A DNA stretch of 31,777 nt from a virus (IMGVR_UViG_3300032296_003542:1-31777), one strand, 5' to 3'. Positions 1-31,777 are shown, counted from the first letter of the stretch. Numbers and translations are program-made. Notes: generated by a model not told the origin, from the letters alone.

Positions 1-1683
1 ACTGCAGATACAATTATATCAGGTAGCAATAACTTATTTGTAAATGCAACAGCACCGACTGCAGGATTTAAAAGATATGTAGGTGGTAGTGGCAATATTG
101 CATTAAACGCGAGTAATGTCCCAGAAATAAGTGGTAGTATGGCATTTAGTCCTACTATGAACAATAACTATTTTGGTGGTAATAGTACAACTCTAGCTAT
201 GAGAGGACCTGTAAGTTCCTCAACATATACAATAAGTGGTAATAGTATTTTAGGAACTGTAAATTTTGGTTCATCAGCTGCTAACCACACACAAGGTTTA
301 GCTAGTGGAGTATCAATGACAGGTAATCAAATTGCAGGAACTTTAACAGTGGTTGCAAACAAATCAAATTTATCATCATCATTAACTTTTGGTAATAATA
401 ACTTAAATGGAGGGTTAACATTAAATCTAAACTCTTCATCGGTTTCAATGGGGAATAATAATATCAATGATAGTGCATTAGTAGTAAATAATAATTTCTT
501 TACTGGTAGTGCAGGTATTGGTGCTCCAATATTGAATGTAAATAATATTGGTGGTGCAAGTAATACAATTACTATACAAGGAACTCTACCAGTAGGAACA
601 ACTAATACTCCTTTCGTTAATGCAAATACAATATTAGGTGGTAGCAATACTCTTTTTGTTGACCCTACAAATACAACAGTTAGTGGAACTTCTGCATATC
701 ATAGTGCTATTAGAAACATAATAGGTGGTAGTCAATTAATTGTAAGTGCTAGTTCTCTTTCAAGTGACAATAATTCATTGGGTTCTGCATACTTTGGTAG
801 ATTAAATGCAAATGACGGAATTAGAAATAAAACATCTAATATAGTATTTGCAGTAGGAACAGGTAATACAACTACAAGAAAGACAGGCTTCTTAATAGAT
901 AGTGGGTCTAATACATTCGTAGAAGGTACATTTAATGTAAGTGGTAGTACATCATTAAATGGTAATTTAGTGATAACAGGCAGTCTTACTGCATCATTAC
1001 AAGAAGGTTTTGTATATGTAGGTAATGCAAGTGGTATAACTACAACTGTTTCAACTTCATCATTAGGTGGAGGAACAATAGATACAGGTAGTTTTGCAAC
1101 AACAGGTAGTAATAATTTTATTGGTAATCAAACTATTAATGGTAATCAAACCATCACAGGTAGTGTAAGTATAACTGGTAGTTTAACGACTACAGGAAAT
1201 ATAAACCAAGTAACAGGAAGTTTCAATACATTTGGTAATGTCATAACTCAACTTGGGGTATTCACTTCATCTCTTGCTGGTGGATTGGAAATAGATGGTA
1301 TAGGATATGTTGGTTCAGGAAGTGCAGGTGGATTCTTTATAGGAACAACTACGCAAGATTTAAAAATACAAAACTGGTATTCTTCATCAGTAATTGGTAA
1401 GAATATTGTAATTGAAAACTTCTCACAAACTGGCTCTGCAGGAATACATGGTAAAGTTGCATTGAGAGCAAGAGGAGATGGTGGTGCAGTAACAGTTGAA
1501 AACACATCACAATTTAGAGTTGAATGTAATAGTGAAATAACAGGTAGTATATCCATCACAGAAACTATAAAATTAAGTGCATTAAATCCATTACCTACTG
1601 GTGCAGATGGTCAATTAGCAGTATCTGCTTCTAATTTGTACTTCTTCTCAGGTAGTGCATGGAATAGAGTAGCATTCGCATAA
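1..1683 (+). CDS. tail fibre-like structural protein, 5'-truncated
   Basis: The reading frame is open from base 1, so the true start lies outside the window; 560 residues are visible. The protein is rich in Gly, Ser, Asn and Thr, with many short SGS, GGSN and TGSL-type strings. A segment starting TIISGSNNLFV near the window start recurs as TILGGSNTLFV at about 622-660, each followed by a second GG-S unit, so the N-terminal half is built of degenerate repeats, plausibly a beta-solenoid. The C-terminus (LPTGADGQLAVSASNLYFFS) looks like the capping end of a phage fibre. It precedes the scaffold and capsid genes. It may be the distal part of the gene that runs off the other window end. Fibre role is inferred from composition and context; no enzymatic motif is seen. 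Confidence 0.75.
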   Translation, partial: TADTIISGSNNLFVNATAPTAGFKRYVGGSGNIALNASNVPEISGSMAFSPTMNNNYFGGNSTTLAMRGPVSSSTYTISGNSILGTVNFGSSAANHTQGLASGVSMTGNQIAGTLTVVANKSNLSSSLTFGNNNLNGGLTLNLNSSSVSMGNNNINDSALVVNNNFFTGSAGIGAPILNVNNIGGASNTITIQGTLPVGTTNTPFVNANTILGGSNTLFVDPTNTTVSGTSAYHSAIRNIIGGSQLIVSASSLSSDNNSLGSAYFGRLNANDGIRNKTSNIVFAVGTGNTTTRKTGFLIDSGSNTFVEGTFNVSGSTSLNGNLVITGSLTASLQEGFVYVGNASGITTTVSTSSLGGGTIDTGSFATTGSNNFIGNQTINGNQTITGSVSITGSLTTTGNINQVTGSFNTFGNVITQLGVFTSSLAGGLEIDGIGYVGSGSAGGFFIGTTTQDLKIQNWYSSSVIGKNIVIENFSQTGSAGIHGKVALRARGDGGAVTVENTSQFRVECNSEITGSISITETIKLSALNPLPTGADGQLAVSASNLYFFSGSAWNRVAFA

Positions 1684-1732
1684 TATAAAAAATAACTCAT
1701 AATAAAAAAAACTGATACTTTAGAAAATCAAA

Positions 1733-1742
1733 TTGTTAAATA
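1733..1742 (+). promoter_or_regulatory. late motif copy 1 (TTGTTAAATA)
   Basis: Exact copy of the recurrent 10-mer, 17 nt before the ATG of the scaffold-like gene, in the 76-nt gap after the fibre gene. It probably heads the scaffold, capsid and tail tube unit, which ends at the terminator near 4150. Confidence 0.6.
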
Positions 1743-1759
1743 TAATAAAAGTAAAAACT

Positions 1760-2530
1760 ATGAACGCAAAACAAGTTCTTAATAAGATAATGACATTACT
1801 TTCAAAAGATGAAGTAGAATTAACTTATGCAAAATTAGCAGACGGAACAATCGTAGAAAGTCCTACCTTTGATGTAGGAGAAACATTAGAAATAGTTTCA
1901 GAAGATGGAACTAAATCACCAGCACCAGATGGCTTCCATGACCTTAAATTAGAAGGTGAGGAAGGACAAGAAGTTTACATAAAAGTAAAATCTGAAGGTG
2001 GTAAAATCGTTGAAAGAGAGAATGTAGAAATGAAAGCAGAAACTGCTGAAGTTAAAGACCTTCCTCAAACAAATGTAAACGAGAAAGCAAACGAAGTAAA
2101 AGACATTGAGTCACCAGCATCAGATAGTAAAGGATTAAAACCTTCTTCTATGATGGCTGAAGTAACTGAAGAAGCAGAAAATGATATCCCACAAGTTGGT
2201 GATGGTGTTCCTGCTGATATCAAAGAAGGTGAAGATACTCCAATGACAATGGGTGATATGCAAAAGAAAATGGAAGATATGACATATCGCATTGAAGAAA
2301 TGGAAAAGAAGATGGAAGCTATGGCTTTACCTAAAATGGATGAAGAAGTAGTGGACAAAGATGCAGAAATCAAAGATGAGAAAGAAGAAATTGAAGAAGA
2401 GGAGTTAGCAAAATTAGATGGTGCTCCTGTTGAAACTGTAAATAAATTCTCAGCAGACAAATCAAAAAATGTATTTGGTAAGAAAACACAGAACTCACAA
2501 TCTGCATTCTTATCTAAACTTTATAAATAA
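1760..2530 (+). CDS. putative capsid scaffolding protein
   Basis: 256 residues, very rich in Glu and Lys. The N-terminal ~80 residues look folded (MNAKQVLNKIMTLL, then beta-rich). The middle is acidic and low-complexity. At about 175-200 there is a Met/Glu/Lys coiled coil (MQKKMEDM, EEMEKKMEAM). The end is basic (FLSKLYK), as scaffolds often have for binding the capsid protein. It lies directly before the major capsid gene, the classical scaffold position. The ATG at 1760 is preferred over an in-frame TTG at 1733 because that TTG is part of the conserved late motif. No protease motif is seen; the maturation protease is far away at 20372. Scaffold role is inferred from composition and position. 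Confidence 0.6.
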   Translation: MNAKQVLNKIMTLLSKDEVELTYAKLADGTIVESPTFDVGETLEIVSEDGTKSPAPDGFHDLKLEGEEGQEVYIKVKSEGGKIVERENVEMKAETAEVKDLPQTNVNEKANEVKDIESPASDSKGLKPSSMMAEVTEEAENDIPQVGDGVPADIKEGEDTPMTMGDMQKKMEDMTYRIEEMEKKMEAMALPKMDEEVVDKDAEIKDEKEEIEEEELAKLDGAPVETVNKFSADKSKNVFGKKTQNSQSAFLSKLYK

Positions 2531-2555
2531 ACAAAAATATTAAAAAAAGGTAACA

Positions 2556-3521
2556 ATGAAAAAATTACAAAAATTCACAGAGCCACAAATTACTAGCACA
2601 TACGCCGGCGAATTCGCAGGTCAGTATATTGCAGCGGCTCTTTTGTCAGCTAGAACGCTTGACAACAAATTGATTACCATCCACCCTAATGTAAAATACA
2701 AAGAAGTATTACAAAAGGTAGCTGTTGATGGTATCGTGCAAGACGCATCTTGCGATTTCGTAACTTCAGGTAGTGTAGTATTATCTGAAAGAATCTTAGA
2801 ACCAAAAGAATTACAAGTTAACTTACAATTATGTAAGCAAGAGTTTGTAGATAGCTGGGAAAGCTTACAATTAGGCTATTCAGCTTTTGACTCAATCCCT
2901 GCTAACTTCAATGATTTCTTGATTTCTTATGTAGGTGGTAAAGTAGCTGAAGCAACTGAACAATCTATCTGGCAAGGAACTAATGTAAACGGACAATTCC
3001 TTGGTTTTGAAAGTGCTTTCTCTGCATCAATTGCAGCAGGTGGTGCAACTGCAGTATTAGCAGCAAAATCTGGAAGTATCGTTATCTCTGGTAGTATCAC
3101 TTCAGCGAATGTATTAGACAAGATGAACTCTGTTGTAAATACAATCCCTGATACCGTTTATGGTAAGGAAGATGTATTGTTGTATGTATCTACAAATGTA
3201 GCTAAAGCATACCAACAAGCATTAGCAGGTGGCGCTATCGGTGCAAACGGATGGAACAACCAAATGAACGTGGGTGAAAAACCTTTCAACTTCAATGGTG
3301 TTGAAATTGTATTGTGTCCTGGTATGAGTGCATCTAAAATCGTAGCAGCTCAAAAATCAAACTTATTCTTCGGAACAGGTCTATTATCTGACCATAACGA
3401 AGTAAGAGTATTGGATATGGCTAACCTTGATGGTTCTCAAAATTATAGAATTATCATGAGATATACAGCAGGTGTTCAGTTCGGTATCGGTCAGGACATT
3501 GTATACTACGGAGCTTACTAA
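2556..3521 (+). CDS. major capsid protein
   Basis: 321 residues, near the usual length of an HK97-fold capsid protein. Features fitting that fold are an N-terminal segment leading into AGEFAGQYIAAALLSA, a central region with DSWESLQLGYSAFDSIP and FNDFLISYVGGKVAEATEQS (spine-helix-like), and a C-terminal beta-rich segment ending GIGQDIVYYGAY. It would form the icosahedral shell. Its codons use more G/C-ending bases (for example gccggcgaattcgca) than its neighbours, as expected for a very highly expressed gene. It follows the scaffold-like gene by 25 nt and precedes the tail-tube candidate by 30 nt. The assignment rests on overall resemblance to Bacteroidota phage capsids and on position; no search was run. 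Confidence 0.85.
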   Translation: MKKLQKFTEPQITSTYAGEFAGQYIAAALLSARTLDNKLITIHPNVKYKEVLQKVAVDGIVQDASCDFVTSGSVVLSERILEPKELQVNLQLCKQEFVDSWESLQLGYSAFDSIPANFNDFLISYVGGKVAEATEQSIWQGTNVNGQFLGFESAFSASIAAGGATAVLAAKSGSIVISGSITSANVLDKMNSVVNTIPDTVYGKEDVLLYVSTNVAKAYQQALAGGAIGANGWNNQMNVGEKPFNFNGVEIVLCPGMSASKIVAAQKSNLFFGTGLLSDHNEVRVLDMANLDGSQNYRIIMRYTAGVQFGIGQDIVYYGAY

Positions 3522-3551
3522 TCATTAACTAACAATTTAAATTAACAGAAT

Positions 3552-4097
3552 ATGTCTTGTAATTTATCAGCTGGAAGAAACGAAGTGTGTAAAGATAGTA
3601 TCGGTGGTTTAGCCGGCGTATACTTCTTAAATTACACTACTGGCTCTTTCACTAAAAACGGAAGTGGTGAAGTTACTGCATTCCCTTCAGGAAGCACAGT
3701 ATACTACTACCAATTAAAAGGAACAAGTGCATATACTGAAACCGTAAATACTTCAAGAGAGAACGGTACTACATTCTTCAACCAAGAATTAGTATTGAAC
3801 TTAAAGAAATTGACTAACGAAATGACTACTCAATTAAAGCTTATGGCTTATGGTAGACCTCAAATCGTTGTTCACACTATGAACGGAGATGCTTTGTTAG
3901 TTGGTGAGGTAGAAGGTGCAGATGTAACTGCAGGTACAATTCAAACAGGTGCGGCAATGGGTGACCTATATGGTTATTCTGTTACCTTCACAGGAATGGA
4001 AAAATTACCAGCAGCTTTCTTAAGCGGCTCTACTCAAACAAATCCATTCGCAGGAATTGGTGCAAATCCAGTTGTTGTATACGGAACTAATAGCTAA
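3552..4097 (+). CDS. putative major tail tube protein
   Basis: 181 residues. It starts MSCNLSAGRNEVCKDSIGGL and continues through short beta strands (VYFLNYTTGSF, VTAFPSGSTVYYYQL) and a helix-like block (LNLKKLTNEMTTQLKLMA). It ends with VTFTGMEKLPAAFL and a Gly/Asn tail. Size and a beta-sandwich pattern with one central helix fit a siphovirus tail tube subunit, and it is the last gene before a strong terminator, directly after the capsid gene, as expected for an abundant product. Codon use is similarly enriched in G/C-ending codons. Alternatives are a head decoration or head-completion protein. Two cysteines are near the N-terminus. Confidence 0.5.
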   Translation: MSCNLSAGRNEVCKDSIGGLAGVYFLNYTTGSFTKNGSGEVTAFPSGSTVYYYQLKGTSAYTETVNTSRENGTTFFNQELVLNLKKLTNEMTTQLKLMAYGRPQIVVHTMNGDALLVGEVEGADVTAGTIQTGAAMGDLYGYSVTFTGMEKLPAAFLSGSTQTNPFAGIGANPVVVYGTNS

Positions 4098-4121
4098 TCA
4101 GTATAGCATTATAAAAATACT

Positions 4122-4153
4122 AAACCCTACTCTTAATTGAGTGGGGTTTTTTT
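4122..4153 (+). terminator. intrinsic terminator after the capsid operon
   Basis: An 11-bp stem: AAACCCTACTC (4122-4132) pairs with GAGTGGGGTTT (4139-4149), with one T-G wobble and loop TTAATT. Seven T follow from 4147 to 4153. It lies 24 nt after the tail-tube stop codon and before the next late-motif copy. Confidence 0.85.
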
Positions 4154-4180
4154 ATTTGCTTACTATTTTAGGGTTTACGA

Positions 4181-4190
4181 TTGTTAAATA
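4181..4190 (+). promoter_or_regulatory. late motif copy 2 (TTGTTAAATA)
   Basis: Exact copy, 28 nt after the T-tract of the terminator and 18 nt before the next ATG. A terminator followed at once by this motif is the best local argument that the motif starts a new transcript. Confidence 0.65.
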
Positions 4191-4208
4191 GTAGATAAAA
4201 CATAGATA

Positions 4209-4688
4209 ATGCTTACATATTTTCTACCTGGCTCTAACAATTACAAGATAAGAACAGCACAAATACCTTCTGGAAGCAACTTTTTAAGAGTTGATTTGCA
4301 GAATATGCTAACGAATGATTCTTACTCCATCTTAAATAGTGGAAGTCAATGGTCATACGACCAATGCGAAAGTATAGTTAACATATCATTTAACTTAAAT
4401 ACTTTGATTGGTGTAAATGTTGCAGATGAGTATAGAATATCATTAATACCTGGTATAAGCTCTTCAGCAGTAGCACTTACTTATCAAGACCCTGTATTTC
4501 ATGGTTCACTACAAGTATTTGCATCACAAAGTATAAGTAAACCTGAATATATAAATCAGATACCGGTTGAAGATGAATTTGTAAGTAATGCTAGCACTAA
4601 TACATTTGTATATTGGGACCAGACACCCAGTCCTACTACTACAACCACATTATCACCTACAACAACAACAACAACGACAATACCATAA
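4209..4688 (+). CDS. hypothetical structural protein with Pro-Thr C-terminal tail
   Basis: 159 residues. Residues 1 to about 138 look like a compact beta-rich domain (MLTYFLPGSNNYKIR, WSYDQCESIVNISFNL). The last ~20 residues switch abruptly to a Pro-Thr run (PTTTTTLSP, then TTTTTTT-IP), the same low-complexity type that forms the linkers of the two adhesins at 10766-14848. Here it is terminal rather than a linker, so it is a candidate for modification or a flexible tether. The gene is first in the unit that carries the portal (3 nt gap to the portal ATG). No family recognised; head or neck association is inferred from position only. Confidence 0.65.
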   Translation: MLTYFLPGSNNYKIRTAQIPSGSNFLRVDLQNMLTNDSYSILNSGSQWSYDQCESIVNISFNLNTLIGVNVADEYRISLIPGISSSAVALTYQDPVFHGSLQVFASQSISKPEYINQIPVEDEFVSNASTNTFVYWDQTPSPTTTTTLSPTTTTTTTIP

Positions 4689-4691
4689 TAT

Positions 4692-5990
4692 ATGAAAGGA
4701 CAAACAAATTTTTCAGTAGTAAATGTTGGTAATGGAAATAATTCATTACCATTAATTACAGAGGATACTAAAAGTAGATACGGATGGGTGCCATTTGGTG
4801 TTTACGGACAAGATGACTTTTTTGCAGCAGTTAATGTTGCGTATAATACTTCAACAACAAATGCTGCATGTATAGAAGGTATTGCAGATTTGATTTATGG
4901 TAAAGGATTATATTCCAAAGATGAAGCGTTTAATGATACCCTTAATCGTTTAATTCCACAGGAAGATGTTAAGAGATTAGCATTTGATTTGAAATTATTC
5001 GGTAATGGTGCATTACAAATCTATTGGAATGATGAGCATACCAAAATAATCAAAATGTATCATGTCCCTGTGCAAACACTTCGTGCTGAAAAGATATATG
5101 ATAATCCTCGTATACAAAACTACTATTATTGTGTAGATTGGACAGACCAAAGAAAGATAAGAGATAAAAAGAAAATACCTGCATTTGGAACTTCTTCAGA
5201 AAAGATGGAATTGTTTTGGTTAAAGAATTATTCACCAAATCTTTACTATTATAGTTTACCTGATTGGGTATCAGCAATGCAATTCGCTATTGTTGAAGCA
5301 GAATTATCAAACTTGCATATTAACAATATAGAGAATGGATTTTTGCCGATGGTAATGTTGAATATGAACAATGGGGTGCCAGCACCAGAGGAGAGACAAA
5401 CCATAGAAGATTTGCTATACGCAAAGTTTACAGGCACTAATAACGCCGGTAAGTTTATGTTATCCTTTAATGATGACCCTACAACAAAACCGACAATAGA
5501 TGTAGTAAACATTGATAACTTACATGAGAAGTTTAGATATGTTGCAGAATACGCACAAGATAGAATACTTGTAGGACACAGAATTACTTCACCTCTTTTA
5601 TTTGGTATTAGAACACAAGCAAATGGTTTCTCTTCACAAAGTGAGGAAATGAAAACAGCGTTTAGTATCTTACAAACAATGACAATATCTCCATTCCAAA
5701 ACTTAATCTTAAACTCATTAGATTACATTTTAAGAGAAGGTGGATATGGTGGTGAAATGGAATTATACTTTGAGCAATTGACTCCATTAGTAATCCTTTC
5801 TGAAACTGCGGAAGAAACAGGTCAGACAGTATCACAGGTAGAAGAAGATGTGAATGATAGTATGGAGAATCCAGCAACAACTGAAGACCAAACAACAACA
5901 GATGTGCAAGAAATTAAGCCTGACCAACCTATTGAGAAGTTTGTAAAGCCTGCACATTTTGAATTAGAATACGAAACACTTATAAAATAA
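4692..5990 (+). CDS. portal protein
   Basis: 432 residues, usual for a siphovirus portal. The N-terminal part has YNTSTTNAACIEGIADLIYG at 51-70 and DVKRLAFDLKLFGNGALQIY at 92-111, the wing and clip region. The block GHRITSPLLFGI at 295-306 followed by SSQSEEMKTAFSILQTM is the pattern seen before the crown in PBSX-type portals. The last ~60 residues are acidic and rich in Thr/Gln and are probably disordered. It would form the dodecameric ring through which terminase packages DNA. Unusually, it lies downstream of the capsid gene and about 8 kb (across the window ends) from terminase. Identification is by family resemblance. Confidence 0.85.
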   Translation: MKGQTNFSVVNVGNGNNSLPLITEDTKSRYGWVPFGVYGQDDFFAAVNVAYNTSTTNAACIEGIADLIYGKGLYSKDEAFNDTLNRLIPQEDVKRLAFDLKLFGNGALQIYWNDEHTKIIKMYHVPVQTLRAEKIYDNPRIQNYYYCVDWTDQRKIRDKKKIPAFGTSSEKMELFWLKNYSPNLYYYSLPDWVSAMQFAIVEAELSNLHINNIENGFLPMVMLNMNNGVPAPEERQTIEDLLYAKFTGTNNAGKFMLSFNDDPTTKPTIDVVNIDNLHEKFRYVAEYAQDRILVGHRITSPLLFGIRTQANGFSSQSEEMKTAFSILQTMTISPFQNLILNSLDYILREGGYGGEMELYFEQLTPLVILSETAEETGQTVSQVEEDVNDSMENPATTEDQTTTDVQEIKPDQPIEKFVKPAHFELEYETLIK

Positions 5991-5995
5991 ACAAT

Positions 5996-6508
5996 ATGGC
6001 AATAGCACTATTCATATCAAGAAACGATATAATTAAAACAACACCTTTACAGGGTGCAATTGATGCTGATGCATTACTTCCATTTATCTATACTGCACAG
6101 ATAAAGTATTTGAAAAACCTATTAGGTACAGTTCTTTACGATTATCTTGCTGCACAAATAGAAGTAGGAACACCATTTACTGGCAGATACTTTGAATTAA
6201 TGGATGATTATGTAAAACCTTGCCTTGTATGGTATACCTGTGTAGAATATATACCTTTTAGTTCTATTCAATTTAAATCTAATGGAGCTGTAAAACAACA
6301 ATCTGAACAAGGTGTTGCTCCAAGTAAAGCTGAAATAGATTATCTAAAAGCACAAGCACAAACAAATGCTGATTATTGGGCATTAAGATTACAAAACTTC
6401 TGTATTTCATATTCACAAGATTTACCACAATACTTAGAGTCAGTTGGTAATCAAACACAAATATATCCAGACCAAACAAATCAATACTTTGGCGGAATTC
6501 AACTTTAA
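5996..6508 (+). CDS. putative head-tail connector (DUF6712-like)
   Basis: 170 residues, mainly helical. The N-terminus (ISRNDIIKTTPLQGAIDADA) is followed by LLPFIYTAQIKYLKNLLGTVLYDYL, then another helical block (YFELMDDYVKPCLVWYTCVEY). This 'DADALLPFI..AQ..YL..LLG..LYD.L' layout resembles the small helical connector proteins found right after the portal in Bacteroidota phages. It would dock on the portal to extend the head channel. It follows the portal by 5 nt and precedes the next gene by 5 nt, so the genes are probably co-translated. The family name is from memory and not checked; the connector role is inferred. Confidence 0.6.
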   Translation: MAIALFISRNDIIKTTPLQGAIDADALLPFIYTAQIKYLKNLLGTVLYDYLAAQIEVGTPFTGRYFELMDDYVKPCLVWYTCVEYIPFSSIQFKSNGAVKQQSEQGVAPSKAEIDYLKAQAQTNADYWALRLQNFCISYSQDLPQYLESVGNQTQIYPDQTNQYFGGIQL

Positions 6509-6513
6509 TCAAT

Positions 6514-7062
6514 ATGAGTAATTACTTACAATATAATCAAGGAGTAAACTACACATTGTATTACAATGCGCTAGATTATTTTGAAACAATAATGAAAAAC
6601 CACCCACAAATTACGAAAGTAACTACGGGTGATATTCAGGATGTAGATGATAGAGAGTTTCCAATGTATCCTATGGGTAATGTAAACATTCTTTCTACTA
6701 CAATATTAGATAGTACAACTAAACATGAAATACAATTAGTAGTTGCTGATAAAATTAAGAATAAAAATAACGAAAGTAATTCAACTACAAACGAACAAAC
6801 AATTCCTTTCTTTGGTGTAGATGATTATGTTGATATTCTTGCAAACTCTTTAGCAATTATAAATGATTTAACTTCATTTACAGCATATTCAGTTGCAGCA
6901 TTTGATATAGATGGTGATATAGTATGTGAGCCATTTGTAGAAAGATTTAATAATGGATTAGCAGGACATGTTGCAACATTTACACTTGTAACACACAATA
7001 ATAGACCTAGATGTTTGTATGATTTACTTCCATCAGGCTCTTATCCTAATCCTGTTTGCTAA
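6514..7062 (+). CDS. putative tail terminator or head completion protein
   Basis: 182 residues. It contains a helical start (NYTLYYNALDYFETIMKNHP), a strand-rich part (DREFPMYPMGNVNILSTTIL, KHEIQLVVADKI) and a C-terminal strand-rich part ending RPRCLYDLLP. A length near 180 and alpha/beta content fit tail-terminator proteins, which cap the tail tube and join it to the head, and the position between a connector and a gp10-like gene fits too. The stop TAA overlaps the next start (TAATG at 7060-7064). No definite motif is seen, so the role is inferred from synteny. Confidence 0.5.
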   Translation: MSNYLQYNQGVNYTLYYNALDYFETIMKNHPQITKVTTGDIQDVDDREFPMYPMGNVNILSTTILDSTTKHEIQLVVADKIKNKNNESNSTTNEQTIPFFGVDDYVDILANSLAIINDLTSFTAYSVAAFDIDGDIVCEPFVERFNNGLAGHVATFTLVTHNNRPRCLYDLLPSGSYPNPVC

Positions 7063-7463
7063 TGGCGGTATCTAAAACACAATTACCATTAAAGAATGTT
7101 GCAAAGACCATACGAAATGTAGGGTCTAGTCTTGCACCTCGTTCTAAAAATGGAGGTAATCTTCGCAATACTATCCGTTCATATAATACACCAGATAGAA
7201 TGGTTAAAACCGATAAAAATGGTGATAGTAAAATTACATTCTTTTTTGCACCTCCAGGAGCAACTTATGGTAAGTTTTGGAATAAACCATACGGCAAAGG
7301 TAGTGGAACAACTGCAACAATCCGTAAAAGATATCCTCAACATTTTGATTATGCAGAAAAAGCATACAAAGACCCATCTGTTAAACAAATGATAAAGGAA
7401 TACGCAAACGCATTAGGTAAACAAATAGCATTAGATTTAAGAGAAGCGGTAAGAAAAGGGTAG
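7062..7463 (+). CDS. HK97 gp10-like small tail/neck protein
   Basis: 133 residues, basic, starting at the ATG that overlaps the upstream stop codon (TAATG). An in-frame TTG six bases earlier is less likely. The sequence has NLRNTIRSYNTPDRMV, a strand (DSKITFFFAPPGATYGKFW) and a C-terminal helix with Lys/Arg (LGKQIALDLREAVRKG). That order resembles the HK97 gp10 and tail-completion group found between connectors and tail genes. It closes the portal unit; the next unit starts with a new late-motif copy. Confidence is moderate because the family is highly divergent. Confidence 0.5.
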   Translation: MAVSKTQLPLKNVAKTIRNVGSSLAPRSKNGGNLRNTIRSYNTPDRMVKTDKNGDSKITFFFAPPGATYGKFWNKPYGKGSGTTATIRKRYPQHFDYAEKAYKDPSVKQMIKEYANALGKQIALDLREAVRKG

Positions 7464-7487
7464 TATCCGTTACAAATCGTTTTTAGT

Positions 7488-7497
7488 TGGTTAAATA
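7488..7497 (+). promoter_or_regulatory. late motif copy 3 (TGGTTAAATA, one mismatch)
   Basis: Nine of ten bases match the motif; it lies 16 nt before the ATG at 7514. Fifteen bases upstream sits TAGTATCCGTTA (7461-7472), which recurs at the same distance from copy 5 at 18092-18103. Confidence 0.55.
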
Positions 7498-7513
7498 GGA
7501 AACACAAAAACGA

Positions 7514-8677
7514 ATGTCATTATCCATTAATCAAACACCAGCTACTTGTTCGTTAGCACAATCACCAATTATATTTTCTGTTTTTGAAAATACTGCGATT
7601 GTATCAAATATAGGATTTCAGTATGTTGCTGATTTATACTATTGGACAGGCAGTTTATCTGCTTCAGGCTCTCTTTCAGATTATACAATAGTGAAATATC
7701 CTAATACCTCATTCTATGGTATATTTGATTTGAATAGAATACTTAATTCAACTCTACAAGATTTAGCACAAGTTAATACATCAAATGTTGTTTATTTTGC
7801 GTGTGATTTCTATACACAATATCTTTCAGGTAGTTTATATGTAACAGGCTCTCATCTAAAATCAGATGTTTATAAAGCATTAGATGGATATGCATTATTT
7901 CAAGAGCCAATTGGACAACCAATAAGTTCTAAAACACCCCATTGGCCTTTAATGACAGATGGCCCTGCAACTCAATCAGCATTTACAGAAAACACAGGTA
8001 TAACTGGAGTTTATGTAGGAACTGCAAATAGTGGCTCACAACCAAATAGATTAAAATATACTTCTGCATCTCAAACTGCATTTATAACTCTGAGTGGTAG
8101 TATATCTTCATCACAACAAATACAAACATATCCCATAGGGCCTTCGCAAGCAGGATTTCCATTGAGTGGAAGTTTTACTTCTTATACTATACAAGCACAA
8201 ACAGGAAGCACGGATTTAGGACAATCAATTAAATTTGATATAGTTTGTAAGCAAAAGTATCCTAATGTAAGAATTAAATGGAAAAATAGATATGGTCAAT
8301 TTGATTGGTTTAACTTTGATATGATAAATCGCCAATCATTTAATACAGAAAGGAGAACATACCAGCCACAACTCGGCACATGGTCATCTCCTACATTACA
8401 ATATAATAATTACGATAGTTCCACTCTCAATTATATAGCAGACTCCAAACAATCAATTTCAGTGCAAACAAACTGGGTTGATGAAGCATATAATGAAATA
8501 TTTAAGCAATTATTAGTATCAGATGAAATCTATTGGATTTATGATGAAGCAACTAATGATTTAAGACCTATCACTATTAATACTCAATCAATAACATTTA
8601 AGACGGGCGTTAATGATAAAGTGATACAATATGGATTTGACTTTAATTGGGGACAGAACTATAAATTGATAATCTAA
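7514..8677 (+). CDS. putative distal tail / tail tip protein
   Basis: 387 residues, rich in Ser, Tyr and Asn. The N-terminal half is beta-rich (FQYVADLYYWTGSLSASGS) and the C-terminal half has YPNVRIKWKNRYGQFDWFNF followed by INRQSFNTERRTYQP. This pattern of a 'K.RYGQ.DWFNF' strand pair with a later beta domain is one I associate with baseplate or tail tip proteins of Bacteroidota phages. It overlaps the next gene by one base (TAATG at 8675-8679), which supports a joint assembly. It heads the tail tip and adhesin unit, behind late-motif copy 3. The role of joining tube to hub is inferred. Confidence 0.5.
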   Translation: MSLSINQTPATCSLAQSPIIFSVFENTAIVSNIGFQYVADLYYWTGSLSASGSLSDYTIVKYPNTSFYGIFDLNRILNSTLQDLAQVNTSNVVYFACDFYTQYLSGSLYVTGSHLKSDVYKALDGYALFQEPIGQPISSKTPHWPLMTDGPATQSAFTENTGITGVYVGTANSGSQPNRLKYTSASQTAFITLSGSISSSQQIQTYPIGPSQAGFPLSGSFTSYTIQAQTGSTDLGQSIKFDIVCKQKYPNVRIKWKNRYGQFDWFNFDMINRQSFNTERRTYQPQLGTWSSPTLQYNNYDSSTLNYIADSKQSISVQTNWVDEAYNEIFKQLLVSDEIYWIYDEATNDLRPITINTQSITFKTGVNDKVIQYGFDFNWGQNYKLII

Positions 8678-10764
8678 TGGGAGTAACATCTACGCAAGGA
8701 TTTGCATTTAAGTTAATTGCCAACGGCACACAATTAGACCTGTTTGCTGATGAGGAAATATTTGTTTCCGATAATGTAACAGGCTTATTTGATATTGGTG
8801 TTTTACCTGCTGACTTTACTCGTCAAATTACAGTACCTGGCACAAAGAAAAATAACGCATTCTTTGAGCATGTATATGATATATCAATAACTAATCCATT
8901 CCTATTTGCAACAAATCAAAAAGTTCCATGTTATTTGGACTTTGATGGAATTTATTTAGCTGATGGATACTTACAATTAAATAAAGTAAATGTAATTGCA
9001 AATAAGTTTATTGATTCATATGAAGTGACTATTTATGGCACTTTATCTTCATTTGCAAGAACGATAAATAGAGCATTTTTAACCGATTTAACAGGCTCTC
9101 TTTCCCAATATAACCATACCTCCTCTTTATCAAATATAACCTCTTCTTGGGGTGGTAATTTGTTTAATGGCGATATTGTATACCCATTAGCTGAATACGG
9201 ACAACAGATAAGTTATACACCTGAAGAAAATCAGTTTGGTATAGATACACCATCCGGGTCTTTATGTGTGCAAGATTTCAAACCTGCTATTAGAATTAAA
9301 AAAGTATGGGATGCAATATTTGATTACGCAGGATATACATATTCATCATCATTTTTAGACCAATCATTTTTAGATAATGTGTACATGGTCTGCAATAATC
9401 AATTGAGATATCCAGTATACGATAGTATCAATTTAGAAACATATGGATTATTTAAAATATCACCATTATCTGGAAGTGGAACTGATATATTATTAAATGC
9501 ATCAACAGTAACACCATTTCCATATTTTAATATACAAGAAAATCAAGGTGGACAATTAGATACATCTTTAAATTATACATTAGGATTTACAACACAATTA
9601 AGAGGTGAATTACAATTAAACTTTGAAATAAGTGCAAGTGGAACACCAGGAGCAAGCGGATATCCTACATTTGATTTAATTGTGAGTGGTAGCAGTGGAA
9701 GTGCAACTGTACCATTAACTAATATTAACAATTTTATGTATGATACGGCAATATACAATGTAAATACAATTAGAACACAGAAGTTTGAATTATTAACGCC
9801 GTTTAATACTACAACATTACCAGCTGGGACATATAAATTCTATATAAAATACATTAAAAATGGTGATACTAACTTTAATGTTATTCTTAACCCTGCTAAT
9901 AATGTAAAAGGATATTTGAGCATAACAAAAGTAAATCAAGGTGGAGATGGATTGGTAATTAATATAGGCAAAAATATGCCATTCGGAACAACAGGCATTA
10001 AAATGATAGATTTTATTAAAGGTATACAACAGAAATTTAATTTAGTAATTTATCCTAATAAAACTAGAACATTTGAGTTTATAGTTGAAACATTTAATGA
10101 TTGGTATAAAAGAGGTGAAATAAAAGATTTTAATAAATTTATTAATTTAGATAAAAAAATAGAAGCAATTCCTGCAAACAATCTTGCTGTAAATAAATTA
10201 AACTTTGGTGATACATTGGATGGTGATTATCTTTCTCAACAATTTGCAAAACAAGAAAATAGAGAATATGGTAAATCATACTATGTAGATACTGAAAACT
10301 TTTTCTCACAAGGAACATTTGAAGTTAAGACTACTTTAGCAAGTTCTCCATTACTTAGAATAGCAGGAACTGGTGAATCTGGTAGTGCATTATTAAAGAG
10401 AACAGGATTCCAAGCGTTTGCATCATTATTTACAACAGGCTCTGATGGTAGTGAAGCACAGGCAACAATAGATGCAAATTCAGAACAAATAGTTAATGCA
10501 ACTGCAACATTATATGGACCAGGTAGTACAACAGATACTGACCCTATAAGTGGATTTGCATTTAGAAGTGTACAAGAAGGAACTATAATTAGTTTCTTTG
10601 CAACACCTACTGGTGACTCTGGCCCTACTACAATAGAATTTAAGAAAATTGATGATAGTGGTACTACGATACTTTCAACCGCTTCTACATATAATTATAC
10701 TGTAACGGCTGGTGATATTTCTCAAACAACATTAAACTTTACAGCAGAAGTAACTTCATCATAA
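8677..10764 (+). CDS. putative tail hub / tail-associated protein
   Basis: 695 residues. The N-terminus (about 1-130) includes GLFDIGVLPADFTRQITVPG and TKKNNAFFEHVYD, a pattern common at the start of large tail tip proteins in this phage group. The middle has IKKVWDAIFDYAGYTYSSSF and, at about 435-460, MIDFIKGIQQKFNLVIYPN, resembling hub domains of the gp27/Tal type. The C-terminal 150 residues are Gly, Ser and Thr rich (TASTYNYTVTAGD). It likely forms the trimeric tail tip. No lytic or peptidase motif is recognised. Start overlaps the upstream stop; the next gene begins one base after its stop. Confidence 0.55.
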   Translation: MGVTSTQGFAFKLIANGTQLDLFADEEIFVSDNVTGLFDIGVLPADFTRQITVPGTKKNNAFFEHVYDISITNPFLFATNQKVPCYLDFDGIYLADGYLQLNKVNVIANKFIDSYEVTIYGTLSSFARTINRAFLTDLTGSLSQYNHTSSLSNITSSWGGNLFNGDIVYPLAEYGQQISYTPEENQFGIDTPSGSLCVQDFKPAIRIKKVWDAIFDYAGYTYSSSFLDQSFLDNVYMVCNNQLRYPVYDSINLETYGLFKISPLSGSGTDILLNASTVTPFPYFNIQENQGGQLDTSLNYTLGFTTQLRGELQLNFEISASGTPGASGYPTFDLIVSGSSGSATVPLTNINNFMYDTAIYNVNTIRTQKFELLTPFNTTTLPAGTYKFYIKYIKNGDTNFNVILNPANNVKGYLSITKVNQGGDGLVINIGKNMPFGTTGIKMIDFIKGIQQKFNLVIYPNKTRTFEFIVETFNDWYKRGEIKDFNKFINLDKKIEAIPANNLAVNKLNFGDTLDGDYLSQQFAKQENREYGKSYYVDTENFFSQGTFEVKTTLASSPLLRIAGTGESGSALLKRTGFQAFASLFTTGSDGSEAQATIDANSEQIVNATATLYGPGSTTDTDPISGFAFRSVQEGTIISFFATPTGDSGPTTIEFKKIDDSGTTILSTASTYNYTVTAGDISQTTLNFTAEVTSS

Positions 10765-10765
10765 T

Positions 10766-12910
10766 ATGGCAGCAAATTCAATATATATTCCAACATTTAT
10801 AGGTAGTATTACATACGCTCCGGTAAGAGTATTGCCACACATATACTTTTATAATGGTACAAAAGATACTAATACATATTTCATTGGAGGATATGGTGCA
10901 ACAACTTCATCTTTGAATATTGCATCTCAATCTGCTTTTCCATATTTTGACAATTATAGTGGTAACACACCAACAACAGAAAGTTTATCTCTTTTGTTTA
11001 ATAATGAAACTTCAGTATATGGAGAAGCACCAACTGCATCATTGTATACAACTTATTGGGAAAAATATGTATCATTACTTTATAATCCAAGAACTCGTTT
11101 ATTTAACTGCGAAGGTATAATTCCTCTTGCAGATTATTTTAAAATGGAATTGAATGATATAGTAGAATGGAGAGGAAACTATTATCATTTAAGAGCAATA
11201 AATGATTATAACTTAAAAAATGGAGAATGTAAAATTCAATTATTAGGACCGTTATTAGAAGATGTAATTACAAACATATTGCCAGAATTGCAGTGTGCAT
11301 TTGCATTTACTCAAAGTATTGCAACTCCTACGACTTCAACAACTTTGGCACCGACTACAACACTAAGTCCTACAACGACAACACTTAGTCCTACAACGAC
11401 AACACTTAGTCCAACTACTACAACACTTAGTCCAACTACGACTACGGTAGCTCCAACGACAACAACTTTGGCACCAACTACAACACTAAGTCCTACAACG
11501 ACTACATTGGCTCCAACTACTACAACAACTACTGCAAATTGTAATGATTGTCTTGATTATAGAATACAAATAATTGGTGGTAGTGGATTAAGAGGTAGAG
11601 TTGATTATACGGATTGTATTACTAATCAATCAAGAAGTTTTACTATATCAAGTCAAATTCAAAGGAGATTTGTTGGTAAAAATCCAGTATATGTTCCATT
11701 AGGTGGAGGAGGAAGTGTAGTTGGGCCAGCAAATCAGGGAACTGCTTGGATGGTTCCAGAAAATGTAAGTATGTGTAGTCCTATGAGTTATACAACATGT
11801 AGTTTATATCCTTATACAGCAAGCCAAAGTGGTGGAACTGTTGGGTTTTTCTATTATTCATATGTTGATGCATCGGGTAGTTATGTTCAAGTTGATGATG
11901 ATTACTATGATGGAACTCCAAGAGTAATGCAACAAGGTTGTTATGCTGTTGGTGCATTCCCTATACATTCTAGTCGTTCTTATAGTGGAAGTTGTGCAAC
12001 AAATCCAAATTGTCCACCAACTACAACTACTACTTTAGCACCAACTACTACTTTAGCACCTACAACTACTACGACTACATTGGCACCAACTACTACAACT
12101 ACATTATCACCTAATACTTTTAGAGCAGTTGGTTGTTGTGACTCGGCATCTTATATTGTAGGATGGACAGCTGGATTTAGTGCAATTAACGCAACATTTT
12201 ATAATGCGGTTGAGAATACATGTATGACTATTGTTGAAAATGTTATTTCACAATCTGCATCATTTACAATTACAGGAGGCAATTTTAATACTTATGTTTA
12301 TGGATATGGTGATGACCAATGTGCAAGATGTATTAGTTTAAGACCCGCACCTTGTCCACCGACAACTACAACACTTGCACCAACTACAACGACATTAGCG
12401 CCAACTACTACAACGACATTAGTTCCAACAACCTCAACAACTCTGTCACCAACTACAACTACAACTACAATATCAGGCAGTTGTTCAACATGGCAAATAA
12501 TCAATTCAAGTCCTTCATTGGGAGGTCAAGTAACTTATGTTCCTTGTGGTGGAGCTGGATATAGAAATTATTTTATAGCAAATAGTTCTTCAGCAAGCCT
12601 TTGTGTTCAATCTGCACAAATAGAAAATATTGCAGGATTTGCATCTTCTTCACTTACTAATTTAGGAACTCCGTGTACCTCTTCATTACAAGATTGTATA
12701 AGTTATACAATTTCAAATAGTGGTGGAACTCAATACACTTATAGTGGTAAAGATTGTTCAAATTGTGCAACTTCATTATATAATATAAATGCAGGAGTGA
12801 CTGTGGTAAGATGTTTTGTTTCAGGAACATTCACAACTTCATTCCCATCATTTGTAACTGCAACCGCAGGAGCTAATTGTAATGTATCAGGAAGTGGTTG
12901 TCCAATATAA
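10766..12910 (+). CDS. modular adhesin with Pro-Thr linkers and Cys-containing domains (1)
   Basis: 714 residues. The N-terminal ~180 residues (PTFIGSITYAPVRVLPHIYF, EGIIPLADYFKMELNDIVEW) look like a tail-docking domain. Then come Pro-Thr linkers at about 189-255, 418-450 and 531-570, made of PTTTT plus LS, LA or VA. Between them are Cys-containing beta domains: CNDCLDYRIQIIGG with VDYTDC; AVGCCDSASYIVGWTAG; CSTWQIINSSPSLGGQVTY followed by CISYTISNSGGTQYTYS. These share a 'C..Y.I......V.Y..C' layout and probably derive from one ancestor. The gene follows the tail hub, so it is probably a tail-tip receptor-binding protein. The linkers are mucin-like and precede a glycosyltransferase cassette. 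No enzymatic motif is seen. Confidence 0.7.
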   Translation: MAANSIYIPTFIGSITYAPVRVLPHIYFYNGTKDTNTYFIGGYGATTSSLNIASQSAFPYFDNYSGNTPTTESLSLLFNNETSVYGEAPTASLYTTYWEKYVSLLYNPRTRLFNCEGIIPLADYFKMELNDIVEWRGNYYHLRAINDYNLKNGECKIQLLGPLLEDVITNILPELQCAFAFTQSIATPTTSTTLAPTTTLSPTTTTLSPTTTTLSPTTTTLSPTTTTVAPTTTTLAPTTTLSPTTTTLAPTTTTTTANCNDCLDYRIQIIGGSGLRGRVDYTDCITNQSRSFTISSQIQRRFVGKNPVYVPLGGGGSVVGPANQGTAWMVPENVSMCSPMSYTTCSLYPYTASQSGGTVGFFYYSYVDASGSYVQVDDDYYDGTPRVMQQGCYAVGAFPIHSSRSYSGSCATNPNCPPTTTTTLAPTTTLAPTTTTTTLAPTTTTTLSPNTFRAVGCCDSASYIVGWTAGFSAINATFYNAVENTCMTIVENVISQSASFTITGGNFNTYVYGYGDDQCARCISLRPAPCPPTTTTLAPTTTTLAPTTTTTLVPTTSTTLSPTTTTTTISGSCSTWQIINSSPSLGGQVTYVPCGGAGYRNYFIANSSSASLCVQSAQIENIAGFASSSLTNLGTPCTSSLQDCISYTISNSGGTQYTYSGKDCSNCATSLYNINAGVTVVRCFVSGTFTTSFPSFVTATAGANCNVSGSGCPI
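11329..11532 (+). repeat. Pro-Thr coding repeats in adhesin 1
   Basis: Mostly 21-bp units encoding PTTTT plus two residues. Two consecutive units are identical at the DNA level (AGTCCTACAACGACAACACT, starting at 11368 and 11389); the rest mix ACA, ACT and ACG so that the protein stays constant while the DNA diverges. Shorter arrays lie at about 12018-12117 and 12358-12474. Confidence 0.85.
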
Positions 12911-12921
12911 AAACTATTAAT

Positions 12922-12931
12922 TTGTTAAAAA
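12922..12931 (+). promoter_or_regulatory. degenerate late motif (TTGTTAAAAA)
   Basis: One mismatch to the motif, but only 3 nt before the ATG at 12935, unlike the 6-18 nt of the others. It may be chance in an AT-rich 24-nt gap. Confidence 0.25.
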
Positions 12932-12934
12932 GAT

Positions 12935-14848
12935 ATGCCAGACATTCAAAGGATAATAACAATAACAGCACAGGGAGCTAATTCCGGCCCTTATTACGAT
13001 GTATATTGGTCAAACGATTGTATAACCTATACCCTTGCAACCGATGGAGATAATGTTTATTTACCTTCTATTGGCTCATCTGTTTATGTTACTATGCCTG
13101 ATACTGCATGTTGCATAAAATTAATAAATTTATCAGTAGGTTGTTTATTAAATGAGGTGATATTAAATTTCTGTCCTACTACGACAACTTCTACTACTTT
13201 AGCACCTACAACTTCTACAACTACTCTTACGCCTACAACTACGACTACATTAAGTCCAACGACTACTACAATAGCTCCTACGACTACTACAACATTAACA
13301 CCAACCACAACGACTACACAATGTCCTTGTGTTGAAAGTGTAACACTAAATGTAACAACTGCAGGAACTTTTGAATTTACAGATTGTTGTGGTACACCTC
13401 GTCAAACAAGTGTTCCTCAAAACTCTTCATACTTAGTAGATTATAGCACTGATGGTTGTATCAATATTAATACATTTGGTGGAACAGCTGAATACACGGT
13501 AGTTTCTTATGGTGCATGTTGCACTCCAGTTTGTCCTACTACTACGACAACATTAGCACCTACTACTACAACTACTTTAGCTCCAACAACAACTACCACT
13601 TTAGCTCCAACTACGACAACAACTCAGCCGCAATTCATACAAGTTGAATTATGTGGAGGTGGAGATGGCCCTTATATTATAACAAGGGGTAGTGGTGACT
13701 CACCATCTGGTATTGGACAAGCATTTAAGTTAACAGGCTCATATTCAGGATTTAATGGTATAGATTGCTGGGAAGTATTAGACTCTGCTGCATCTGGTCC
13801 TGCTGATTATACGAATGTAGGATTTGGAAGTGTATTTAGCAGTTGTGCAGCTTGTGTTCCAACTACAACAACATTATCACCTACTACAACTACTTTGAGT
13901 CCAACTACGACCACAATAGCACCTACTACGACTACTTTGAGTCCAACTACGACTACATTGGCACCAACTACAACTACGACAACTACACCACCAACTATCT
14001 ATTCAGTAGAACCTTGTGGTGGTGGACAAGGTCCTTATAAGATAACTTATGGAACTGGCGATTTACCTTCAGGTATTGGACAAGCATTTAAGTTAAACTT
14101 AGCAGGTAGTCCATTTAATGGTGTAGATTGTTGGGAAATATTAGAATACCCTGTTGCAGGTCCTGCTGACTATGAAGCGGTTGCATTTGGTAATGTATTT
14201 AGTAATTGTGCAGCGTGTGTTCCTACAACAACTACATTAGCACCGACTACAACTACACTTAGTCCTACTACGACTCTTGCTCCTACAACTACTACAACTA
14301 CATTAGCGTGTGAGTGTTGGACAGTTGTGAATGAAGATACGGTAACAATAAATTACACAGTAACAAATTGTGATGGAACAGAACAATCTCCAAACTTAAC
14401 AGCAGGAAGTGTTAGAAAGCATTGTATTAAAGGTGGTACTGTAATTTTAGTTAATTCACCAGAAGGTGGATTATTAGGTGAATACGATTGTAATCAAACT
14501 TGTACAGTAGCAAATGATTGTCCTGATTGTTCACCAACAACTACTACAACTACTATTGCACCAACTACAACCATAGCACCAACAACTACGGTAGCACCAA
14601 CGACAACTACAACCGAACCGCCACCAGCGTATAATTACTATACATTTACAGGTTGTAATGGTGGTAGCACGGATTATAGAAGTATATTAAGTTTAGCATT
14701 GAATGATGTATATACATTCCAAGCATATCCACCAGATAGAGCTTGTTATTATATTTCAGATATAAATGCCCCTGTAAATACAAATGACCTACCAACAATT
14801 TATGGGCCGTTGGCGGATTGTTTAGATGAGAATTGCCAGCAGTTATAA
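12935..14848 (+). CDS. modular adhesin with Pro-Thr linkers and Cys-containing domains (2)
   Basis: 637 residues: an N-terminal domain (about 1-80; MPDIQRIITITAQGANSGPY), then five Pro-Thr linkers (about 80-128, 201-230, 309-352, 430-458, 535-562) separating Cys-containing domains. Two neighbouring domains are clear tandem paralogues: ELCGGGDGPYIITRGSGD... and EPCGGGQGPYKITYGTGD..., both containing PSGIGQAFKL, DCWE and CAACVP. Others (CPCVESVTLNVTTAG; CECWTVVNEDTVTINYTV) share a 'C......V.....C.G' layout with domains of the upstream adhesin. It is probably a tail-tip adhesin working with its neighbour. The many cysteines are odd for a protein assembled in the cytoplasm and may pair after release. 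Receptor-binding role is inferred from position and modularity. Confidence 0.7.
   Translation: MPDIQRIITITAQGANSGPYYDVYWSNDCITYTLATDGDNVYLPSIGSSVYVTMPDTACCIKLINLSVGCLLNEVILNFCPTTTTSTTLAPTTSTTTLTPTTTTTLSPTTTTIAPTTTTTLTPTTTTTQCPCVESVTLNVTTAGTFEFTDCCGTPRQTSVPQNSSYLVDYSTDGCININTFGGTAEYTVVSYGACCTPVCPTTTTTLAPTTTTTLAPTTTTTLAPTTTTTQPQFIQVELCGGGDGPYIITRGSGDSPSGIGQAFKLTGSYSGFNGIDCWEVLDSAASGPADYTNVGFGSVFSSCAACVPTTTTLSPTTTTLSPTTTTIAPTTTTLSPTTTTLAPTTTTTTTPPTIYSVEPCGGGQGPYKITYGTGDLPSGIGQAFKLNLAGSPFNGVDCWEILEYPVAGPADYEAVAFGNVFSNCAACVPTTTTLAPTTTTLSPTTTLAPTTTTTTLACECWTVVNEDTVTINYTVTNCDGTEQSPNLTAGSVRKHCIKGGTVILVNSPEGGLLGEYDCNQTCTVANDCPDCSPTTTTTTIAPTTTIAPTTTVAPTTTTTEPPPAYNYYTFTGCNGGSTDYRSILSLALNDVYTFQAYPPDRACYYISDINAPVNTNDLPTIYGPLADCLDENCQQL
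13625..14220 (+). repeat. tandem duplicated adhesin domains
   Basis: Two ~78-residue copies, about 13625-13858 and 13988-14220, share CGGG-GPY, PSGIGQAFKL, F-NG-DCWE, AGPADY and CAACVP, and are separated by a Pro-Thr linker. DNA identity is well below protein similarity, so the duplication is not recent. Confidence 0.8.
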
Positions 14849-14865
14849 AACAAAATCACTTGCCT

Positions 14866-14875
14866 TTGTTAAATA
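14866..14875 (+). promoter_or_regulatory. late motif copy 4 (TTGTTAAATA)
   Basis: Exact copy, 15 nt before the first glycosyltransferase ATG (14891). It indicates that the cassette belongs to the late, structural programme. Confidence 0.6.
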
Positions 14876-14890
14876 ATAAACGAATGGCAT

Positions 14891-15859
14891 ATGAATGGCA
14901 TACAAATCTATCCAGATAAAAATTTAAGATTTATCTGTGCACAACCGGCAACAACCTATTATGTTTGGCAAGTAGAAACAATGATTAACAATTTTATTGA
15001 AATGGGAATCAATCCTAATTTCATTGATATTGTATGTTGGAAGCAGAATGGTATAATCCCTGAACAATGGAATAAACTGCGTAATCATTACAATTATGTT
15101 CGTTTCTTTTTCTATGATGATACAAGAGAAACAAAACATTACATTAGTTCAATAAGACCAAATATCTTAAAGCAACATTTTACTGCTTACCCTGAATTAC
15201 AAAAAGAAGCGATATTTTATCACGACTCCGATATCATATTCACTAAACCTATTTCAGAATGGATATCTCAACAAATGATAGTTGATGATAATTGGTATGG
15301 TAGTGATACTCGTTGGTATATTGCACACTCTTACATTTTAAGTAAAGGACAAAACATTATTGATAAGATGTGTGAGATAATGGATTTGCCTGAAGAGTTA
15401 ATAAAAGAAAATGAATTAAATGCAATAGGTGCACAATATCTTATGAAAAATATAGATGCAGCATATTGGGATAGAGTAGAAAAAGATTGTGAACAATTAT
15501 TCAAACAAATTACAGAATTAAATAATCAGTTAAAAGCTGCAAATCCTACATACCACGAATTACAAATATGGTGTTCAGATATGTGGGCTGTATTGTGGGG
15601 TGCGTGGAGATTAGGATATAAAACAATTTGTGCACCTGAATTTGATTTCAGTTGGGGAACTTCTTCTGAAGAGGAATATCACAGATTAAACATTATGCAT
15701 AACGCAGGTGTAACAAATGCAGATAGTGGATTATTTTATAAACCACAATTTATGTATGAATTACCATATGAGAAACCATTAGAGATAAAAGAAGGAACAG
15801 CAAGTAAAAAATATTGGGAAAGTATACAAAAAACAGCAAAGAAATCATGTTTACTTTAA
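14891..15859 (+). CDS. GT-A-type glycosyltransferase, DxD
   Basis: 322 residues. After a Rossmann-like start (NLRFICAQPATTYYVWQVET), the segment AIFYHDSDIIFTKPISEW carries a DxD motif (Asp112-Ser-Asp114), which in GT-A enzymes binds the metal and nucleotide sugar. Later parts (NAIGAQYLMKNIDAAYWDRV; IWCSDMWAVLWGAWRLGYKT) recall the Ser/hydroxyproline O-glycosyltransferase-like group, but that link is from memory. No signal peptide or membrane segment is seen, so it is probably cytoplasmic. The ATG at 14884 is out of frame and stops after ten codons. The gene overlaps the next glycosyltransferase by 13 nt. Acceptor is unknown; the Pro-Thr linkers of the adhesins immediately upstream are the obvious candidates. 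Confidence 0.7.
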   Translation: MNGIQIYPDKNLRFICAQPATTYYVWQVETMINNFIEMGINPNFIDIVCWKQNGIIPEQWNKLRNHYNYVRFFFYDDTRETKHYISSIRPNILKQHFTAYPELQKEAIFYHDSDIIFTKPISEWISQQMIVDDNWYGSDTRWYIAHSYILSKGQNIIDKMCEIMDLPEELIKENELNAIGAQYLMKNIDAAYWDRVEKDCEQLFKQITELNNQLKAANPTYHELQIWCSDMWAVLWGAWRLGYKTICAPEFDFSWGTSSEEEYHRLNIMHNAGVTNADSGLFYKPQFMYELPYEKPLEIKEGTASKKYWESIQKTAKKSCLL

Positions 15860-16833
15860 AACCAATTTGGTTCTATTGGGATGGGCCAATATCAGAAAGC
15901 AGATTACAAATCCTAAAAGACTCAATTTATTCTACAAGAGTATTTAACGAAAATCATTTTATTTGTTTGGTAAGCAATACACTTACTAAAGACCATTTTG
16001 ACCCAAAGTATTATATCAATGTAATGAAATGGGATGAAACTATATTTGATGGATTACCATTAACACCTGAAAGAATACAAAAATATAAACATGCTCACCC
16101 TCGCGAGTTATCAGATTTAATGCGTTTAGTTTTATTGTATCAATATGGTGGAAGTTATGTAGATACTGATGATTTGTGTATAAAACCTATGAGCTTTACA
16201 CCAAATTTGATTTGTAGAAGTTATGACCCGCATACTTCTTTTTACAATAAAGTAACAGATGATATGTGTGTGCCTGGAAAAATCAAAGAAATTGAGGGTT
16301 TTGAGCACATAAATACCTTTCCACGCAACGATTGTTGGCAAAATTGGCAAGAAAAATCCACTTTTGTCAAAGAATTATTGTGGAATGATAAGTTTGTAAA
16401 TGCAGAGCATGTAGTTTATATAGGTGATGATTGGAGTTGGCAATCTCTTACAAATGAAACAATAAATAAAAGATTGGATGGTTGGAAAACAGAATGGAAT
16501 TATGCTTTAACTTTACTTTACTTATACGAAGATTTTGTTTCTGCAAGTTCTTTTTGGGATAGATGTCATCATGGTGGTGAAATGTGTCAGTTATGGCAGA
16601 ATTTACCAAATGTAAAAGATTACGAATGGGGATTTTATAAAACAGATAGAGAAACTGCACTTGCATTCTATAATGTAGTGTGTGAAAAATATCCAAATCT
16701 TTCTCATATGTGGTTGCATAGTAAAGATATGAAAGCGGAATGGTTGATAGACCAATTAGATGAGAATGAAACCTATTCAGTATCTACATGGATTTATGAC
16801 CACATTAAACAAAAGATAAAATGTTTTCAGTAA
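15847..16833 (+). CDS. GT32-type glycosyltransferase (Gly_transf_sug, DxD)
   Basis: 328 residues from the ATG at 15847, which overlaps the upstream stop by 13 nt. The diagnostic block is SDLMRLVLLYQYGGSYVDTD at 89-108, followed by D109: an SD..R...LY.YGG.Y.D.D motif as in Och1-like GT32 enzymes, with Asp106 and Asp108 as DxD. The N-terminus (MFTLKPIWFYWDGPI) fits the 'K.I..W' start of this family. The C-terminal half is Trp-rich and not recognised. No membrane segment, unlike eukaryotic Golgi relatives. It overlaps the next gene by 13 nt. An earlier in-frame TTG at 15814 is less likely because it would overlap the upstream gene by 46 nt. Confidence 0.8.
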   Translation: MFTLKPIWFYWDGPISESRLQILKDSIYSTRVFNENHFICLVSNTLTKDHFDPKYYINVMKWDETIFDGLPLTPERIQKYKHAHPRELSDLMRLVLLYQYGGSYVDTDDLCIKPMSFTPNLICRSYDPHTSFYNKVTDDMCVPGKIKEIEGFEHINTFPRNDCWQNWQEKSTFVKELLWNDKFVNAEHVVYIGDDWSWQSLTNETINKRLDGWKTEWNYALTLLYLYEDFVSASSFWDRCHHGGEMCQLWQNLPNVKDYEWGFYKTDRETALAFYNVVCEKYPNLSHMWLHSKDMKAEWLIDQLDENETYSVSTWIYDHIKQKIKCFQ

Positions 16834-17420
16834 TCATACCTACACTTTGGAAATCTAAATACATACATACCTCTATTTCTCAATTAGAGGAGCATCCTGA
16901 GGTTGGTGAGATAATTTTGATAGATAACTCAACCGAAGTAAAAGAATTGAATAACGCAAAGATATGCCACATTAGAGAAGGAATTAACACATATGTTAAC
17001 CCTGCATGGAATAAAGGAGTGCGTTTAGCGAAATACGAAAACCTTTGTATTGCGAATGATGATTTGGTATTTGATACAAAAATATTAGATTGGATAAAAC
17101 CACATATGGATTTAGGTATAATAGGTATGAATGTAGCAAATTATGATAAATGGAGAACCGAATTTAACCCTGTTATAGAAAAAATGGAAGGTAGAGATTG
17201 GGGATGGGGTTGTTTATTCTTTGTAAAAAAAGATAAATGGGTAAACATACCTGATGATTTATTGATTGCATGTGGTGATGATTGGTTACTAAAACATATA
17301 GATGGATACAAAATATCAGGCTTACCATTACAATATCAACAAGTAAGTATAACTTCTATATTGCCACAATTTTTTGGTTTGCAATTAACGGATATAAAAA
17401 ACTTTGAGAAATACAAATGA
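16821..17420 (+). CDS. short GT2-like glycosyltransferase
   Basis: 199 residues. It begins with the GT2-type strand and loop MFSVIIPTLWKSKYI, then EIILIDNST at 30-38, NPAWNKGVRLAKYENLCIAN at 60-79 and NDD at 79-81, where GT2 enzymes carry DxD, then WGWGCLFFVKKDKW. It is shorter than a typical GT2 enzyme (about 250-300) and ends soon after the acceptor-side strands, so it may be a minimal catalytic domain or work with a partner. It overlaps the genes on both sides (13 nt upstream, ATGA with the downstream gene). Confidence 0.7.
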   Translation: MFSVIIPTLWKSKYIHTSISQLEEHPEVGEIILIDNSTEVKELNNAKICHIREGINTYVNPAWNKGVRLAKYENLCIANDDLVFDTKILDWIKPHMDLGIIGMNVANYDKWRTEFNPVIEKMEGRDWGWGCLFFVKKDKWVNIPDDLLIACGDDWLLKHIDGYKISGLPLQYQQVSITSILPQFFGLQLTDIKNFEKYK

Positions 17421-18094
17421 TTTCAGTTTTAACACTTACATATCAAAGGCATCACTTATTACAAGAAGCAATCTATTCGTTTATAAATCAAGAATACGAT
17501 GGTGAAAAAGAAATGCTTATCATTAACGACTCACCTATTGTAGAGTATAGAATAAATCACCCTGAAGTAAAAATAATAAACCTTAACAAAAGATTTAGCT
17601 CTGTTGGTAAGAAATTAGAGTGGGGATTTAAGCAATGTAAAGGTGATTGGATATATCGTTTAGATGATGATGATTTAATAACGCCATGGGCATTAGAATT
17701 GCAAAAACAATATAGAGAAGATAATCCAAATAAAGAGGTATATCGTTGCCAAAAACATTACTTTTTTTCACAAAATGAATATCAAGGACTTTCTGACTCA
17801 ATTAATAATGGAAATTGTTACTCAAAGGAATATATTAACCGAATACAATTTTTAGATAAATCTATTGGTGAGGATAATCACATGACATTCTTTCACAATG
17901 CAGATATGCATATTGGTGATAAAGGTAAATATTCTATGATTTATAGATGGGGAATGGGTGTATATCACATATCAGGTATGGGTGATAGACCAAATGAAGA
18001 GATATATGAAATTACAGATAAAACTAATTCAGAAACAGGCATAATTTACTTAGAACCAAAATTCGGAAGTGATTATTGGGCACAACTACCATAG
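17417..18094 (+). CDS. GT2-family glycosyltransferase
   Basis: 225 residues. Family marks are the start MISVLTLTYQRHHLLQEAIY, MLIINDSP at 33-40 (nucleotide contact), and GDWIYRLDDDDLITPWALEL at about 76-95 with the acidic run at 83-86 in the DxD position. Near the end, WGMGVYHISGMGDR may belong to the acceptor side. No membrane segment. The start overlaps the upstream stop as ATGA, so the cassette is translationally coupled throughout. It is the last of four glycosyltransferase genes; a late-motif copy follows. Confidence 0.8.
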   Translation: MISVLTLTYQRHHLLQEAIYSFINQEYDGEKEMLIINDSPIVEYRINHPEVKIINLNKRFSSVGKKLEWGFKQCKGDWIYRLDDDDLITPWALELQKQYREDNPNKEVYRCQKHYFFSQNEYQGLSDSINNGNCYSKEYINRIQFLDKSIGEDNHMTFFHNADMHIGDKGKYSMIYRWGMGVYHISGMGDRPNEEIYEITDKTNSETGIIYLEPKFGSDYWAQLP

Positions 18095-18118
18095 TATCCG
18101 TTATTTATCACATTCGGT

Positions 18119-18128
18119 TTGTTAAATA
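18119..18128 (+). promoter_or_regulatory. late motif copy 5 (TTGTTAAATA)
   Basis: Exact copy, 9 nt before the small ORF at 18138. TAGTATCCGTTA (18092-18103, beginning with the upstream stop codon) lies 15 nt upstream, as at copy 3. Confidence 0.6.
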
Positions 18129-18137
18129 CAAAAAACA

Positions 18138-18296
18138 ATGATAAAGAATATTGTTGACCTTCTATCGTTAGGTGATTACTACGGAGAAACTAAAAGAATT
18201 GATATTGCAAAAGGTGCATATGAATTACCCACAACATGGAAAGGAACTTGGAAATTAATAAAACGAATAATCCATGGCAGAAAAAGTAGAAGTTGA
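18138..18296 (+). CDS. small ORF ahead of the tape measure gene
   Basis: 52 residues (MIKNIVDLLSLGDYYGETKR, then IDIAKGAYELPTTWKGTWKL, basic end IIHGRKSRS). It starts 9 nt after an exact late-motif copy and overlaps the tape measure ATG by 23 nt in another frame, so translational coupling with that gene is plausible. No family recognised. It could be a small tail assembly factor or a leader ORF. Support is the motif spacing, the A-rich start context and protein-like composition; the length is short enough that chance is possible. Confidence 0.5.
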   Translation: MIKNIVDLLSLGDYYGETKRIDIAKGAYELPTTWKGTWKLIKRIIHGRKSRS

Positions 18297-20343
18297 TATA
18301 GAAGTCAATTCTAATATTGAACCATCGTTAAAACAATTGCGTGAATTAAAGAAGCAATTGAAAGAGACTGCTGCTGGTAGTGCTGAGTTTAAAAAACTAT
18401 CTGCGGAAATTAGAGATGTAGAAGATGCAATTGCCGGTGCCAAATTAGGTGCTGATGACTTTGCAGGCGCATTAGAAGCTGCACCAGGTCCTGTTGGTAA
18501 ATTATTTCAGGGATTAAAGAAAGTAGAACTTGCAACCAAATCATGGGGTGCTGCATTAAAAGCAACCGGTATTGGTTTAATTGTATCTTTAGTTGGTGGA
18601 TTAGTTGCTGCATTCTCACAAACAGAAGGCTCATTAAAGAAACTAGAACCATTATTAATTGGTTTAGAAAAGATATTTGGTGGTATTGTAGAAATATTCA
18701 CACCACTTTTAGATGCATTTTTAGAAATGGCATTAAAAGCATTACCTCACATAACAGATGGTATTGGTGCATTTTATTCAGTTTTAGTAGGATTTGCTAA
18801 TTTTGTTAAGAATACTTTGGTTGGTGTTGGTAAAATTCTTAAAGGTGTATTCACACTTGATTTTGATGCAGTAACAGAAGGATATAATCAAATTAAAGAT
18901 GCAATACCTAATGCAATTGATGCAGGGGTTAAGGCATTTGGAAGATATGAAGCAGGAACGAAGAAACTAACTAAAACTGAAAAAGAAAATCTAAAAGAAA
19001 GAGGTGATGCAAATCAGAAAGCTTTAGAGGAAAAGAAAAAGCAGATGGAAGCTCAAGACAAACTTGACATCGCTGCATTAGAAAAACTTAAATCAGAAGC
19101 ATTAGCAATTGCACAAACTGAACAAGAAAAGTTTGATATTGAAAAACAATTTGCAGATAAATTATATCAATTAAGATTAAAAGACTTAGAAGATAAACAA
19201 GCTTTAGAGAAAAAGGGTAGTGCGGAATACAAAGCATTACAAGCCGAAATAATTCAATTACAGGCAGAAAAGATTGCAAAGGATAAAGAGTTTGCAGCTA
19301 AACAAATTGAACTTACAAAAAATACAGCAGAGGAATTAAAGAAAACTAATGATGAAGCATTAGCAAAAGAAGAATTAGACTTAAACTTACAAAAGGAAAA
19401 AGGATTAATAGACGAAGCTCAGTATCAACAAGCATTGTATGATATGAGAGTTAAGTATGCTAATGATAATAGTGATTTAATTAAAGCAGAAATTGACTTA
19501 CTTAAATTTAAGAATGAGGAAAAGAAAAAGAAATTACAAGAGGAAAGAGAAATTACTGCATTAGGTATACAATCACAGATAGAAGAATTAGATAGATTAA
19601 ATTCAAGAGTAGAAGGTGATTTTGCACAAGACTTAGAAAGACTTACACAAAAGAGACAATTACTTGCAGACGCAGAAGCAAATGAATTAAAGAATACTGA
19701 ACTTACTGAATTACAAAAGACGGAAGTAAGGAACAAATATGCAAAAGAAAGAGAGAATATAACTACTCAAGAAGTTGCAATTGAAAAAGCTGCACAAGAT
19801 GCTAAAGTTGCATTACAAATGGAGTATGCGGATTTATTTGCATCATTCGGACAATTACTTGGACAAATAGCAGGAAAGAATAAAGCAGTTGCAATCGCAG
19901 GATTGTTAATTGAAAAGGGAGCAGCAGTTGCAAAAGTTGTTACACAAATGATGACTGTACCTGCAATCTTACCTCCTGGTATTCCTAACCCAGCATATAT
20001 ACCAGCTAGAATCGGTGGTGCATTATCTATTGCATCAATCCTTGCATCAACTGCAACAGGTATTCAACAAATCAATCAAGCTGCTGCAAGTGCGGGAGTA
20101 TCGGGTGGAGGAGGAGGAAGTGCAGGAGCATCAACACCACCACCATCATATGCAGGTGCACCGACATCAATACCAGCACCACAAGTTCAAGCATCACAAG
20201 GTATGAATGCAAGTTCACAAATTGCACAAACAATAGGTGCAGCTCAATCTCCAATTCGTGCTTATGTTGTATCACAAGATGTTAGTTCACAACAAGCTTT
20301 GGATAGGAGAACAAATGTTGCTGCAACATTTAGTGGTGGATAA
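18274..20343 (+). CDS. tail tape measure protein
   Basis: 689 residues. The N-terminus is helical (MAEKVEVDIEVNSNIEPSLK, LRELKKQLKETAAGSAEFKK) and then come hydrophobic stretches (ATGIGLIVSLVGGLVAAFSQ, IFGGIVEIFTPLLDAFLEMA). Residues about 225-500 are a long Lys/Glu/Gln-rich coiled coil. A second hydrophobic part (VAIAGLLIEKGAAVAKVV; GGALSIASILASTATGIQQI) and a Gly/Ser/Pro-rich tail follow. This is the usual layout of a siphovirus tape measure, which sets tail length and leaves with the DNA. Length suggests a tail near 100 nm. No lysozyme or peptidase domain is visible. The tail assembly chaperone is far away, near 29640, instead of just upstream. Confidence 0.88.
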   Translation: MAEKVEVDIEVNSNIEPSLKQLRELKKQLKETAAGSAEFKKLSAEIRDVEDAIAGAKLGADDFAGALEAAPGPVGKLFQGLKKVELATKSWGAALKATGIGLIVSLVGGLVAAFSQTEGSLKKLEPLLIGLEKIFGGIVEIFTPLLDAFLEMALKALPHITDGIGAFYSVLVGFANFVKNTLVGVGKILKGVFTLDFDAVTEGYNQIKDAIPNAIDAGVKAFGRYEAGTKKLTKTEKENLKERGDANQKALEEKKKQMEAQDKLDIAALEKLKSEALAIAQTEQEKFDIEKQFADKLYQLRLKDLEDKQALEKKGSAEYKALQAEIIQLQAEKIAKDKEFAAKQIELTKNTAEELKKTNDEALAKEELDLNLQKEKGLIDEAQYQQALYDMRVKYANDNSDLIKAEIDLLKFKNEEKKKKLQEEREITALGIQSQIEELDRLNSRVEGDFAQDLERLTQKRQLLADAEANELKNTELTELQKTEVRNKYAKERENITTQEVAIEKAAQDAKVALQMEYADLFASFGQLLGQIAGKNKAVAIAGLLIEKGAAVAKVVTQMMTVPAILPPGIPNPAYIPARIGGALSIASILASTATGIQQINQAAASAGVSGGGGGSAGASTPPPSYAGAPTSIPAPQVQASQGMNASSQIAQTIGAAQSPIRAYVVSQDVSSQQALDRRTNVAATFSGG

Positions 20344-20355
20344 GATAAATCTCAA

Positions 20356-20365
20356 TTGTTAAATA
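20356..20365 (+). promoter_or_regulatory. late motif copy 6 (TTGTTAAATA)
   Basis: Exact copy in the 28-nt gap between tape measure and protease genes, only 6 nt before the ATG, the shortest spacing of the exact copies. A transcript starting downstream of it would be nearly leaderless. Confidence 0.55.
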
Positions 20366-20371
20366 CATAAT

Positions 20372-21550
20372 ATGATAAAGAATGAAAATATAGAAGAGCT
20401 GTTTGAGCTCGTCCTGGTTGATGAAGAGGACGGTGTGTTTGCAAATTCATTAGTTGCTGCAGGCGCTATTGAAAGAGACTTTGTTTATTTTAATCAGGAA
20501 TATACATTTGCAGCTGTAAGTGATGAAAAGATGCTTATAGCTGGCCCTATGTTAATCCCAAATAAAAAGATATTAAGATTAAAAGAAGATGGAACTAAAT
20601 ACTATGTTTATTTCAAACCTGAAACAATTGAAAAGATTGCAAGAAAGTTTATGAAAAATAAATTCTTAGACCAAATTACTTTGGAACATGGAAATAAAAC
20701 TTCAGGAATTAATATGGTGGAAAGTTGGATTGTAGAACACCCAACAAAAGATAAAAGTAATTTGTATGGTTTTACACTCCCAAAAGGTAGTTGGTTTGCA
20801 ATATACGATGCAGCTGATAATCCAAAAGTATGGGATAGAGTAAAGAGTGGTGAGTTTAATGGTTTCTCAATAGAAGGATTGTTTGAACACCAAAAGAGTG
20901 ATGTTAAACTTGCATTAGAAAAGAATATAGAGGATTTTACAGAAGATGAAGCAGAAGTATTCCTTGGTCAATTAAAAGCAATTATACGCAAAGATAAGAG
21001 GTATAAAGCAAAGCAATGGATTGAAATGGAAACTTTTAATGATTACGGTTCAGGAGTGCGCAATAACGCTAAGAGAGGTAGAGAGTTAAATGAAAAAAAT
21101 GGTAATAAATGTGCAACCCAGACCGGGAAAGTTAGAAGCGCACAATTAGAAGCAGGAGAAAATATTTCTGTTGCTACATTGAAAAGAATGTTTAGCTACT
21201 TGAGTAGAGCTGAAACCTATTATGATAATGCAGACTCACAAAATGATTGTGGGTATATAAGTTATCTTTTATGGGGTGGCAAAGCAGGACTTGCATATAG
21301 TAGAAATAAATTAAAAGAATTAGGATTATTAGAAGAAAGTGCAGAAGGTGTTCCACACTACACAGCAGATGGTAAATTATACGAAGGCCCTACTCATAAA
21401 GATAGTGAGGGTAGATTAATGACAGGTGAAACACATACTGCAGAGAGTGAATATCTTTATCATAAAGAGGAGTTAGAAGCACAACCTTCTATTCCGGCTT
21501 CAACATACCCTGGCGAAGCAGCTAAAAAGAAAAAGAAAGATGACAAGTAA
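20372..21550 (+). CDS. XkdF-type head maturation protease with extra C-terminal domain
   Basis: 392 residues. The N-terminal ~175 residues match the Peptidase_S78_2/XkdF pattern: MLIAGPMLIPNKKILRL, YYVYFKPETIEKIARKFM, QITLEHG with probable catalytic His106, and GEFNGFSIEGLFE with probable Ser166. It would cut scaffold and capsid delta domains during head maturation. Residues about 225-325 form a second domain (SGVRNNAKRGRELNEKNGNK, SVATLKRMFSYLSRAE, GYISYLLWGGKAGLAYSRNK), a module I have seen attached to other phage head proteins, function unknown. The Lys-rich end (KKKKKDDK) overlaps the next gene by 11 nt. Odd: it lies 18 kb from the capsid gene instead of beside it. Confidence 0.75.
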   Translation: MIKNENIEELFELVLVDEEDGVFANSLVAAGAIERDFVYFNQEYTFAAVSDEKMLIAGPMLIPNKKILRLKEDGTKYYVYFKPETIEKIARKFMKNKFLDQITLEHGNKTSGINMVESWIVEHPTKDKSNLYGFTLPKGSWFAIYDAADNPKVWDRVKSGEFNGFSIEGLFEHQKSDVKLALEKNIEDFTEDEAEVFLGQLKAIIRKDKRYKAKQWIEMETFNDYGSGVRNNAKRGRELNEKNGNKCATQTGKVRSAQLEAGENISVATLKRMFSYLSRAETYYDNADSQNDCGYISYLLWGGKAGLAYSRNKLKELGLLEESAEGVPHYTADGKLYEGPTHKDSEGRLMTGETHTAESEYLYHKEELEAQPSIPASTYPGEAAKKKKKDDK

Positions 21551-21872
21551 TTCTGTATATAAGAAATTACAAAACTTTATTTCAGCAGAAATTAGTTTCT
21601 CTGAATTTGAAGATATATTACTCAATCAAGCAACACCTTCTAACCCTGTTAGAGTGGGTTGGATAACTGAAACAGGTCGCAAAAGATACTATGATATGTA
21701 TTGGATTGACGGGCCTATTGGTGATGGAATTGCCGGTGGCAGTGATACTAAAGCAACAATGGACATGTTTAATGTTCCTGTTGTTGGATTGGATGGAGAT
21801 TGGAGAACACTAGATTTTAATACGGTCTATAAAGTCCGTTGGAATAATAAAACTTACAAAGTAAATAATTAA
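21540..21872 (+). CDS. hypothetical, probable small beta-barrel protein
   Basis: 110 residues. A short helical start (YKKLQNFISAEISFSEFEDI) is followed by strands (RVGWITETGRKRYYDMYWID), a Gly-rich loop (GPIGDGIAGGSDTKATMDMF) and a C-terminal strand pair (WRTLDFNTVYKVRWNNKTYK). The 'W..L.F..V..V.W....Y.V' end suggests an SH3- or Sm-like barrel, but this is a fold guess. It overlaps the protease gene by 11 nt and is followed 3 nt later by the next gene, so it probably belongs with head maturation or its accessory genes. Confidence 0.6.
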   Translation: MTSNSVYKKLQNFISAEISFSEFEDILLNQATPSNPVRVGWITETGRKRYYDMYWIDGPIGDGIAGGSDTKATMDMFNVPVVGLDGDWRTLDFNTVYKVRWNNKTYKVNN

Positions 21873-21875
21873 GAT

Positions 21876-22193
21876 ATGCCAATACCAAATGTAAAAGCAA
21901 ACGAAAAAGAGGAAACATATATATCCCGTTGCATGGAAGCAATAGGTGGTGAGTATACAGATAACGCTCAAGCAGTTGCAGTATGCTACGCAACATATAG
22001 AAAATCAACAATGCAAAGTCTTTCTGACCCTAAAGATAGAGTTGCACAACAACTTAAATTTAATTCTGATTTTAGAGGAATTAACTTATTTGCAGATTTA
22101 GAAGATGCATGTTGGGAAGGATATGAAGCTATTGGAACTAAAATGCTAGACGGCCGTGAAGTTCCTAATTGTGTTCCTATAAAAGAAGATTAG
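21876..22193 (+). CDS. small phage protein with protease-associated Cys motifs
   Basis: 105 residues. The N-terminal part (KEETYISRCMEAIGGEYTDN, AQAVAVCYATYRK) follows the 'E...I.RC.......Q..AVCY..W' pattern, and the C-terminal part (CWEGYEAIGTKMLDGREVPN-CVPI) follows a 'CW.GYE.IG.K..DGR.VPNC.P' pattern. Both are short modules I recall at the ends of phage prohead proteases and related proteins. Here they form a separate small gene just after the protease, so it may be a detached accessory domain. Four cysteines could bind metal or form disulfides. Function unknown. Confidence 0.6.
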   Translation: MPIPNVKANEKEETYISRCMEAIGGEYTDNAQAVAVCYATYRKSTMQSLSDPKDRVAQQLKFNSDFRGINLFADLEDACWEGYEAIGTKMLDGREVPNCVPIKED

Positions 22194-22194
22194 T

Positions 22195-22476
22195 ATGGAA
22201 AATATATACACAGTAATCATAACTGCAATCACTACATTAGGTGGTGCAAGTGCATGGAGATACTTTGAGAAAAGAGCATCTCATAAAGAGGAAGATGAAA
22301 GATATATCAGAAATGATTGTCAAAGTAGAATTAGTAAATTAGAAGCATTACTAGAAAAGAACTCACAAGAAAAAGATGAGTTAAGAGCATTAGTATTACA
22401 TTTATCAACAGAGGTAGCAAAACTACAAACTGAAATTGCATTCTTACAAACACAAAGTAAAAAAAGTAATTTGTAA
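22195..22476 (+). CDS. membrane-anchored coiled-coil protein, possible lysis gene
   Basis: 93 residues. Residues about 4-24 (IYTVIITAITTLGGASAWRY) form one hydrophobic, potentially membrane-spanning helix; the rest is a charged coiled coil (SRISKLEALLEKNSQEKDEL, LSTEVAKLQTEIAFLQTQ). One N-terminal membrane helix with a soluble coiled coil fits small holin- or spanin-like lysis proteins, but also unrelated membrane proteins. It begins one base after the previous stop and its own stop overlaps the next start (TAATG at 22474-22478). Confidence 0.55.
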   Translation: MENIYTVIITAITTLGGASAWRYFEKRASHKEEDERYIRNDCQSRISKLEALLEKNSQEKDELRALVLHLSTEVAKLQTEIAFLQTQSKKSNL

Positions 22477-22604
22477 TGGCTAAAAGTAAATCAGTAGGTG
22501 GTAGTGTAAAAATATCATTCGGAAAAAGAAAGACCGGAAAAGCTAAAAAGACTTCAGGCCCCAAAGCAAAGCCCGTAAAACAATATAGAGGACAAGGCCG
22601 ATAA
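22476..22604 (+). CDS. small basic protein
   Basis: 42 residues, about a third Lys/Arg, starting MAKSKSVGGSVKISFGKRKT and ending VKQYRGQGR. The start overlaps the upstream stop (TAATG). Small 'SFGKRK.GK...K..YRGQGR' proteins of this kind occur in related phages, by my recollection. Strong positive charge suggests nucleic acid or capsid interior association; no function known. It is the last gene before the terminator at 22681. Confidence 0.65.
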   Translation: MAKSKSVGGSVKISFGKRKTGKAKKTSGPKAKPVKQYRGQGR

Positions 22605-22639
22605 AATCCACACAAAATAGGAAATAACGCAAATACAGA

Positions 22640-22657
22640 TACTTTATTTGTAAAGTA
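22640..22657 (+). promoter_or_regulatory. short perfect dyad
   Basis: TACTTTA and TAAAGTA flank TTTG: a 7-bp perfect inverted repeat 23 nt before the terminator. It could be an operator or a weak RNA hairpin. Confidence 0.4.
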
Positions 22658-22680
22658 GGAGAATATATACGAAAATAACT

Positions 22681-22705
22681 AAACCCTCAGGAATGGGGGT
22701 TTTTT
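22681..22705 (+). terminator. intrinsic terminator closing the late tail/protease unit
   Basis: A 9-bp stem: AAACCCTCA (22681-22689) pairs with TGGGGGTTT (22694-22702), one T-G wobble, with GGAA as a GNRA-type tetraloop; six T at 22700-22705. Its stem base (AAACCCT...GGGTTT) and upstream bases resemble the terminator at 4122. Confidence 0.85.
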
Positions 22706-22731
22706 CATGCATAAACCACATAGCATAAAAA

Positions 22732-22826
22732 ACCACCCCGAATGGCACAGACGAGGTGGTATAGATTATATGAGGAGAACCAATAAGATTATGCGTTATA
22801 CGCGGATTGGCATTGTTTAATCTCCT
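22732..22826 (+). ncRNA. possible structured RNA or DNA: two consecutive hairpins
   Basis: Hairpin 1: ACCACC (22732-22737) with GGTGGT (22755-22760), continuing past one C-A mismatch with CG/CG, 11-nt loop. Structure 2: AGGAGA (22773-22778) pairs with TCTCCT (22821-22826); inside, CCAAT (22780-22784) pairs with ATTGG (22806-22810), and inside that GCGT/ACGC (22793-22803) closes a 3-nt loop. The nested perfect arms in an otherwise A/T-rich gap are unlikely by chance. It lies after a terminator, so it is either made from its own promoter or acts as DNA. Confidence 0.4.
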
Positions 22827-22928
22827 ATTAATTTAACAAAGTATAATTGATTTTTCCACTTTTTTACAATTTGACGACTTTTTTTAGAAACTGTGTTATT
22901 ACTTGAGAATATAGATTTATTAAAAAAG

Positions 22929-22937
22929 TTATCCACA
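22929..22937 (+). promoter_or_regulatory. DnaA-box match (TTATCCACA)
   Basis: Exact match to the consensus DnaA box in a very A/T-rich stretch. A weaker match, TTTTCCACT, is at 22852-22860. A single strong box is weak evidence for an origin; the repeat array at 23660-23769 is a stronger candidate. Confidence 0.35.
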
Positions 22938-23063
22938 TTTATGGTTTTTCTTTTTAAATCTTGTATATATTATTATAACAAAGTAAAAGATATACAATTT
23001 TATTTGGTAGATTAAAAAAATTATCGTATATTGTATATAACAAAGAAACAAAAACACAAAACA

Positions 23064-23216
23064 ATGGAAAATCAAATGACAAGAAAAGAAAACGATTATT
23101 TGCAAAAGGAATTAGACTATCAAATGGAATTATTCCACAAGAAAAGGAGAGAAGTTTATGAAAAAGAACAAAAAGAATTGGATGAATTGATGAAACAAAT
23201 TGACGAACTAAACTAA
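23064..23216 (+). CDS. small coiled-coil protein
   Basis: 50 residues, almost entirely charged helix (MTRKENDYLQKELDYQMELF, REVYEKEQKELDELMKQIDE). No family recognised. The ATG at 23064 sits in an A-rich context (aaaacacaaaacaATG). An in-frame TTG at 23031 would add eleven residues that cover AT-rich promoter-like sequence, so it is not used. First gene of the early region, before the replication initiator-like gene. Confidence 0.6.
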   Translation: MENQMTRKENDYLQKELDYQMELFHKKRREVYEKEQKELDELMKQIDELN

Positions 23217-23221
23217 AAAAA

Positions 23222-23237
23222 GGGAGAGAAATCTCCC
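23222..23237. other. perfect hairpin with GAAA tetraloop
   Basis: GGGAGA and TCTCCC flank GAAA. On the + strand no T-run follows. On the - strand it would be followed by seven T (complement of 23215-23221), which is terminator-like for antisense transcription. It lies 26 nt before the initiator gene. Confidence 0.5.
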
Positions 23238-23262
23238 CATTACTAATATAAAAATAGATTAT

Positions 23263-24057
23263 ATGGCAAAAAGATTTACCGACACAGACAAATGGAAAGA
23301 TGAATGGTATACTGAATTAACAAGTGATTATAAAATCATTTGGCAATACCTTTTAGACACCTGTGATAATGCGGGAATTTACAAACGAAATATTAAGTTA
23401 TTAAATTACTATTGTAATACTAATGTATCAGCTGATGAGATATTAAAAGTATTTAACAAAAGAGTTAGTCAATTAGCTGATGACAAATGGTTGATAAATA
23501 AGTTTTGTGTTTATCAGTATGGAAATGATTTTTTAGAAAGCACTAACAAAGCAGTTATTGCTGCACACAAAATATTAGAACAAAATAATATTATTAAGTG
23601 GACTGGAAAGTTAATAGATTATCCATATGGTAAAACTGAAATAAGACAAAGAAAAGAATATAGTGTATTGATAGACTATAATAACCCTACCAATACCTTA
23701 TCTATACCCAATGAATACTCTATTGATACCCTATCCATAGAGTATCCATACCCTATCAATACCCCCAAGGACAAGGACAAGGTTAAAGACAAGGATAAAA
23801 TCAAGGAACAAGTTAAAGCAACGGACAAGTCTAAGGACATTGTCCTGGATAGTGATATAGAACAAGGACTAAGTTATAGAGTAGCTTATAAACTATATCA
23901 ACAATTATTAAACTATGAAATACCATTAAGTGAATATAGTGAGATATATGATGACATATCAGAAATAGGATGGGATACATTCTTTACAAAGTTAGACTTA
24001 ACAGATACACAAAAGAAAGAATTAGATACTACAATTACAATTAAATTAAATCAATAA
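23263..24057 (+). CDS. replication initiator-like protein
   Basis: 264 residues. The N-terminal ~120 residues (TDKWKDEWYTELTSDYKIIW, YLLDTCDNAGIYKRN, LINKFCVYQYGN) match the replisome-organiser/DnaD-like winged-helix start common in phage initiators. Residues 137-169 are an 11-residue repeat (IDYNNPTNTLS, IPNEYSIDTLS, IEYPYPINTP), followed by a KDKDKVKDKDK basic/acidic linker and a helical C-terminal part. The DNA of the repeat is an 11-bp direct-repeat array (see 23660-23769), so this gene may hold its own origin, as lambda O does. It would bind these repeats and recruit helicase; no separate helicase or polymerase is seen in the window. Initiator function is inferred from domain layout. Confidence 0.6.
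   Translation: MAKRFTDTDKWKDEWYTELTSDYKIIWQYLLDTCDNAGIYKRNIKLLNYYCNTNVSADEILKVFNKRVSQLADDKWLINKFCVYQYGNDFLESTNKAVIAAHKILEQNNIIKWTGKLIDYPYGKTEIRQRKEYSVLIDYNNPTNTLSIPNEYSIDTLSIEYPYPINTPKDKDKVKDKDKIKEQVKATDKSKDIVLDSDIEQGLSYRVAYKLYQQLLNYEIPLSEYSEIYDDISEIGWDTFFTKLDLTDTQKKELDTTITIKLNQ
23660..23769 (+). repeat. 11-bp direct repeats inside the initiator gene, candidate origin
   Basis: Units start every 11 bp: 23671, 23682, 23693, 23704, 23715, 23726, 23737, 23748 and 23759, with a weaker one at 23660. Consensus is ATACCCTATCA. The best units are ATACCCTATCC (23726) and ATACCCTATCA (23748). The array is followed by a purine-rich strand of AAGGAC hexamers (about 23767-23838) and a short palindrome, AGGACA-T-TGTCCT (23834-23846). 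An 11-bp period places sites on about the same helix face. Confidence 0.65.
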
Positions 24058-24060
24058 ACT

Positions 24061-24342
24061 ATGAATTGGCAAAAACAATGGGATGATAAATTAGCAACAG
24101 AATATCAAGAATGTAGTTGGGATGAAGTGCAAGGATTATTAAAAGATGCATATAAGATTGCATTACATGATAAAAACTATGAACACCAATATACACATTT
24201 AATATTACACAATCTTAAATTACTTGCAGAATATGGTATTGAAAAGATATCATTTAAACAATGGAAATCATTTAGAGCATATGTGCATGAAGTTAAACGA
24301 AAAGAAATTAAGATAGAGGATTTATTCAAAAACAAACAATAA
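24061..24342 (+). CDS. hypothetical early protein
   Basis: 93 residues, helical, Trp-rich at the start (MNWQKQWDDKLATEYQECSW) and with WKSFRAYVHEVKRKEIKIED near the end. No family recognised. It starts 3 nt after the initiator stop, so it is probably co-translated and may be a replication accessory protein; that is inference from position only. Confidence 0.65.
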   Translation: MNWQKQWDDKLATEYQECSWDEVQGLLKDAYKIALHDKNYEHQYTHLILHNLKLLAEYGIEKISFKQWKSFRAYVHEVKRKEIKIEDLFKNKQ

Positions 24343-24369
24343 AAAACAAGTCCCTAACGGGCAAACAAA

Positions 24370-24546
24370 ATGGCAAAGACAAAACAAACAAAAACAGAAA
24401 CAACAGACAGAAAAGAAAGAGGATGGGCATTGATACAGGTTCGTGCAGATACTCACAAATTATTAAAAGATTATTGTGAAGAGCATGGATTTAAGATGTC
24501 AGCTCTAACAAATAACATTATTAGAAAATACATTCAATCAAAATAA
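24370..24546 (+). CDS. ribbon-helix-helix DNA-binding protein
   Basis: 58 residues. A Lys/Thr-rich basic arm (MAKTKQTKTETTDRKERG) leads into WALIQVRADTHKLLKDYCEE and HGFKMSALTNNIIRKYIQSK: one strand followed by two helices with the small-residue turn of the Arc/CopG ribbon-helix-helix fold. Such proteins bind palindromic operators as dimers of dimers. A 16-bp perfect inverted repeat lies immediately downstream (24552-24622), six bases after the stop, and is a candidate operator. It could regulate early genes or its own region. Confidence 0.65.
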   Translation: MAKTKQTKTETTDRKERGWALIQVRADTHKLLKDYCEEHGFKMSALTNNIIRKYIQSK

Positions 24547-24551
24547 ATTTG

Positions 24552-24622
24552 ATATTGTCAGGAATTATTCGTATATTACATATTATAAAAAATAGTATTA
24601 CGATTTTAATTCCTGACAATAT
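24552..24622. promoter_or_regulatory. 16-bp perfect inverted repeat between RHH and HNH genes
   Basis: ATATTGTCAGGAATTA (24552-24567) and its exact reverse complement TAATTCCTGACAATAT (24607-24622) are separated by 39 bp. The spacer itself has an imperfect dyad (CGTATTACATATT versus AATAGTATTACG). It contains TCGTATATT (24569-24577), also found at 23024-23032 upstream of the first early gene. No T-tract follows. Candidate operator/promoter or cruciform. Confidence 0.65.
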
Positions 24623-24640
24623 ATATTATAAATAAATTAT

Positions 24641-25033
24641 ATGGCACACATAGAGATTAATAGACACCCAGTTTACTCCGATTACGGAGCAGATTTAGAT
24701 GGAAACATTTATTCATTCAAATTTGGTAAAATCCGTTTAATAAAAGATTCTCACCACGGAAGAGGATATAGACAATTTAGAATATCATTCAGCAGATATG
24801 AAGGAAAAATGTATTTAGTTCACAGATTTGTTTACGAATGTTGGACAGGTGATATGATTGACCCTGATTTACAATGTAATCATTTTGACCATGATAAAAC
24901 AAACAATGCATTCGCAAATTTAGATTTGATGACTGATGCACAGAATAGAGAACATAGAGAAGCTGCAGGTAGACCAACTGGTGGTGCAGCACATAAAAAA
25001 TACTTACAAAAATACAATTATGAAATGGATTAA
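24641..25033 (+). CDS. HNH endonuclease
   Basis: 130 residues. The N-terminal part (YSDYGADLDGNIYSFKFGKI) resembles the NUMOD4-like DNA recognition segment of phage HNH enzymes. The HNH core follows: VHRFVYECWTG with His61, CNHFDHDKTNNAFANLDLMT with Asn80-His81, Asn89 and Asn93-Leu. It would cut DNA with a metal ion and may be a free-standing homing endonuclease or a packaging-related nuclease. The long inverted repeat just upstream and an overlap with the following gene (14 nt) are notable. Placement among small early genes favours a mobile endonuclease. Confidence 0.8.
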   Translation: MAHIEINRHPVYSDYGADLDGNIYSFKFGKIRLIKDSHHGRGYRQFRISFSRYEGKMYLVHRFVYECWTGDMIDPDLQCNHFDHDKTNNAFANLDLMTDAQNREHREAAGRPTGGAAHKKYLQKYNYEMD

Positions 25034-25214
25034 ATTAGGTGATTACACCGAAGCACTCATTCATGTCCTTACCCTGGGTTTTGGTGAAAAAATATCCCTT
25101 GCAATTGCAAAACTATTCGGAAAGAACTCATGCGGATGCTGCGAGAGAAAGCAATGGCTTAACAGATTAACGGACAAGACTTATGATGGAAAATGTAATA
25201 TGATAAAACTATGA
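25020..25214 (+). CDS. small Cys-rich phage protein
   Basis: 64 residues, starting at the ATG that overlaps the HNH gene end by 14 nt. A hydrophobic/amphipathic N-terminal half (YTEALIHVLTLGFGEKISLA) is followed by NSCGCCERKQWLNRLTDKTY and a further Cys. The 'CGC..RK.WLN' pattern recurs in small proteins of this phage group, by recollection; function unknown, metal binding possible. Its stop overlaps the next ATG as ATGA. Starts further upstream in frame would run through the HNH gene and are rejected. Confidence 0.6.
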   Translation: MKWIKLGDYTEALIHVLTLGFGEKISLAIAKLFGKNSCGCCERKQWLNRLTDKTYDGKCNMIKL

Positions 25215-25540
25215 CATACGAAGATGAATATTTCAAACAAACAAACGAACAAAAATTAAAAGCAAAACAAATGGACACAATCAAAGCAAATTTAGACGGA
25301 ACAATATCAATTCAACAAGATGCAGTGTATTTAGTAGACTTCAGTAGAATGCAAAGAGTAGAGGATTTAATCACTATACTTGCTGCAGTAGGTTTCTCAT
25401 TTAGCCCAGGACATCCTCAATTCCAAAACATTCAACACCTTTTGGATTTAAGTAGACCTATAAAAATCGGAAACCCACAACAGGCCGGACAAGCACAAGA
25501 AAAGAAATTACAATTACCTAAATTAAAATCAATTAAGTAA
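25211..25540 (+). CDS. hypothetical early protein
   Basis: 109 residues: a charged helical start (YFKQTNEQKLKAKQMDTIKA), a middle with ISIQQDAVYLVDFSRMQRVE and LITILAAVGFSFSP, and a basic end (KLQLPKLKSIK). No family recognised. It overlaps the upstream gene by 4 nt (ATGA) and the downstream gene by 1 nt (TAATG), so it is part of a tightly coupled early operon. Confidence 0.65.
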   Translation: MTYEDEYFKQTNEQKLKAKQMDTIKANLDGTISIQQDAVYLVDFSRMQRVEDLITILAAVGFSFSPGHPQFQNIQHLLDLSRPIKIGNPQQAGQAQEKKLQLPKLKSIK

Positions 25541-25812
25541 TGGAAGTAAATACAACTACAATACCAACAGAATACTTTAATAGATACTTACCTTACACAG
25601 AAGTAGAGTATAATGAATTAAAATCAATATTACAACAAATAAGCACACACATACCAACAGATAAGATGGGATATATTTGGAGTAATTACTTAAAAGTTAC
25701 AAAGACAACCGAGCCACAACCATGCGCATGCGGGTCTGCTTCCGGACATTGGAAAAGAGCAGTAGAAGGTTTACGAGATTTCGTAACTAAAGTAGAATCA
25801 AATAATGAATGA
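25540..25812 (+). CDS. hypothetical early protein with CxCG motif
   Basis: 90 residues. The N-terminus is helical (YTEVEYNELKSILQQISTHI) and the C-terminal part has CACGSASGHWKRAVEGLRDF. The two cysteines followed by 'S..W..A...L..F' recall small proteins found next to phage sigma-like genes, but I cannot name the family. The start overlaps the upstream stop and the end overlaps the sigma-like gene by 8 nt, so it may act with it. Confidence 0.6.
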   Translation: MEVNTTTIPTEYFNRYLPYTEVEYNELKSILQQISTHIPTDKMGYIWSNYLKVTKTTEPQPCACGSASGHWKRAVEGLRDFVTKVESNNE

Positions 25813-26359
25813 AATAACAAGTAGTTTGAGAGCAGAATGTAATGAAAGATTGGATAATTTATGTAGACAATCACATGTATGGTTATTACAAGTATCTTAT
25901 AACATTTGTAAAAGCAGATTAGAAAGCACTGAATTGGTGCAAGACCTGTATCTTTACCTTGCAGAGAAATGCTCACCTAAACTTTATTATAATAATTCAT
26001 ACAACTTAATTTATTGTATGAGATTTATAAAAAGTAGATGGATTAACAAAAACAAAAGAGCAAAGAAGATGCAATACTTTGGCTCTATTCAATCGGAAAG
26101 TAGTGATATACCTTATGATATAGAAGCAGATGAAAGCATAATGGATGCGTATGATGCAGTAATGGTTGAAATAAATAAACTTAAAAGAACAAAGGGGTTT
26201 AGTTCAGCAATGATTTATGAAATTTATTGGACTTCAGATGATACATTACAAGAAGTTGCAGATAAGATAGGAATAAGTAAGAGTACGGTATTTACACATT
26301 TGAAGAAAGTGCGTCAGCATATGAAGAATATTATAAAAAATCCGTTTACAAACGATTAA
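25805..26359 (+). CDS. phage sigma-70-like (ECF-type) factor
   Basis: 184 residues. Residues about 36-56 (RLESTELVQDLYLYLAEKCS) resemble sigma region 2.2, the core-RNA-polymerase contact ('..LVQD.FL.LWE'). Residues about 67-92 (LIYCMRFIKSRWINKNKRAK) resemble the basic region 2.3/2.4 helix that reads the -10 element. Residues about 146-175 (DTLQEVADKIGISKSTVFTH) form a region-4 helix-turn-helix. Size fits a two-domain ECF factor. It would redirect host RNA polymerase, presumably to late genes; the 10-bp motif before eight late units is the natural target candidate. It overlaps the upstream gene by 8 nt and precedes a zinc-ribbon gene by 4 nt. Region 2 is divergent, so a plain HTH regulator remains possible. 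Confidence 0.65.
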   Translation: MNEITSSLRAECNERLDNLCRQSHVWLLQVSYNICKSRLESTELVQDLYLYLAEKCSPKLYYNNSYNLIYCMRFIKSRWINKNKRAKKMQYFGSIQSESSDIPYDIEADESIMDAYDAVMVEINKLKRTKGFSSAMIYEIYWTSDDTLQEVADKIGISKSTVFTHLKKVRQHMKNIIKNPFTND

Positions 26360-26363
26360 AGTT

Positions 26364-26813
26364 ATGGCAGGATTATGGAGTAGAAAGTTTGACTATAACA
26401 ATGGTGAGCAAAGAGTATGTAAAGAATGTGGTGATACATACCATACGATGAAACCAAGATGGTTATGTACAAAGTGTGTTAATGCAAAACAAAAGATAGT
26501 TGAAACCAAAAAGAGAGCAAGAACTCCAAAGAAAGAACAATATCCGTTTGACAATAAAGGTAATGAAGCAGGTGCAAGATTTTGTAGTATAAGGACTGCA
26601 ATGAGTAAAGCATGGAGAGAATATGAAAAGACAGGTGATAAATCAATAGTGATTGCACATTATGATAAACAATTGAAAGAGATACATGAGAATGGTATTT
26701 GGGAATGGATATGGGATAGGAGGGATGATGCAACAATTAAAGGAAGAACTATAAGAAGTAAAGAAATCATTAACAAAGACCTGCCTGACACAAGAGGACA
26801 TTATGAATACTAA
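26364..26813 (+). CDS. zinc-ribbon protein
   Basis: 149 residues. The N-terminus has two CxxC knuckles, Cys19/Cys22 (VCKECGDTYH) and Cys35/Cys38 (WLCTKCVN), as in a zinc ribbon. The remainder is basic and helical (TKKRARTPKKEQYPFDNK, GARFCSIRTAMSKAWREYEK). Zinc ribbons of this sort bind DNA, RNA or RNA polymerase. It lies directly after the sigma-like gene, so a transcription accessory role is possible, but function is unknown. Overlaps the next small gene by 11 nt. Confidence 0.6.
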   Translation: MAGLWSRKFDYNNGEQRVCKECGDTYHTMKPRWLCTKCVNAKQKIVETKKRARTPKKEQYPFDNKGNEAGARFCSIRTAMSKAWREYEKTGDKSIVIAHYDKQLKEIHENGIWEWIWDRRDDATIKGRTIRSKEIINKDLPDTRGHYEY

Positions 26814-26973
26814 TATAGATTATAAGTTTGTTTACTTTAACTTTGATTGGAACTGGATAAAGGATAAGCAAATAGTACATAAAGGAGATTGGAGAGGAGG
26901 TGCACTTTTAATTTTAGATAGTGAAGGCAGATTAGTAAAAGGATATGGATACGATTTAATAGACATAAAATAA
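26803..26973 (+). CDS. small hypothetical protein
   Basis: 56 residues, rich in aromatic residues (YKFVYFNFDWNWIKDKQIVH, then DWRGGALLILDSEGRLVKGY). It overlaps the zinc-ribbon gene by 11 nt and ends 10 nt before the methyltransferase. Strand-rich pattern suggests a small beta fold. No family recognised; support is the overlap, protein-like composition and the lack of another gene in this gap. Confidence 0.55.
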   Translation: MNTNIDYKFVYFNFDWNWIKDKQIVHKGDWRGGALLILDSEGRLVKGYGYDLIDIK

Positions 26974-26983
26974 AAAATAAGTT

Positions 26984-27889
26984 ATGGCAACAAATGAGCA
27001 GTATGATATTATACTACCCTTTAATGTAGACAACAAAGCAATAGACAACTTTGGATTTCTACCATTTAGTATAATTAAACCAACACCACAAAGCAAACAA
27101 AGTTGGAAACAGATAGCATACTTTGATGATGAAGAAATTGATATAAGAAGTTATAGAGGAATTAAAAATGCAGATGGAATTGCAAAGATGTCTGAGTTTC
27201 ATGCAGGATTAGCAGAAAACTTAATCCGTTATTGGAGTTTGAAAGGAGCAAAAGTAGTAGACCCGTTTGCAGGTAGAGTTACAAGAGCAGTTGTAACAAC
27301 CAAACTAGATAGAGAGTATTATGGTTATGAGATTACACCTAACACATATAAGAGAGCATTAACTCATTTTGACAAACATAATATCAGTCCTACTTTATAT
27401 AATGGTGATGGTTGTAAATTAGAATACACAGAAGATAACTTTGCAGATTTAGTTATGACATGTCCACCTTATTATGATATTGAAAAGTATGAGAGTTGTG
27501 ATGGGCAGTTAAGTGATATAAAAGGATATGATAACTTTTTATTAGCAATGAATGAATGTGTAAAGAATGTAGATAGAGTATTAAAGCCAGGAGCATATGC
27601 AGTATTCGTAGTAGCAGACTTTAGGAGAGATGGTGGTTTACAATCATTTAGTAGTGATTTAATCAATCAATTTAAGAATAATGGAATGTTGCATTGGGAT
27701 ACAATCATTATGGAAAACATATCTCCATTCGCATCTATGCAATTGTATAAAGCTAATTGCAAAAGATATACCTCAAAGATACATGAATATATTTTAGTGT
27801 TTAGAAAGCCAGGTGAATATGTGGTGCCTGATTATTGTAGTGTAGATATTCCACAACAAACTCAAAAACTAAATCAATTCTTTGAATAA
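26984..27889 (+). CDS. DNA methyltransferase (amino-methylating type)
   Basis: 301 residues. Motif I is VVDPFAGRVTRAVV (DPFAG at 93-97), the S-adenosylmethionine pocket; motif IV is MTCPPYYD (159-165), the (S/T/D)PPY catalytic motif of N6-adenine or N4-cytosine methyltransferases. Motif I precedes motif IV, unlike the beta-class order. A conserved-looking start (FDDEEIDIRSYRGI, KMSEFHAGLAENLIRYW) precedes motif I. It probably protects phage DNA from host restriction or marks it for replication. No cognate nuclease is adjacent, so it is an orphan enzyme. Its stop overlaps the next start (TAATG). Target site cannot be read from sequence. Confidence 0.75.
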   Translation: MATNEQYDIILPFNVDNKAIDNFGFLPFSIIKPTPQSKQSWKQIAYFDDEEIDIRSYRGIKNADGIAKMSEFHAGLAENLIRYWSLKGAKVVDPFAGRVTRAVVTTKLDREYYGYEITPNTYKRALTHFDKHNISPTLYNGDGCKLEYTEDNFADLVMTCPPYYDIEKYESCDGQLSDIKGYDNFLLAMNECVKNVDRVLKPGAYAVFVVADFRRDGGLQSFSSDLINQFKNNGMLHWDTIIMENISPFASMQLYKANCKRYTSKIHEYILVFRKPGEYVVPDYCSVDIPQQTQKLNQFFE

Positions 27890-27990
27890 TGAAGAAGATT
27901 AAAGACATAGACCCTATAATACCTCTATTGATTGCATACATCCTCACCATTGGATTATTAGTATGGTGGTCTACTTATGTATCCCTTTAA
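27889..27990 (+). CDS. tiny single-span membrane protein
   Basis: 33 residues: a charged start (MKKIKDID) then one hydrophobic helix (PIIPLLIAYILTIGLLVWWS). The start overlaps the methyltransferase stop (TAATG). Could be a holin-like or host-membrane-modifying peptide; no family recognised. It is the last early gene before the terminase unit. Confidence 0.5.
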   Translation: MKKIKDIDPIIPLLIAYILTIGLLVWWSTYVSL

Positions 27991-28009
27991 CTACAAACGC
28001 AAACCCTGA

Positions 28010-28019
28010 TTGTTAAATA
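28010..28019 (+). promoter_or_regulatory. late motif copy 7 (TTGTTAAATA)
   Basis: Exact copy, 14 nt before the terminase small-subunit ATG. It marks the return from early genes to packaging and structural genes. A TTG start here would be inside the motif and is rejected. Confidence 0.6.
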
Positions 28020-28033
28020 CTATAAACAACAAC

Positions 28034-28348
28034 ATGCCTTTCGTTAAAGGAGATAATAGAATAAATAAATCAGGTAGACCAAATGGTGCACTTAATCGTA
28101 GCACCGAGCAGGCTAAACTTGCAGTAGCGAGATTAGCAAATCAAGGATTGGATGCATTAAGAGAAGATATTGAAAAGATAAGAAAGAATGACCCGATAGA
28201 AGCTGCAAAGATATATCTTAAACTATTAGAATACATTGTGCCAAAGAAAGCTTCAATTGAATTAAGTGGTGAGATTAATCAGAGAATACAACAAATATCA
28301 GTAAACATACAAGATGGAGCTGCAAATCAACACCTCAAAGACTTATAG
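28034..28348 (+). CDS. terS: putative terminase small subunit
   Basis: 104 residues from the ATG at 28034. It begins with a basic motif (MPFVKGDNRINKSGRPNGAL) typical of small DNA-binding terminase-type proteins, then helices (STEQAKLAVARLANQGLDAL, PIEAAKIYLKLLEYIVPKK) suited to oligomerisation, and a polar tail. It would recognise the packaging site and load the large subunit. It overlaps the large-subunit gene by 35 nt. Small-subunit sequences are very diverse, so the call rests on the motif and on direct adjacency to terL. Confidence 0.7.
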   Translation: MPFVKGDNRINKSGRPNGALNRSTEQAKLAVARLANQGLDALREDIEKIRKNDPIEAAKIYLKLLEYIVPKKASIELSGEINQRIQQISVNIQDGAANQHLKDL

Positions 28349-29486
28349 GGATATAGAGAGAAGTAGAAGGATATGCATACTCCAAGGCGGCACACGCTCG
28401 GGTAAAAGTTTTTCAGCTCTACAATGGTTATTAGTTCGTGCTTTATCAGAACCTAACATAGTAATATCAATTGTCCGTAAATCATTTCCTTCAATGCGTG
28501 TAAGTATTATGCGTGATTTTACAGCAATACTTAAAGAGTTAGAGATATGGAATGAAGAGAATTGGTCTGCAACTGAACACATATACGGATTTGACAATGG
28601 TAGTATGATTGAGTTTATGAGTATTGATAGTAGTGAAAAGAGAAAGGGAAGTGCAAGAGATTATCTTTTTGTTGATGAAGCAAACGAATTAAGTAGAGAA
28701 GATTGGTTTCAGTTATTCATAAGAACGAGAAAGAAATCTATTATAGCATACAACCCTTCATTCGGAACGAACAATTATATCTTTACTGAAATACAAACAC
28801 ACCCTGAAGCGGACTTGTATATCAGCACATTTCTTGACAATCCTTATTTGGAAAAGCAACTTGTAGAAGAGATTGAAAGATTAAAAGAAATTAACCCTGA
28901 ATACTATAAGATTTATGGCATGGGATTGCCAGGCAACAATGTAGGAACAATATTCTCAATTAACATTATAGATGAGATACCTGAAGAAGCAGAGTTTGTT
29001 GCATTCGGAATGGACTTTGGATTTAGTATTGACCCAACTGCGTTAGTAGCAATTTGGAAAAGAGAGAATGATTTATACATAGAAGAATTAATTTATCAAA
29101 AAGGAATGGTGACAAGTGATATTGCAAACCGATTAAAAGAGTTAGATGTTGCAAGAGAGGAGATATGGGCAGATAGTGCGGAAGGCAGACTAATAGAAGA
29201 ATTATATAGATTAGGATTTAACATAAAGCCTGTAAAGAAAGGTAAAGATAGTATCAGAATGGGAATAGACTTAATGATGCAATACAGATTGAATGTTAAA
29301 AAGAGTAGCATTAATATAGTAAAAGAGTTTGGTGAGTATGTATGGATGGTAGATAAGAACGGCAACTTTGAGAATGTGCCAGTAGATTATTCAAACCATA
29401 GTATAGATGCAATCCGATATGTGTGTATGGAAAGATTAAATGCTAAAAAGATTAAAGCAGGAAACTATTCAATAACAATACGATGA
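28314..29486 (+). CDS. terL: terminase large subunit
   Basis: 390 residues, complete for a PBSX/Terminase_3-type enzyme. ATPase: Walker A GGTRSGKS at 25-32 and Walker B YLFVDEA at 117-123. Nuclease (RNase H fold): GMDFGFSIDP with Asp234, IWADSAE with Asp287, and DYSNHSIDAIRY with Asp365 as likely metal ligands. It powers DNA packaging through the portal and cuts the concatemer. The ATG at 28314 lies inside the small-subunit gene; the next in-frame Met (residue 61) is past Walker A, so the long overlap is real. The stop overlaps the next start (ATGA). Confidence 0.93.
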   Translation: MELQINTSKTYRDIERSRRICILQGGTRSGKSFSALQWLLVRALSEPNIVISIVRKSFPSMRVSIMRDFTAILKELEIWNEENWSATEHIYGFDNGSMIEFMSIDSSEKRKGSARDYLFVDEANELSREDWFQLFIRTRKKSIIAYNPSFGTNNYIFTEIQTHPEADLYISTFLDNPYLEKQLVEEIERLKEINPEYYKIYGMGLPGNNVGTIFSINIIDEIPEEAEFVAFGMDFGFSIDPTALVAIWKRENDLYIEELIYQKGMVTSDIANRLKELDVAREEIWADSAEGRLIEELYRLGFNIKPVKKGKDSIRMGIDLMMQYRLNVKKSSINIVKEFGEYVWMVDKNGNFENVPVDYSNHSIDAIRYVCMERLNAKKIKAGNYSITIR

Positions 29487-29662
29487 CATACACAAGTGAA
29501 GAGATAAAAGATTTACTCTTATATGTGCAACAAACACAAAAAGAAAATGAAGAGTTAAGAGCAAAGATTATTGCAATGGATGCAATGTTAAAAAACGAAA
29601 TGGCTAAAACAAAGAGATTATCAAAAATAATAAAATTATATGAAACAAACACTTACAATTGA
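29483..29662 (+). CDS. small coiled-coil protein between terL and the tail chaperone
   Basis: 59 residues, one long helix (SEEIKDLLLYVQQTQKENEE, AKIIAMDAMLKNEMAKTK). It overlaps terL by 4 nt (ATGA) and the chaperone gene by 23 nt in another frame. No family recognised. Charged coiled-coil composition and both overlaps support it being translated. Confidence 0.55.
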   Translation: MTYTSEEIKDLLLYVQQTQKENEELRAKIIAMDAMLKNEMAKTKRLSKIIKLYETNTYN

Positions 29663-30290
29663 AATCCCAACTAGCTGGGTAGATATTACACTTAAACAAT
29701 ATCTGGCAATGCAATCCGAAATGGAAAATTATAGAGATGATGAAGAAGCACAGATAGCATGTATGTTGTATCACCTTTGTAATCTATCACCTGTATATAT
29801 GAAAGGGTTATCAGCAGATGGATATAACTTACTTAAAGAAAAATTAAATGCATTCGTTTCTCCTGATGGTATTGAACTTAAACGCATCATAACTCTAAAT
29901 GGAAAAGAATACGGATTTGAACCTAATTTAAGTAAGATGGCTTATGGTGCTTATGCAGACATTACACAATGGGATACGATTAGTATAGATAAGAATTGGG
30001 CAAAGATAATGTCAATACTATACAGACCAATCACAAAGAAAAAAGGTGACAAATACCAAATAGAAACTTATACAGGTGAATGGAATGAAGAACTATTCCT
30101 ACAAACAGATATGGATACAAATTGGGGGTGTCTCTTTTTTTTTATCAATTTGCAAATGGACTTGCTGAACGCTACCCAGAAGTATTTGAAGGGGATGGAA
30201 CTTCCTCCCAACATCAAATCAACTTTGGAAAAAAGTGGAGAAGTTATGCAACGATTATTGAACTTGCAAACGGTGACATTAAAGAAATAG
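29640..30290 (+). CDS. tail assembly chaperone, short (unshifted) product
   Basis: 216 residues. The N-terminal part (MKQTLTIEIPTSWVDITLKQ, YLAMQSEMENYRDDEEAQIA, DITQWDTISIDKNWAKIMSI) is followed by NWGCLFFFINLQMDLLNATQ and a helical tail ending in LKK. Tail assembly chaperones like lambda gpG bind the tape measure and are made in a short and a frameshifted long form. Here a run of nine T at residues 166-168 (TTT TTT TTT) lets ribosomes move into the -1 frame, which stays open to 30409. It lies after terminase instead of before the tape measure. The chaperone call rests on this frameshift and on resemblance; a sequencing indel is the main alternative. Confidence 0.65.
   Translation: MKQTLTIEIPTSWVDITLKQYLAMQSEMENYRDDEEAQIACMLYHLCNLSPVYMKGLSADGYNLLKEKLNAFVSPDGIELKRIITLNGKEYGFEPNLSKMAYGAYADITQWDTISIDKNWAKIMSILYRPITKKKGDKYQIETYTGEWNEELFLQTDMDTNWGCLFFFINLQMDLLNATQKYLKGMELPPNIKSTLEKSGEVMQRLLNLQTVTLKK
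30137..30143 (+). other. probable -1 ribosomal slippery site (T TTT TTT)
   Basis: In the reading frame of the upstream gene the bases are CTC TTT TTT TTT ATC. The canonical X XXY YYZ heptamer T TTT TTT is at 30137-30143. Shifting back one base continues as TAT CAA TTT GCA and remains open for 88 residues. The -1 frame has been open since 30089, so the slip point lies well inside the overlap. Confidence 0.6.
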
Positions 30291-30409
30291 ATGAGGTTGT
30301 AAAACTACCATTAGAGAAATGTTTATTATATCTTGCATACAAAGCAGATAAAAATCAGTTAGAGCAATTGATGCATAAAGAAGCAATGAAAAGCATTCAA
30401 ATGAAATAA
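30143..30409 (+). CDS. tail assembly chaperone, -1 frameshift extension
   Basis: 88 residues read after the slip, giving a fused product of about 256 residues with the first 168 from the upstream frame. The extension (YQFANGLAERYPEVFEGDGT, NFGKKWRSYATIIELANGDI, LPLEKCLLYLAYKADKNQLE) looks like a genuine folded domain and occupies the gpT-like position. There is no ATG until late in this frame (an upstream TTG exists at 30122), so expression by frameshift is more likely than by independent start. Region 30143-30290 is coding in two frames at once. Confidence 0.65.
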   Translation, partial: YQFANGLAERYPEVFEGDGTSSQHQINFGKKWRSYATIIELANGDIKEIDEVVKLPLEKCLLYLAYKADKNQLEQLMHKEAMKSIQMK

Positions 30410-30431
30410 CCTACGATTTATGGATTTCTGA

Positions 30432-30441
30432 TTGTTAAATA
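30432..30441 (+). promoter_or_regulatory. late motif copy 8 (TTGTTAAATA)
   Basis: Exact copy, preceded by CTGA as at copy 7, 15 nt before the ATG at 30457. It heads the unit with the small Cys-rich gene and the fibre gene. Confidence 0.6.
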
Positions 30442-30456
30442 CATAAAACAATCACT

Positions 30457-30729
30457 ATGCCTTGGAGTAATAGTAGAAATGGTGCATTAAGATATTCAGT
30501 TAACAGAGAGAATAACTCAGGTTACTATATCGGCCCAACAAGAGGATTAAGTTCACCAAAAAATAGTAGACGAGCATGTTTATGTGTGCATGAAGATACA
30601 TACGATGTTAAGTGCTGTCAAGGTGCGTTAATGTCGCAAGGTATCGGAGTAATAGAAAGTGCAGTTAGAACAGGTGGTGGAGCATTCTCTGATGGATATA
30701 GTGATGGATTTGATACAATACAACCTTAA
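30457..30729 (+). CDS. small Cys-rich virion-type protein
   Basis: 90 residues. It contains RRACLCVHEDTYDVKCCQGA and LMSQGIGVI: a C-L-C then ten-residue C-C pattern with a conserved-looking 'QGIG' end. Similar small proteins lie beside fibre genes in Bacteroidota phages, by recollection; function unknown. Four cysteines suggest metal binding or disulfides. It precedes the fibre gene by 11 nt and shares its late-motif copy. Confidence 0.6.
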   Translation: MPWSNSRNGALRYSVNRENNSGYYIGPTRGLSSPKNSRRACLCVHEDTYDVKCCQGALMSQGIGVIESAVRTGGGAFSDGYSDGFDTIQP

Positions 30730-30740
30730 AGATATAAAAT

Positions 30741-31777
30741 ATGTCACAATTAAGTAAGCAAGACTTAAAAGCGGAAAATCAATTAAGTTTTCCAAATAAT
30801 AATAACGGAGCAATTACTCCGGCAGATTTAAGAGCATTTAATGTAGATATGATTGACTCTACTGTCAACCAAACGGACTTCACTAACTTTTCAGGTAGTG
30901 TTGCAGGTCAATTTGCAAGTGCAACAGGTAGTGTAACCTCTGCAATTACTGCAAGTTCTTTAATTACTGCATCATTTGATAATGGTACAAGAAACTTAAC
31001 ATTCACAAAGGGAAATAATACAACCTTTAATGTTAATATTCCTGATGTTAGTGGTAGCACATTAAATACAGGTAGCTTTGTAACAACTTCATCATTTAAT
31101 TCATATACTCAGTCTACTAATATAAGACTGAATAACTTAGAAACTACATCGGCGAGTGTCAATATATCAATTAGTAATTTAAACTCAACCACTGCAAGCC
31201 AGGCAATTTCTATCACTAATTTAAACTCATTTAGTCAAAGTGCACAGATATCAATTAACTCTTTAAACGGAGCTACATCATCTTATGCAAATTCTGCATC
31301 AGTTGCATTAGTAGACGCAAATCAACAATCACAAATAAATTCTTTGATTGCTGCAACAGGGTCTTATTTAACTGCATCTGCTGACATCACTGCATTGAAT
31401 TCATTTACTGCATCTCAACTTAATATCAATACAGGATATAATACATTCACATCATCTGCAAATCAAAGATTGGGTTCTTTGGAAACGACAAGTGCAAGTG
31501 TTAATATTTCTGTATCTGCTTTAAATACTTTTACTGCTTCTCAGTCTACTGCAAGTATTGTAACATCAATAAATAATTTAAATACATTCAGTGCTTCTGC
31601 ATTAGTTTCTATAAACGAATTAAATCAAAATAGTGCATCGGTAAATACTTCAATTAGTAACATAAATCAATTTACTCAATCAGCACAAATTTCAATCAAT
31701 TCAATTAACGCTGTTAGTAGTAGTTGGATAACAGAAAGTGAAACTGCTTCTTTTGCAAGAACAAATGTTGACAATAA
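30741..31777 (+). CDS. tail fibre-like protein, 3'-truncated
   Basis: The frame is open to the window end; 345 complete codons are visible. The start (KAENQLSFPNNNNGAITPAD, LRAFNVDMIDSTVNQ) resembles the conserved N-terminal attachment segment of fibre proteins in this phage group. From residue ~130 it turns into 14-residue repeats such as SINELNQNSASVNT and SISNINQFTQSAQI, with Ile/Leu spaced like two heptads, suggesting a trimeric coiled-coil shaft. Direct joining of the two window ends is out of frame, so if this is the same gene as the one at 1-1683, sequence between them is missing. Confidence 0.75.
   Translation, partial: MSQLSKQDLKAENQLSFPNNNNGAITPADLRAFNVDMIDSTVNQTDFTNFSGSVAGQFASATGSVTSAITASSLITASFDNGTRNLTFTKGNNTTFNVNIPDVSGSTLNTGSFVTTSSFNSYTQSTNIRLNNLETTSASVNISISNLNSTTASQAISITNLNSFSQSAQISINSLNGATSSYANSASVALVDANQQSQINSLIAATGSYLTASADITALNSFTASQLNINTGYNTFTSSANQRLGSLETTSASVNISVSALNTFTASQSTASIVTSINNLNTFSASALVSINELNQNSASVNTSISNINQFTQSAQISINSINAVSSSWITESETASFARTNVDN

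Follow-up and report, generated by a model that had tools for sequence, protein, structure and literature searches.

To our knowledge, glycosylation of the virion is established mainly for mycobacteriophages. According to reports citing Freeman et al. 2023 (PMC12363180 and PMC11256854), mycobacteriophages Che8, Corndog and Myrna use their own glycosyltransferases to glycosylate capsid and tail tube proteins. In these systems phage-encoded enzymes modify the phage's own head and tail proteins, and the Thr tags described here suggest that both are modified in the present case too. The two differ in that the proposed acceptor here is a Thr run and the hosts belong to Bacillota or Bacteroidota.

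We analysed a virus record (IMGVR_UViG_3300032296_003542:1-31777) of 31,777 bases, hereafter the window, with emphasis on the region 10766-18094. An earlier note on this DNA had proposed that the phage decorates Pro-Thr linkers in its own tail adhesins by means of an adjacent glycosyltransferase cassette. The genomic distribution and predicted fold of the first enzyme, GT1, support this proposal. We consider it very likely that GT1 puts sugars on Thr runs in virion proteins that the phage itself encodes, the acceptor to which the genetics points, and that GT2-GT4 then elaborate them. As in described systems of virion self-glycosylation, GT1 is a phage-encoded glycosyltransferase linked to virion structural genes.

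Comparison with Che8 gave no match at the level of the enzyme. The Che8 glycosyltransferases gp108-110 scored negative bit scores against a GT1 profile (E 0.04-0.14, in single-sequence searches), and a search of the whole Che8 record with the GT1 alignment, run without a positive control, found nothing. No Thr-run C-terminus was present on the Che8 capsid and tail proteins. From these sequence comparisons, the proposed system would work like the mycobacteriophage one but with a different enzyme family.

Gene organization of the locus

The features listed between 10766 and 20343 lie on the plus strand. ORF A (10766-12910), ORF B (12935-14848) and four glycosyltransferase genes (14891-18094) are located between the portal gene and a tape-measure-like gene (18274-20343). 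The four genes, GT1 (14891-15859), GT2 (15847-16833), GT3 (16821-17420; 199 aa) and GT4 (17417-18094; 225 aa), overlap and lie directly behind ORFs A and B, as the earlier note had described. The listed TTG start of GT2 at 15814 would give a 46-base overlap with GT1, and the ATG at 15847, with an overlap of 13 bases, is the more likely start. The sequence TTTGTTAAA occupies the gaps preceding ORF B (12921-12929), GT1 (14865-14873) and the tape-measure gene (18118-18126), and is a possible promoter or start element. The copy of a putative late motif reported ahead of the cassette is therefore present, but its enrichment is weak (5 copies vs 2.1 expected, a result seen in 6 of 100 shuffles). Elsewhere in the window, a DNA methyltransferase-like ORF (26984-27889) separates the terminase gene from the structural region.

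Threonine-rich linkers in ORFs A and B

ORF A (714 aa) consists of a conserved tail core, approximately residues 1-178, and an extension of Thr linkers and Cys-rich segments. ORF B (637 aa) is a second Thr-linker/Cys-rich protein of the tail module, and both are proposed glycan acceptors. The eight Pro-Thr linkers noted earlier were confirmed as three blocks in ORF A (A1, 11309-11551; A2, 11999-12124; A3, 12353-12490) and five in ORF B (B1, 13163-13333; B2, 13517-13633; B3, 13853-14008; B4, 14216-14323; B5, 14519-14623), with 17 and 23 PTTT units, respectively. These blocks contain 203 of the 287 Thr residues of the two proteins, and no Thr run longer than three was found in the other ORFs tested in the window. 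Codon patterns were distinct in 39 of 41 Thr runs, and identical adjacent Thr codons were rarer than in shuffled sequences (0.257 vs 0.371). The runs are therefore maintained at the protein level and do not represent a DNA repeat or microsatellite.

In relatives lacking the tags, the ORF A homolog is mostly a core of 172-191 aa (382 aa in locus L115) that ends where the Thr linkers of the window begin, and in most of them the tape-measure gene follows. In tagged phages this core and the tape-measure gene are separated by the extension with its Thr linkers, by additional ORFs, and by GT1 together with other enzymes; ORF B-like ORFs precede GT1 in relatives. The structure prediction for the ORF A core reached a pLDDT of only 38, so its role in the tail is assigned from gene position. 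Likewise, the function of ORFs A and B as adhesins is assumed from position, and the term "mucin-like adhesin" is best taken as descriptive.

GT1 is a predicted GT-A transferase

GT1, the proposed Thr O-glycosyltransferase, matches phrog_4417 over residues 13-315 of 322 (2.6e-61), a full-length profile match. Members of this family, also named "prophage pi2 protein 34", are annotated as hypothetical in nearly all matches. The family has no assigned function; its association with Thr tags and its predicted GT-A fold are first described here. No Pfam family, glycosyltransferase-8 included, was identified for GT1 or for any of 42 relatives, and phmmer searches with GT1 and GT2 and a GT1 profile search against PDB sequences returned nothing useful. 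Phages of Bacteroidota and Bacillota carry relatives with 20-76% identity, and one relative is found in an Arcanobacterium phage.

We predicted the structure of GT1 from 43 aligned sequences, its own and those of 42 environmental relatives, obtaining a model with pLDDT 95.6 and pTM 0.92. The predicted fold is GT-A of the retaining type, and the nearest structure was glycogenin (Z 15.1, 233 aligned residues, rmsd 3.5 Å, identity approximately 8%). Further matches were LgtC, the Skp1 galactosyltransferase, UGGT and LARGE1. All five are retaining enzymes, and glycogenin initiates a glycan on a protein. GT1 resembles glycogenin in predicted fold and in its DxD motif, but differs from glycogenin and other GT8/GT24-type enzymes in its identity of only about 8% and in its proposed acceptor, Thr rather than Tyr. 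Residues D112, D114, H270, G273 and K284 were invariant both in the alignment of 43 sequences and in a second one of 21, in which N271 of the HNAG...K motif varied. By analogy, the invariant residues would be the counterparts of two motifs in GT8-type enzymes, DxD and HxxG...K, and have catalytic roles. The DxD motif named in the earlier note is present. The note's comparison with Ser/Hyp O-glycosyltransferases may still apply, although GT1 gave no Pfam match and no such enzyme was among the structure matches listed. GT1 is best described as GT8/glycogenin-like by predicted fold, with no match to the Pfam glycosyltransferase-8 profile that would place it in CAZy family GT8 proper.

Since sugar transfer is indicated by similarity of fold and motif, at about 8% identity to known glycosyltransferases, GT1 might instead act on Thr runs in another way, by transferring a non-sugar group or by binding the tags as a chaperone-like protein with a glycosyltransferase fold. 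We give this only a slim chance, because the DxD aspartates, H270, G273 and K284 are retained throughout both alignments, and because other glycosyltransferases and methyltransferases follow GT1, as expected for the building of a glycan.

GT1 is associated with Thr tags on diverse virion proteins

We examined loci gathered by similarity search, which do not amount to a census. Among 80 metagenomic GT1 loci, an ORF with a strict Thr run lay directly upstream of GT1 in 31 and elsewhere in the locus in 17 more. Many of the remaining loci were short or came from phages of 56-70 kb, and several GT1 contigs of this size with no Thr-run neighbor encoded Thr-run tail ORFs elsewhere, far from GT1. Looser Thr-rich linkers were present in a few loci (L050, L076-L080), and no strict Thr-codon run was found in seven partial GT1 contigs of 20-50 kb. 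The linkers upstream of GT1 varied in sequence (PTTTTLAP, TTTTTTAGP, TTSTSTTS).

Among cultured phages, GT1 relatives with 20-38% identity were found in those of Enterococcus, Lactococcus, Staphylococcus, Lactobacillus, Arcanobacterium and Chryseobacterium. Each of the 21 named phages with GT1 that we examined has Thr-rich tails (strict Thr runs in 16), located on the major capsid protein, the major tail protein or a neighboring small ORF. In phage 1706 the capsid-protease ORF ends in T9-HHD and a tail protein in T10-HHD, and in iLp84 the capsid and tail proteins both end in TTTTTTTSK. The most divergent GT1 is that of LP65, a phage in which the repeat is a different one, ATTTETQTQTQ. Thr tags were present in all 36 Bacillota genome loci with GT1 (strict in 35), as short C-terminal tags typically on the capsid and tail proteins of one prophage. 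At least two ORFs were tagged in 35 loci, and in 15 of these all tags of the locus had identical last residues, compared with 1.8 after shuffling. The association with GT1 thus holds across differing linker sequences and unrelated virion proteins.

We also assembled sets of loci using a structural gene as the query, so that neither the tag nor GT1 was selected for. In total, 65 of these loci had both tag and GT1, 83 had neither and one was discordant. For the window's tail ORF (8677-10764), the relatives with a minimum of 8 kb downstream comprised 17 loci with both, 5 with neither and none discordant. A looser length limit gave 22 with both, 9 with neither and one with the tag only (L146, where the locus encodes a Thr-run tail ORF but lacks GT1). 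The counts for both and neither were 11 and 35 for the bIL285-type major tail protein, 3 and 11 for the phiFL1-type tail protein, and 29 and 28 for the iLp84-type major capsid protein, with no discordant locus in any of the three. Most capsid cores of the last set are 94-100% identical, and nearly identical capsids end either in QAKVLIPKP or in QAKVLVPGKTTTTTTSHG. There were 2, 1 and 2 tree-independent contrasts and a further 5, of which 9-10 of 10 agreed and none opposed; no single tree was significant alone, and pooling contrasts across trees is an inferential step. Among the Lacticaseibacillus phages examined, a Thr-rich ORF of 125 aa and GT1 lie between the capsid and adaptor genes of L461 and are absent from the tag-less L463. 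From these tagged and tag-less gene layouts, the Thr tag and GT1 appear to be gained and lost together as one module. The association between Pro-Thr tail genes and a glycosyltransferase for which the earlier note had suggested a survey is very strong for GT1, in these blind samples as well.

The reverse test was weak. GT1 was present in 8 of 62 loci picked by Thr-codon pattern, so Thr runs alone did not show the association. In GT1-less loci we tested 136 neighbors, and one glycosyltransferase family was among the 25 families listed. A strict Thr run occurred in 11 of 1,561 ORFs of such loci, several of them in short contigs ending near the ORF. Because Thr-run phage proteins in general have no glycosyltransferase nearby, the predictive element is GT1 and not the Thr run. 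Beyond the totals given above, one further locus (L495) combines an untagged capsid with a Thr-tagged tail protein (9816-10412) and no GT1 in the locus, and looks like a recombinant. In L190, three ORFs (4643-7255) end in 12-17 Thr, also with no GT1 in the locus; another tag-modifying enzyme is perhaps encoded elsewhere in that genome.

That Thr runs are widespread without GT1 is what would be expected if they were plain flexible linkers and GT1 were hitch-hiking cargo of the tail module with another substrate, such as other virion proteins or DNA; GT4 also weakly matches a phrog of glucosyl-HMC glucosyltransferases. However, in Bacillota the tag is found on different proteins (capsid, small head or tail ORF, tail tube), some encoded kilobases away from GT1, and its gains and losses still match those of GT1; the Thr-run ORFs of the 56-70-kb phages are likewise distant from it. 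We therefore regard the hitch-hiking of GT1 as highly improbable and favor its action on the Thr runs themselves.

Variable enzymes downstream of GT1

The other three enzymes were of the types proposed in the earlier note: Pfam identified GT2 as Gly_transf_sug (GT32-like, 1.5e-9) and GT3 and GT4 as GT2-family Glycos_transf_2 enzymes (5.9e-7 and 2.4e-14), and phmmer matched GT4 to the solved glycosyltransferase 6p61 (1.2e-6). PADLOC gave no defence match for GT1-GT4. The order GT1-GT2-GT3-GT4 is kept in L023, L050, L061, L068/L131, L069 and L084; L071 and L082 have part of GT2-GT4 or a different arrangement, and other GT1 loci lack these genes. In other relatives, GT1 is followed by GT2-family, GT32, GT6, GT11, GT25, GT29 or GlcNAc-type transferases, or by methyltransferases. 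Because GT2-GT4 are optional and the other enzymes vary among relatives, GT1 would be the constant core and the others a variable glycan-building set; GT2-GT4 make up an optional cassette that travels and probably extends the glycan. In two loci (L121:11724-14066 and L135:9001-10641) GT1 carries one or two fused SAM methyltransferase domains, which suggests that the virion glycans are methylated there.

Belonging to the GT2 family and weakly matching phrogs for O-antigen conversion and galactosyltransferases, GT3 and GT4 could also be read as part of a cassette that alters host surface glycans, in serotype conversion or superinfection exclusion, its location after the tail genes being incidental. 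The earlier note had offered this alternative. O-antigen conversion by gtrABC involves a membrane flippase and membrane glycosyltransferases, whereas GT1-GT4, as that note had stated, lack membrane-like segments (maximum 19-residue hydropathy 0.83), and no GtrA/GtrB-like membrane partner was seen beside the cassette. Furthermore, GT1 tracks Thr tags on virion proteins across phages of unrelated hosts. Modification of host glycans is therefore very unlikely, in contrast to modification of the phage's own virion proteins.

A chromosomal branch of the GT1 family

A further 38 or so genome loci, nearly all from Bacteroidota, encode GT1 relatives (31-42% identity) with no virion genes noticed nearby. 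These relatives are chromosomal, usually longer (about 450-590 aa), and often adjoin peptides with GG leaders (TIGR04149 in the 6 tested), LanC-like and thioredoxin-like proteins, as in RiPP maturation clusters of Bacteroidota. In L384-L419, L441 and L457, one of them a deltaproteobacterial MAG, the GT1 relatives lie beside GG-leader RiPP precursors and LanC-like and SPASM proteins, and it is possible that these loci make uncharacterised glycosylated peptides. The chromosomal branch is consistent with a family whose substrates include both ribosomal peptides and proteins.

Discussion

We propose that GT1 is a cytoplasmic, nucleotide-sugar-dependent transferase of predicted retaining GT-A fold, which would glycosylate Thr runs of the phage's virion proteins ahead of assembly, as the genetics suggests; the linkage is predicted to be alpha. 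In the phage of the window, the eight Pro-Thr linkers in ORFs A and B would serve as acceptors, and GT2-GT4 may lengthen the glycan or add branches to it. This would produce stiff tail stalks, coated with sugar, between small Cys-rich domains, with protease or antibody shielding, less aggregation and altered adsorption as candidate benefits.

We found no description of Thr tags as phage glycan acceptors in the open-access literature, and nothing relevant, in a mostly open-access literature, on glycosylation of tail proteins or on poly-Thr tags for the phages at issue. Many phages probably sugar-coat their own particles by a route previously undescribed. We think it fairly likely that poly-Thr is a portable glycosylation tag in phages of at least two bacterial phyla, with phrog_4417 marking any tagged virion protein, head and tail, and lineage-specific cassettes elaborating the glycan. 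On the same reading, the family also serves peptide natural-product clusters and has moved between phages and RiPP loci as a peptide Thr O-glycosyltransferase. If so, virion glycosylation would be widespread among phages infecting lactic acid bacteria, enterococci, staphylococci, bacilli and Bacteroidota. It could then be read from sequence as a phrog_4417 gene together with Thr-run tags. Cultured phages carrying the pair, such as Lactococcus phages 1706 and CHPC971 and Lacticaseibacillus phages iLp84 and PLE3, have been identified here. This would give a function to an unannotated enzyme family and explain the odd Thr tails of phage capsid and tail proteins.
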